Below, piece by piece: positions 1 through 64,000 of a stretch of 64,000 nucleotides of DNA. The notes beneath the pieces were generated by a model. It was given only the letters and a program-made list of their open reading frames with translations, did not search any database and had not been told where the DNA came from. Where the stretch lies: positions 35,001 to 99,000 of the forward strand of contig JAVVLW010001330.1 of NCBI GenBank assembly GCA_034401795.1. The letters run 5' to 3'. Both the position numbers and the translations under genes were made by a program. The DNA comes from Chaetoderma sp. LZ-2023a (taxonomy: Eukaryota > Mollusca > Caudofoveata > Chaetodermatida > Chaetodermatidae). Positions within the stretch are counted from its first letter, which is position 1; each line of letters opens with the position of its first letter.

Positions 1-40
1 GTTTACTGAAAACTGTCTAGGTGTTACGTGTCTGTAGTTG

Positions 41-355
41 AATGGACCCTTCCACTTTTAGCTATGCCCCGCCCATCTCTAGCTAAGCTCCACCCACACC
101 TCGCTCGTGTTGGGATCGATCGATCTTTGAACATCCTGACTGTCAATTTCCAGAGAACTGTACAGGTAAGCTGTTGAATATTTTGCCCAGTCAAATTAGA
201 TTCAAAGTATTCAACAGCATGTTTATTAAATAGTCGAGACATTCAATTCTTACAACGTGTCAGACTATTAAGAGTATAGAATCATTTATGACGTAATGAT
301 TATGACGTCATATGACGTCAGACGATATATGGATACTCTAGAAAGGTGAATTGCA
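41..355 (+). mobile_element. MITE-1 copy (non-autonomous inverted-repeat transposon)
   Basis: The left end reads AATGGACCCTTCCACTTTTA and the right end is its degenerate reverse complement (CTAGAAAGGTGAATT). The first arm holds the GCCCCGCCC and GCTCCACCCACA blocks shared by all copies. The central hairpin (CTGTTGAATATTTT... AAAGTATTCAACAG) has lost its loop. The right arm has two TGACGTCA palindromes at 303-310 and 313-320. There is no coding capacity. Orientation + is defined here as GCCCCGCCC arm first. Confidence 0.75.
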
Positions 356-356
356 C

Positions 357-735
357 ATCATCATCATCATCATTATCATCGCTGGAGCAATGTTATTGCT
401 GAATAAACAGCATCACTGAGGTAGAAATATCTGTCCATTATGGTTTCTCAGCAGTTCAGATGCTTGTATTTCGCAGCTGTTTTATTTACCGTGTATTATG
501 TGCGTATTTATTTGTGATTAATCGCGTTCTTACGTCTTATCTGAATCCATACAGCAGTGAGATTAGAGTTGAATGAATGGTGTATTCGGAGGAAGGCGAG
601 ACTCACTGGCGCATCTTTAATGCTGATTAACCGGAAGCTTAACATATCATTCAAGCCCTTTCAAAACCTGAAAAACAGCGGCTCATTTTCAAAGCAAATC
701 ATACAGGTAAAATAAGGCTGATGTATAAACAAACT
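357..735 (+). repeat. Left member of a long direct repeat pair
   Basis: An ATC/CAT-rich start leads into a stretch beginning TATTATGTGCGTATTTATTT that recurs at about 6448-6640 with scattered substitutions. The shared part includes the blocks CAGCAGTGAGATTAGAGTTG and GGAGGAAGGCGAGACTCACT. No ORF of note lies inside. The pair could be a segmental duplication or the ends of an unrecognised element. Confidence 0.7.
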
Positions 736-1257
736 TGATTGTAGGGTTATGTTGCCTTGGACAGCAACAACCTCCTCAAGCATGGATCCAGACCCTCGCA
801 CCATTCACCTGTGGGAATGTCAGGTCAAAATTATCTCACTGATCTCAGAGATAATTACATTAGCCCCCGCCCCACCCCACCACCACCTGAATGTGTGTAC
901 ATTCATCTCTGTCGCACGAGACTCTGTAATAGGTCATGTCACAGAAAAAGTCCACTTTTACAAATAGCCGCCACAATACCGAAGTTGCAGTATTAATTCA
1001 TAAATACACGTCTTGGTGTATATCAGTGGTTTTCATTTTATTTTACAACAATTATGTGCACTTGTATCCGCACATAACGCGCACAGCAAGTGTGTTGGGA
1101 TTTATTTCGTTTCATTGCATTGGGGTACACACTTTGAGCTTCTGGGGGTATACGGGTTGGATAGTTTTGTTTCGGGCACTCTGGTGTGAGTGTGCGCCTT
1201 TAATGCGAAAACAGCAGATTGTGAATAGTTTGTGGATTAGCTGAGCGTTTTGGATTG
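736..1257. other. Unassigned spacer
   Basis: Only short overlapping open frames are seen, with no domain signal and no consistent coding bias. A C/A-rich patch lies near 870-890. I see no gene. Confidence 0.5.
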
Positions 1258-2470
1258 TTAGCTCACCTGGCCTGAAAGGCCAAGTGAGCTTACGTCGTGG
1301 CGACCGTCCGTCGCGTGTCCGTCGTCCGACGTCCGTCGTCCGTCCGTCAACTTTTCCTTTAAACGACTTCTTCTCAAGAACTACTGGACCAATTTCAACT
1401 ATATTTGGCAGGACGCAACCTTAGGGCATAGGGATCCAGGTTTGTTCAAATGAAACTGATCAGCCAATTAGGCCGGCGGCCATCTTGGATTTTGGCCGAT
1501 TTTTAGAAACGTCTTTAAAAATCTTCTCCGAAACCGCTTGAGGGATTGAAGGAAACCTCATGAATCTAGGGCAAGGGCTCAATCACATTTGTTCAAGGTA
1601 ACTTAATTGGTCCAATAGTTCGGCGGCCATCATGGTTGGCCTAGTTTTAACGAAAATAACTTCTTCTCCAGAACAGCTGAAGGGATCCGGCCGAAATTTG
1701 GCAGATATGATTAGGTACTAAGGGCCAGTAGTTTGTTCAAGAGAAGTTGATCCGTCAAAAAACATGGCCGCCGTGGACTTTTTTATTTGATGGATTTTGA
1801 GGCCGAAATTGGTTTTATATAGGTTTTTGGGTATTCTGATCTCAAATTTGTAATTTTCGAAACCGTCGGATAAACGGTTTGGCGGCCATCTTGGATCATT
1901 TTCCCGCCAAAAGCTCCCATACTAAAGCAATGGGAAATTTAAAATGTCTTCTCGAGAACTACCAGGCCGATTTCAATTATATTTGGCAGGAATCATCCTT
2001 AGGGCATAAGGATTCAAGTTGTTCAAATGAACCCGATCGGCCAACTTGCCCAGCGGCCATTTTGGATTTTGGCTAATTTCAGGAAATGTCTTTAAAAATC
2101 TTCTCCGAAACCACTTGGGGAATCTTCATCTAGGCCAAGAGGTAAGCCAAGTTTGTTCAAGAGGACTTGATTGACCAAATGGTTCGGCGACCATCTTGGA
2201 TGACCTGGTTTTCACTAAAATGACTCCTCCAGAACCGCTGAAGGGATCAAGCCGAAAATTTGGCCATTAAAATTTGATCAAGGGAAGTTGATCCATCAAA
2301 AAAACATGGGCGCCGTGGGCCAATCAAAATGTAGTGTGTTTGGCGGTCATATTGCGCTTTCAAAAATGTCCACAAATTCATTTAAAAGACTGCTAACCCA
2401 CCCACCAACAATTTTGACAAAAATTGATGGTGCTCCAGGTGAGCGACACAGGCCCCTTGGGCCTCTTGTT
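1258..2470 (+). repeat. TTAGCTCACCTGG-ended interspersed repeat, copy 1
   Basis: It starts with a small hairpin (AGCTCACCTGGCC ... GGCCAAGTGAGCT) and a CCGTCCGTCG run, and ends with CCAGGTGAGCGACACAGGCC followed by TTGGGCCTCTTG. The start and end are inverted relative to each other. The interior is a diverged tandem: blocks near 1368-1900 and 1946-2290 share TTCTTCTCAAGAACT-like, ATATTTGGCAGGA and GCGGCCATCTTGGAT motifs. There is no intact ORF. I know this repeat type as common in molluscan genomes. It is probably non-autonomous. Confidence 0.75.
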
Positions 2471-2949
2471 TTCCCTACGACACGCAAGGCTGATGGCGTT
2501 AATGATACTAATAATGTTAATAAGTATGTATAGTAATAATAATGATTATAAAAAGGTGTTGCCTGTTCATAACTTGATGACGAAAATTTGTATATCGCCC
2601 CTTAGTCTGGGTGTAATACATTTATCAGTATCAGTATCAGTTTAGGTTTAGACTCTTTTGAGTGCCTAATATAATGATGTAATATGTAACACTTGTCCTT
2701 GGGAGCGAATATGTTCATAGTTAGATGTGCTGAAGCATACTACATTAAAATCGTTCCACGCAAATTTCGTCCAAGTGAGACATTGCGTTTAAAGAAGTTC
2801 TGGAAAATTTAAAGAAAATCCAAGATAGTAACTTGAAAAATTGCCCTATCCAAGTTCTGAATAGCCGTTTCTACCATAGTAGGATCCTTTCAGCCAAATT
2901 TGGTTAAAATTATCAACCAGGAGAAGAAATTATTGGTTTGATTGGCGTA
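2471..2949. other. Unassigned spacer
   Basis: Mostly AT-rich, with a short ATCAGT run at about 2624-2642. From about 2770 onward, phrases such as CAAATTTGGTTAAAATT resemble the interior of the TTAGCTCACC repeat, so part may be a decayed fragment of it. No gene is seen. Confidence 0.4.
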
Positions 2950-3190
2950 TATCGAGTCTCTGAATCCCGGTCCCATTCATGCCATATCTAGGCTGGTTTT
3001 ATTTCAATCTTTTATTGGTAACTTCCCCAACTTTTACACTGGTACTCATTTATATGCCTTTGTGAAGAGAGGCTAGGAGCGAAGGAGATTGCCCATGTTT
3101 CCAACGATGGTGATGGTGTGCATGGCTCAAGCTCGAACCGGGTTCTCCGCTTAAGTAGTTCTGCGTGTGAGCCACTACACCAGGCAGTTT
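2950..3190 (-). mobile_element. tRNA-derived SINE
   Basis: Read on the minus strand from 3187, the head GCCTGGTGTAGTGGCTCACA matches a tRNA A box (consensus TRGYNNAGTGG). About 35 bases later, AACCCGGTTCGAGC matches the B box (GGTTCGANNCC). This internal RNA polymerase III promoter is followed by a body unrelated to tRNA, including CAATAAAAGATTGAAATAAA. The upstream cloverleaf is too degenerate for a working tRNA. The downstream boundary is approximate. Confidence 0.65.
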
Positions 3191-3579
3191 ATGAGGAGAT
3201 ATGTCTACATTTTAAAGGATTTCCAGACGTTTTTCAAAGAATCCAAGATGAGCTTAAATGGTAACAAAAACATTGTCCAATAAATATTCTCATTAGAAGT
3301 GTTGAGGTCTAGTATTGTATGATCATTCCACCAACGTTCCCTTGAAATTGGGCCATTGATTAAGGAGGGGTAGCATTTACAATGCTTTCTGGAACATGTT
3401 GGAAAATCCATGATAGCCACTAAAAATCGAATGATCAAAATTCTGCATAGAAGTCCTAGAGCCTACTGCCGTAAGATCCTTGCAAACTTTATGAAGATCC
3501 AGCCAGCGGTTTTAAAAGAAGATACATATTAAAGGATTTCTGAAAATGTTTGAGATTTCCAAGATGGCCGCCGAGACGC
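3191..3579. repeat. Decayed fragment resembling the TTAGCTCACC repeat interior
   Basis: Short phrases such as GATTTCCAAGATGGCCGCC and ATCCAAGATGAGCTTAAATG match the recurrent phrase set of the 1258-2470 repeat in either orientation. No terminal hairpin is present and the boundaries are uncertain. Confidence 0.4.
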
Positions 3580-5930
3580 CTACTTCATAGACACACATTT
3601 ATCACATGCTGCCAAAGTGTCATCTCAGTTCATAAACAGACACTTATCATGTGCTGTCAGAGTGTCATCTCACTTCACAGACACACACTTATAACATGCT
3701 GTCAGGGTGTCATCTCACTTCACAGACACATACTTATCAGGTGCTGTCAGAGTGGCATCTCAGTTCATAGACACACACCTATAACATGCTGCCAAAGTGT
3801 CATCTCAGTTCATAGACAGACACTTATCATGTGCTGTCAGAGTGTCATCCCAGTTCGTAGACAGACACTTATCATGTGCTGTCAGAGTGTCATCTCACTA
3901 CACAGACACACACTTATAACATACTGTCAGAGTGTCATCTCACTTCACAGACACACATTTATAACATGCTGTCAGAGTGTCATCTCACTTCATAGACACA
4001 CACTTATCAGGTGCTGTCAGAGTGGCATCTCAGTTCATAGACACACACCTATAACATGCTGCCAAAGTGTCATCTCAGTTCATAGACAGACACTTATCAT
4101 GTGCTGTCAGAGTGTCATCCCAGTTCGTAGACAGACACTTATCATGTGCTGTCAGAGTGTCATCTCACTACACAGACACACACTTATAACATACTGTCAG
4201 AGTGTCATCTCACTTCACAGACACACATTTATAACATGCTGTCAGAGTGTCATCTCACTTCATAGACACACACTTATCAGGTACTGTCAGAGTGTCATCT
4301 TACTTCACAGACACACACTTATCACGTGCTGTCAGAGTGTCATCTCACTTCATAGACACACACTTATCATGTACTGTCAGAGTGTCATCTCAGTTCATAG
4401 ACAGACACTCATCATGTGCTGTCAGAGTGTCATCTCACTTCATAGACACACACTTATTACATGCTGTCAGAGTGTCTTCTCACTGCATAGACACACACTT
4501 ATCATGTGCTGTCAGAGTGTCATCTCACTTCACAGACACACACTTATAACATGCTGTCAGGGTGTCATCTCACTTCACAGACACATACTTATCAGGTGCT
4601 GTCAGAGTGGCATCTCAGTTCATAGACACACACCTATAACATGCTGCCAAAGTGTCATCTCAGTTCATAGACAGACACTTATCATGTGCTGTCAGAGTGT
4701 CATCCCAGTTCGTAGACAGACACTTATCATGTGCTGTCAGAGTGTCATCTCACTACACAGACACACACTTATAACATACTGTCAGAGTGTCATCTCACTT
4801 CACAGACACACATTTATAACATGCTGTCAGAGTGTCATCTCACTTCATAGACACACACTTATCAGGTGCTGTCAGAGTGGCATCTCAGTTCATAGACACA
4901 CACCTATAACCTGCTGCCAAAGTGTCATCTCAGTTCATAGACAGACACTTATCATGTGCTGTCAGAGTGTCATCCCAGTTCGTAGACAGACACTTATCAT
5001 GTGCTGTCAGAGTGTCATCTCACTACACAGACACACACTTATAACATACTGTCAGAGTGTCATCTCACTTCACAGACACACATTTATAACATGCTGTCAG
5101 AGTGTCATCTCACTTCATAGACACACACTTATCAGGTGCTGTCAGAGTGTCATCTTACTTCACAGACACACACTTATCACGTGCTGTCAGAGTGTCATCT
5201 CACTTCATAGACACACACTTATCATGTACTGTCAGAGTGTCATCTCAGTTCATAGACAGACACTCATCATGTGCTGTCAGAGTGTCATCTCACTTCATAG
5301 ACACACACTTATCACATGCTGTCAGAGTGTCTTCTCACTGCATAGACACACACTTATCATGTGCTGTCAGAGTGTCATCTCACTTCACAGACACACACTT
5401 ATAACATGCTGTCAGAGTGTCATCTCACTTCATAGACACACACTTATCAGGTGCTGTCAGAGTGTCATCTCACTTCACAGACACACATTTATCACGTGCT
5501 GTCAGAGTGTCATCTCACTTCACAGACACACATTTATAACATGCTGTCAGAGTGTCGTCTACCTTCATTGACACACACTTATCGCATGCTGTCAGAGTGT
5601 CCTCTCACTTCATAGATACACATACTTATCACGTGCTGTCAGAGTGTCATCTCAATTCATAGACACACACTTATCACATGCTGTCAGAGTGTCGTCTCAC
5701 TTCATAGACACACACTTATCACATGCTGTCAGAGTGTCATCTCACTTCATAGACACACACTTATTACATGCTGTCAGAGTGTCATCTCCCTTCATAGACA
5801 CACACTTATCACGTGCTGTCAGAGTGTCATCTCACTTCATAGACACACACTTATCACGTGCTGTCAGAGTGTCATCTCACTTCATAGACACACACTTATC
5901 ACGTGCTCTTAGAGTGCCACTTCATAGGCA
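3580..5930 (+). repeat. 45-bp satellite array with higher-order repeats
   Basis: About 52 tandem 45-bp units with the theme CTGTCAGAGTGTCATCTCAC then TTCATAGACACACACTTATC. The marker AGTGGCATCT recurs at 3751, 4021, 4606 and 4876. Thus a 270-bp (6-unit) block is duplicated, and that duplication is itself repeated 855 bp (19 units) away. Because 45 is a multiple of three and two frames lack stops, a 673-codon open frame runs through it. That frame has no ATG start and encodes only a monotonous 15-residue Cys/His/Ser repeat, so I treat it as non-coding satellite. Confidence 0.9.
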
Positions 5931-6014
5931 TATACGTATGCGTGTTGTCGCAGCGGCAACATGTCGCCAATTCTTTCCACGAAATCATATAGAGAAATAG
6001 AACCTATAAATCTT

Positions 6015-6029
6015 CAACAACAACAACAA

Positions 6030-6112
<83 letters not shown>

Positions 6113-6126
6113 GCAGCAGCAGCAGC

Positions 6127-6158
<32 letters not shown>
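6015..6158 (+). repeat. Layered trinucleotide tract CAA-CAG-CGG-CAG-CAA
   Basis: In order, approximately: 6 CAA, 15 CAG, 10 CGG (6078-6107), 6 CAG and 11 CAA. The G+C-richest, CpG-containing unit is at the centre and the poorest units are at both edges. Frames through it give polyglutamine, polyarginine, polyalanine and polycysteine on the two strands, but no flanking coding sequence supports translation. Confidence 0.95.
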
Positions 6159-6159
<1 letters not shown>

Positions 6160-6179
6160 CATCGTGGGCAGGCGCAGAG

Positions 6180-6415
6180 ACACCACCACCCACCAGCACA
6201 AGTACAACCATTAACACAACCACCGCCTCAACCACCACTATCACCACCACCGGCACCGCTGCAGATGGCATCGCCACCTCTGTCATCGCCATGCTTATCG
6301 CTGTTGTCGCCGTAGTCGTCGTCTTGATCGCCGCCATTGTTGTCATCATAGTCATCCGTGTCATCATAATCGTCGTCGTCGTCGTCGTCATCGTCGTTGT
6401 CATCATCATCAACAG
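6180..6415 (+). repeat. Degenerate CAC/ATC trinucleotide-rich tract
   Basis: Imperfect CAC repeats followed by GTC and ATC repeats continue from the layered tract up to the second direct-repeat copy. The first direct-repeat copy also begins with an ATC run (357-378), so this low-complexity region belongs to the duplicated context. Confidence 0.7.
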
Positions 6416-6720
6416 CATCGCTGGAGTAGTAGCAGCTGCTCTATTCTCCGTATATTATGTGCGTATTTATTTGTGATTAAACGCGTTCTTACGTCTTATC
6501 TGAATCCATACAGCAGTGAGATTAGAGTTGAATGAATGGAGTATTCGGAGGAAGGCGAGACTCACTGGCGCATCTTTAACGCTAATTTACTGGACGCTTA
6601 ATATATCATTCAAACGCTTTCAAAACCTGAAAGCCAATACTTTCCACTAAATCCTATGGAGCATTTTCAAAACAATCATGCAGGGAAAATGAGGCCCTAT
6701 GTATGCCTTTGACAACAACA
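6400..6720 (+). repeat. Right member of the long direct repeat pair
   Basis: It matches 357-735 from an ATC-rich start and ATCGCTGGAG through TATTATGTGCGTATTTATTT and GGAGGAAGGCGAGACTCACT to TTTCAAAACCTGAA. Differences are scattered substitutions, so the duplication is not recent. Confidence 0.7.
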
Positions 6721-8350
6721 ACTTCCAGTCCAATTTGTCTATAAATATTTCAATAATCTGCGACGTAATACATCTATGGACCGTGTCATGCGCAATAAGG
6801 AGCTTGTTACATGGACTGTTAGTAAGTGTACCTGTGTCTGCGTGCGTGCGTGCGTAGTCTGCATGTGCGTGTATACGTACGTGCAATGCGTGCACCCCAC
6901 CCCCTACCCCGTGCTAAATCGTGTTATTGTGAGAACTTTGAAGATATTAAATCTCTTTCGGTACAATACAATCACAACACTCTGACAGGACGTGGTCCAT
7001 GTTGCAGTGCTGGCACCGTCACTCATGTTGCGTCTATATGTCTTACATTGGAACTCATTTTGTTTCATCATTCCCAATCAAGTTATTCTAGTCAGCATAA
7101 ATTGTTTAATCATAAAATCAATACCTATTAAGCAATAACTAAGTAACTGCAAATTTGCAATGTCGGGTCATTAAGGAAGAGTATTAAGGCCTCTTGTTAT
7201 ATAACCATTGGACATGTCTGCTGCTGATCCGATAAAACGTCTAGGTGCGGTCGCAGTTCAAAGATTCATAGTTAAAATTCCTATAGGTTTACATTTGGAA
7301 TGGAAAAGCTGATTTCTCAAAAACTGATATCGTTGACCACTAAAAGGTGACCTTTGACATAGAAGGATAGAAGAAGGTGTTTTCTAGCATGCTCTCTGAA
7401 GCTGTATGATGGAGGGAGGTTACTTATGCCAAACATGAAAATTGATAATTTTGACCCGCGAATGACATTGACCCCAAGGGATATATTAAGATTTTCAGGG
7501 GAAATCATTCAGATGTCTCAATGTTCTAGAATCTGATCAGGTTTGAAGAGGGTCAAACATTGTTCACATAGCATAAAATTTGATAAAAAAAAAATTAGTT
7601 TTCACGGTTTGGCATCCTGAGTTCATTTCTGCAGAAAAACGAAAACCTTTTTTCAGTGTTTTTCATTCTGTGTTTATTTATGCTAAAAGGGATAACTGGT
7701 ATTTTTTACCAAAATGTGCGACCTGGTGGCCATTTTGAAAAGAAACATCAGAAAAAATCCACCACTCGATGTAGTCGCAATTCAAATTCTTGAAAGTCCC
7801 CATTCATTCCCTATGGTAAAATTTTCCATGCAATGGGGGTCAGAGCTCAAATGTTACTGTCATCTTTTATATCAGCATACATCTTCAGGACCCGCAGGGT
7901 AACATTCTACCCCAGTATGGTAGTGATCCGATCAAAACTCTAGGTGTAGTCACACCTCAAAGATATATACTGAAAAACCCATAAATTTCCTATGTGACGT
8001 TTTTGCCGACAGAAAAGTGGGTAGCTCAGAAACCTTTGGGCAGATCCAAAATAAAAGGACAAGCGCACGATTCCAGAGTGTGTGATAACCATAGAAATCT
8101 AATAAGCGTCCAAGCCCATACCGTCACTATGGAACGCGTTGTCCTGGCAGCCGGTGACGTGCATGTTCGCGGACCATGTTCGCATGGGCTAACGCAGGCG
8201 ATCAGCAACATATAATTATAACCTCCAAAAGTGAGTAAATTCTCTTTTGGAAATTCGATAGAAATCGAACAGACCCAAATGTATATAATTCAATCAGAAA
8301 TAAACTTGTATGGCTATATTAATCCGACACTTTATTCGTCTACGTTATCG
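6721..8350. other. Spacer with a dispersed low-copy motif
   Basis: No gene is recognised. A GTGC/GTGCGT-rich patch lies at 6838-6885. Three related blocks occur near 7229, 7765 and 7922, sharing phrases like GATCCGATAAAACGTCTAGG, TGTAGTCGCAATTCAAA and a CCTATAGG/CCCTATGG end. They probably belong to an old interspersed repeat. Confidence 0.4.
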
Positions 8351-8765
8351 AATGGACCTTTCCAGAGTATCCATCCATTATCTGACCTCGTATGACGTCA
8401 TAATCGGCTCAGCGCATGTATGATGACGTCACAATAATTAGGTCACAAAGGGTTCCATATAGACCGTCACCAAACCTCAAAGAGTCCGACACGTTGTATA
8501 AATTGTATGTTTTTGTAATTCTTTGCTATTTAATAAACATACTGTTGAATATTTTGAAACTAATTTGACTGGGCGCTGTTGCTGCCTTAGGCAGCAACAA
8601 CATCCAGTCAAATTAGTTTCAAAATATTCAACAGCTTGCCTGTGTAGTTTTTTGGAAATTGATTGTCAGCGTGTTCAAAGATCGATCAATCCCAACACGA
8701 GCGAGGTGTGGGTGGAGTTTAGCTAGAGATGGGCGGGGCATAGCAGAAACCGGAAAGGTCCATTA
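8351..8765 (-). mobile_element. MITE-1 copy
   Basis: A well-preserved full-length copy. The ends are AATGGACCTTTCCAG and GGAAAGGTCCATT. It has TGACGTCA at 8393-8400 and 8424-8431, and a near-perfect central hairpin at about 8542-8635 with a GCTGTTGCTGCC / GGCAGCAACA loop. The GGGCGGGGC arm is last. Confidence 0.9.
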
Positions 8766-9508
8766 GTAACAAAAACATATTAGTTTGGAGACTATGATAA
8801 ACTGAACTGAAATTCAGCATTTGATATGGTCATGGGCATTCTACGCTTATTAGATTTCTGTGGTTATAACGCACAGCTTGTCAGTAAAATGGAGCATGGG
8901 CAAGTACGCCTCGATGATTCAATAGCTTCTAATTCATTCAATAAATCATTACCAATTAAGGTTTCTGAACTCTTAATCCTTTGATGGTGTGGGGCGGGGG
9001 TGCTCTGTGTCTGTGATAAAATTAATTAATTAGGTTACTGGCGTGATTTGTCCACGCTGAGAAGGAAACATTGACCATTGGGGGCTGAGAGGTCAGAGTA
9101 GGTATGTGAACTAGTGAGGTCGAGTGAGAGGTCAAAGTAAGCGTGTGTAGGGGCCTACTCATAAGCTCGGGGTGAGACCATGAGAGGGAAATGTCAATGT
9201 GCTGATAGGGATAGCTTACTAAATAATAATTTATTACAAGAACGTCATTCTTTGATGTACGTTTGCTCACCTTTGCCCTTTTTGATCGCTCCATTATCAG
9301 ACATATATCTCGGAGATCCGTTCTATTCCATGTTATCATATTCTGCCATAATGGTATTGGCTTAGCCCGTGAGACTCGGCGCGGGCCGACTACCGTCTAA
9401 TGAAGCAATCCCGGGTCGTGATAAATGCATGGCAACTGGTTGTTTCACGTTAACCATTCTACGACTACAGACTACAATCGCCTAAATTCTTTATCGCGTA
9501 GGGAATAT
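8766..9508. other. Unassigned spacer
   Basis: No coding or structural RNA signal. A G-rich patch (GGGGCGGGGG) lies near 8991-9000, and the segment 9060-9180 contains several GAGGTCA/GGTCAAAG half-sites. Confidence 0.4.
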
Positions 9509-9660
9509 TCTGTTAAATATGTGTTAGCTAATTCGACAGGGAACTGTTGCCGCCTATAGCAGCAACAGTGTCTAGTCAAATTAGTTCCAAAATATTCAAC
9601 AGCTTTCCTGTCTATCTGTCTTGAAATTGAGATGCTGACATTCCCCCCGAGTTAAAGGGT
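9509..9660 (-). mobile_element. Degenerate MITE-1 core hairpin
   Basis: The central inverted repeat survives (CTAATTCGACAGGGAACTGT ... TCAAATTAGTTCC) with the GCAGCAACAG loop and the post-core phrase ATTCAACAGCTTTCCTGT. The outer arms and terminal repeats are not recognisable. Confidence 0.65.
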
Positions 9661-11019
9661 TACATGGATGCTCTGTGGAATCAACTCTATCGTTAACCTC
9701 ACTTCACTGGCTATATGTATGGCGATGGTTATACATACGATAACACACGTAGACAAATCAGTTATTGGAATTAACATAACTAGAAGCCATTGTTTGATTT
9801 AATTGTAAATTGTTAAGGATTTTTTTTATAAATTAATTAATTAAGGATGGTAATATAGCGTTACGGTACCTCGATATATTCCGGCGAGACAGCATGATAC
9901 GTTTAAGTAATCGCCATAGATGTTAGCCTACCTTAGTTTACAGTTAATAGGTACAAATAATCTGCCAGATTCCAGCAAACCATTAGTCATGCTTTCACTG
10001 TTCCGGCACATCGTTCCGGAGTTTACATAAACATTGCGAGCACATGCGCATTCCCGGATCCAGAAATCCTGGAACGCGGACAGAACAATTAACGTATCTG
10101 CCTCTCGGTTGCACAGCATGTCTGATTCTGCGCACGTGGTTGTTCTTAATCACTTTATACCCGAGGTCAATGTAACCAGCTACTTGTCGCTTGCAAGTAG
10201 GAAATATACTCGTTTAAGTTTGGTAAAGAGAGAGTAAAACACGGATTTTACAACGAGCGTGTTGAAAAGCGTGTGGATAATTCTACACCATTATAAGAAG
10301 GTAATCGTAATTGCTAATTGTGTATTCAATTCGTTAATGACCCAATCATTCTGGATATAATGTAGGCGAGATGTTCCTTAGCGCTAAAGATTAATCTTGC
10401 AGAGAACGTGAGTGGTAGACAATCGAGGTTAAGCTATATGGACACACTAATCGGATACTGCACAACGTGTGTGTCCTCTTTGATTGGTTTCTGTTGTGAA
10501 AATCTATTTCTTGCAACCGCATATATTGACCACTCATGTGTAGGCGAATTGGAGTATTGATTTACTTCTAAAGTTAAATGTACCACATATACTGCGAATT
10601 GTTAGAGATTTTTTGTATATCCCCCACTCCAAGTTTTCCGAATGACTGCAGGCTTTTTCAGATTCTTTAAATCAAGAATATGATTCGAATCAGAGATCCA
10701 TGAGATGTTTATGGACGGGTTACAAATTCAGGTCTCTTGTCTTTCACGCGTTAAGATTTGAACCGAAGTGAATACGTAGTATTTTTGGAATATATTTTGG
10801 ATACGGAAATATTTTCCCAGATTATTTAGCCAAATTTCTGTCCCTCTGAGTGTAAGAAATGGGCAGGACATCAAATTTTTTTTTTAACGATGCTCATTTC
10901 TATAAAATTGGGGTAGGCCTACAGTTACCCAAATTGGGGAACCTTTCCGCGATTTGCCACCGCTGAAAAAATCCTAGGATCACCACTGCAGCTGCAGATA
11001 GAACATACACACGACACTC
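9661..11019. other. Unassigned spacer
   Basis: AT-rich with homopolymer runs. Short open frames on both strands have no domain or compositional support. Nothing further could be identified. Confidence 0.4.
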
Positions 11020-11215
11020 GTAGGTGTGGTGGTGATGGCTGATGTGGTGGTGGTGATGGCTGATGTGATGGTGGTGATGGCTGATGTGGTGGTGGTGGTG
11101 GATGAGTAGGAGGAGGATGAGGATGAGGTGGTGGTGGTAGTGGTGGTGGGGTGGTGGTGGTGGTGGTGGTTGTGGTGGTGGTGGTTGTGGTGGACGTGGT
11201 GGTGGTCTTTAGAGG
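11020..11215 (+). repeat. GGT/GAT trinucleotide microsatellite
   Basis: Imperfect TGG/GGT repeats with a short nested 21-24-bp sub-repeat (GTGGTGGTGATGGCTGATGT) at 11030-11100. Open frames in it are low-complexity proline, threonine or histidine runs. Confidence 0.85.
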
Positions 11216-11229
11216 TACTCTCATGGTCC

Positions 11230-13020
11230 ACTCAATCTATGATCTTTTAGGGATCACACACCACAAATTTCAATATAATTTTCATTCACTACGCCTTGCA
11301 GAAAGATCCCTAGATTAACATATTGAAAGTCTATAAAAAAAAATCTAGGTTGGGGAAATATGCCTAATTTGGATATATTCAAAATGGCCGCCAGCGTACC
11401 GTTATTTGGTCATAACTGGGTAACATTTTCTGTGGATTAAAATGCTATACTTTAGCTTTAGAGCACGCTAAACCTAGTTATATACATTGTAGCCTGAATG
11501 TATCTAGTTAAGACACACGTTTCCTTGAGACAAGAAATCATAGTTTCGTCTTTGCACTGTGGTAGCAGAACGCGCGCCTGAGACTTGCTTTTAAATCATT
11601 TCCCAGTTCCATCATTTCTTTACTCTGCTATTTTGAAATGGTCCCGATGTAGACAGATTATCAGTTGCGTAAATCTAGTTCAGATACGGGTCCTTGAGAC
11701 AAGAATTTATAAGTCTGATATTCCATGTGTAAGAACCTAAATGTGCACATAAATGTTATTACAGCCGCAATATTGGATTTTTTTCCAGAGAAGCAGTTAT
11801 CAATTCAGGCTACTCTGGATATAAATTGGTTTATTGTCCTCTAAAACAAAAGCTTAGCATTTTAAACCGCAGAAGGTATTTCCTATACACGTATGTATGA
11901 TTACTGTATTCTGCGGCTATAGTAGTAGAAACATCATACAGCTGCACTCAGTCCTTCTTCACTTTTGACCACTGTTTGTCCTCAACCAAAATATTTAGCT
12001 TCCTCAGATCCATTCTGAATCTAAGTGTACCGAGTTCTGTTTTCTTGGCACTTTCGCAGCACGATTTATGCAATGGCGTCCTCTCTTTGCTCCCAGTAGG
12101 TCGAATTACAAGGCTCTCCGGGGGGTGGGGGCCTGTCTTCTGACATCTTTAGCACATGGCCAAACAGGGACCATCTTTGCTGGGGGACTTTTTACGGTCA
12201 GCGACGATGTATTGCACATCTTGCTGTCTGGCCGTATACGTTGCTTTGCACAAACGTAGTAGTCTTTTTGTCAAGAACACCTTTGATCTACGAATACACA
12301 CATAATAACTGGAAAGCTACGTTTCTCATGTCACATCATGCAGCAAGGTCAGCAGTACCGCAGAGCTGTGGGTGGGGTTGGGTGTGGTTGTGGAGGGTGG
12401 GGGTGGGGTGGATATGTATTCCAATTTATTACATCAAGGAACAGAATTTAAGTCTCTATAGAGGACACAATTTTAACAATTTTATTTTCAAGCAGGTTCT
12501 ATTACAATTTGTGGTGGGTCGATTAGTATAGTGACTGGACTAACATGTGTATATACATCATCAACACAACCGCTTCAAGTGCTGTATTATATATAAGATG
12601 TTCAAATAGTTAAGCCGACATGTGAAGGATTGTTTCTCCCCATCCCCATTTAATTGATCTATTGTTTCAATCTTTTATTTTTCTACAAATTATTATTTTA
12701 TAACTTTTACGTACATGCTGGACCAAGCCGTTAGGTCTACTGGCAGCTGGTTTTGTTTTCCGGGGCCACCGCCATATGTTTCATATAATAACATCTCCGA
12801 TAAATGGCGTGACGCGCGTTCCAGGAATCTATCCACGGCGCCGTCAGGAAGCTGGCATTTTCCCATAAAATATTAGCTAGTTGTCGGTCTTATGATAATG
12901 AATTGGTTAAAACATCACATCTGATCTGAAATCGGCTCATAATATCGACAGGAATAACTTTTATTACCGAATTGCACATTTTCCATTTGACCACTGTAAT
13001 CACATGTCTATTTAGTAACG
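11230..13020. other. Unassigned spacer
   Basis: No gene could be supported. AAAATGGCCGCC near 11381 and the surrounding phrases recall the TTAGCTCACC repeat interior. A G-rich patch lies at 12370-12412. The rest is unremarkable. Confidence 0.4.
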
Positions 13021-13110
13021 AGATCGATCGGTAGACCGATCGATCGATCGGACGAGCCATCCACCATCCATCCATTCATTCATCCATCCTTCCATCCATC
13101 CACCCAAACC
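13021..13110 (+). repeat. GATC- and TCCA-type tetranucleotide microsatellites
   Basis: A run of GATC units (GATCGATCGGTAGACCGATC and following) forms a short palindromic block. It is followed by imperfect (CATC)n / (TCCA)n to about 13103. Confidence 0.8.
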
Positions 13111-13148
13111 GGTAGCCTATCGTGTCATTCAACAGCACCCTAGATCGA

Positions 13149-13525
13149 CTTCAAACCTGCAGCCCATCACGTCACTCATCAGCATCCTGGCCCGCCTTCA
13201 AACCTGTAGCCCATCACGTCACTCATCAGCATCATGGCCCACCTTCAAACCTGCAGCCCATCACGTCAGGCATCAGCATCATGGCCCGCCTTCAAACCTG
13301 TAGCCCATCACGTCACTCATCAGCATCATGGCCCGCCTTCAAACCTGCAGCCCATCACGCCACTCATCAGCATCATGGCCCGCCTCCAAACCTGCAGCCC
13401 ATCACGTCATTCATCAGAACCATGGACCACCTTCAAGCCTGCAGCCCATCACATCACTCGACAACATCATGGCCCGCCTTCAAACCTGCAGCCTATCACA
13501 CCACTCAACAGCATCCTGTCCAGTG
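13149..13525 (+). repeat. 47-bp minisatellite
   Basis: About eight tandem copies beginning TTCAAACCTGCAGCCCATCA, with starts at 13151, 13198, 13245 and so on. As 47 leaves remainder 2 on division by three, successive units shift frame. The same peptide (CSPSRHSSASWPAFKP-like) therefore appears in all three forward frames, which argues against coding. Confidence 0.9.
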
Positions 13526-13529
13526 CGAA

Positions 13530-14170
13530 TTTGTGGCGCAAACGGTGCCTGTTTCACGTTGTAGATATGGGATTGTCTTGTGGGAAGTCATGACCCCGCT
13601 AGATGTCTTATATCTTCGAGTAAGTCCTAAGAGAAATTTATGATTTGAAAATACCAGGTGAGCTAATGGACCGGTTGACTTTATGCTTTCAATATTTAGT
13701 TTATTATTATTATTACATCAGCTGACATCAGCTAGTGCTGATGGTATTCAGTTTCTAGTAAATGGATGGTGTGTGAATGTAGCACACTCAGGATTGTGGA
13801 TAAAGTTTTATCGTCAAATTGAAATAGTCGAATTGATTGGAATGAGTCCCACGGTTCTGAGTTGATGTGTATCTGGAAATAGTTTAGATGAAAGTTGTTG
13901 CTGTTCAGTCGGCATACACTTTTATGATATTCAGCAGTTGTTTGGATCGATAGTTTGGGAAATAATCGAGGTATAAGAATCACTGGAATCGGACGTGACA
14001 AATGGACTTAGTTGATGACGTAGGCATTCTAGATTCTCACACGAGAATAGAACAACATCAGCCAGCAATGAGATCATACAGCGCATGTGCCTATTAACTC
14101 TAGCATCCTACAGGCTTATCCATCAATAGCCAATGGACAGGACAGGGACATCGTAGCGTCCTGTAGGAAT
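13530..14170. other. Unassigned spacer
   Basis: AT-rich, without recognisable genes. A perfect 9-base inverted repeat (TCCTACAGG / CCTGTAGGA) near 14106 and 14160 flanks about 50 bases at the end, next to the LTR-like block. Confidence 0.35.
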
Positions 14171-15095
14171 TAATAACATAATCGAAATTTGTATATCAAC
14201 TATATGTCACTCATACAATGGCATGCAACAACAACACATTCCGTAATGTTGTTAGTTAGCTGACAGATCACATCAAATCAGAACCAGCTACCACCGCTTT
14301 GTCTATGTGAGGCAGCATCTCCATAGAAGAATAGCACAGAGTTTGATTGGTCAGAATGACGTCATGATCAATGAGCGTCGATCAAACTCTATAGCGGAGA
14401 ATTAAACCGACCAGGTTTTTAAGTTGGAATCGGAATATAGGGATCGTTGATTGGTCAGAACGACCAACGTTTATTAGGTAGAAACTTCTAGGAGGAAATA
14501 AGCGGAAGTTGATTGGTGGACTGATTGTCCGGGCCAATCAAGCTGTGCTTATAGCATACCTAGAAGAGTCATTTAACGGATTCAGGAAGAATCTAATTAT
14601 TATGATAGTTATATAACTTGGATAGAGGGCCAAGATAAGTTGTATATAAGTCAGGATTTCAGACTTATAATTTATTCAATTCAACACCGTGAATCCTGAA
14701 CGTCACGCTGACGTTCAGCACAGTGAGCTATTGCTTAGCATAACGAAGCTCTGTCGTATTTAAGTTAGAATAGATTTGTTGGTTTAGTACATTGATTGTA
14801 CCAAGTTTAATTTATGAGCTATTTTGCTCCTTGCTTTAAAACCTTGTATATTTGTAGAATAAAAAGTTTAACTTACGTATATGTAAGTTCTGAGTTAGTC
14901 GAATTTGTTAGATTAGGAATCTAGTCTTGAACTGGAGGAAACCTCCAGTCCTTACCTGAGGAACATCACGTCAGATAGGCCCAGCAGTCAATAGTAAATA
15001 TCGTCACCTGCCATCTGTCAGACGAGGCGAGCCAGACTGCAGTCCTCCTTCCCCGTTACCGATAGCTGTTGTCGCAGCAACATTATCTAGCTACC
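14171..15095 (+). promoter_or_regulatory. LTR-like promoter and polyadenylation block (possible solo LTR)
   Basis: Several CCAAT-type boxes (GATTGGTCAGAA near 14345 and 14450, TTGATTGGTGG near 14509, CCAATCAAG near 14534) are followed by a TATA box GTATATAAG near 14643, then an AATAAA signal at about 14860 and GTAAGTTCTGAGTT. This order (enhancer and CCAAT, TATA, about 220 bases, poly(A) signal) fits U3-R-U5 of a long terminal repeat. I could not define TG/CA ends, a target duplication or a primer-binding site. No gag-pol genes lie nearby. A host promoter is the alternative. Confidence 0.35.
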
Positions 15096-15466
15096 GATAA
15101 CGAAGCGGGATTCACTACCGAAGAAGAAGACGTTGTCATCGAACCCCGAAGATCACAAAATCTTCAACGTGAGTCAATATGGGCGTTTTTAAGCCAGGAC
15201 CCAGCTCTGCAGACATTGCGTGGAAGCAGCGATTGCTTAAATATCGCCGGTCATGTTGTTTATGACCGCTGTGAAATTGTCCACAAACCGCCCATTCTAG
15301 CTAGGTGTTACGGTACGCGGAGTTGGCGTTAAACTCCATAGATGCTACAGGTCAAGGCCATGACAACCTTGCTATTACATTCAGTTTCCACTCAACTCAC
15401 GTGCTGTGTGTCTGCAATAATCAGCCATTATTGCTATATTGAACTTGGGAATTGGCTGCTTCCTTG

Positions 15467-15874
15467 ATAGACCTTTCCAGTTTTAGCTGTCCCGCCCATT
15501 CTAGCAAAGCTCCACCCACACATCGCTCATGTTGGGATCAATCGATCCCTGAACTCCCTGACTATCAATTTCCAGAAAACTATACAGGTAAGCTGTTGAA
15601 TATTTTGAAACTAATTTGACTGGGTGCATTGGCGGCAACAGCGCTTAGTTTCAAGATATTAAACAGAATGTTTATTAAATAGTAAAACACACACAATTCG
15701 TACAACAACGCTTAGTACCTGTCTGCTGTAAGTGGCGCTTAGTCCGTCACCAATTATGTGTTGTTGACGAACTTATCGTTATGACGTCATTTATTATGAT
15801 GTCATTATACACGCCACGTAGTTAGTTATGACGGCATATGATGGATGGATAAACTGGAACGATCCATTGTGGTT
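15467..15874 (+). mobile_element. MITE-1 copy
   Basis: Left end ATAGACCTTTCCAGTTTTAG; right end GGATAAACTGGAACGATCCATT. The core hairpin has a shortened loop. TGACGTCA lies at about 15782. The right arm carries the family phrase TTTATTAAATAGTAAAACAC. Confidence 0.85.
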
Positions 15875-15902
15875 TTAGGTCACAATGTTGAAGGCCAATG
15901 CC

Positions 15903-16016
15903 ATGGTACCTACCCAGATAACGCAGCTTGCTGGGCCGATACCGGGCCGATACTTTCAGTATCGGCCCGGTATCGGCCCAGCATCGGCCCAGTAAGCTGC
16001 GTTATCAGGGTACAAT
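15903..16016 (+). mobile_element. Small hairpin MITE (about 110 bp)
   Basis: The outer arms GGTACCTACCCAGATAACGC and its partner GCGTTATCAGGGTAC enclose an almost perfect palindrome of GGGCCGATACC repeats (CAGTATCGGCCCGGTATCGG and so on). It sits directly after a MITE-1 copy. No other copy is seen in the window. Confidence 0.75.
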
Positions 16017-16071
16017 ACAACTACAGTAATACGATTCTTCTCATTAATTTATTTCGTAATCTCACACATCA

Positions 16072-16095
16072 CACGCACGCACGCACGCACGCACG
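16072..16095 (+). repeat. (ACGC)n microsatellite
   Basis: Six tandem CACG/ACGC units. The same motif forms a much longer run at 17824. Confidence 0.85.
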
Positions 16096-16279
16096 GAGTG
16101 CGTATTCACGGCCGCAATAAATATGAGGTGTATTGATGCTAGCTCGTTTGCTGGCGGACTTACATGCATGAAACAGATGGCCAGTTCAAAACTGATGCAC
16201 CGACAATCTTCTACCACATAGATATGCCACACATTATCTAAAACTTCAGCAGTTCCGGGTACACCTGTGCACTCCAAGG

Positions 16280-16312
16280 CGCAGCAGTAGCAACAACAAC
16301 ACCAGCGGCGGC

Positions 16313-16347
<35 letters not shown>

Positions 16348-16366
16348 ACAAACAAACAAACAAATA
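16280..16366 (+). repeat. CAG/CAA then CAAA microsatellite
   Basis: GCAGCAGTAGCAACAACAAC leads into pure (CAA)n and then (CAAA)n. Open frames here are homopolymeric only. Confidence 0.85.
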
Positions 16367-16499
16367 ACAACGACGACCGTGACGACAACAGCGATGACGA
16401 GTCAAACACCATTGACTGTAAAGGGTTTGACACACTGTGACAAGCACACATAGTATACCCTCTTAAAAATAGTAATATTGAAGTTAGTTATTATATTCA

Positions 16500-17820
16500 G
16501 GGCCGGATTTACCATAAAACTAAAGAAGCTACAGCTTAGGACCTCAAAGTACGAGGAACTTCCAAATTGCTAAACAAAACTCTACTTTTATTTAAAAAAT
16601 AATATCTGTCCTTACAGAATACAGTAATTATTTTAAGGTACTATTACTATTCTATTCCCAGAATCAGGGCCGAACTTATGTAGTACATCCAATCAGTTCA
16701 CAGTGCACAGGACCATTACATTTTCCAGGCTCCTGAAAGCAGTTTAAGTGTTGTTTTATTTCGTTTTTGAATGCAGGAAATCAGCTCAAATAGCATAATA
16801 GTTTCACAAAATCATGGTCATATCATACCTTGGGCATAGCTCCAGGATTTTTAAAAGAAATGTTTGCAGATCTCGGCCGTCAGGCCACAGATTAGAATTT
16901 GAGAAGTAAGGACCCAGCCCTGAGGATCGATCTAACGGTATAGAACTCAAGAGAAAAATAGTGTGACTTAGCAATAGGATGCAATTTTAAATTTCCAGCC
17001 AACAACTATGCCTATATATTAATAGTTGTTGGTAGTTTACAATTTCATCCACTTTACTGGTTACAGTGCAATTATGCCAATATGACCCCAGTGTTGTTTA
17101 TCACACAGGGTACTGGAAATGGCTTCCCACTTAAACTACCAGCCAGCAGCTTTAGATTAGAAGGCAGACAACTACACCTTTATCTTAAGAATTTGAAAAG
17201 AGCATGCAAAATTCTAATCAGAAGTTGTTGCCTTGTAATTTAAAATAAATAGGCTTCCATCATCTTGCCAGATTACAATTATTGTAAATTACCGTGTCTA
17301 TGACCTTATACCAATATGGTCCCATAGGGCTCTAAGCTAATTATCTCTCAGAAATTCGGGAAATGCATGGCCTCTCAGAAAATCTAATTTTCAATTTTTC
17401 ACGGGGTTCCATCCACTGTCATAGCTCAGGGCCTCAGCAGGCCTAATTCCGGCCCTGATTATATTCTTGTTTTCCTGACGTTCCTCTAACGAAAACTCCA
17501 GCAAATGACGTCATTTTTCCAAGCAAAGCCCCTAGATCTTGTCATGTTTTTAACAGCGCGCATCCTTGAGTTGTTATTAGCGATCTAAGCATCTGTAGTA
17601 AAGCAACGGAGATTTGGCGCGTCTCCAGACACAATCCTTTGCCACCAAGCAAAGTACAATTATTACTCTGAGTTTACATGTACTCGGGATTTTTGGGGCC
17701 GCTAGCAGCTTCAGGTAGGCGGTGTAAAATCCGTGGGCGTTTTAAAATTGTCAACCTTTCATAGCGTGTCTAAAGTATCAAAGAAATATCTAAGACAACA
17801 GCATCTATCCACGCACTCAC
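16500..17820. other. Unassigned spacer
   Basis: The phrases AGGGCCGGATTTACCATAAA at the start and GGCCTAATTCCGGCCCTGAT at 17437-17456 are an imperfect inverted pair (AGGGCCGGA / TCCGGCCCT), suggesting that about 960 bases form one old element. The interior has no ORF. No gene is seen. Confidence 0.4.
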
Positions 17821-17823
17821 TCA

Positions 17824-17895
<72 letters not shown>

Positions 17896-17896
17896 C
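17824..17896 (+). repeat. (ACGC)n microsatellite, long
   Basis: About 18 uninterrupted ACGC units. The alternating purine-pyrimidine sequence is capable of Z-DNA and each unit contains a CpG. Confidence 0.95.
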
Positions 17897-17959
17897 GTAA
17901 CGCATTGCATTATCCACCCGTCTCATGTCAACAATGACTCAAAGCGAATAAATTGCTAC

Positions 17960-18360
17960 TTAAATCAATTGACCAAATATTTAATGGTGAAGATTTGTCA
18001 AGAAACTTGGAATCTTTGCTCAATGGAGGTCTATTTGCAGACTAAGCGAATGCTAGTTTTATTTACTACCGAAATGACTCGCCCTGTTACAGAGCCAGTC
18101 ATACCAACGGTAGATTTTCAAAAATATGTTTCTCATGGCCTGAAAATGGACAATGCTTGAACGTAGATTTAGATTTTCGCTGGCATGACTATTATAGGGT
18201 TAGGTTGACGCGAGTCACGCGTTAACCCTTTCACCGATGAATTCCCCATATCTTATTTTCAAGGTAACCATACAGGAACACTGTAATCAGTTGCCGCCTT
18301 AGGCAGCAGCGACTTCAACTTCTTCAAGCCAAATTAATTTCAAAATGTTCAACAGGTTAT
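17960..18360. mobile_element. Degenerate MITE-2 and MITE-1 core fragments
   Basis: 17972-18155 has the MITE-2 phrases AATGGTGAAGATTTGTCAAG, CCGAAATGACTCGCC and GGTAGATTTTCAAAAATATG in hairpin order. TTAACCCTTTCACC follows at 18229. At 18268-18358, a MITE-1-type core (GTTGCCGCCTTAGGCAGCAG, then AAATTAATTTCAAAATGTTC) is present without outer arms. Confidence 0.6.
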
Positions 18361-18727
18361 GTTTTACTTCGTAAAGTATTTACGTTCTCAGGGATGTGTC
18401 GTGTCGGTGTCTGTTGATACCTGGTATGCTTAACTATTTGTTTCATTCAATCCTTCTGAACATCTATGAGAGAAAGTTAACTTCGCAGGCTTCTAAGGAA
18501 TCATTAGTATGGTAATATTTCCAGTCCACGTCTGAGCAAGGTCTGGGCAAAATCAGGGCCGTGTTACTCCCTCAACCCATCCCTCACAGGTGTAGGAAGG
18601 ACAGGACGGGTCAGATCAGGGTCGTACATCAGGATGTGGTACGGCCCGTCATCCAAATATCTGTAATGCGTGGGCCAGATTCAGAAAAGCCTTGGATAAC
18701 AGTATTCCTTAGGACTTTCTCAGCCTC

Positions 18728-18968
18728 ATTTAACCCTTTCACGACGAAGCCGGCCCAAACAGGCCTCTGTAGTGGTCTTTGGGAATGTCCATTTGCAGGC
18801 CAAGAAAACACTTTTTTTTTTAATGTACCACTGAAATGACTGGCTCGATAACCGAGGCAGTCATTCCAGTGGTAAATTTTCAAAAATAGTCTTCTCTTGG
18901 CCTCCAAATGGACATTCAATAAGTAAATATTTTAACTTTTTTAACAAATTTAGTCATTAAAGACTTAA
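18728..18968 (+). mobile_element. MITE-2 copy (TTAA-type hairpin element)
   Basis: It starts TTAACCCTTTCACGACGAAG and ends near CATTAAAGACTTAA. The centre is a long inverted repeat: ATGTCCATTTGCAGGCCAAG ... CCACTGAAATGACTGGCTCG, then the complementary arm to CCAAATGGACATTC. It lies immediately upstream of the 19 kb gene exon. Confidence 0.8.
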
Positions 18969-18995
18969 TGTGTTTCTGTTATTCTCTTGTTTCAG

Positions 18996-19193
18996 ATTAG
19001 ATTAGATTATGGCTCGCAATTATTCCCAGATGAAATGACGTCACTAATGGTGTAGCTTCGACACAGTTCTCTGATAACATTATCACGTGGTCTTCATGTG
19101 GGCAATATCGGCGGATTAAGTAGAGTTGTGTGTTCAATTTGTGCGAAGAACTCACACAATCCCGCCCGTTGCCCAAAACCAGAACACGACAAA
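18996..19193 (+). other. Predicted 5' leader exon sequence of the 19 kb gene
   Basis: A strong 3' splice-site context, TGTTATTCTCTTGTTTCAG, ends at 18995. The leader contains a short upstream ORF, ATG at 19009 to TGA at 19036-19038 (nine residues), and a TGACGTCA at 19036-19043. An in-frame TAG at 19053-19055 means the downstream reading frame cannot begin earlier than this exon. Inference: this is a 5' UTR exon. The alternative is a second acceptor after 19055 that would let coding enter upstream of the ATG. Confidence 0.4.
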
Positions 19194-19856
19194 ATGGCAA
19201 CCGTAGGACATGGTAAAGTAACGAATGATCCGCTGTATCACTTTGAAACTCACTTCCCGGAAAGGTTCTCGCGACTCCATCTTAACCCGGATTACCCGCA
19301 GGCGATTCGCCGACAGAAAGCGGCCAGGCAGCGAACCGGTTCCCGGTATCGCACTCAACCTGTGACGTTTGATGAAATACAGGAAGTAGACGAAGAGCCT
19401 GTACCGCCCGAAGACAGCTCAAAGGTCGAGTTAAAGAGCCAATTACAGGCGTTCTCGCGATCTATGGACGGACTTCTTCCAAAGAATGTGTCGATCAAAA
19501 CTGTACCTTCTAGCGTGAGTACGAGCGCCGCTCTGTCATCAGCGGCAGGTCAACCCGGAGTCCGAGGATTACACAGGGCCCTAAGTGCCACGCAACAAGT
19601 TCCCGGATGGACTGATACTTCTGGCGATTCTTACTCTGAGGAAGCGGAAGACAACAACAATCACAGTAGCGTGGCAACCGGAAGCAGTATAAGCTCAGAC
19701 TCGGCAGCGGCAGCACCAGATGTACGATCAACATTACCTCCCCTGCCTGGTCGGCCTGACGTTCAGCTTCCGAATAGAGCGGCAAAGATGCGGGAAGCGC
19801 GCAAAGCCAGACGAGTAAACCAATTAAAGGAGGAACGATCAGGCTCATTACAATAG
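19194..19856 (+). CDS. Uncharacterised 220-residue protein, probable host gene exon
   Basis: I chose the ATG at 19194 because it is the first in-frame ATG after the TAG at 19053 and sits in a good Kozak context (ACAAAATGG). The frame continues to TAG at 19854-19856. The N-terminal third looks like a folded, conserved segment ([20 protein letters not shown], then basic [11 protein letters not shown]). The middle is Ser/Thr-rich, followed by an acidic stretch (SYSEEAED), a Ser/Ala-rich linker, a proline patch (LPPLPGRP) and a basic C-terminus ([10 protein letters not shown]). No membrane segment or signal peptide is visible. Local G+C is clearly higher than in the surroundings, which supports coding. 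I do not recognise the family and assign no function. Upstream exons may exist. Confidence 0.6.
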
Positions 19857-20530
19857 CACATTATACTACTAGTGTGTTCAATATAAACCTAATATATAGT
19901 ATTTTCATATGGCTTCCTCGATTGTTTTTCTAATTGTTTCGTGTTCGTCATATACCTAGCGTATATTTGATATATAATATGTGTTTTATCAAAATGGCAG
20001 ACGCCATTATATATTTATTGCTGCAAATGTGATGAGTTTGCCTATCCATAGTTGAACTTGGACCGCCTTATTGGTCACGTGATGCTCCTTTACAAAAAAG
20101 GAGCTGAACAACCGCCTGTCTTAAAGGAATACTTAACTACTCTTATCCTGTCTATTCGCGTGATAGAATATAGCATGCATAAATGGTGCGGATTGTTTAC
20201 AGATGAGCGTCATGTCATTACAGGACGATGTTTAATAGCTAAGTGCTCATCCATTCCTCAAGTTTATGAACTCCGCCATGATTTAGACTTAACGCAAACA
20301 GAAAAGCTCACTCGGACGTTTCTGTATTATCATTTAGCTGGAATTAAGCTATTAGAAAATGTTCAGTAACATAGTTACATGCATCATAAAAGAATGTGTT
20401 ATATCTGAGCCTACATGACATCATATATTTCTCCATACGTAGAGGACAACATGGTGGCACTCGCCATCATTAACACGCTGTTTAATTGAAAATTCGTGCG
20501 ATTATAAGTATGCGAATGTGCTTTAAAGTG

Positions 20531-20536
20531 AATAAA
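20531..20536 (+). terminator. Candidate polyadenylation signal of the 19 kb gene
   Basis: AATAAA within AAAGTGAATAAAATGTAATC, about 675 bases after the stop codon at 19856. The intervening sequence (19857-20530) is AT-rich and would be 3' UTR. A 105-codon frame at 20052-20369 has only a TTG start and no recognisable domain. Confidence 0.35.
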
Positions 20537-20825
20537 ATGTAATCGCTATGGCATAATCTATCACCATAATACGACATCGGAAATGAGTTGAATGTCCCTT
20601 TAACCTTGGACTTCCTGTTAGCTTGGACTTCCTGTATTAGAGAAGTTCGTGTAACTGTAGATATTGCATGGATCCGATCTGTAGCTCAACTACATGGCGT
20701 CATAATCAAATACGTCACATATTACCTGACTTCACAATTAAAATGGCGTCTAACTCTCCTTCATGAGCATTGCGTCCGTCAGTAGGTACGAATCGTGTCT
20801 TTGATGAATTTGCATATTGGTAAGC

Positions 20826-21055
20826 TTTCTGTTGAATATTGTGAAACTATTTTGACTGAGAGATCTTGCTGGGATAGGCAGCAAAAGCCCCGAGTGAAAA
20901 TTAGTCTTAGAATATTCAACAGGTTACCTGTAAAATTACCATGAAATTGGTATTCTGCAAGTTTCAAAGTATAAAAAATAAATTCCAACACGGGCAAAAA
21001 GGTGGGCGGAGTTAAGCTAAAATGGGCGGGGCATACATAGAAATGGATCCATCTA
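20826..21055 (-). mobile_element. Degenerate MITE-1 copy
   Basis: The core hairpin (CTGTTGAATATTGTGAAACT ... TTAGTCTTAGAATATTCAAC) is followed by the arm AAAATGGGCGGGGCATACAT and AAATGGATCCATCT. The CRE-bearing arm is poorly preserved. Confidence 0.75.
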
Positions 21056-21428
21056 TTGTATATCTGATTACGTTTAGATAAGAAAATGGTATTTTAGTTA
21101 CATGATATCAGCTAGGAGTGCTAATTCTATGAGGAATTCTCCACGAGTAAATGGTGTGAACCCACGTGAATCTTCGGTAATAATCGTGCATGTCCATGAA
21201 TACACTAAAAGTACTCATATATTGGCCAAGGATACTGATCTTCAGGATGATGTGTTGGATTATTTATACCTGGACAAACGAGGATTGCATGTGACGTCAT
21301 AGTAGTTGTATGTTGTACGTGTTAGTCTACTTTCTTATCTGCACTGGCCGACATTTTACATACAAAATGGTGTAGCCGTCTGACTGCTGAGTTTTTTTCA
21401 GACGACATAATCCATCTGTCATATCTCT

Positions 21429-21532
21429 GAACCGGCTAAATATTTTGAAAACAATTTGACTGAAAGTTGTTCATGGTTTGGCCCCCAACAACTTTCAGTC
21501 AAATTGTTTTCGAAATATTAACAAGTCATGAA
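21429..21532. mobile_element. Stand-alone core hairpin, AAAACAATTTGACTG variant
   Basis: AAATATTTTGAAAACAATTT plus GACTGAAAGTTGTT, a short GGTTTGGCC loop, then CAACTTTCAGTCAAATTGTT and TTCGAAATATT. The arms pair over about 40 bases and neither MITE-1 outer arm is present. It is the same subtype as 29570-29672. Confidence 0.75.
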
Positions 21533-21539
21533 TTTTTGC

Positions 21540-22835
21540 TGATTTAAGTTATTGTCTGGTGGCTTGCAGCAGCGAGACAGTTAAATGATACCATTGTTCG
21601 TGCATTGAGGTATTCGTCATGATAGAAGTGGAAACATAAGGCAACAAGATAGCGGATGTTTATCTAAAAGTGGTCAAGTGATCCCCGTGACTTAAAGAAC
21701 CACCATCTAGTGGCCCATCCGTGTCAACTGACTGCTATTAAGCGGCCGTTAGCTAGTCATTAAATACCAATTTTTTTGTTCTGTAATATAAAATTTTCTT
21801 TAAGGTATTAAGCCAGTAATGTCGACTGTGTCATTCGCTTCCCAACCCGCCTCTGTCAATTGTATGTGTTCTATTATTTGAGCTTATTGTAGCAGTGCCT
21901 TCTCGGAAGACGTTAGCGTCTGTTCAACTGTGGCAGGTAGTCAGTTCCTTTTCATCTGCTTTCTCGACTCGGCTGGATACAGATATCAAAGAAAAAATGG
22001 TAACATGTCTAGCTTATAGAGACGAGTCGAGCGACATATATTGGAAGTGGAACGTAAAAGCATCGTTGTTCAATATTTCATAATACCAAACATGATTAAT
22101 ACCTAACAAATGTGATTAATACCATTTTCAAGTAAAGATTCCTCATTGGCTGTTGTGGCTCATCAGATCGCGTGACGCCAAGACACAAAATTACTTAGGC
22201 TCCTATGACGTCACTCCTAAGATGTCACTGAATACTCGCTGGAATGTATGAAAATAGTGGATGCACGTTCCATGCACTTAGCCACAGTATTTGGTAAACA
22301 TTTTCCCATTTACTTGCCAAGTTTTACACAGCGACATCTCTAACGAACATTGTGTTATCTATATAACTATTCTTAATATGCGTGTATTTAGTAGGTCTAG
22401 CAGGTCACAGGGAATAGCACCCCAGCTCATTGATATTTGAAAGATTTGATTTTTTAAATGATGAGTCCATTTTCCATGCATAACAATGGATACCTCTCAT
22501 GTTACTAACCATGTACAAATACGGCTTCCCACACAGTCCCACACCTTACCAACAAATAGCCGATTGATCTGATTTCAGCCAAGGTACTATGAAATGATAT
22601 TATGGTCATAAGCTTCTGAAATTGTATGCAGAAATTGGTAGATATTTGGTGGCCATCTCTGGTTTACGAAATTGCCCAGAAAATTATTTAAAAGACGACT
22701 TCTTAACCGCTGAGCCGATTCCACCTAAACTGGGCTGGAAGGCGCCTATTGTCACAGGCTTTTGAACGTGTATGCAAACAGTTTAATTGTAATTCTTTCG
22801 ATGGCCGGCTTGCATCTAAGATTTCCAAAAAGTCG
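21540..22835. other. Unassigned spacer
   Basis: No gene could be supported. The stretch 22540-22730 has phrases of the TTAGCTCACC repeat interior (GGTGGCCATCTCTGG, TTAAAAGACGACTTCTTAAC), so a decayed copy is likely there. Confidence 0.35.
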
Positions 22836-22837
22836 AC

Positions 22838-23135
22838 CCTTCCAGTTGATCAATTAATCATATGACCTCATAATCAACTACATGGTGTGTATAATTACGT
22901 CATAACCAATTACGTCATGAATGACGTGATATGTTCGATCTTCAAACTATTCTACATCATGTTCATTAAACAGTAAAGACACAATTCATACAGCAACGCT
23001 TAATCCGTCATCAATTGAGCGGTCGTGACGAAGCTATCGATGCCATTCATGACGTAATGGATTATGACGTCATCCTACACGTCACATTGTTGATTATGAC
23101 GTCATATGATTGATGGACAAACCGGAATCATCCAC
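22838..23135 (+). mobile_element. MITE-1 copy, core deleted
   Basis: Starts CGACCCTTCCAGTTGATCAA; ends GATTGATGGACAAACCGGAA then TCATCCA. It contains TGACGTCA at about 23067 and 23097 and the TTCATTAAACAGTAAAGACA arm. The central hairpin is missing and two CRE arms are joined, as though formed by recombination between opposite halves. Confidence 0.75.
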
Positions 23136-23248
23136 TGAATTGGAAGAAATTGCTGCTTTAGGAAACATGTTAAGTTATTTCTGAGCTGCGCATAATGTAG
23201 TTACCATGTATTTATTGTTTCTGAGTTACCTTCTAAAGCTTTTAGTTT

Positions 23249-23250
<2 letters not shown>

Positions 23251-23326
<76 letters not shown>
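23251..23326 (+). repeat. (TC)n microsatellite
   Basis: About 38 uninterrupted CT units. A run of about 14 G follows 160 bases later, near 23481. Confidence 0.95.
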
Positions 23327-23329
<3 letters not shown>

Positions 23330-23529
23330 CACGTCACAATTTATTGTTACTGTGTGATATTCACATATTGATAAACGGAATTGAACTAAGCGGGGTGTGT
23401 GTTTCACTTTCAGGGCCAGTTACTCCTTCTCCAAGGTGAGATTCTAGAATGTGCGTGTGCGTGGGTGTGGGGGATGGGTGGGGGGGGGGGGGGTGTTTCT
23501 GTCAGAAAATTAGACAGATTGTGAAAAGT

Positions 23530-24438
23530 TGCTTCTCGCAGTACATTAAATTTTGTCTGCTTAATTATAATGATATTATAAAATCTGGATTATTTCTATA
23601 GATTTAGAAAAATATGACCACATTTTATTGAATACATGTTAATGCCCCGACCCACTCTCCTTTATTTTTTGTATGGAGGGGTGCCGGGGGTGGGGTGGGG
23701 TGGGTCTCTCTAATTTGACTTTCTTGTGTGAGGTCATAATCCCCAGGAACGCCATATTGAAGTCTATAAAGTATCTATTGAATTGTTGGAAAGGGTGTGG
23801 GTTGATGTCATATTTATATAAGCACTGCCTTGGATAAAATGTCAAATGTCTAAATTACCTAGCCCAATGTATCAAGAGTTAACCCGTCTCCTGCCATTTT
23901 CACAATCATATCCTGTGTGTTACAGTGGCTGAATGAGGCTGGTGAAGTACATTGAATGGATGAAGAAAGAATAATGGTCACCGTGTATAAGTCTGCTGCC
24001 GGCTTGTGTTAATTTTAAATGTTTTAATTTATTAATTATAAGTAATTATAAGATTAAATAAATATATTGAGTAAAAATATGTTAATAATATCTATCAGGA
24101 GGCCATCCCATGTTGATGAATATTCTGACAATATGTTTGTAGGCTACTACACCCATTCTCAAATGTGGCATACACTGAACTGAGTGTGGATATCATCAGT
24201 ATTTGACAGAATATTAGTGTACTATTCAGGAATCCATGACATTTTCCATTTCAAAGCATAACACCACAAATTTATTTTTCTGTTTTACAAAGCATCCTAA
24301 CTTAGTTTTTCCCCATAAATCTAGGAAAAAAATAATGCTGGAATTTTAAGGTATTATTTTTAACATTCTTTCCATCTAACAGTTTTTGGCAGCTAATTCC
24401 TAATCACAATTTTCTGTAACTCTTTGTTCTCTGTAGTT
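23530..24438. other. Unassigned AT-rich spacer
   Basis: AT-rich apart from a G-rich patch (GGGGTGGGGTGGGG) near 23688-23703. No ORF or structured element is recognised. Confidence 0.4.
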
Positions 24439-24512
24439 TTGTTAACCCTTTAATGGTCAAGCCGGTCATGAGAAAAGTCGATTTGCCGGCCAACAAAACA
24501 TTAACTTGATCT
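24439..24512 (+). mobile_element. Truncated MITE-2 left end
   Basis: TTAACCCTTTAATGGTCAAG, then CCGGTCATGAGAAAAGTCGA and TTTGCCGGCCAACAAAAC; homology then stops. The same left end occurs at 31037. Confidence 0.7.
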
Positions 24513-24756
24513 GGCCTAACACAGGAAAGTTGCAGACTTTTTCAAGTAAATTATTCGCTGGGATCCTAAGGCAGCAATATATACCAGGGTTTTATCCAAG
24601 GTGGTGGGGTGGGGGAGCAACCCTCCTCCCCACCCCACCCCACACCCAACCCCCATTGAAGCATGCCCCACCTCATGGTAACCCCATGATTTTTCTGGAT
24701 TTACACACTGTTTGTGATTTAATGGAAATTGCATAGGCTCTGTATATGTATTCAGT

Positions 24757-25130
24757 TGACCTTTCCAGAGTATCCATCTATCATCTGACCCCGTATGACG
24801 TCATAATCAGCTCAGCGCGTGTATGATGACGTCACACTCATTACGTCACAAAGGGTTCCACCAAAGGGCTGTCACCAAATCTCAAATACTCCGACACGTT
24901 GTATGAATTGTTTGTCTTTGTAATTCTTTGCTATTTAATAAACATGCTGTTGAATATTTTGAGACTAATTTGACTAGGCGCTGTTGCTGCCTTAGGCACC
25001 AACAGCACACAGTCAAATTGGTTTCAAAACATTCAACAGCTTAAATGTGTAGTTTTTTGGAAATTGATAGTCAGGGTATTCAGGGATCGATCGATCCCAA
25101 CACGAGCGAGGTATGGGTGAAGCTTTAAAA
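24757..25130 (-). mobile_element. MITE-1 copy, truncated at the right
   Basis: Begins TTGACCTTTCCAGAGTATCC and has TGACGTCA at about 24797 and 24827. The core hairpin lies at 24946-25040. Homology ends after CGAGCGAGGTATGGGTGAAG, before the GGGCGGGGC block and terminal repeat. Confidence 0.85.
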
Positions 25131-25401
25131 TTAGGTTGCAAACACACATTCTGGCAGGACTCATGGAAATCTGTACTTAGATGCATTAATTGATGATCAA
25201 ATGCAACCAACATTTTTCCCCCTGAAATTTGTTAATTTTGTGTTAAAAGCAAAGGTTTACAGAGAGAAACATTAATTTTACAGTTTATATGCATCTCTAG
25301 GCTCAAAGTTCTACATTTTTAATGGAATATTTCATCAAATATCAACCAGTGTTTAAAATGTAACAGGAAACACATTTTAATGCTGTGGACCTAAAATGCA
25401 A

Positions 25402-25695
25402 GACTATATGTATGTATGTATGTATGTATGCATTTATATAGCGCCAATTCCAGAATTAACTGCCCAAAGGCGCTTTACAAAAGTTAAAGCTAATTTAAAA
25501 TAGTGAAATATGCTTTTTGGAACAAATGGGTTTTTAGAAGAGTTTTGAAAGCCTCAACATTGTTGCTGTTTTGAATGTTGGATGGAAGGTCGTTCCAAAG
25601 TTTTGGTCCAGCTATGGAGAAAGCACGCTCTCCAATGACAAGATTGGAATTGGGTATATGTGAAAATTCAAAGCTTTGGTAATGAAATCTGTGAC
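25402..25695 (+). repeat. (TATG)n plus an interspersed repeat with GCGC/GCGCTTTACA boxes
   Basis: (ATGT)n at 25407-25430 is followed by CATTTATATAGCGCCAATTC, AAAGGCGCTTTACAAAAGTT and GGTCGTTCCAAAGTTTTGGT. I know TTTATATAGCGCC...GGCGCTTTACA as a recurrent dispersed sequence in marine invertebrate genomes. It has no ORF. Confidence 0.55.
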
Positions 25696-26447
25696 TTTGT
25701 GATTAAAAGCAAATATTTACCCAGAAATATATAAATTTTGACAGTTAATATGCATATATGGGCTCAAAATGTTAAATTTTTCAATGGAAATATGAATATT
25801 TTGTTAAATATAGGCAAATTTAAGTTGTAAATCTGAAAGCTCTGGTCTGAAATATGGACATTTTGGATCCTTAATGCACAACTCTTGACAGGAAACAAGA
25901 ACATGTGGCCCTGTAATGCACGAATACATGTTTGTGTGAAAATGAAAAAATGTGTTAGTGAAATCTGTGAATTTGGGATTATAAGCAAGTGTTTACCCAG
26001 AAATATATAACTTGATAGTTAATATGCATACATCTGGGTTCAAAACGGTAAAAGGAATTTCAAATGACTAGTAATTTGAAAATTTTAGTTGTGAATGTTA
26101 AGATTCTGGTCAGAAACATACAAAACCTTTGACAGGAAACAAGAAAATCTTGACTAAAAAGCAACTGCTTTGTTCAGTAACAAAAAAATATGGATGCAAA
26201 TGTATGAGAATTTATGCTGGAAATACAAACATTTCTATATGAAGAATTGATATCTAAGTTCCAAATATGAACATTTTAACAGGAAACATAAACATTTTAG
26301 GTTAAGAATTAAAGAATTTAGGCCCAAAATGGCAACACCTGGTTAGGAAATGATGACCACTGTCCAATAATGTCAAATTCATATTCAACAGGCCCAAAAC
26401 TTATATTATTGACATGCTCACTGTGAAAATTCTTCAACTAACAGAGC
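25696..26447. repeat. Diverged AT-rich tandem duplication
   Basis: Phrases around 25680-25750 (GTGAAATCTGTG, AGCAAATATTTACCCAGAAA, TATGCATATATGGGC) recur at about 25955-26040 and, more weakly, at 25200-25300 and 26170. This suggests an old repeat unit of roughly 280-450 bases. No coding frame is present. Confidence 0.5.
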
Positions 26448-26645
26448 CCTTTAATGGTCAAGCCGGCAAAAACCACACTCTGCGGTGGTATTGAGAATAT
26501 TTTCAAGAATTTATCACTGGAATGCCTGGCTTGAGAACTGAGTCAGGCACTCCAGGGATAAATTTTAAATTCTTGGCATGCAAATGGACATTTACTAAGT
26601 AAAAATGACAATTTTCTTAACCAATCTTCACCATTAAAGGGTTAA
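26446..26645 (+). mobile_element. MITE-2 copy with both terminal repeats
   Basis: Left GCCCTTTAATGGTCAAGCCG, right ACCATTAAAGGGTTAA. Central hairpin: TTATCACTGGAATGCCTGGC / GTCAGGCACTCCAGGGATAA. The TTAA survives on the right only. Confidence 0.8.
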
Positions 26646-26864
26646 TTAAACAAATTCAACTGGCTAGCATCCAGAATGCACCCAGTACTGAAAATCCCGT
26701 CTGAATTGCACACAGCTATTGTCAACATGATTGTGTTGTGGAAAAACAGCCAGTCAAATGAGATGATGAGTGATAAATATACATGTATGATGTCTGTGGG
26801 GTATGTGGTATTTGTCGTATAGCTGGTGTATTAGCTGAAAAAATAAACAACATATTACATACTT

Positions 26865-27060
26865 AACCCTTAAATTGTCAGGATATTTCAAGAAAATTGA
26901 AATCTGCTTATTGAAGTCCATTTGCAAGGCAAGGTTCTGAGGCTATTTTTGGGAACTTACCACTGTTATCACTGATTTCGGTTATCGAGCCAGTCATTCC
27001 AGGGGTAAATTGACATTGACACACACCTGTAGAAGCTGGTTTAAAAGGTTAATAAACAGA
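26865..27060 (+). mobile_element. MITE-2 copy, degenerate right end
   Basis: Starts CTTAACCCTTAAATTGTCAG. It contains GAAGTCCATTTGCAAGGCAA and GGTTATCGAGCCAGTCATTC. The complementary arm breaks off after CCAGGGGTAAATT. Confidence 0.7.
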
Positions 27061-27177
27061 AACTCAACTTTATTTATATATTTTATTATATATCACATAA
27101 AAAGCCATCTTTAATCACGATTCAGATGAACTACCACACATATCAGACTCAACAGTCAACATACACAACGTTTAACC

Positions 27178-27310
27178 TTTTTTAAGCTTTAATGGTCAAG
27201 ATTTGTCAAGAAAATTTTAATTTGTGTTTAGTGAATGCCCATTTATAGGCCAAGAACAACAACAGGTTCCAGTTAAACTAGCCTCGAAAACATTCAGCGT
27301 GTCAGAAGCT
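27178..27310 (+). mobile_element. MITE-2 left-end fragment joined to a CCAGTTAAACTAG-type core
   Basis: TTTAATGGTCAAGATTTGTC and GAATGCCCATTTATAGGCCA are MITE-2. They are followed directly by CAACAACAGGTTCCAGTTAA and ACTAGCC, the second half of a core hairpin like those at 27533 and 28380. Confidence 0.55.
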
Positions 27311-27524
27311 TGACATAAAGTTGACACTTTGTGATTTCAAGGGGTAAAGGATTAATGTTAGTCCACTACATACTTAGTTATGTGGGTGTTGGAGAACACA
27401 GCATTTTGTATGGAGTTGCTCTAGCCAGTAGAAGCCCATACTGGCTATCTTGAAGCTAGCTTAATCTTGTTGACACTTTGTGGTTTCAAGGGTGAAAGGT
27501 TCAATCTCATTCCCTCATGGTGTA

Positions 27525-27655
27525 GGGAACATTTTGTTGAATGTTTTAAGACAGTTTGAAGTGGGACTGATGCTGTACATGACAACAACAGCTTCCAGTC
27601 AAACTAGCTCCAAAACATTGAAACATGTCAGAGCCTAAACATATAGTCGACACTA
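27525..27655 (+). mobile_element. Core-hairpin element, uninterrupted copy
   Basis: CATTTTGTTGAATGTTTTAA then GACAGTTTGAAGTGG, a loop with GACAACAACAGC, and TTCCAGTCAAACTAGCTCCA. It is the unoccupied counterpart of 28135-28470. Confidence 0.65.
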
Positions 27656-28022
27656 AATATAATTGGTAGTATAGCTACACTATATATAATTGGGTGTTGG
27701 AGAATAGACACACATTTATAGGGAGTAACACTAGTCCAGAAAGCTACACTGGCTACCTAGAAGGAATACATAAATGATAATAATGCAGGTGCAGTAAGTA
27801 TAGATTAATACAATAATAACAATTAGTATGGCTAGTATTTAACTAGACATATAATTAGCACTCTGGGTTTTCAGGGGTCTCTGGGGTTAGTCTCAGTCTA
27901 CAAACCTAACCATGAACCCTGTATGTGCTATCTTACTTCTGAATTTCTGCAGATCACATTTATTAGATAAAGCTCAGGATATGGTTTGGGGTTTCAAGGG
28001 TTAAAGGATCAATCTCATTCCT

Positions 28023-28150
28023 CTATGGTGTAGGCAACATTCCCCTCTGGTGTAGGCAACATTCCCCTCTGGTGTAGGCAACATTCCCCTCTGGTGTAGG
28101 CAACATTCCCTTCTGGTGTAGGCAACATTCCCCTCTGGTGTAGGCAACAT
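28023..28150 (+). repeat. 22-bp tandem repeat, about six copies
   Basis: The unit GGTGTAGGCAACATTCCCCT + CT is repeated with almost no divergence, so it is recent. The flanking sequence GGTGTAGG(G/C)AACATTTTGTT shows that the unit was seeded from the edge of the adjacent core-hairpin element. Confidence 0.9.
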
Positions 28151-28470
28151 TTTGTTGAATGTTTTAACCCCTTAACCCTTAAATTTGTTCAAGAAAATTT
28201 CGATTTTCTCAAAGAAACTGTCAATTTGTAAACCAAGAGGAGACTGCTTTTGAAAATTCACCCCTGAAATGATTCCAGTGGTAGATTTTCAAAAATAGGC
28301 TTCTCTTGGTCTGCAAATGGACATTTCCAGGACCACTGCAGAAACCGTTTTGGCCGATGTGAGTGTTAAAGGGTTAAGACAGTTTGAAGGGTGGGGTGGG
28401 GTGCTATCTATGACAACAGCAGCTTCCATCTGACTACCTCCAAAACATTGAACCATGTCCGAGACTAGAC
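28135..28470 (+). mobile_element. Core-hairpin element split by a MITE-2 insertion
   Basis: The left part TTTTGTTGAATGTTTTAA ends at about 28167 and the right part TTAAGACAGTTTGAAGG resumes at about 28374. The two join exactly as in the uninterrupted paralogue at 27541-27560. Confidence 0.8.
28164..28377 (+). mobile_element. MITE-2 copy nested in a core-hairpin element, TTAA duplicated
   Basis: Left end CCCCTTAACCCTTAAATTTG, right end GAGTGTTAAAGGG, flanked on both sides by TTAA. The hairpin arms are GAAATGATTCCAGTGGTAGA and TTTTCAAAAATAGGCTTCTC. The left end carries an extra CCCCTTAA relative to other copies. Confidence 0.8.
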
Positions 28471-28673
28471 ATATATATATAGTTGTCACGTCGTGGGTTT
28501 CAATGATTAAAGTAGTAATCTCCATTCAATACATGGGTGTTTCGATATGATGATTGTTTGATGGTCTTTAGACACAATCAAAGTAATGTTTTAGATCTAG
28601 ATCTAGATTCCTTATAAAAAGAAATAATTTTAACAATCTCAACACTACATGTCAGATACAAAAACATATCATT

Positions 28674-28795
28674 TGTGACATGTTGAGTGATTTGAAACTA
28701 ATTTGACTGGAATGTGTTTTGCTACCTATAATTAAGCCAAACAGTTCAAGTCAAACTAGTTACCAAAATACTAAAGACGTTACCTTTAATTATGT
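28674..28795. mobile_element. Degenerate core hairpin
   Basis: TGTTGAGTGATTTGAAACTA, ATTTGACTGGAATGTG and a loop, then AGTCAAACTAGTTACCAAAA. Outer arms are absent. Confidence 0.6.
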
Positions 28796-28799
28796 TGGG

Positions 28800-29569
28800 G
28801 CTTTCATATGAACATACTAGGATTTCAGTGGTGAAAGCGTTCAGAGAAATACTAATTACTATTCCAAATTACCGCATCATCTGCAGTACGAAAATTGGTG
28901 TCTTATGCGATTGTTCAATCAGGATGTACACAAACGAACGCGGAGTGGAACAGGAGCCATAAGATCTTCCAACATATATGTTGCTACATTGTGATCAAAG
29001 TTAATTGGACGAAGAAAAAGCATTTAAAATTCGCGCAATTTTTTAAAGGGACGATAGCCTCCACGGGTTACGCATGGGGTTTAGGTTATGACTGATGACA
29101 GATGACTGTCAAAATCGACCGAAAACCGTAACGCGCATTTTCATTGGCCGAGTGAAAACTACTTTCTGCGACTGCGCGCCGGCTTTTCTGGGAGAAAACA
29201 ACCAGAGGTAACGTACGATGAATTACAACGTAATTAGTACGGTCCGATGGTGTTGCGAGAATGGTAGCAGAATTTGGTGTAACACGTTCTCCTGGTCAGC
29301 TATTACATCATAACGCGGGTGTTCTGTATTAGCCGGACATGACATCACAAACAGGGTATGGAAATTCAATGTCATACTCTATCATTAAAATACAACAACT
29401 CGGATGATTTGAGTATTGTGTTTGCATTGTGTTTGGGCAGTATGTGTTATTAGCACATTGTGTTTGATCAGACCATGTTGTCAGTGCATACAATATATTA
29501 TACCTAGGGCAAATGCTTCAGTCTGCCTACTGGATTTCTGTGGACTACATTTTCCATGGGGGTTAACTC
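28800..29569. other. Unassigned spacer
   Basis: No gene is recognised. ATTTTCATTGGCCGAGTG near 29137 and a G+C-richer patch (GCGACTGCGCGCCGGC) near 29168 look promoter-like, but no coding exon follows. Confidence 0.35.
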
Positions 29570-29672
29570 TGGACCTGTTGAATATTTTGAAAGCAATTTG
29601 ACTGAAAGTTGTTGGTGGCTAAGCCACCATCAACTTTCAGTCAAATTGTTTTCACAAGATGAAACAGGTCCA
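29570..29672. mobile_element. Stand-alone long hairpin, near-perfect 103-bp palindrome
   Basis: The ends are CTGGACCTGTTGAATATTTT and its near-complement GATGAAACAGGTCCAG. The inner arms GACTGAAAGTTGTTGGTGGC and GCCACCATCAACTTTCAGTC meet at the centre almost without a loop. Confidence 0.85.
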
Positions 29673-30294
29673 GATCAAATTCTTGCACATTGAAATTCTT
29701 GTTCGGCAGTCAGACAGGCAAAAATTAGAAATATAGGTGATTTCATGTATTTCACATTACGCCTTCATTTTGTGTACTTGAGTCAGTCAGTGTCTATGAT
29801 GTTGGAACACTACGTTTTATAGTGACAGAATTTAAAAAAGACCTTAAAATCTTTCACATGGGCAACTTAGTACAATATGTCACCCGTCCTAGTTGCATTG
29901 TATATGTCCTTGAAAACACCCAGGGGCCGTCTGATATTCTTTTTCTGCCTGGTGGCCATTTGGGGGACGGAAATGTATTATGACCGTTCAGCCTCCAATA
30001 ATGTCGAGCAAGGATAGTATCACGTTCCGCCATTTGTTGATGGTTTAAAACCGAATTTGTCAAATAAGTGTTCCTGGTGGAAATATGTATTAGGCGGGTG
30101 GAAATGAAGTGAACACATCCTTTAAAAACCATGCCATTTCCGATATATTGGAATCTTAAAGTATTAGATTCTAAGGGAAATATAAGATTTATTGTATTAC
30201 TTATGAACTTTGTGTGATGCGTGATATTAGTATTATGACTCACGTTTGTGAGAACGGATTGGCGCATTTTAATCAAATTTGGCTTTACCTATTC

Positions 30295-30780
30295 TAGGAC
30301 GGAAGGCTCAAGAACGTTTATTCAGAATTCTGTTAATTCGATTTACCCTGTGACCCTCATGGATCATCGAAAATCCTTAATGGTGTAGGCCTATCGCTTA
30401 AACCGCTACGCGAATTGAACCGATCCTATGATGGGATGGTCAAGAACGTCTATTCAGAATTGTGATGCTTCTATTTTTCCGACGGCCATCTTGGCTTTTC
30501 TGAAAATTTTCCAGAAATTCTTTAAAACGCTAATCCTTAACCAATGGCACAATTTCAACGAAACTTAGGTGGAACTATTCTAGTGAGGTAGACTTCAATA
30601 ATTCTAAGGAGAATTGGATGGGTCAATATGTTGGGTCGCCATCTTGGATTTCCCAAAAATGTCCAGGAAATTGTTAAAAATATTACTAAAATTCCCGGCC
30701 ACAATTTGTACTTTTAAAACTTAAATTTCAGTATTTTCTCGCCAATCTCGTTTATATGAGAATATTACTAACAGAATCGT
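30295..30780 (+). repeat. TTAGCTCACC-type repeat interior, fragment
   Basis: Recurrent phrases CAAGAACGTTTATTCAGAAT (twice, 30309 and 30431 with variants), CGACGGCCATCTTGGCTTTT, CGCCATCTTGGATTTCC and ATTGTTAAAAATATTAC show a diverged tandem. Neither terminal hairpin is present. Confidence 0.6.
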
Positions 30781-31036
30781 ATTTTTGTCGCAAATTCCAT
30801 TTCCTAGTCGAATACATTGTCAGATTAATTCCTCCAGATAAATTTTATTTGCGATAAAAATATATAAATTCAGGTCCGCCGCTAACTTAATTTGTCTATA
30901 TCTAGAAAAAAATTAATGCTGGCATTTTAAGGCATTATTTTCAACATTCTTTCCATCTAGCATTTTTCACAGCCAAATCCTTATCACTCAGAATTCCTCA
31001 GAATTTTCTGTGACTCTTTCTGTTCTCTGTAGCTTT

Positions 31037-31266
31037 GTTAACCCTTTAATGGTCAAGCCGCTCAAAATGGCTTTGCAATGGTCATGAGAAAAATCCATTT
31101 GCAGGCCTAGAGAAGACTATTTTTGAAAATTTACCACTGGAATCCTTGGCGAGTTTAAAGAGCCAGACATTCCAGTGGTAAATTTTCAAAAATAATCCTC
31201 TCTTGGCCTGCAAATGGACACTCACTGAGAAAGTAGTTTTTTGTATTTTCTTGATCAATCTTGACA
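31037..31266 (+). mobile_element. MITE-2 copy, right end cut by a MITE-1 insertion
   Basis: Starts TTAACCCTTTAATGGTCAAG. The full hairpin follows, with a short GAGTTTAAAGAG loop. It ends within TTGATCAATCTTGACAATT, exactly where the MITE-1 copy begins, so MITE-1 appears to have landed here after MITE-2. Confidence 0.8.
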
Positions 31267-31712
31267 ATTCACCTTTCCAGAGTACCCACCCATCATATGA
31301 CGTCATAATGAACAGCGCCATGTGTACAATGACAGCATAATGATGACGTCATGAATGATGTCGATAAGTACGTCACAAACGCATGTTTGAAGACGGTCTA
31401 TGCGTTGTTGTACAAATTGTTTGCTTTTACTATCTAATAAATATTCAGTTGAATATTTTGAAACTAATTTGACTGGGCGCTGTTGCTGCCATAGGCAGCA
31501 ACAGCGCCCACTCAAATTAGTTACACAATTTTCAACAGCTTCCCTGTATAGATTTCAGGAAATTGATAGCTAGGGCATTTGGGGATCGATCAATCCCAAC
31601 ACGGCAAGGTGTGGGTGGAGCTTAGCTAGTGATGGGCGGGGCATAGCTAGTGATGGGTGGGGCTTAGCTAGTGATGGGCGGGGCTTAGCTAAAAATGGAA
31701 AGGTCCATTAAC
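31267..31712 (-). mobile_element. MITE-1 copy, full length
   Basis: Ends ATTCACCTTTCCAGAGTACC and GGAAAGGTCCATTAAC. The core hairpin at 31448-31540 is well preserved. The GGGCGGGGC arm is locally triplicated (AGCTAGTGATGGG at about 31621-31680). TGACGTCA lies at about 31299 and 31344. Confidence 0.9.
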
Positions 31713-31714
31713 AT

Positions 31715-32290
31715 GATGAAAGGAGTAATACTGTAAAAGCTTAAAACATCCGAGTTTGAAATTGAGCATTATTTTTTTTTTTTCCCCATTTCCGAACATG
31801 TGTTTTTGTGGGAATTTTCGTAAAACAAAACAATCCTTGTCTGACCTAAAGCTCAGGATTACTACAGTGAATAATAAGAAAACGTGCCATAAATCTATTT
31901 CCCATAAGATCCAATATTTCTAAAGCTTAGTTGTCTTCAATACATCGAAAATCTACACGAATCATGACTCTGTTTTTGTGGATGAATTCACTCCATGTTG
32001 ATCCCAATAAGGGATACTGCCACCAGGGACATATTTGCCAAATATTGTTTTAAGCCATCAAAAAGAATGGCGAAACGTGCAATTATTACTGATGCACACT
32101 GAGGTAGGACAAATGGTCGTAAAATATTTTCGACCCCAAAATGGGCAGAAAAAGCTGTCATCTGGCATATATCGATTTTCCCAATGACATATATAATGCA
32201 ACTAGCATAAGTGACATACTGTACTAAGCTGTGCCTGCCAAGGTCACATGTTTACCCTCGTCTCGTAAGAGAAAGAGGGTATTGTGATCG
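31715..32290. other. Unassigned spacer
   Basis: AT-rich, with a T-run near 31771. No gene or known repeat is recognised. Confidence 0.4.
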
Positions 32291-32291
32291 G

Positions 32292-32292
<1 letters not shown>

Positions 32293-32334
<42 letters not shown>

Positions 32335-32367
32335 CGTCCGTCCGTCCGTCCGTCCGTCCGTCCGTCC

Positions 32368-32398
<31 letters not shown>
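32293..32398 (+). repeat. Layered tetranucleotide tract TCTG-TCCG-TCTG
   Basis: About nine TCTG, ten TCCG (about 32329-32368) and eight TCTG units. The CpG-bearing unit is central and its C-to-T derivative lies at both edges. Confidence 0.95.
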
Positions 32399-32399
<1 letters not shown>

Positions 32400-32401
<2 letters not shown>

Positions 32402-32990
32402 GTGTATCTTGAGATCTATCTCTACTATTGAGGTTTTCCACACTTTGGCCGTGATTCGGATAAAAGAACCCGGATCCGAATCGATTCTGGATCTGTTGAT
32501 ATCTCGCAAACTACCAGTCTGATTTGGCTCAAATTTTAACACAGGAAAGGTACACTGAGATTCCACACCTTTCGGCGTGATGCGAAAAAATCCGGAAAAT
32601 CCTAAATCAATCACGAAAATCCGTAAAAAGTCCGGATAATCCGAAAACATCCGCAAAATTCAATAACATTTTACGATCTAATAAAAGCTGGAGGCCAGGG
32701 TCTTCAGTATATGTATGCTCGAACTGAATTCTCCCACTACTTCGTTAGCTCTAACCAATCATAATTGTATCTATACATGCACAGGATCTCATTCAATAAT
32801 GATACAATTCATCTTAATTAACTAATTTCACAAGACCTGCCGAATTCAATGAAATCTAATTAGGTCCAATAAGTTCTATATGAAAATGGCTGATTATCTT
32901 GAAAATAATTTGTGTAAATGATTTGTCTGTCAATCAACCACACTTCAATTATCAACGTTACGTCATCTCAACTGACGTCATCATCAGCAC
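32400..32990. other. Unassigned spacer with an old repeat
   Basis: GATTTGGCTCAAATTTTAAC and TCCGGAAAATCC/TCCGGATAATCC phrases follow the tetranucleotide tract and look like a non-coding interspersed repeat body. No gene is seen. Confidence 0.35.
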
Positions 32991-33089
32991 TCACAACCTG
33001 CAGATACCATTTGTCCAATGTTTGAAACAGTGGCGACATATGGCATACAATGGAGAAATGAGTGGGACATAGCTAGAAATTGACCCCTT

Positions 33090-33290
33090 TATTATCCACG
33101 GTACGTCATCTCAACTGACGTTATCATCAGACAAGTGACGCAATCATCAGACAACTGTCGTCATCATCAGACACCCGACATCATCACCAGGCAATTGACG
33201 TCAGCATCAGACAACTGACGTAATCAGCAGATAACTGACGTCATCATCAAACAACTGACGTCATCACCAGACGGTATCATATGTCCGAGG
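33090..33290 (+). repeat. 20-bp tandem repeat carrying CRE palindromes
   Basis: The unit CAACTGACGTCATCATCAGA recurs with substitutions about eight times. Intact TGACGTCA remains at about 33197, 33237 and 33257. An isolated TGACGTCATCATCAG at about 32973 marks an earlier edge of the same repeat. Confidence 0.8.
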
Positions 33291-33374
33291 TTTGAAACAG
33301 TGATGAAATATGACATACAATTAAATCCTTTAAAATCAACTTTCTCGTCTACATGTCATCGGTTAACACTCACC

Positions 33375-34320
33375 ATGCCATGTAGCAGGGGCTGTTACTA
33401 AGGCGGTTACCAAGGCTATTACGCATGCCTATTTCAAGGGCGGTTACCAGGGCTGTTATGCATGTCTATTACCAGCTTGTTTACCAGGACTGTTACGCAC
33501 ACCTATTACCAGGGCGGTTACCGGGTCTGTTGCGGTTACCGGGGCTGTTGCGCATGCCTATTACTAGGGCAGTTACCAGGACTGTTACGCATGCCTATTA
33601 CCAAGGCGGTTACCAGGGCTGTTATGCATGCCTATTACCAGGGAGGTTACCAGGGATGTTATGCATGCCTATTACCAGGGAGGTTACCAGCGATGTTATG
33701 CATGCCTATTACCAGAGAGGTTACCAGGGCTGTTATGCATGCCTATTAACAGGGAGGTTACCAAGGCTGGTATGCATGCCTGTTACCAGGGCAGTTGCCA
33801 CGGCTGTGACGCATGCCTATTACCAGGGCGGTTACCAGGGCTGTTATGCATGCCTAATACCAGGGCGGTTACCAGGGCTGTTACGCATGCCTATTACCAG
33901 GTAGGTTACCAGGGCTGTGATGCATGCCTACTACCAGGGCAGTTACCAGGGCTGTTACGCATGCCTATTGCCAGGGAGGTTACCAGGGATGTTATGCATG
34001 CCTATTACCAGGGAGGTTACCAGGGCTGTTATTCATGCCTATTACCAGGTAGGTTACCAAGGCTGGTACGCATGCCTGTTACCGGGGCAGTTACCAGGGC
34101 TGTTATGCATGCCTATTACCAAGGCAGTTACCAAGGCTGTTACGCATGCCTATTACCAGGGCGGTTGCCAGGGCTGTTACGCATGCCTATTACGAGGGCA
34201 GTTACCAGGACTGTTATGCATACCTATTGCCAAGGCAGTTACCAGGACTGGTACACATGTCTATTACCAGGGCAGTTATCAGGGCTGTTACGCATGCTTA
34301 TTACCAGGGTTTTTATCGGG
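33375..34320 (+). repeat. 37-bp minisatellite (12+13+12 composite)
   Basis: About 25 units with the theme GGTTACCAGGGCTGTTATGC then ATGCCTATTACCAGGG. Consecutive ATGCCTATTACC starts at 33628 and 33665 give the 37-base period. Each unit is three related dodecamers (GGTTACCAGGGC, TGTTACGCATGCC, TATTACCAGGGC). All frames give near-periodic peptides and none looks like a real gene. Confidence 0.9.
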
Positions 34321-35090
34321 TCTGTTACGAGAACTGGTACCATGGCGGTCACAAAAGCTGTTATCAGGCCTGTTGCCAAGATTGATCTTTGATCTGTTCC
34401 TAGGGCTGTTTCCACGGCGATTACTATGAGTGTTACCACGAATGTTACTATGACTGTTACCAGGGGTGTTGTCACGACTGTAACCATGATTGTTACAAGG
34501 ACTGTTACCATGACAGTTACCAGGACTCTAACCATGGTTGCTACTAGGGATGTTACCATGGATGACTGCTACAATGACCGTTACCATGATTGTTACCACG
34601 ACTGTTATCATGACTGTTACCATAATGGTTACCATGACTGTTACGAGGGCTGTTATCGTGACTGTTACCATAATGGTTACCATGACTGTTACGAGGGCTG
34701 TTATCGTGACTATTATCAGAGCTGTTACCATGCCTGTTACCAGGGCTGTTACCGTGACTGTTAACAAGACCGCTACCATGATTGTTAACATGACCGTTAG
34801 CATGACAGTTACCATGACTATTACCGGAGCTGTTACCAGGGCTGTTACCAAAAGCGTTACCATAGTTGTTACTGATCTGTTACCATGGCCGTTACCAAAG
34901 CTGTTAACAGGGCTTTTACTATGACTGTTAACAAGACTATTGCCACGACTGCTACCATGATTGTTGCTAAGGCTGTTACCATGACTCTTACAATGACTGC
35001 TACTATGACTGTTACCATGTTACTGTTACTTGGGCTGTTATCAGGGCTGTTACCAGGGATGTTATCAGGGCTGTTGTCATGGGTGATACT
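34320..35090 (+). repeat. 12-bp degenerate tandem array
   Basis: Units like TGTTACCATGAC, often with CC/AC/GA variants, follow the 37-bp array without a break and share its TGTTACCA(G/T)G core. Valine/threonine-rich or aspartate/tyrosine-rich open frames on both strands are by-products of the 12-base period. Confidence 0.85.
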
Positions 35091-35445
35091 AGAGTATCAT
35101 GAGTATCAGTCTCTCGGTCTGTCACATTTTTTTCTGGCAAAGCAAACTAACTATAGCTTGGTGTGTGATAGGCTTCCTTTAAAAGGTTGCAGAAGCATTG
35201 ACCACATTCGATTGGATTAGTGTTGTCAGCGCAAGTACTGTGTTGATGACATGGCATGAATATGACATCATTGTACAATTTAAAGTTGGCGCGTTTAGCA
35301 GATTTTAGCAACACTGGTGTCAGGTAACTCGAGTCGTTGACGTGAGATGGATTCTGACATCATTGGTCAAGTTCGATTCACGAACCATAGTTAACTACAA
35401 TTAACTAGACATCAACTGAGTGTGAAGCGGTTAGCTAGATAGTAA
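35091..35445. other. Unassigned spacer
   Basis: No gene or repeat is identified between the array and the inverted-repeat block. Confidence 0.4.
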
Positions 35446-35519
35446 CGGTAGTCGACCAACCACCCGATTTCGGCCGCAAATGTGCATATGCACAGCCAAA
35501 TAATTGAAAATAAAATTGT

Positions 35520-35790
35520 TAAAATTATATACTTTTAGAGGCTTAAATTGTGGCCCTAATGAAACGAAATGAATGTTAACATATGATGATTTCATTACGT
35601 ATAAATGAATATAATTTTCTAAGTTGTCAAATTGAATTAAAGACACGAGTCCTTAATTCAGATTCGCAATTTAAATAGTTAAAAAACATATAATAATTAA
35701 TACGGAATGAAATCATCATGTGTTAAGATTTATTTCACTTCATTAGATTGAGATACACAAATTAGGCCTCTAAAAGTACACAATTTAAAC
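35520..35790. repeat. Imperfect large inverted repeat
   Basis: The left arm at about 35529-35597 (CTTTTAGAGGCTTAAATTGT ... GATGATTTCATT) pairs with the right arm at about 35706-35778 (GAATGAAATCATCATGTGTT ... AGGCCTCTAAAAGT). The spacer is about 110 bases and AT-rich. It is probably an old MITE; related phrases (CATTAGATTGAGATACACA) also resemble 1100-1130. Confidence 0.6.
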
Positions 35791-36074
35791 AAATTTATTA
35801 TCATGCATTGTCCTGTAAATATGTACCTTTAATAAGAAATGTGCTTAAAATTCAAAAGGGCAGACAATCATCGCTTGCCACGATTAAATACACGTAAAGA
35901 TGTAAATATTTCCCTAATTTAAGTTGTATGAAGTCATGCTTTCCTACGGTATGATAGCATTCCCAATGCTTACTCCCTTCTCACTTATTCGTTTATTGTC
36001 ATTGTTTGAGGCTTTAGCGCGTACCAAAATACCTTCTTAATCCATAAAAACACACGATTTTGTTACTAAGGAAC

Positions 36075-36152
36075 GGTTAACCGAAACGGGTATCCGGCTC
36101 CAAATACGCTGCAGTAGTAATTCAATAGGGAGTCGGGTACCAACCAACTATA
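36075..36152 (+). mobile_element. 78-bp hairpin element, copy 1
   Basis: Phrases GGCTCCAAATACGCTGCAGT and AGTAATTCAATAGGGAGTCG then GGTACC align with the reverse complement of 38913-38990. The arms CGGGTATCCGGCTCC and AGTCGGGTACC can fold on each other. Confidence 0.6.
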
Positions 36153-36237
36153 GGTAACCACCAGTCTCCCGATTCACAGTTCATATGCTCAGTAAACAAA
36201 CTGACTGACTATTCCTACTTAATAGCACTTGATCATA

Positions 36238-36515
36238 ATGAACGAATCCAGTTTTATCTATGCCATCTTTAGCTAAGCTCCAATCACACTTCGTCCGTAT
36301 CTGTGTAAGGTCTGAATGAATACCGCCGTCAAATTAGTTTCAAAAGGATGTTTATTAAATAGTAAAGACATACAATTCGTACAACAACGCTTAATCCGTC
36401 ATCAATTAAGCGTTTGTGACGAACGTAGCTACATCATTCATGACATAATTGATTATGACGTCATATGATTGATGGATAAACTGGAACCCTCCATTAAATC
36501 TATTTGAGTGTTTAT
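36238..36515 (+). mobile_element. MITE-1 copy, partly deleted core
   Basis: Starts GAACGAATCCAGTTTTATCT and ends GGATAAACTGGAACCCTCCA. Only the second core arm (GTCAAATTAGTTTCAAAAGG) remains. TGACGTCA lies at about 36458. Confidence 0.8.
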
Positions 36516-36663
36516 GACGTCGCAATGTACCACGCAGAGCACGTGGAATGAGTCAGGCAGCACTCACCGAATCAAGTTTACTCGTCATAATCATGTCATA
36601 CCAACAGAACGGCACTAGTATTGACAACCCTTGCCCAATCGAATGTGCTCTCTCCCCAATATA

Positions 36664-37037
36664 AGGATCCATTTCTAGCTATGCGCCGCCCATATTTAGC
36701 TAAGTTCCTCCCATGTCTTTCCCGTGATGGTATCTATTTATATACTTTGAACCCTGAATTCCCAGAAACCTAATCCCAAGGTAACTATATAGGTAAGCTG
36801 TTGGACATTTTGAAACTAATTTGACTGGGTTTTATGGCAGCAACAGTGCCCAGTTAAATTAGTTTCAAAATATTCAACAAAATGTGTAATAAATAGTAAC
36901 GCCATCAAAGACACACAATTCTTGTTCATGGCGGAGTTATATGTAAACGTAATTCATTACTCGTTGTGAGGCCAGCGTACATATGACGTAATTGATTATG
37001 ACGTCAGATCCTTGAGTGACAGATTGGATCCGTGCAT
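36664..37037 (+). mobile_element. MITE-1 copy
   Basis: Left AAGGATCCATTTCTAGCTAT. The core hairpin is at about 36798-36880 with a TTTTATGGCAGCAACAGTG loop. The right arm has TGACGTCA at about 36994 and ends CAGATTGGATCCGTGCATT. Confidence 0.8.
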
Positions 37038-37039
37038 TA

Positions 37040-37965
37040 GGCAATGCGTGTCACCATGATTGCACAGACTTTTTGCTTAGTATATTACCAGGTAACGTTG
37101 AATTTCATTCCTTTTGTTGATGGCAAGTGAATACTCTCAGAAACAAACTTTCAGAAACTTCACTTTGTGTTTTCTGCAAAATTTCACGCGTTGGATTGGC
37201 TGCATTTTGTGAGTAGATATGCACAGATTTAAATAATATACAATCGCGCATGGTGCCTTCAAATGTGTATTTTCGTAGTTTAGTAATTTTCGATCGTGTG
37301 TGCATTTCACGCGACACAGTTATTTCCTGTAGTATGATCTCGGTCGATCTCGTTTATAAGAGAATATCAGAACGCGACCAAAATCTATTTTATTCTTAAT
37401 AATTGTGGTAGTCATTCGAACAAAATATCAGATTAAAATAGCGAACCCAATTTTACTAATGTTTACACAATTTATATTCAAAGTGATAATATTTACGAAA
37501 ACAGGTAACTTTACGCTTTTTCACTCTATCGATCGCAAAAAAACCCCGATTGTTTTCATTGCTCATAGGAATTTAGAAAATTCATGGTTTTGCTAAAATC
37601 GCAAAAACTCCTACTTCAACATCGTAATATTATGGTATAGACTAGTTACCGGTTTCACGCAGTTTAAATAGCTGATCATGCGCACCTGCGTTTTACTGAA
37701 TTCGCGTCATCGGCTGTCTGGACAACCAGTGCAATAGTGAAGGCATGCGCAAGAGCGATCTATAGTAGTCAAATCTGTGAGTAGATATGCCAAAACCTTT
37801 GCGTTCGATTGCCAACTAGTCGCCCATAGTTAACTATTATTTGGCGATCGATCATATCGTCGACAAATATATACACGAAATATGCAACGCCCTTTTTTGG
37901 AAACTGTTATTTTAATAAAACAAATTATTTATTGTTTTAGAAATTATTTAGATTGTTCATATTAC
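37040..37965. other. Unassigned spacer
   Basis: AT-rich with several short open frames, none with domain or compositional support. Confidence 0.4.
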
Positions 37966-37967
37966 AG

Positions 37968-37986
37968 ATGCTGCTGCTGCTGTTGC

Positions 37987-38052
<66 letters not shown>
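37968..38052 (+). repeat. CTG then (AAT)n microsatellite
   Basis: GATGCTGCTGCTGCTGTTGC leads into about 21 AAT units. Confidence 0.95.
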
Positions 38053-38053
<1 letters not shown>

Positions 38054-38228
38054 TTAAAATCAAATAAATCTACATATTACATGTTTATGTATAGGCCTAA
38101 TATAATAATATATATAATAAATATGAATGCCGCATCTATTATTTACTGTAAATAAACTGATATTTTGGTGCTAAATTCAGCTTTGATTCTATTCAGTTAT
38201 ACCAGTTTGTTTGTTTGTAAGTATGTTC

Positions 38229-38231
38229 ATG

Positions 38232-38275
<44 letters not shown>

Positions 38276-38333
38276 CCCGCCCGCCTGCCTGCCCGCCCGA
38301 CTGCCTGTCTGCCAGCCTGACAGTATGTCTGCC

Positions 38334-38366
<33 letters not shown>

Positions 38367-38392
38367 GCCTGCCTGCCCACCCGCCCGTCCCC
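38229..38392 (+). repeat. Composite CCTG/CCCG/CTGT tetranucleotide tract
   Basis: (CCTG)n, then an interrupted CCCG/CCTG centre, then (CTGT)n and CCTG/CCCG units. Open frames give cysteine/alanine/leucine/proline or glutamine/arginine/glycine runs only. Confidence 0.95.
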
Positions 38393-38492
38393 GCGTACAT
38401 AATGTAATTGATTATGACGTCATCCTACGCGTCACGTAGTCGATTATGACGTCATATGATCGATGGATAAACTGGAATCCTCAATTGTGCAA
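38393..38492 (+). mobile_element. MITE-1 right-arm fragment
   Basis: ATGTAATTGATTATGACGTC onward, with TGACGTCA at about 38417 and 38447 and the end GGATAAACTGGAATCCTC. The left half is absent and the tetranucleotide tract begins where it should be. Confidence 0.8.
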
Positions 38493-38912
38493 CGTGGCTA
38501 GAAATTAGAATTAGCTAGAAATGGATTCATGGATTTATATGATCTTCGCTGAATTTGTATGGTTATTGTTGAAAGATAAACCCAGAGTAAATACTTCATG
38601 GTATCGTGTGATAATGACTGTGACGTGTCCAGTACTCTGTGACGTCACAGTAAGACTGCTCTAACAATACGGTAGCTGCAACACAATCGCGTGCTTATGA
38701 AGGACAGTGTCGTAAATAGACTTAAAACTATAACAATGTAAGGACGAATGCTACAGGCTTCTCAGGTACGTCATTGCAGTTTAGTTTTGCTTCATTTCTC
38801 CTTATTTGAACACTGATTTAATCTAACTCTATCAGACTCGGGTCAAATTTGAATCGCTGGTTTACTGAACACACGCAGTTGCTATGTCCAGTCGGGCTCT
38901 AAATAGTTAATG

Positions 38913-38990
38913 ATAGTTCATTGGTACCCGGTTCCCCATTGAATTACTATTGCAGAAAATTTGGAGTCGGGTACCAGTCCCCATTAACCA
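38913..38990 (-). mobile_element. 78-bp hairpin element, copy 2 (inverted)
   Basis: CATTGGTACCCGGTTCCCCA and TTGAATTACTATTGCAG are the reverse complement of 36100-36150. The GGTACCCG ... CGGGTACC ends form the hairpin. Confidence 0.6.
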
Positions 38991-38994
38991 TTTC

Positions 38995-41700
38995 TGTCGT
39001 CTGTTTTGATGATTATTTTTTTACCGCTAAGACGTCAAAAAGCGTCCATATGTGAGATATTCATAGTTTCAAGAGCTCATAATACGCACATTTAAACGAC
39101 TGGCTGTTTGTTTAGCACGCTAGAGAAGATGTGAATTAACTGGAAAGTAGTTAAAGTAAAGAAATTCCAGGTAAATAAAAAGCTACATCGCCTAATATAG
39201 ATGCGTAATGTGTTTCCGTGAATCAAGGAAATGACGCAAATGGTCCTCTCATAACACGTCAGGTTCAAAAGTTATACATTTCATCCAATTTAGCTAAAGG
39301 ATAAACTAGCATCCGACTAATCTCCTCTAGTCTGCTAAATGTTTAAGTGAGCATATTAAGAATTATGACCTCTTGAAGTCACGCAGTTGGATTCTAGCGA
39401 AAACGTAACTATCCAACAGGAGGAGTCCGCCTCACGTTTCTAACAGGCCGCCGGCATGCGCAGTGGCCAATCTATGGATATCTATGGATAAAGTCATGAA
39501 ATCTTCCAACTTTAACGGCGCGTGTGTAAAACTGCTGAGTCACGTTCCAGTTCAAGTTCACTTTATCACACTCAAGCCTTCTATAGGCATATGAGGCATT
39601 ACAGTTGACAATATATTTCATGCCGGTGTATTGATATACATAATTATATTCATTATAAATGTATCAACAAAATGCAATTCGGACACGCGAGAGTAGCACG
39701 AGGAGAAAGGTCGAAATATTCGCCAGCTATTAGATTGCGTCTCAAATCGTACACTTGTGAAAATGACACAAAGAGAAGGTAACGTGATTATCTTCTTATT
39801 TTTCAGCCAAAATAGTTTTAAAATATTCGAAGGTCATTAAATTGCTGATTTATAAATGGCATACAGTTCGTACACTTGAAAGAGGCACAAAGAGAATCTG
39901 AATTGAGTCATTATAAGATGCATTTTTGTAATACAAAAGTTTGATTGGACCAAACGATCCGACTCCGCGATTATGTTATCAATCCACCAGTCCTGTTCTA
40001 AAGATGAGCGCATTTCTTTAAAGAACAATTCCTGGATGATAAAAAGTGTGCTTTATTTGAAAGATTATTACATGTTTTATTAATTTGCGCCAGAATAATA
40101 ACCAGATAGAAATAGCGTAACCAACTATCGCTAGATAAAGTCGGTAAAATTGAAAAAATTTCGCACATCGGGGCGCTGCCGTTTTATCGCGTCTAGAGAC
40201 GTCAGCCCGCTATTGCTGTGACTGGAGGAGATGCGGGTATATATTTTAAGAAAGTATACGTAAATGATAATAGCAACCCAACCGCTGAAGCGATTTCAAC
40301 GATTCTAGGATCTTTAAATAGGTGCCGACCTCGGGATTAATATGATATAATGGATGTTAATATCAGACAAGAGGTTCAAAAGACTGGAAAATATTAATAA
40401 AATTATTCGTCGAAGATTATATCTGAGAATATGTTATCCTTTTATTGGTCAAATTCAGCATGAGATGGTTTTTGTCTCGCAGACTCTATCTTTGCGTATT
40501 GTCATTAAATTGGAGTGTGCCTAACGCTGGAAAAAAATGGCTATTTGCCTGACCAATTATAATTTCTCACGTGAATATTGCCAAGAGATATCACCAAATG
40601 AATTAACATTTTGACATAAAACCTGGGAATTTTCATCGCCAAACAATATTGCCCGACAAACTGTAGTAATTTTAATAATTAAGATATTTTGATGGAATGT
40701 TCCCCGTTATGTGATAACATTGTAAAGCTTCGGCACAGCAAATGCTGTCATTGTAGCTGTAATACTCATTCTGATAAGGGATGATGGATAGAGCGCATCC
40801 TGAAATTCTTGTTTGAAATTTTGCTGGCTTAGTTTTTCCCGCAGAGCGTATCTTTTGAACCACTAGGCTGATTCTAACATCCCTAGTATTGGATAAATCT
40901 TTGAATTTGCAGCTACAGGTAGGTATCAGAATTATTACACACGGTTCTGTGGTTCCGGCAATATTAGCATATCATATGTTTTCTTGGAATATATATTTAC
41001 ACTGACAGCGACACACGCTATAACGGTATCTTGAGTCTGCTGAGTAATTTGACACGTGTCAAGTGTGCCACTTCATTGAACCCTTATCGCATAGTGTAAA
41101 ATGCGTAGTAGCCTACTTACACAGATACAGAGATAGTGCCGGGTACATTAAGAAATATTTTTTTGCTGAAACGTGTTGCTGTCGTGCACAGCAATGACTT
41201 ACAGCAGCATTGTTACCAAAATGAACACATTCTGATAGGATAGAGAAAATGGAATCTATGCTTCAGCGGTCTACGGGTTAACGATTCCCCACCGACTTCG
41301 AATACTAGAATTACTTGAAAAACTTACCAGCTTAACTGGATAATGTCCTAACGATTACAAATTAGTTCATGTTAGGGCTCTATGCATATACATATTTACT
41401 ATACAGCCTTCGTGCTCGGCAAAGATATCGTTGGTGCGGGGATGACGTCAGGTTCTCGTGAAATCTCGCTCTCGTTGCAAGAAAATGGCGCCGCCCGGGA
41501 GATAAAATAATCCCATGTTTACGATGGTATAATTACTCGTATTATTTGTCTATTGTTCTTATTTAAGAGCCAATATGTTAGTCATATAATAGTCTTTCAA
41601 ATAAAGTACACTTTTACCAATCCCGGAATTGTCCTTTAACTTACGATGTATGGTCAGGACTTGACATGGCGAAGCATTTCCCCTCACTTCTAGTAGGAAC
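38995..41700. other. Long unassigned AT-rich spacer
   Basis: No gene is recognised on either strand in these 2.7 kb. Weak features: AGTACACTTGTGAAAATGACA-like phrases near 39748 recur near 39870 (GTACACTTGAAAGAGGCACA), and AAAATGGCGCCGCCCGGG near 41482 is a YY1/E2F-like G+C-rich box. A degenerate GTTGCTG...CAGCAA core remnant may lie at 41172-41225. Confidence 0.4.
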
Positions 41701-41710
41701 TGTTTTACTA

Positions 41711-44085
41711 GTCCGGGAGCCAATTTTCAAAAGGGGTCTAGAAGAATGGTTTCGTAGCACACCCAGTATTCAGAAGGTTTGTCTCTATATTATGCTAGAC
41801 CGATGTCTTGGGTATATTCTGAGCCGTGTTGTACAAGAAAATTGTCGTATCACTAACCCGTGAGAAGCCCATTTACAATAGGTGTTGAATGTAGTTTTCA
41901 GACAATTTTCACAATGGTAATTTTTCACAAACTTAAGCGCATGTTATATCAATACAATCTTAACCAAAATGGAAAGGAGTGATCGTATATCGCAGATTTA
42001 TACATAATCAACCTCGTTTAAGACACCCGTATGTTGCTTTGTACATATTGGGGCACTTAGGTCTTCTTGTGACTAGCAATACCTTAGCCACAACAATGCC
42101 CATGTTTTCTACATTTTTCATAATTAAACTTTTAACTGACATGCAGTGCATGTCTACACAAGCTGGCAGGACATATTTATCACGTGAGCAAATGAGAGAA
42201 TGTTACTCATCCGTGTCAGAGTCATCTTCGACAATTGTATGCTGAACATTGTCACACATTTCACCTCCCATACAAAGGCATGCTTCAGTGCAGAGTAGAT
42301 TGTTAGCCTTGCATTGACAGAGATCTGTTCTTTTGCAGGCAGACTTTTGACATCTACATGATGTGAGTTCAATTAATCCAAATGGAGCAGGATCCTTTGA
42401 CATTAGAACAGGCTTGAGTAGACCATCCACTATACTCCAGCCATGCCCATTTGGAGATGGAAGATTCTGAACAGCTTGCAATGAACGTCTCCAAACAAGA
42501 GCTTGAAAATTGGCCCTTTCGGTGTGATGCTTTAGACTATTCGATGTAGGTGGAAGATTTTCATTTCTTTGTCTCGTTTGACAAAAGAGCCAATAACGGG
42601 TTTCATCAGCTGTCTTTCCCACATCCCTGGTGGTATACAACTCACAGACAAATTTCTCACATAGAGTTGCAGTATTCGGTGATAAGTCAACATGTTCGCC
42701 GAGTTGGGCTAAGCTAAGCTGATGACATTCAGATGACTTTAAGAGATTGAATGATTTTCTCTTAGCGACTCCAAATAATGCACTAGTGCTATCACAACCT
42801 GTAAGAGAATGAAACCCAGGCAAAGACAGACAGATAGCTGGGCCCAGTACTTGAGCAACTGTATGTATTGGTATGTATCGCAATTTGTCCTTTGTGCCCG
42901 TACAGAACCATAGTTCAGAACAGTGAAGCGAATGATACGTATATATACTAAGTACTGCCACGTCTGTATCAGGAGACTGTATAACAACACGCATGTGGTC
43001 TTTTGAAGCGTGTAGCGCGTGCAACATCATACACGTATCTGCTTCCTCGTGATCTGATCGAAGTTCTTCCAAATACGACGAATTGTTCGCTGAAATAACA
43101 ACAACATCCATTCCATCGTTAAAGCCACCAGCAAGAATGACGCAATTGTCGGCAGATAGCATATTTGGACCAGTATCACGCCACCGCTTGCTGAGAAATG
43201 CAACCAGGTTACTTTTGTTGCTTGGATTGCTGATGTACTTGGCCCATTGCTTTGGAACGGGAGTATTTTCTCCAGCAATCTTTACTTCCAATGCTGTTGA
43301 TGACCCACGTTTTAGCAGCGCTTCCGCTTTGAGAGATCATATCATATCTGTCAAAAACTATATCTACTCTGTTGCAGTCTTCTTGATTCAGTGGAACTGT
43401 AAAGATGTGCCAGTATTTATCAGCCAATTCTCCAAATGTAGACGTACCTCCAGTTTTAACCATTTGGACAATTGCCATGCCATCTACTACATAAGCTGTT
43501 GCGCCTGTCTTGTCAACAGGTGGAAGCCGTCCATCAACATTTACTTCCTTTTCTAGTTCACTTAACAAAACACTTTTCACATTCTTTCTTAGAGTCATAT
43601 CCGTATGTGACAATGATAGTGGAACAGCAGATAGTTCATACGTCATCACTAGTTTTAAATCAACATCTCTGGACCTTGCGGCAATAATTAATCGACCAAA
43701 TAGTTCGCGGTCAGATCTCACATTGTGAATTTTGTTATCATTTGTTTTGAGTTTTTTCTTCCTCGCCTTTGGTATATGCATGCAAAATGTATGTTGGATA
43801 TATGTTAGGTCGATATCCGTCTAAATATCATATATGGTGAATCTAATACGATATTACTTTGAGTTATGATACGATCATGCTTATATCGTTGTGCACTGTG
43901 GATACAGCCAAAGCCTAGACCCCCTATGCAAAGAAATCAGGATAACTAATTAGTGCTACCACAATTTGTTTGTACAACAGGGCTTAAAATGTGTGGGGCA
44001 TGTCCCCCAAGCCACAGCAAGTGTCAGACCTTCCGAATACTGGGTGTGCTACGTCACGATTCTGACCTAGCTTTAGCTCCTGGAC
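41711..44085 (-). mobile_element. FEN-nuclease mobile element, copy A (internally deleted)
   Basis: Homology with copy B starts at TCCGGGAGCCAATTTTC and stops at GCTCCTGGAC, with unrelated flanks on both sides, as expected of insertion and not segmental duplication. The end sequences GTCCGGGAGCCAA and (right end, reverse complement) GTCCAGGAGCTAA match at 11 of 13 positions. TA flanks both ends (41709-41710 and 44086-44087). Relative to copy B, 1225 bases (B 58824-60048) are missing, removing the YARW domain and the start of the nuclease protein. The minus strand is the coding strand. Confidence 0.8.
42203..43781 (-). pseudogene. Nuclease-CXC protein pseudogene of copy A
   Basis: Residues correspond to about 57-574 of the copy B protein at over 95 percent identity by eye. 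A 5-base deletion near 43336 shifts the frame just after the second nuclease acidic motif (VDIVFDRYD), so the product would be cut before the HEEADT, PDTDV and GCDST motifs. The downstream part stays open (42203-43291) and retains those motifs and the CXC domain, with one Arg-to-Cys change next to the acidic cluster (EEADTC versus EEADTR). The 5' part is lost in the 1.2 kb deletion. Not functional as it stands. Confidence 0.8.
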
Positions 44086-44539
44086 TATACAACCTAAAAT
44101 TAAACGAATGTCGCCAACCGAATTATTTTATCATTCTTGGATCCCTTCTCTAGTATAAGCCGGTTTGCCTTGTCGATGGTAAAGGTGACAGCTTTAGCTC
44201 CCTATGCTGATAAGGAGTGTAACAAAGTCTTGTTGCTCCAATATATGAGTGGGTAGTTCGAGTTGACTATAGGGATCTAGGAGTATACTGCAGACTTTTT
44301 ATCGCGCGGTGTATTGTACTGGCGATATAGATGATTGGTGTAGCCTCTATGCCAGATCTTCGTCTTCATTGGTGGCATTGTAAGTTTTGATACGTAAAAT
44401 GGATCTACTTCAAAGCGGTACCCATCTCATCGCGCATATAGTTTATATTATCCCCATCCTGGGGAGAAAGATGACACCTCCACGACGGTCTCCTCCATAA
44501 GTACCATGCGGGCTGACATTCACATACAGAGGCAACTCT
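44086..44539. other. Unassigned spacer
   Basis: Between copy A and the retrotransposon remnant. No feature is recognised, although its latter part may be the 5' leader of the retrotransposon. Confidence 0.35.
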
Positions 44540-46812
44540 GATTATGTCTAACCTTCTTCAAACAAGAAACTGTGTTCGACATCCTCGGACGACACAATCT
44601 TCCCAGAAGCTTACCATAGCTACGTAGAATGTGTGTGGTCTGACTGCAACATCAAAAAGGCAAACCTAAGGTGCAGACTGTGAACACTATAACATCGATA
44701 TTCTCATTCAAGAAACTAAAGTAGCTAAACACTCAGAGCACCAACCTCAGACAGATCATAGGCTAGTACTCATGGAGAAAAAACAGGCCACATACCGGGA
44801 CTTAGGCTTTGTAATCGGGCCAAGGGCCTTGGGCCATGTCATTAGTTTTGGATACGTCAGTGATCAACCAGGCTATACCAACGCGAAAACGTACCACCAC
44901 TAAGTGTCGCATAGTCAACGCATATGGCCCAACTACTGGAAAAGTGATAGGGAATCCAGAAATATTAGGTTCCTTCTATGCAGAACTGAGCTCCGCCATT
45001 ACAATCCCAGCTAGATGGCAACTGCTCTTGTGTAGAGATTTCAACTCCAAGCTGGGTAAACTCGGCATTACGGACACTAATTCTGGACTTGGCTTATGCA
45101 TGGGATCGTATTGAGAGGGCACATGAAACTGCAACGGAGATGCACTGGTGGAATCCTTTAGTTCCAATGGCCTATTTGCCACAAATACGGCTTTCAAACA
45201 CCGATGCCGTCGCCGGACAACATGGACTGGACACATTGCAGATCACAAAGCCCCAAAATGTTCTAAAGCTACAACAGCTGTCTTTAACCAAATAGACTTC
45301 ATACTATGCAAGCCAGAAGCAAAAGAACCTACTTCGGGATGCTCGTTCCTATGGAGACACAGGCCTCAATTCTGAGCATAAGCCAGTCATTACACGCCCT
45401 CGGAACAACCCTCTTTACCTAATGTACAAACACCATACCAGACACCTACAATCTACCCAAGCGCATCAGCGACACTGACACTCAAATGCCATACAAGAAG
45501 GCCCTCGGGGAGCAGATAGCTAACATCTATGCCAGCTATCCAAAATACTGAAATCTATGGAATCATCAGCGACCAGCATCATAGGTGTTCTAAAAAAGTA
45601 ACTAAACCAGATATACTGACGACCCCCTAGTAATAAAACTGTCAGCAGAGCAGAAAGCATTATGGCTGCGCATCTATCAAAGTAGCCAAAGCGAAGACCG
45701 CACAAAACCACGTCGGGAACGCAATAACATTCTGCGACACATTAGCGAATGCTTAAAAGATCTTGCTATTCAACAAGCAGACTTCCTAGCAGATGAAATC
45801 ACTGCCACGGATGACTGTTACACGATGTTTCGGGCAGTCCGAGCCCTGCAAGTTACTAACTACACACCACAACTCACTATACACAACTCTGAAGGACACG
45901 TTATCGGGACTGACCAGGGCAAAGCCAAGGTGATTCGAGAATGGTTCAAGGAACAGTTCACTGACCACGATGTTGAGCCCTTGCACACTTTCTCGGGAGA
46001 CCCCAGGCCATTCCTAGGACCAATTAAAATAACAGAAGTTGAGAAGGCACTTAAAGCCCTGAAACATGGACGTGCATCTGGACATGATGGCATGACCAAT
46101 GACCTATTCAAATATACAAGTAACATTATCTCAAAACCGATCACGCACCTAATCAATTCAGCTTTTATGCACCACCCTCCCATCGACGCTGTAGGCCAAG
46201 GCACCCGTATCGCGCTACCCAAGCCCAAGATGCCACCTGGCCCCCAGCCAATCTGCAGCCCATTGTGCTCCTCAACAGCATCCTAAAAATCATATCCAAT
46301 GTAACTCTATGCCGCATCCGAGAAAAGATCGATGACGTCACCGGATCATGTCAATGTGGCTTCAAACGTGGACGCTGCTGCGCAGACACTGTATGGGCTC
46401 AACGCATGCGTGTGTCGCTGGTCATGTCCAAACACTGGGATTTCCACAAAATTGGTATTGACATGTCATGAGCATCCGACACAATTAAACACTTAAAGAT
46501 CCTAGATGTACTACGCCAGGCCAGTTGCAATGAAGATGAGCTACGACTAGTGAGGCTACTGCTTGCAGACACCAAGTTGAGAGTACGCGTCAAGTCAGTG
46601 AAGTCTATAGAGTTTGAGACATCAATCGGCTCCCCACCGGGAGATGGTCTATCCCCTGTACTTTTCACCTGTTAACTTAATGCTGCATTGAAATCCGTGC
46701 GGGAAAATTCCACAAGACCAAACCACCAGTGTCAATACTGGGTATGCCACTAGAGCTGGAATATGCCGACGATGTGGACTTCATAGACGAGGAAAAGAAA
46801 CCCCATGACTAA
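44540..46812 (+). pseudogene. Decayed non-LTR (LINE) retrotransposon: endonuclease and reverse transcriptase remnant
   Basis: In several frames, reading order is preserved. First comes an apurinic-type endonuclease: TIAT-stop-NVCGLT near 44612, DILIQETKVAKHSE near 44695, VNAYGPTTGKV near 44913, CRDFNSKLGKLG near 45037, NGLFATNTAFKHR near 45163 and QIDFILCK near 45292. Then comes reverse transcriptase: EVEKALKALKHGRASGHDGM near 46037, LLNSILKIISNVTLCRIREK near 46266, CGFKRGRCCADTVWAQRM near 46357, SIGSPPGDGLSPVLF near 46624 and the catalytic block LEYADDVDFIDEE near 46758. Stops and frameshifts are numerous. The 3' end is missing and meets a MITE-1 copy at about 46813. The clade is not resolved. 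Confidence 0.85.
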
Positions 46813-46994
46813 CTTCTCCAGATAGCTATGCCCCGCCTACCTCTAGCTAGTCTCCGCCGAGAAAACCAATTTCAAAGTAACTGTACAGGTAAGCTGTTGA
46901 CTATTTTGAAAGTAATTTGACTGTGTGGCTGTTGCACCTAATCAAGTACAAAAGAGTCAACAGAAAGTGTATTAAATGATAAATACACACAACG
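46806..46994 (+). mobile_element. MITE-1 copy, left half
   Basis: ATAGCTATGCCCCGCCTACC, the core CTGTTGACTATTTTGAAAGT / GTACAAAAGAGTCAACAG, and the phrase GTGTATTAAATGATAAATAC. The copy then stops where the next MITE-1 begins. Confidence 0.8.
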
Positions 46995-47405
46995 GACCTT
47001 TCCAGAGTAATGACGGCATATGACGTCATAATCAGCTAAGCTGCGTGTAGGATGACGTCATAATCATTACGTCATAAATTATTCTTTTAGTCCCGTCTTT
47101 AACTCTTAATAGTTCGACACGTTGTAAGAATTGCATGTCTCTGCTATTTAACAAACATAAACAAGTTCCAGAGAATTTTGCAGGTAAGCTGTTGAATATA
47201 TTGAAACTAATTTGACTGGCCATAGGCAGCAACAGAACCCAGTTAAATTAGTTTCAAAATATTCAACAGCTTACCCGTATAGTTTTCAGGAAATTGATAT
47301 CGTCAGGGAGGGCGTTCAGAGATCGTTCTATCCCAACACGAACGAGGTGTGGGTGGAGCTTAGCTAGAGATGGGCGGGGCATAGCTAAAATAGAAAGGTC
47401 CATTC
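46995..47405 (-). mobile_element. MITE-1 copy, full length
   Basis: CGGACCTTTCCAGAGTAATG to AGAAAGGTCCATTCG, with TGACGTCA at about 47028 and 47055. The core hairpin lies at 47190-47272. It is abutted on the left by another copy in opposite orientation. Confidence 0.9.
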
Positions 47406-47497
47406 GTACGCGTGGCGTTCTTTTCAATGATCATGGCTGAACTAGATACGTCGCTGTATATTATGACGTCAGCATACATGTGACGTAATAGCAGAAT

Positions 47498-47879
47498 TAA
47501 TTTTCAACTATGCCCCGCCCATCTCTAGCTAAGCTCCACCCACACTTCGCCGTGTTTGGATATATCGGTCCCTGAACTGCCTGACTATCAATTTCCAGAA
47601 AACTATACAAGTAAGCTGTTGAATATTTGCAAACTAATTTGACTGGGTGCTGCAGCAGCGCCCAGTAAAATTAGTTTCAAAATATTCAACAGTATGTTTA
47701 TTAAATAGTAAAGACATACAATTCGTGAAACAACGCTTAGTCCGTCAGCAATGAAGTGTTCGTGGCGAACTTATCTACGTCATTCATGACGTAATTAATT
47801 ATGACGCCATCCTAAGCGTCACATAGTTGATTATGACGCGTCATAGGATGGATGGATAAACTGGAAAGGGCCATTGAGT
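47498..47879 (+). mobile_element. MITE-1 copy, left terminus missing
   Basis: Begins inside the arm at TTTTCAACTATGCCCCGCCC and ends GGATAAACTGGAAAGGGCCA. The core hairpin is at 47615-47693. The third of three MITE-1 copies within 1.1 kb. Confidence 0.85.
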
Positions 47880-48715
47880 ATGACGTCATATACTTGAGTG
47901 ACAGATCGGATCCTTCCCAATCAGGAAACGTATCTGGCATCAGGTATTTGATAACCTACTTCACTATGTCATTATACTCCATCTAAAATAGCGCAACGTT
48001 CTATGGTCGGTGTATATGTGCACATATTTCGAACTTGAACACGTGTGCAAGTTATCGCAGTAAAATATAATATAGAACTAATATGATAATACATAGAGAT
48101 AGTACATAATGCAGCGGAGATAGTGAGAGTGCTTATAAGTGTACAGCTTATATCAAACCAGAATGGCAGATATCTGTAGTATAGGCCTAATATTAAAAAA
48201 ATCCATTCCCAGCAAAATGAATTGGTGGTCGGAAGAGACAGCAAGTAGACCACCCGTAAAGTGCTGTCTGCCCCTACCCAGTTAGGGCGTGCGATTGGAG
48301 AGTAAAGTAGCGAGACCAACAGCTTGTTACCTACCCTGTTTAATGGCACCCGCAAAAGGTCGCCGCGCTAAGCGCAGGTTACTTCCCCTTATTATACGCG
48401 TAGTTGTCTGGAAATCGCACGGACGCCACTCAAAAAGAGTGCGCTCCCTTTGGATATAGCTAGGATGTATGTCGTAGATATATAATTAATAAAGAAGTCG
48501 CTTGCCCGCTATTTGATTAAGAGCAAAGCTTGCTATAGGTATAGAGATCGGCCTCTAATTATGGATGCTGTGGTAGATTTAAATAATAATATGAAATCAA
48601 CATGACAGTTAAATGGAGCATGGAGCAAGGCTACATGGCTAAACACCTGCCTTGCAAGAATGAAATTGGTCAGACAGCGATGTTTGTGATCGCTTGACGA
48701 CACTAATCCAAACGA
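47880..48715. other. Unassigned spacer with a G+C-richer block
   Basis: 48190-48430 is compositionally distinct (GTAAAGTGCTGTCTGCCCCT, GGTCGCCGCGCTAAGCGCAG) and contains a small CGCGCTAAGCGC-like palindrome. It does not match rRNA or tRNA that I know. It may be part of an LTR or other element. No gene is supported. Confidence 0.35.
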
Positions 48716-49085
48716 ATGGACCTTGCCAATTTATCCATCAATCATATGACGTCATAATCAACTACGTGCCGTGTAAGATGACGTCAATTACATCATGAGT
48801 GACGTAGATAAGCTCGTCACGAACGCTTAATTGATGACGGGCTAACCGTTATTGTACGAATTGTGTCTTTACGATTTAATAAACATGCTGTTGAATATTT
48901 TGCCATAGGCAGCAACGTCACCCAGTCAAATTAGTTTCAAAATATTCAACAGTTTACCCGTAAAGCTTTCTGAAAATTGATAGTCAGGAAGTTCATGGAT
49001 GCTTCGATCCCGAAACGGGAAAGAAGTAGGTGGGGCTTAGCTAGAGATGGGCGGGGCATAGAAAAAACAGGCCTCCTCCATTCGT
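48716..49085 (-). mobile_element. MITE-1 copy with deleted first core arm
   Basis: CGAATGGACCTTGCCAATTT to GGCCTCCTCCATTCG. TGACGTCA lies at about 48747 and 48779. Only TGTTGAATATTTT and the second arm remain of the core. Confidence 0.85.
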
Positions 49086-49328
49086 TGCCATGAGGATGCT
49101 ATGCCACGAGGATATGTTTTCTTAACAGTTCATTTACCTGTTGCGTACTGAGCAGAATATAGGTAAGCTTTGGGGTGATAAAGCACTGGAATGGGACACT
49201 TGGAGATAATACGCAGCCCTATGTAGCAGGCATACTTAAGAACGGGTTATTTATTGGTCAGGTGTTCTTTAGCTGATTTCATCAAAAACGTGTGTTAGAT
49301 GTGTACGCTGTATTGGTCAAATATTGCA

Positions 49329-49566
49329 TTAACCCTGCCACTCATATCAGCCAAAAACGGCTTCTGTAGTGGTTTTGAGAAATGTCCATTTGGAGACCAA
49401 GAGAAGACTATTTTTGAAATGTTACCACTGGAATGACTGGCTCGATAACCGAGCCAGTCATTCCAGTGGTAAATGTTCAAAAATAGTCTTCTCTTGGTCT
49501 GCAAATGGACATTTCCTATGAAAAGGTTGAAATTTTTCTTGAACAAATTCAATGGTTAAACGGTTA
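49329..49566 (+). mobile_element. MITE-2 copy, best-preserved hairpin
   Basis: TTAACCCTGCCACTCATATC to CAATGGTTAAACGGTTAA. The central arms GAAATGTCCATTTGGAGACC ... CTGGCTCGATA and the mirror ACCGAGCCAGTC ... GACATTTC pair over about 65 bases each side with few mismatches. Confidence 0.85.
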
Positions 49567-49864
49567 ATTGATTATGACAATGCGCCTCTAAACTCCTTAC
49601 AATTGTTACTATCTGGTTACAGTGTGGCTGTCCTTCGTCATCTATGACAACCGCACGCCCATTCTGCACACCACACTGTGGTTTGCTTGGCCATTTGGCA
49701 GATTTGGTGACTCCATGGCCAGATCTGTCACGTGATAGATAGTTGTGAACATCGCTGCACCTGGCAAGAGTGGCCCATACTATGTTTAGATAGCAAACTA
49801 GACACACGAAAACGAATATGACGCATGAATCAATATCTGGCCTGGATGTTAAAACAACTGCCAT
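49556..49864 (-). CDS. Candidate secreted or membrane protein exon, unknown family
   Basis: The open frame starts at a true ATG (49862-49864, minus strand). It encodes a short N-region, then a hydrophobic stretch CVIFVFVCLVCYLNIVWATL (about residues 14-33) ending in a signal-peptidase-like ATLA before RCSD. A polar segment with spaced cysteines follows (residues about 36-82; SKPQCGVQNGRA, DEGQPHCNQ). A possible 5' splice site, ATT/GTAAGG, lies at 49601/49600, which would end the exon at about 88 residues. Otherwise the frame runs into the edge of the MITE-2 copy and stops. Composition is more G+C-rich than the neighbourhood. No family is recognised; it could be a chance ORF. Confidence 0.3.
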   Translation of the reverse strand: MAVVLTSRPDIDSCVIFVFVCLVCYLNIVWATLARCSDVHNYLSRDRSGHGVTKSAKWPSKPQCGVQNGRAVVIDDEGQPHCNQIVTIVRSLEAHCHNQLTV

Positions 49865-50224
49865 GTGCGGGAATAATTAAAGATCTATTCTCAGTATCGA
49901 GATTGCATTTGCAACATTTTGCTAAGTACACCACAGATGCCCTCGCTTATATCTTCTACCCTCGCAATGCTTTCCGCCTGTTTCTTCTCATGTTGATTTT
50001 CTTATTTAAAGGGATGCGAATCTCATCTCAGATGTTGAATTGTAACGATAGAGTTTGAATGATAGATTCTATGTCATTCATAACCTGTCACATTTCCCTT
50101 ATCTGTACCACAATTATCTGCTTTGTAATATCGCGTAAATGTTGAAGTGATCGCCACCATTTTGTTTCCTCAAGCGATAGTGTGTGATGTCATGCAAGTG
50201 CCAATGCATTACATTCTTTATTAT

Positions 50225-50352
50225 GTAATACTAATCCCGTTGAATATTTTGAATGGCAGCGGCAACTTCCAGTCAAATTAGTTTCAAAATATTCAACAGC
50301 TTACCTGTATCATTGTTTTACACAAATTTTCCAAACTACAGCTGGCACCTTT
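50225..50352 (-). mobile_element. MITE-1 core fragment
   Basis: CCCGTTGAATATTTTGAATG, with a deleted first arm, then CAGTCAAATTAGTTTCAAAA and TATTCAACAGCTTACCTGTA. The outer parts are lost. Confidence 0.75.
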
Positions 50353-50726
50353 ATGACGGAGCGTATATACAGAGGCGGGCATGGTAGGAGTTTCCTGATT
50401 GGGTGAAAAGTACATCATGACAGCCATGGTGTAGAAATGTACCAAAATTTAGCTACTATAGTCTGAATATCTTTCTTTAGCAGCATGATAAAAGCCTATA
50501 ATAACCTGCATCGTTTATGAGTGGCGTATCAGATCACCCGAATAGCTATCAAGAGATGAGGTTAGTTATCCTATAACCATTGCGTACATGGGCATTACCC
50601 AATGTTATCACTATCTAGAAAATCTGTCAAGATGACCACGGTTGCCAGATATTGTCCTTGACTCATTGTGCAAGGTGAATGTTGTAGAGAAAAATGTATT
50701 AGAGTAAACCTTTCAAAGATGTAATG

Positions 50727-51123
50727 GATGGATCCAGTTTTAGATATGCCCGACATATCTCTAGCTAAGCTCCACCCATACTTCTCCCATGCTGGGATCG
50801 ATCGATCCCTGAACTCCCTGACTATCAATTTCCAGAAAACTATACAGGTAAGCTGTTGAATATTTTGAAACTAATTAGACTGAGTGCTGTTGATGCCTAT
50901 GGTAGCAACAGCGCCGAGTCAAATTAGTTTCAAAATATTCAACAGAATGTTCATTAGATTGTAAATGCATACAATTCGTACAACAACGCTTAGTCCGCCA
51001 TCAATTAATCATTCTTGACGAACTTATCTACGCCATTTATGACATAATTAATTATGACGTCATTCTACACGTCACCTAGTTGACTATGATGTCATATGAG
51101 TGACGGATAAACTGGAAAGATGT
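50727..51123 (+). mobile_element. MITE-1 copy
   Basis: GGATGGATCCAGTTTTAGAT to GACGGATAAACTGGAAAGAT. The core hairpin lies at 50851-50944 with a GATGCCTATGGTAGCAACA loop. TGACGTCA lies at about 51056. Confidence 0.9.
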
Positions 51124-51512
51124 TATTGTACTCTCATATTAACATGGATATTTTACAACCAGTATACAATCATGTTGTTTAGTTTCTAACCAATCTCTGC
51201 ATGGAAACGACCTATCAGCTGAGCAAAATTATATTAAAGCCAGACAATTCGCCATTGCACAAAATCGGCCACGTAAATTGACTATACCACCTTCAAAACA
51301 ACGAATGAAGAGAGGACCTGTACACTTTGCAGTGAGTAAGCAGTTGGTAATGAGTAATAATTCATTCTTCTTATGCAGTTTTCATTGTACTGAGAAAGCA
51401 TCGTTATATATCATATTCGATCTTTAGATTTTGCTATCAGTAATGATGCTAAATTTGACTATCTAATCTCATGCGGAAATGGTGACTCTCGCTCACTCTT
51501 TCTCCTTTCCCA

Positions 51513-51514
<2 letters not shown>

Positions 51515-51611
<97 letters not shown>

Positions 51612-51645
51612 TTCCCTCTCTCCGTCCATTCCTCCCTCCCTCTCT
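51515..51645 (+). repeat. (TC)n microsatellite with interruptions
   Basis: Mostly CT units broken by TTT, CGC and CCC, then C/T-rich sequence to about 51648. Confidence 0.95.
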
Positions 51646-51649
51646 CTTA

Positions 51650-52262
51650 TCCTATATAAAGACAGTTCTACTTTGGCTATCTGTACTTTATCCTATGTGT
51701 ATTTGTAAGCAGCTGTTTTGGTGTTGATAGCAATCTCACTTATCAGGTTGATAGTTGTCACCAAAGTGTCCAGCTATCAGCTCATCTGTTCCCCCATAGC
51801 TGTCTTTCTTCACATAAGATCACGTTCAGGGCCAAACTGAAGGCAGTGCACCGAGTGCATTTGTACAGGTCCTGTTCACATATAGTAACCCTTAGCAAGT
51901 CATATCCATAGCGTATCTTTATTTAGAATCGGAGTTATCTGTTACTGTCTTTGATATAACTGGCAGCAACAGCGTGTGGCAGCATCGCTTACAGGGCAAT
52001 GCAATATATATTAGTTGTGACTTGCGACTAGTATACGTCTGTCAGTCCGTCGGTCAGTATGTCTGTCTAATATTTGACATTTCTGACAAAGTCGCAAGTA
52101 AGTTGTAACTATGGCGCGTCCTCTATCGAATATCGTGATATACAGCGAAGATCGTTATGTAAATACCATCTTCCGGGCTATACAAAATCCGTCTTTTAAA
52201 AGAAACGAGTTTAAGATTCTATTTCACGTCGACTGTCGCCCTTCTCTTACACATCTACTTTA
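51650..52262. other. Unassigned spacer
   Basis: It contains a 51-codon ATG ORF at 52111-52266 in a good start context (AACTATGG) but without domain or neighbour support. GCAGCAACAGCG near 51963 recalls a MITE-1 loop. No confident gene. Confidence 0.35.
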
Positions 52263-53882
52263 TTAGCTCACCTGACTAGAATGGTCAAGTGAGCTTATGG
52301 CATGCTGACCGTCCGTCGTCTGTCCGTCGTCCATCATCCGACCATTCGTCCATCTGTCAACTTTTGCTTTAAATGACTTCTTCTCAAGAACCATTGAGCC
52401 TATTTGAATTTTATTTGAGAAAAATCCACCCTGGGCATAGAGATAGCAGTCTGCTCAAAAGAACACGATTGACTAATTTGGCTGGTGGCCATTTAGGATT
52501 TTCCAGAACCATTAAAACTACCGATTAATTGATGTCCCGATTTCAATGAAAATCGTCTCCAAAACTTCTAAGCCAATCAATTTAAATTTCTAAAAGAGTT
52601 CATCCAGGGCAGAAGCTAAAGCGAGATTGTTCAAGAGATTCTGGTTGGTCGAATTGGATGGCAGCCATTTTTCATGAACTAGTTTTCACTAAAACGATTT
52701 CTTCTCCAGAACTTGCGTCTGGCCGAAACGTGATTTTCACGTTAAGGTGGTACGTTAAAATATGGCCACCATATACCAATCAATACATAGCATTTGTCGT
52801 TCATATTGGACTTTTTCATGTATGTTTGTGGGTATGTTGTCAGATAAGCCGTTTGGCGACCATTTTTTATTTCCCCTGCCAGAAAGCATCAATAGTTTAC
52901 CGAAGTAGTCGACGGGGGCTATAGAAACGGGTACCATCCGTCCGTTCATGCATCTGTCCATACATCCACATTTAATTTCCGCTCGATGACCTCAGTTATC
53001 CTGCATGGATTCAGTTCAAATTTGAGAAATCTATGCCTCTGCATGACACGCTGACTGGGATAGCGGCTGAACGAAACCTGCATGTGAGTTATCCCTTTGA
53101 TTTCTTGAAAATTGTATAATTATTTGGATTTAAAAGAGTTGTATCACCAATACTCCCATAGGAAAAGAATACGAAACTTCAAATGACTTCTTCGCATGGA
53201 CCACCAGTCCAATTTCAACCAAATTTGTAAGGAAGCACGCATGGGTCATGGCGATCCATGATTGTTCAAATGAAGCTGATTTGACTTTTGGCGGCCATTT
53301 TGGATTTTCCAAAAAAATTGGGTACCCCTTTAAAGTGCTATCCTTAATTAAAGACGCGATTTCCGCGAAAGTGTCCAAAAAATAATATGGAAATGCATTA
53401 AAACTTCCTAAACCAATTTGCCGATTTTAATCAAACTTTGCTGGAAGTAAGATATGGGGTAGGCTCCATAACTTCTATTCTGACTTTTGATTGGCTCTTT
53501 TTATCAGCAACCAACTTGGATTTTCTGAAAACTTTCTAGAGCCATTTAAAACGCTACTCCTCCTTAATTGATGACCTGATTTCAACAAAACTTGCGGGGT
53601 GTGAGGTGGTGGTGGGGTGGATGATGATAATGAGAATTTTGACTGGTAAATATTCTCGACTTTCCGAAAATTAACTGTCCAGAAATTACTTAAAACATAT
53701 CTCTTCATAAACTGCCTGGCGAATTTTAACCCAATTTGAGTGGGAAAATCTCATTGGCGTAAGTTCTAGAACTTCTATTCAAATTTTGATTGAACGATTT
53801 TCGGGTGGTCAGCTTGGATTTTCCGAAATTGGTTTTCCCAATATGTCGAGGAAATCTTTTAATATAGTACAGCTAAAACATG
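52263..53882 (+). repeat. TTAGCTCACC-type repeat, copy 2 (long tandem)
   Basis: Starts TTAGCTCACCTGACTAGAAT with the hairpin partner AAGTGAGCTTA and the GACCGTCCGTCGTCTGTCCG run. About four diverged interior units follow, each with TTCTTCTC or a GATTTCAAC(A/C)AAACTT-like phrase and GGCGGCCATTTTGGATTTTC-like phrases (near 52490, 52660, 52850, 53290, 53810). The right terminal GGTGAGCGACACAGGCCC signature is not found, so this end is degenerate. Confidence 0.65.
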
Positions 53883-53884
53883 TC

Positions 53885-54330
53885 CGGACACAATGTGTAC
53901 CTAAAATGACCAGCCACAATGTGTAATGACCAGCTACAACTTGCACCTAAAATGACCAGCCACAATGTGTACCTAAAATGACCAGCCACAATGTGTAATG
54001 ACCAGCCACAATGTGTAATGACCACAATGTGTACCTAAGATGACCAGCCACAATGTGTACCTAAAATGACCAGTCACAATGCGTAATGACCAGCCACAAT
54101 GTGTAATGACCAGCCACAATGTGTACCTAAGATGACAAGCCACAATGTGTACCTAAAATCACCAGCCACAATGTGTAATGACCAGCCACAATGTGTACCT
54201 AAAATCACCAGCCACAATGTGTACCTAAAATGACGAGCCACAATGTGTACCTAAAATGACCAGCCACAATGTGTACCTAAAATGACCAGCCACAATGTGT
54301 ACCTAAAATGACCAGCCACAATGCGGACTT
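53885..54330 (+). repeat. Minisatellite with alternating 26-bp and 20-bp units
   Basis: Long unit GTGTACCTAAAATGACCAGC + CACAAT (26) and short unit GTGTAATGACCAGCCACAAT (20), which lacks the internal CCTAAA. About 18 units in irregular order. Confidence 0.9.
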
Positions 54331-54649
54331 CTATTATAACTTAAATCTCTATTTCTGGCCAGAACTGTTGAATGCCTAACCAAACATCTACAGCGCTCTG
54401 CATGTCGAACATGGCTGATTGAACGCAATGGTCAATGTACGCTATACAGACCGCATGTGTTCATCGCTGTAACCCTACACTGGTGAGAGTGCTCTCTAAT
54501 GAGCGACAAAAGCACCCAAATTCATTACAATGGAATATGAGCTTACTTCCGTGATAAATCACATATGTCAAGTGTCTTCAAACCAGTTATGTAACGCAGA
54601 TATTATATATAATAACACGACATCAGTGGTACACTGACGGGATATTGGG

Positions 54650-55682
54650 GAAAATCTTGGCGTTATGCATTTCCAAATGCAAGGCTAGATTTGTATCAAG
54701 ATCACAATGACCTTGACCTCAAAAGTCTGAATGTCTTTGTGCTGCTCCTATTGGTTGAGGTACCTGAATGACCATGCTTAGTTCCAATAACTTGGCCAAT
54801 TCCTCTGCTTATCTCGTTTTCCCTTTATTCAGATTCTGCGAGCTAAGCAGAGGAATCTACTGGTGACTGTTAGTCTGCTTTTTATACAAGTTAAATTGTG
54901 CAATGACCTTGACCTTTGACCTCGATATCATTGTGCTTCATCCCCTTGATATAAGGAAGCAGGTGTCAAAGTTTAGTCCCAATAGGCTGGAGCCATACCG
55001 ACATATAAGACAAGATCTAGATCTAAATCAAAAACCTAACCAATGAAAATAGTTTTATACCAAGTTTAGAGTTTAGAGTAACCATGAACTTTGACCTCAT
55101 GACCTCACCATCCTTGTGTTCCATCCGCTTGATAAAAGGAAGCATGTGTCCGGGTTTAGTCACACGAGGGTGTACCAATCCTGAGATATAAGATAATAAA
55201 TTGAGCTAAAACAAAAATTTAACCATAAAAAATGGTTTTATACCAAGGTCACAGTGACCTTGACCTTTGATCTCGATATAATTGTGCTCATTCTCCTTGA
55301 TAAAACGAAGCATGTGTCCAAGTTTAATTCCAATAAAGTGACGCCATGCCGAGATATAAGACGATTTGTAGATCTAAACCAAAAACTTAAAAATACAAAT
55401 AGTGTTTTATACAAAGTTCAGAGAGACCGTGTGTCCAACATGTGTCCAAGTTTAATCCGATTCGAGTGAAAGGATCCTCAGATATAAGACGATATGCTGA
55501 GCTAAACCAAAAAGGTAACCATAAAAGTAGAGCTTTTTACCAAGGTCACGGTGACCTTGAACTTTAACCTCATGACCTCAATCTCATAGTGCTCCATCCA
55601 CTTGATATAAGGAAGTATGTGTCCTAGGTTAGTCACATTCAGGTATCCCGATCCTGAGATATAACCTTAACCGAGAGTTGGC
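54650..55682 (+). repeat. Tandem about 180-bp repeat with nuclear-receptor half-sites
   Basis: About five diverged units, each with TGACCTTGACCTTTGACCTC or a variant, ATTGTGCTCCATCC-like, GATATAAGGAAGCATGTGTC-like and GAGATATAAGA phrases. Exact AGGTCAnnnTGACCT palindromes occur at 55246-55260 and 55543-55557. Commonly seen in molluscan genomes; no ORF is maintained. Confidence 0.75.
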
Positions 55683-55683
55683 G

Positions 55684-55733
55684 CAGACAGACAGACAGAC
55701 AGGCAGGCAGGCAGACACACATACAGACAGCAT

Positions 55734-55807
<74 letters not shown>

Positions 55808-55815
55808 CGGGCAGA
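55684..55815 (+). repeat. Composite CAGA/CAGG tetranucleotide tract
   Basis: (CAGA)n-(GGCA)n, interrupted by ACACACATACAGACAGCATG, then a second (CAGA)n-(GGCA)n of higher copy number. Confidence 0.95.
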
Positions 55816-56070
55816 CGGCGTAATGCAGCCCATCGATATACTGGCAGAAATTAAATAATAATTTCAATAGTTTTATAGTAGCCTACGTGTCAATAAAACT
55901 CAACCTCGACGACTTTTAGCTCTGACAATACTTCTGGCAAATATTCTGTAATGGTTTCGTGCCTGATAGTGGTTTGATCTCACGATGCATTATGTAAACA
56001 ATGCTGTTGAATAGTGCTGATTTCTCAGTTTTCGTGATCGACATTAGTAAGCGCGGAGAGAATGTAGGAT

Positions 56071-56378
56071 TCCAGTTCATTCATCAACCATATGACGTCA
56101 TAATCAACTACGTGACGTGGACGATGACGTCATAATCAATTATATCATGAATGCCGTATATAAGTTCGTCATGAACGCTAATGGAATGTCTTTCCTATTT
56201 AATAAACAGGCAGTAACAGCACAAAGTCAAATCAGTTCCAAATATTCAACAGCTTAGCTGAATAGTTTTCTGGAAATTGAGATTCAGAGAGTGCAGGGAT
56301 AAGCAAGGGTGGAGCTTAGCTAGAGATAGGAGTGTCATAGCTAAAACTGGAGTCCTCCATTCAGCCGGAAGAGGTTGT
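56071..56378 (-). mobile_element. MITE-1 copy, core mostly deleted
   Basis: GATTCCAGTTCATTCATCAA to AAAACTGGAGTCCTCCATTC. TGACGTCA lies at about 56093 and 56125. Only CAGTAACAGCACAAAGTCAA and ATATTCAACAGCTTAGCTG remain of the hairpin. Confidence 0.85.
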
Positions 56379-56766
56379 GTTTGCGCACGTCACAATGATA
56401 TAGATGGATAAGGAAGCTTAACCGTTTGATTCCGGACGCTCGAGGCTGCTGCTCATACCTGCAAAAATAGCGTTCAACTGAATTAGTTTCGACACATTTG
56501 CCATAATTTTTTTACGGTCTATTTTATTTGTGACGTTTTTTTCGTTAAGGCTGCCTGTGTCGTAAGTATAATACGCCCGCGCTTGTTCTTACATTGGAAT
56601 TGTTAAAGCAAGGCGAGCTGTGAAAGTGTATGATTATTGTAAATATGGTATGTCACATCTGTCATATTTGAAACACCTACTAATGTAAGGCCAAGTATGC
56701 GTCTACGCGCCAAATGTAGGCTATGTGTGTCCCGGTGTGCGTTCGTCTGTAGTACAGCGGCTAATA
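56379..56766. other. Unassigned left flank of copy B
   Basis: Unique sequence with no similarity to the left flank of copy A, ending ...CTAATA at the element boundary. Confidence 0.5.
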
Positions 56767-57259
56767 ATCCGGGAGCCAATTTTCAAAAGGGGTCTAGAAG
56801 AATGGTTTCGTAGCACACCCAGTATTCAGAAGGTTTGTCTCTATATTATGCTAGACCGATGTCTTGGGTATATTCTGAGCCGTGTTGTACAAGAAAATTG
56901 TGGTATCACTAACCCGTGAGAAGCCCATTTACAATAGGTGTTGAATGTAGCTCTCAAACAATTTTCGCAATGGTAAATTTTTCACAAACTTAAGCGCATG
57001 TTATATCAATACAATCTTAACCAAAATGGAAAGGAGTGATCGTATATCGCAGATTTATACATAATCAACCTCGTTTAAGACACCCGTATGTTGCTTTGTA
57101 CATATTGGGGCACTTAGGTCTTCTTGTGACTAGCAATACCTTAGCTACAACAATGCCCATGTTTTCTACATTTTTCATAATTAAACTTTTAACTGACATG
57201 CAGTGCATGTCTACACAAGCTGGCAGGACATATTTATCACGTGAGCAAATGAGAGAATG

Positions 57260-59014
57260 TTACTCATCCGTGTCAAAGTCATCTTCGACAATTGTATGCT
57301 GAACATTGTCACACATTTCACCTCCCATACAAAGGCATGCTTCAGTGCAGAGTAGATTGTTAGCCTTGCATTGACAGAGATCTGTTCTTTTGCAGGCAGA
57401 CTTTTGACATCTACATGATGTGGGTTCAATCAATCCAAATGGAGCAGGATCCTTTGACATTAGAACAGGCTTGAGTAGACCATCCACTATACTCCAGCCA
57501 TGTCCATTTGGAGATGGAAGATACTGAACAGCTTGCAATGAACGTCTCCAAACAAGAGCTTGAAAATTGGCCCTTTCGGTGTGATGCTTTAGACTATTCG
57601 ATGTAGGTGGAAGATTTTCATTTCTTTGTCTCTTTTGACAAAAGATCCAATAACGGGTTTCATCAGTTGTCTTTCCCACATCCCTGGTGGTATACAACTC
57701 ACAGACAAATTTCTCACATAGAATTGCAGTATTCGGTGATAAGTCAACATGTTCGCCGAGTTGGGCTAAGCTAAGCTGATGACATTCAGATGACTTTAAG
57801 AGATTGAACGCTTTTCTCTTAGCGACTCCAAATAATGCACTAGTGCTATCACAACCTGTAAGAGAATGAAACCCAGGCAAAGACAGACAGATAGCTGGGC
57901 CCAGTACTTGAGCAACTGTATGTATTGGTATGTATCGCAATTTGTCCTTTGTGCCCGTACGGAACCATAGTTCAGAACAGTGAAGCGAACGATACGTATA
58001 TATACTAAGTACTGCCACGTCTGTATCAGGAGACTGTATAACAACACGCATGTGGTCTTTTGAAGCGTGTAGCGCGTGCAACATCATACGCGTATCTGCT
58101 TCCTCGTGATCTGATCGAAGTTCTTCCAAATACGACGAATTGTTCGCTGAAATGACAACAACATCCATTCCATCGTTAAAGCCACCAGCAAGAATGACGC
58201 AATTGTCGGCAGATAGCATATTTGGACCAGTATCACGCAACCGCTTGCTGAGAAATGCAACCAGGTTACTTTTGTTGCTTGGATTGCTGATGTACTTGGC
58301 CCATTGCTTTGGAACGGGAGTATTTTCACCAGCAATCTTTACTTCCAATGCTGTTGATGACCCACGTTTTAGCCGCTTTTCCGCTTTGAGAGATTCCAGT
58401 CTATCATATCTGTCAAAAACTATATCTACTCTGTTGCAGTCTTCTTGATTCAGTGGAACTGTAAAGATGTGCCAGTATTTATCAGCCAATTCTCCAAATG
58501 TAGACGTACCTCCAGTTTTAACCATTTGCACAATTGCCATGCCATCTACTACATAAGCTGTTGCGCCTGTCTTGTCAACAGGTGGAAGCCGTCCATCAAC
58601 ATTTACTTCCTTTTCTAGTTCACTTAACAAAACACTTTTCACATTCTTTCTTAGAGTCCCATCCGTATGTGACAATGATAGTGGAACAGCAGACAGTTCA
58701 TACGTCATCACTAGTTTTAAATCAACATCTCTGGCCCTTGCGGCAATAATTAATCGACCAAATAGTTCGCGGTCAGATCTCACATTGTGAATTTTTTCAT
58801 CATTTGTTTTGAGTTTTTTCTTCTGTGCTAGGCTGGCAAATGTTTTAAGTTTTAAGTGTGGCAACGTGTCCCAAAAGCTTCTCGTGTTAGTGTCCAGCCG
58901 CTCCTGAACAAAATTGTCCATAATCTCCTTACCAATGTCACAGGCGGAAACAAGTCTCTTGGCGATTTCACTAGGCAATACCACGCCAGTTGCAATGTTT
59001 ACAAGCGGAAGACA
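57260..59014 (-). CDS. FEN1/XPG-like nuclease with C-terminal CXC (tesmin/TSO1-like) domain
   Basis: A 584-codon open block follows a TAG at 59015-59017 and begins with the linker CLPLVNIATG. Residue numbers below start at the codon at 58984. Visible order: helical linker (1-60); N-terminal nuclease part with VVDGMAIVQ (Asp147) and VDIVFDRYDRLESLKAEKR (Asp191), matching FEN1 Asp34 and the VFDGxxxxLK segment with Asp86; internal nuclease part with DHEEADTRMML (Glu295, Asp297), SPDTDV (Asp320, Asp322) and GCDSTSALFGVAKRKAFNLL (Asp379 and helix-turn-helix), matching FEN1 Glu158/160, Asp179/181 and Asp233. The Cys-rich end (about 523-560, CRCQKSACKRTDLCQCKANN and following) is a CXC-type DNA-binding module, followed by an acidic tail. 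Expected role: structure-specific DNA cleavage on element or target DNA; this is inference. Confidence 0.75.
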   Translation of the reverse strand, partial: CLPLVNIATGVVLPSEIAKRLVSACDIGKEIMDNFVQERLDTNTRSFWDTLPHLKLKTFASLAQKKKLKTNDEKIHNVRSDRELFGRLIIAARARDVDLKLVMTYELSAVPLSLSHTDGTLRKNVKSVLLSELEKEVNVDGRLPPVDKTGATAYVVDGMAIVQMVKTGGTSTFGELADKYWHIFTVPLNQEDCNRVDIVFDRYDRLESLKAEKRLKRGSSTALEVKIAGENTPVPKQWAKYISNPSNKSNLVAFLSKRLRDTGPNMLSADNCVILAGGFNDGMDVVVISANNSSYLEELRSDHEEADTRMMLHALHASKDHMRVVIQSPDTDVAVLSIYTYRSLHCSELWFRTGTKDKLRYIPIHTVAQVLGPAICLSLPGFHSLTGCDSTSALFGVAKRKAFNLLKSSECHQLSLAQLGEHVDLSPNTAILCEKFVCELYTTRDVGKTTDETRYWIFCQKRQRNENLPPTSNSLKHHTERANFQALVWRRSLQAVQYLPSPNGHGWSIVDGLLKPVLMSKDPAPFGLIEPTSCRCQKSACKRTDLCQCKANNLLCTEACLCMGGEMCDNVQHTIVEDDFDTDE

Positions 59015-59953
59015 CTAGCTGTCGTCGTTTTCCGCAATATTAAAGGGATTGGTCATTATATCTGATGAGAACATCGAAAGTATCTTCTGCACATTGGTTT
59101 CATCCCTGTTCATTCGATTAGTCCCCATTTCCTTATGTACTCCAAACATGTGACTATCTTGTAACCCACACATTTGCTTTGTGACCGTTGTTATGGCTGC
59201 CCTCTCGTGGCTAGTTAAAAACCACCTCTCCAGAGCTCCTGGCTTTTCTGTTATTCCAATAATACCACCTCGCTTTTTGGAATCCAAATTAATCGATTGC
59301 TCTAAGGCCATATCTGTCCACACTTGATTGAATGGATGGTCTGAGCGACTTACGGAGTGATTTCCATTCAAGAATTGTTCATGTACATGGGGATGTGTAC
59401 TTGGAAGCATCTTCATGTCCGCAAGATATATTGGGTGCCATCTTGCATAATTGGTTCTGTCCGTGCTGTGTAAATATGGCGCCATAGCAGCAGTAGCAGA
59501 TAGGTGTGCCTGCCAATCTCCAGTTCTCTCAGCTCTTATGAATCCAAGCAGCAGCTCTACCATATGAATATATGAGTTCCAAAATGGGAACAGGTGTGAT
59601 TTCGAGCTTGACTCAACTTTAAAGGATTTGAACAGCTGTTGCAATTTATTCACGTACATACACACCTCTTTGAAATTTTCTTGCAGTGCGTCTAAGTCGT
59701 CAATGCTGCTTCGGCACATCTTAATTTTCTCATCCAGACTCTCCAATTCTGTTGGAGTAATGTGGTCTTCATGTTGTCCATTTTGTTGAACCCATTTGGA
59801 AAAAGACTGCCATTGTAATCGCAGCAGCGCTTCCATAATCAATTTGTGAGCCCTCACTCCTCGATTATATGACTTCCCTTTAAGTAGAGCAGCAGCCGTG
59901 CTGCTACCATATGTGTTGGCCTCTATGTCCATCTGTCTCATTCCAACCACCAT
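59015..59953 (-). CDS. Conserved YARW-domain protein of unknown function, N-terminal partner of the nuclease
   Basis: 312 residues from an ATG at 59951-59953. The frame is probably entered from an upstream exon, because CACCCAG immediately precedes GTAATGG. Key blocks: helical LLRLQWQSFSKWVQQN; NYARWHPIYLADM; HPHVHEQFLNGNHSVSRSDH; VWTDMALEQSINLDSKKRGG; ITEKPGALERWFLTSHERAA. I have seen this combination in many unannotated invertebrate proteins, always without an assigned function. It ends NPFNIAENDDS at a TAG; the nuclease block continues in the same frame immediately after. The natural reading is one long protein interrupted by a single nonsense codon, with this half upstream. No membrane segment is seen. 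Confidence 0.7.
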   Translation of the reverse strand: MVVGMRQMDIEANTYGSSTAAALLKGKSYNRGVRAHKLIMEALLRLQWQSFSKWVQQNGQHEDHITPTELESLDEKIKMCRSSIDDLDALQENFKEVCMYVNKLQQLFKSFKVESSSKSHLFPFWNSYIHMVELLLGFIRAERTGDWQAHLSATAAMAPYLHSTDRTNYARWHPIYLADMKMLPSTHPHVHEQFLNGNHSVSRSDHPFNQVWTDMALEQSINLDSKKRGGIIGITEKPGALERWFLTSHERAAITTVTKQMCGLQDSHMFGVHKEMGTNRMNRDETNVQKILSMFSSDIMTNPFNIAENDDS

Positions 59954-60374
59954 TACCTGGGTGCTTTGTCAACAGTGGTACAGCTGGATATACAGATTCT
60001 ATGATGGAGTTAGTACACATACATAAAACATAACCTTCACGTTTCACCCTCGCCTTTGGTATATGCATGCAAAATGTATGTTGGATATATGTTAGGTCGA
60101 TATCAGTCTAAATATCATATATGGTGAATCTAATACGATATTACTTTGAGTTATGACACGATCATGCTTATATCGTTGTGCACTGTGGATACAGCCAAAG
60201 CCTAGACCCCCTATGCAAAGAAATCAGGATAACTAATTAGTGCTACCACAATTTGTTTGTACAACAGGGCTTAAAATGTGTGGGACATGTCCCCCAAGCC
60301 ACAGAAAGTGTCAGACCTTCCGAATACTGGGTGTGCTACGTCACGATTCTGACCTAGCTTTAGCTCCTGGACTA

Positions 60375-60870
60375 TAAGGACCATATATAATAGTGAAATT
60401 GTGACAAAAGTGTGAAATGTCGCACAGATGTCCACTATGATATGGAGATTCATTTAAGAGGAGATTTTCAAGATGACCGCCATGAAAAGCCATTTTCACT
60501 AATATACCGGCTTATAGATGACATAAAAACACGATCCTGGTGTCTAATCATATTTTTCTGGGTCGAAAAATCTATATTCCCCATCATTATAATCACCAGA
60601 TTATCTGGATTGGATTTCAAAACAGTAGCTGTGTAAAAGTCCCTAGCCTGCCTATTTATCGACTCATAAATAACATAGAATCGAAATATTCCTCTCTGTC
60701 TTAGAATATCTGACCTATGTAGATTCATATGTGCTAATAATTGTTTGTGTGCACATAGATGATAAGACTGGATCATTAGATCTCAGGCATCCTACGGACA
60801 CCATACATTACTTGACATACATAGTAAATATCCAGACATAGCTTGTCAGAGTGACTATAGCAAAGCGAAT
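60375..60870. other. Unassigned right flank of copy B
   Basis: Unique sequence with no homology to the right flank of copy A. A phrase pair near 60465-60560 and 60640-60700 is weakly complementary, but no element is recognised. Confidence 0.4.
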
Positions 60871-60990
60871 AATAGACCTTTCCAGTTTTAGCCATGCCCG
60901 GCCCATTTCTAGATAAGCTCCACCCACCCCACGCTGCAACAACACCCAGTCAAATTAGTTTCAAAATATTCAACAGTATCTTTATAGTCC
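60871..60990 (+). mobile_element. MITE-1 copy, large internal deletion
   Basis: ATAGACCTTTCCAGTTTTAG, GCCATGCCCGGCCCATTTCT and CTCCACCCACCCCACGC, joined directly to CACCCAGTCAAATTAGTTTC and ATATTCAACAGTATC. The CRE arm and right end are absent. Confidence 0.8.
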
Positions 60991-61382
60991 AAGAGCTACT
61001 GGGGTGTTTAATCACCCGAAAGAGGCCAAACAAACTGATGCTGTTTTTAGATAGCCCAATATATGTAGTATATGAAATGAGTACTCTTAGTTGCTGAATA
61101 TATTCCTATTTCATTTTAATTGGATGATTTCAAAGGTACCTTGATATTTGACGTACCTGGCAAAAAATTAGGGGTAGGGGAAATTCAAAGTCACATCCCT
61201 GTCTTATTTATACACACAGCCTTACCCAAGAGCCATCATATTAAAGGTAATGAAGGCCTCGTTCAACTGATACCAGGTTTTAATTCCAGAGGTTAACAAT
61301 ATTGTTCTTAACGCATCATTTTGCACCCAGTTCATGCCCATTCTTAGCTGGCTTTAAAGGTGTTCGCTCATTTTCGGATAGT
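60991..61382. other. Unassigned spacer
   Basis: No feature is identified before the decayed nuclease pseudogene. Confidence 0.4.
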
Positions 61383-62807
61383 TTAAATGCCACTGTCGGA
61401 ATCTACATCAGACCCATCAGAAGACACAATAAGCAGTTTATCAGTACCGTCCTCACCCCATTTCTCTGCGAATGTCTCTGGATCAATGACGTCACTAATG
61501 GCAGATGGAACCTGATCAAACCAGTTCACTATGAACAGAGCATCAACACAGCACCAGCCGTGTTTGCCAGGATCTAGCTCCAGAATTGACTGTTCGTATG
61601 CATGCTTCCAAATATGTTCCACATAGTTAGCTCGCTTGATCTACTGTTTAAGCACAGGTCCACAAGGCGGTAGAACACTTGCATCAGCACCTTTGATCTT
61701 TGTTGATGGTCTGTCTTGGCTTGTCGGGGCATACTTGATCCTGAAGACGGCATAACGAACATCAGCTGTTTTCTGCATATTCTGCTTCCCATAAAGTGTG
61801 CAGACATAAGCTTCTAGCATGTCCTGGTAGCGGGCCATGAGAAAAGGTGATTCCCCAAGTGCATCAAACGCACTGGGAAATTGTACAGATCGTTCCATCA
61901 GCTGTAATGGGTGTACTTCTCCTTTTCGTAGAAAAGCGGGCGTGTAATCACAGCCTGTAAAGACATGCAGAGCAGGAAGAGCACCGCATAGGTCTTTGCC
62001 AAGATGCTTCGACAGAGATGTCACATCAGTGTATCTTCTGGTGTTGTTACCATTAACACCTGCATCCATACATTTGCTTTAATATTGTATTCTCTAGATG
62101 ATACAGAAGAATGATGAACACATCTGTGTCATTGCAACGAATGACCACATTGGGCGCCCACAGCTTAGAGATGCGGGCTAGATGTAATGCTATTCTTGTA
62201 TCTGCCTCTTCGTGGTTGCAGGCTAACTCTTCATTAGTGCTGCGGACGACACCTCCATCCCGTGAAGCTGTAAACGTGTAACACACACCTTCTACTCCCA
62301 TGACTAACCTTTTCCTCTCTAACATCTTCAAATAACTGTCCTTCTGCCATTTGTCAGCAAGAAACAAGGAAAGACATCTTGAAAACAATTGACCTAAGAA
62401 GCGAGCGGAAGTCTTTTGGGCGTGTTTGGTCTGAGCCAGTTACTCTGAAGTCTGATACTGGTTTGCTCTTTCTGCTCCCTTAATTGATTTCTCTGGGTAT
62501 CTGTCGCAGATAAAATGAACAGCACCAACTTTACACAGCTTTCTAAGAATGACTTTGGCAATCCCTACAAATGTCGCTGACACATCCACCAATCCTTGGA
62601 TGTCAGAAACATCGCATCTTGGATATAAACATAGTGTCGCGGTGGTTGTGGTGTGTTACTGCTCACCCTATCCTCTAAAGCGTGCATCAGCTTTGACTTG
62701 TCTGTCTTATTCATGGTGCCGTCAAGTTGTGCAAGCGACAAAGGGACAGGAGTTAAGGGGTAGCTGAAGACCATCAACAGATTCACCTGTTTTTTCGTAG
62801 CATCCAC
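61383..62807 (-). pseudogene. Decayed FEN1-like nuclease, diverged relative of copies A and B
   Basis: Fragments in at least three frames, in order: LLMVFSYPLTPVPLSLAQLD with VYIQDAMFL (62565-62807); ICDRYPEKSIKGAERA near 62480-62520 (not in a long ORF); LACNHEEADTRIALHLARIS and VVIRCNDTDVFIILLYHL (62053-62388); LHVFTGCDYTPAFLRKGEVH (61641-62069); then a shorter tail ending in acidic SSDGSDVDSDSGI (61383-61622). The acidic nuclease positions are preserved and GCDYTPAF is even closer to cellular FEN1 than copy B is. No CXC domain is visible. Frameshifts and a stop near 62450 show that it is not functional. It lacks its N-terminal partner upstream on this strand. Confidence 0.7.
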
Positions 62808-62899
62808 TGGCCAAAACGGTTCAAACGTTTATGATTCGCCTACTACCCAGTTTGTATGCTTTTAGTACCATCTATACTTTGTCAAATTCCGAGAGATTC

Positions 62900-63999
62900 C
62901 TGTTTAGTTCCTTTTTCTCTTTTTCACAAAACAGGCATGTATTTTGAAATATCGCCTAATAACCACTTGATTAGATATACACATCAAGTGACAGTAGCCA
63001 GTATGCACATATTACACCAGCACGCGCATCAAGAGTGTCTGCTACGGGTCTCTGTTGGGGAGAATGTCCTTTCATTTTGATGAATGGAGGGATATACAGT
63101 TTGCAGAGCATCCTCAGTTCATGTATGCGACGATAACTTTGCAGTTAAAGCTAATGACGCCTCAATTTAGTATGCCAATCTGTGAGAAATCTTCATATGT
63201 ATGTTCAATGCGTGCTGCAAATCATTCCCTGGAATGTTGCGCTAAACCTCACCAACTATGTCAGGTGGCTATCAGTTCACATCAGTGATATGGTGCACCT
63301 AGCGACAACACGTCCTGAGGTTTTCAAGCAATTCGACCGAGGGCATTTGCCATACAGAAAACCCATAATGTCTTTACAGCGATGTCCATAAACCAATACC
63401 ATGAACAGATCAATGAACTCATAAAGGGTGTTGATGGTGCTGTTGGTTTGACAGAAAATCTGCATGCGCTGGAGCGATGGATGGGCAGAGATATCTAAAA
63501 TAGTGCAGGGGTTTGAAGAAATCGTAGAGCTTGAAGAGTTTGCAAACGCTGGTTGATCATAAATCAATAAAACATCATAAACCAGTCCCATCAGGACAAA
63601 AGAGTTGTGCAAAGGATGCATCATCATTAGTGTTAACAATTCAGGAAATCCATTCATTGAAGACAGTGGCGACTTGTTTACTCTAGATACCGAGACCATT
63701 ATGAGCAAGTGTGTAGTTCAAACAGTGTACCCTATTGCAGATATTGGAAAGGCGCAATATAATAGATTTGTGGAAGACCGATTAAAGAGCAACCCATCAG
63801 TGACATAGTGACCAAAACACATTACCTCTCTTTAACAAAGCCGTTGGTGCAAAAAGCAACTTTCGTCATTAAAATCAAATTGTACTCTTTTTTCCAAGAC
63901 TTTGCATTGCATCATGTAAGGCGCGACAGCAAAACCGTAATACATTCTTTCAGCATGAAAATAGAAAGTGTCCTCCATCTATTGCTGACAGGGGTCTAA
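62900..63999 (+). pseudogene. Decayed YARW-domain fragment, opposite strand, runs off the window
   Basis: In shifting frames: QFMYATITLQLKLMTPQF (near 63118), HMYVQCVLQIIPWNVALNLT plus NYVRWLSVHISDMVHLATTR and PEVFKQFDRGH (63190-63350), GVDGAVGLTENLHALERWM (near 63429-63485), then DSGDLFTLDTETIMSKCVVQ and DIGKAQYNRFVEDRLKSNPS (63662-63800). These align with NYARWHPIYLADM, HPHVHEQFLNGNH, GIIGITEKPGALERWF and, past the copy B TAG, with SACDIGKEIMDNFVQERL. That continuity supports a single ancestral protein. At least four frame disruptions are present. Confidence 0.65.
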
Positions 64000-64000
64000 A

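Follow-up and report, generated by a model that had tools for sequence, protein, structure and literature searches.

The stretch of Chaetoderma sp. LZ-2023a DNA that we analysed (the window, 64,000 nucleotides) contains a mobile element with imperfect terminal inverted repeats. On its minus strand lies a frame for a predicted FEN1/XPG-like nuclease followed by a CXC-like segment. Two further relatives of the element are found in the same window. The features are as follows:

56765 to 60374, minus strand (the gene strand): internally deleted, probably Academ-type element of 3610 bp, assigned by its ends, its target duplication and its match to a 6166-bp element
56762 to 56764, no strand: TAA, left copy of the 3-bp target duplication (duplication parsing and empty sites)
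60375 to 60377, no strand: TAA, right copy of the 3-bp target duplication (duplication parsing and empty sites)
56765 to 56912, plus strand: left terminal inverted repeat, imperfect (end alignment, self-BLAST)
60237 to 60374, minus strand: right terminal inverted repeat, imperfect (end alignment, self-BLAST)
57263 to 59014, minus strand: frame with the predicted FEN/XPG-like nuclease and CXC, 584 codons from stop to stop (ORF translation)
57305 to 57418, minus strand: CXC-like (Tesmin/TSO1) cysteine-rich segment (Pfam TCR, E 0.029, below the cut-off)
57848 to 58546, minus strand: predicted nuclease core, D1194 to D1426 in the numbering of the full-length protein P0001 (motif positions via tblastn, conservation, FEN1 alignment)
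59015 to 59017, minus strand: in-frame TAG that splits the frame of the window copy; the full-length copy L029 has no stop here
59018 to 59968, minus strand: the same frame upstream of the TAG, part of the region from the second candidate DDE aspartate to the nuclease, including E942
59927/59928, no strand: internal deletion junction at which element positions 3164-5719 (2556 bp) are gone; the same junction occurs in L009, at another locus
41709 to 44087, minus strand: second copy, 2379 bp, internally deleted and with a broken frame, flanked by the target duplication TAC (41706-41708 and 44088-44090)
60985 to 64000, minus strand: third relative, decayed, with the similar terminus TAGTCCAAGAGC, running towards or past the end of the window

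A related plus-strand piece at 63200-63793 accompanies the decayed relative.

The exact ends of the element read TA[A/G]TCCGGGAGC...GCTCCTGGACTA. Its inverted repeats (TAGTCC...GGACTA) extend over approximately 140-150 bp, and 82 of 114 bases pair over positions 35-148. The preliminary description had reported two copies with common ends and unrelated flanks, and we can confirm this for 56765-60374 and 41709-44087, which are 98% identical where they can be aligned. It had also placed TA on both sides of each copy. This dinucleotide is indeed present at the ends, but it belongs to the terminal repeat, as its tip. TA is ruled out as the target duplication, which lies further out and measures 3 bp. 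All 19 loci parsed by script, from 20 given, show a 3-bp duplication, and none shows 4 bp; the unparsed locus (L021) has ATA on either side, as judged by eye. Each of the six empty-site paralogues of the window locus that we fetched crosses the site without the element, with the sequence CTAAGG in five and CTATGG in one.

Longer copies encoding a predicted transposase, which the preliminary description had proposed to look for, do exist. The full-length copy L029 measures 6166 bp, is flanked by the duplication CCT and contains a single ORF of 1621 codons, in which a transposase-like region and the nuclease share one polypeptide. For this reason, the view of the nuclease as the signature or sole enzyme is not supported; a deleted copy read alone can create this impression. 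By alignment to the 6166-bp element, the window copy corresponds to positions 1-3163 and 5720-6166 and is without most of the transposase-like region present in L029. It could supply the C-terminal half of the protein at most, and it also carries a stop.

In P0001 numbering, the L029 protein begins with a part that has two zinc-finger-like motifs, followed by a candidate DDE-type transposase region, the predicted nuclease and then CXC. The candidate DDE triad consists of D499 or D502, D682 and E942; as third acid we prefer E942 over E735, which we dropped because it is not conserved across the seven families described below. Pfam DUF6589 (PF20231), itself a domain of unknown function, matches the transposase region, below the cut-off in the L029 protein (family A, residues 700-906, E 6e-4) and above it in family B (E 1.1e-7); the same Pfam search did not match this domain in families C, D, E, F and G. 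We infer that DUF6589 is an Academ-like transposase domain, and that the region around it may be a DDE enzyme that cuts strands and joins ends.

The nuclease motifs named in the preliminary description (VVDGMA, IVFDRYD...SLKAEKR, EEADTR, SPDTDV and GCDST...AKRKAF) all lie in the 57260-59014 minus-strand frame, and motif order as well as alignment controls bear out the prediction of a FEN1/XPG-like nuclease. The metal-ligand acids follow the FEN1 order at roughly similar spacing, and the GxD...K segment of the helix-turn-helix is also shared. Seven candidate nuclease acids (D1194, D1238, E1342, D1344, D1367, D1369 and D1426) are invariant in all seven families, and alignment to archaeal FEN1 profiles pairs six of the seven FEN1 catalytic acids in order. 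None of 250 shuffles pairs three of these acids (maximum two), and the alignment score of 27.7 compares with a maximum of 24.7 among the 250 shuffles, while the hhalign probability for FEN1 is low (3.6%, E 0.012). With an earlier, thinner FEN1 profile, the score was not significant: column shuffling reached it in 21 of 300 cases and block shuffling in 29 of 150. An invariant lysine and an invariant arginine after the second aspartate resemble K93 and R100 of FEN1. Unlike in FEN1, the spacer from the second aspartate to the glutamate is longer here, and EAD takes the place of the archaeal EGE. The similarity to FEN1/XPG is too low for Pfam or PDB sequence searches: Pfam XPG models matched neither the window copy nor the full proteins of the families, and PDB sequence searches including a profile search returned no supported relative (sole match at E 1.1). 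A PHROGs search gave no supported relative, and a single-protein scan of viral contigs confirmed none.

The CXC domain of the preliminary description is best described as a CXC-like segment: Pfam TCR scores 24.4 bits, above the cut-off of 23.5, in a related family at L095, but only 15.1 bits in the window copy. CXC is missing from two of the seven families, so that guidance of the nuclease by this domain, which had also been proposed, is doubtful as a general principle.

Besides the window family, the same genome contains six families with 26-52% pairwise identity and a common layout up to CXC (seven compared; A is the window and L029 family, B is L034 and G is L098). This count is a lower bound: the genome has no fewer than seven families that have diverged from each other and have long open frames. 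The transposase-region residues D499, D502, D682, H711 and E942 are invariant in all seven families. Single copies of families B and G have TAGTCC-type ends and the duplications TTA and CTA, respectively, as judged by eye. Flank searches gave no clear ends or duplications for families C, D, E and F; inverted repeats were seen in the flanks of D and E, and no usable ones in those of C and F. Pfam detected no helicase among the seven full proteins.

The window family has undergone a recent burst, and the element is recently active. The 40 matches listed are approximately 2.9-3.0 kb long and 98-100% identical; among them are the window sequence and a duplicate of the same locus (C1252). A protein-level comparison scored 75 matches, and the mean pairwise difference among 20 copies is 1.1%. 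These matches, together with the motif residues that are invariant in 7 of 7 families, show that the element is no chance pattern. Deletion junctions recur at separate loci (the window and L009; L016, L018 and L025; L014 and L028), which indicates that short derivatives moved as such, presumably in trans. At 19 of 20 loci, the nuclease region is present and the coding sequence lacks its initial 1520 to 2208 nt. Together with the junction common to the window copy and L009, this pattern could suggest that the nuclease-only copy is a separate autonomous element, transposed by the FEN-like nuclease with no DDE enzyme required. However, the 20 loci were selected with a query from the nuclease region, so that the query itself explains, at least in part, why copies with the nuclease are so abundant. 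A query from the N-terminal part finds other copies, and a check downstream in two of them revealed that L101 has a nuclease region damaged by deletion (codons 728-1262 are missing) and that L102 has no deletion within the 2.7 kb fetched. Furthermore, L029 is full-length with one open frame, a 1623-codon frame occurs in 5 of the 61 rows of the N-terminal-query search, none of the seven families departs from the invariant acids of the transposase region, and substitutions among the copies look neutral overall. We therefore regard autonomy of the nuclease-only copies as highly unlikely.

For singleton substitutions over the whole stretch, the nonsynonymous/synonymous ratio is 0.98 of expectation, which fits neutrality; by part, codons 739-1031 give 1.35 and codons 1032-1620 give 0.83. 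Changes shared between copies in codons 1032-1620 give a ratio of 0.51, from 14 sites only, too few to weigh. Selection that maintains the nuclease in short copies is unsupported for this burst, as the singletons fit neutrality. This neutral divergence after insertion shows no need for the nuclease at the level of the copy, a point in favour of a passenger or a captured gene that plays no role in transposition. Such a status is improbable, and the incidental passenger on a larger element envisaged in the preliminary description is unlikely, because in each of the seven families compared, at identities of 26-52%, the nuclease is joined to the transposase region in one frame and at the same position. 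The proportion of invariant residues also argues against it (34 of 310 positions in the nuclease region; for the transposase region, 44 of 500).

The nuclease of AcademX elements is of the XPG type. Kojima 2023 (PMC10045372) describes AcademX with 3 or 4 bp target duplications and an encoded nuclease, and AcademH as an Academ lineage with a helicase and 9-10 bp duplications. By description, the window element resembles AcademX in its 3-bp duplications, its predicted nuclease and the presence of terminal inverted repeats; a DDE-type transposase, for which the full-length element has a candidate region, would be a further resemblance. It differs from AcademH of the same superfamily, which has the longer duplications and the helicase (PMC10045372). 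Its full length of 6.2 kb is near the mean reported for Academ in bivalves (5565 bp, or 5.6 kb; PMC10294476). The window element is very probably a non-autonomous, internally deleted Academ-type cut-and-paste copy, most likely of the AcademX lineage, derived from a 6.17-kb one-protein element. The family is probably a new AcademX family, placed by published description. Since DUF6589 matches weakly in the window family and is only presumably linked to Academ, one may consider instead another superfamily with 3-bp duplications that is only Academ-like and gained its FEN-like domain independently. The agreement with AcademX in duplication length and encoded nuclease, and in a length near the bivalve mean (PMC10294476), makes this quite unlikely. 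The preliminary description knew of no transposon superfamily with a FEN-like signature nuclease; AcademX is in print as a lineage that encodes a nuclease (PMC10045372).

For the Academ-type protein, we can tentatively envisage two active sites in one polypeptide: the DDE site would make strand cuts and join the ends, while the FEN-like nuclease might make or trim the second-strand cut and thereby set the 3-bp duplication. Its substrate would be an intermediate, either branched or single-stranded, that forms at the ends of the transposon or at the gapped target and that the nuclease would trim or cut. The invariance of both sets of acids across the seven families fits this arrangement. If it is true, replacement of the nuclease by a helicase, as in AcademH, would go with the 9-10 bp duplication. 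Among the papers searched, none contains both Academ and XPG as whole words, and we know of no experiment on the nuclease. The window element is a good example of a known but little-studied type of element, not of a new kind. With at least seven diverged families and a recent burst, this genome offers good material for asking why a flap-type nuclease should be part of a cut-and-paste transposase.

Two copies of the element lie in the window, the one at 56765-60374 being internally deleted (3610 bp).

Element copies in the window
56765-60374, gene on the minus strand: window element, ends TAATCCGGGAGC...GCTCCTGGACTA
41709-44087: second window copy, ends TAGTCCGGGAGC...GCTCCTGGACTA

When the window's own genome (2.44 Gb) was searched at the DNA level, at least 47 matches to the window element came up, 40 of which, the window counted in, extend over about 2.9-3.0 kb at 98-100% identity. 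One of these 40 (C1252) duplicates the window's own locus with 99.8% identity over 10 kb and was excluded from later counts. The mean difference among the 20 copies compared is 1.1% over 2646 coding nucleotides. Their singleton changes (169 nonsynonymous, 10 stop and 59 synonymous) follow the neutral expectation of 168.7, 11.4 and 57.9, with a ratio of 0.98 overall and of 1.35 and 0.83 in the two halves of the coding stretch. The element underwent a recent burst, after which its copies decayed about neutrally.

The ends were examined by script at 20 loci, including the window and an extended version of locus L029 in place of L012. Movement leaves a 3-bp target duplication, found at 19 of the 19 loci that could be parsed; a 4-bp duplication was found at none of the 19. 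In the remaining locus, L021, the right end carries a substituted base and inspection by eye shows ATA on both sides. The duplication at the second window copy is TAC. With the window flanks joined by a single TAA as query, we obtained 40 listed matches. Apart from the window locus and its duplicate, each matched as two halves, these belong to a repeat family found at other places, and many of them span the junction. All six fetched paralogues span the site without the element and read CTAAGG (five) or CTATGG (one), so that TA belongs to the element's own start and end and the target duplication is TAA. The host of the window copy, and the source of these empty sites, is a copy of this other repeat family (AGTACAGCGGCTAAGGACC...), seen on either side within 56749-60463. 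Sequences near the two sides of the element (56079-56300 and 60869-60985) reappear close to several other copies in the DNA fetched. Elsewhere in the window, a tandem array of about 52 copies of a 45-bp unit (3582-5916), mostly within a 675-codon open stretch, has the look of a satellite, not of a gene; 33390-35075 holds tandem arrays of 37-bp and ~48-bp units, and a 226-codon frame at 45606-46286 resembles by eye a portion of a LINE reverse transcriptase ORF.

Only one of the 20 loci, L029 at C14, spans the entire coding sequence. This 6166-bp element encodes a transposase-like region and a predicted nuclease in a single fused minus-strand frame of 1623 codons from stop to stop, or 1621 from the first ATG; its protein without the final residue (P0001) provides the numbering used here. 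Genome searches found 1623-codon frames in 2 of 75 matches to the nuclease query and in 5 of 61 matches to the N-terminal query, where a stop interrupts the match in one of these five; the frame of L029 alone was read directly. No internal stop interrupts 64 of the 75 nuclease matches, which as the best-scoring ones are biased to well-preserved copies.

In the other 19 loci, between 1520 and 2208 nt are missing from the start of the coding sequence. In full-length coordinates, junction 3163|5720 is common to the window and L009, 3767|5927 to L016, L018 and L025, and 3312|5649 to L014 and L028. Since these common junctions occur at separate places, each with its own duplication, the deleted forms moved as such, and the protein for moving them presumably came from full-length copies. 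We also checked two copies for the reverse type of deletion. L101 lacks codons 728-1262, where two of the nuclease acids lie, and on the left its alignment reaches position 1; the fetched piece of L102 contained no deletion. A 1-base deletion at coding position 2125, near codon 709, is common to L016, L018 and L020 (3 of 20 copies), and L022 and L025 carry other indels within a few bases of it, so some shorter reported frames reflect a frameshift and not a deletion. L014 and L017 each contain about 1.65 kb unmatched to the full-length element, perhaps, judging from frame lengths, a nested insertion that both copies share but in opposite orientation.

Pfam places DUF6589 at residues 700-906 (E 6e-4, 19 bits, below the cut-off of 27) and a Tesmin/TSO1 CXC domain at 1570-1607 (13.3 bits, below 23.5). 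Both rise above their cut-offs in diverged relatives, DUF6589 in family B (31.3 bits) and CXC in family D (24.4 bits). NCBIfam models gave no match; zinc-finger-like CxxC...HxxxC motifs are visible by eye. At 60985-64000 the window holds a decayed relative from the same superfamily, with terminus TAGTCCAAGAGC, pieces 29-41% identical to the full protein and a 23% identical segment in opposite orientation at 63200-63793.

Using this decayed relative and family C as queries, we found further families with long frames in the genome and read six: B (L034), C (L035), D (L095), E (L096), F (L097) and G (L098). Together with the window element's family A, these seven show pairwise identities of 26-52% and 120 invariant columns, 44 in the 500 residues of the transposase part (D499, D502, D682, H711 and E942 among others) and 34 in the 310 of the nuclease part (among others D1194, D1238, K1247, R1254, E1342, D1344, D1367, D1369, D1426 and K1436). 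Families A, D, E, F and G show the CXC cysteines, and B and C lack them; the domain is dispensable for some families. The family D frame starts late and misses the first zinc-finger-like motif. TAGTCC-type ends were recognized by eye in one copy each of families B and G, with duplications TTA and CTA, respectively; no clear element ends could be made out in C, D, E and F.

For comparison with FEN1, we fetched 53 archaeal FEN1 loci with a probe sequence, and 44 gave usable proteins. A thin profile of seven nuclease rows scored 20.8 in hhalign, which is not significant (reached in 21 of 300 controls with shuffled columns and 29 of 150 with shuffled blocks), while over the full alignment six FEN1 catalytic acids were paired versus at most two in 200 shuffles. 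The seven-family profile scored 27.7 (E 0.012, probability 3.6%) versus a maximum of 24.7 in 250 column shuffles; three further stretches of these proteins scored 14.9 to 18.8. The full alignment pairs D1194-D27, D1238-D80, E1342-E154, D1367-D173, D1369-D175 and D1426-D236, and no shuffle in this comparison paired more than two acids. The six FEN1 partners are catalytic residues of that enzyme. Short of proof of fold, this motif architecture is good evidence for an XPG-type nuclease.

The X in AcademX, the Academ lineage with an encoded nuclease, refers to the XPG nuclease. Published studies place Academ among the DDE/D transposons, amplified in bivalves with a mean length of 5565 bp (PMC10294476), and list it with a 2010 Repbase report (PMC4455052). 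A further paper characterizes AcademX by duplications of 3 or 4 bp and an encoded nuclease (PMC10045372); the window element has both of the features stated there, a likeness by description. In such an element the DDE domain would cut and join strands, and the nuclease may process a branched intermediate at the element ends or at the target.
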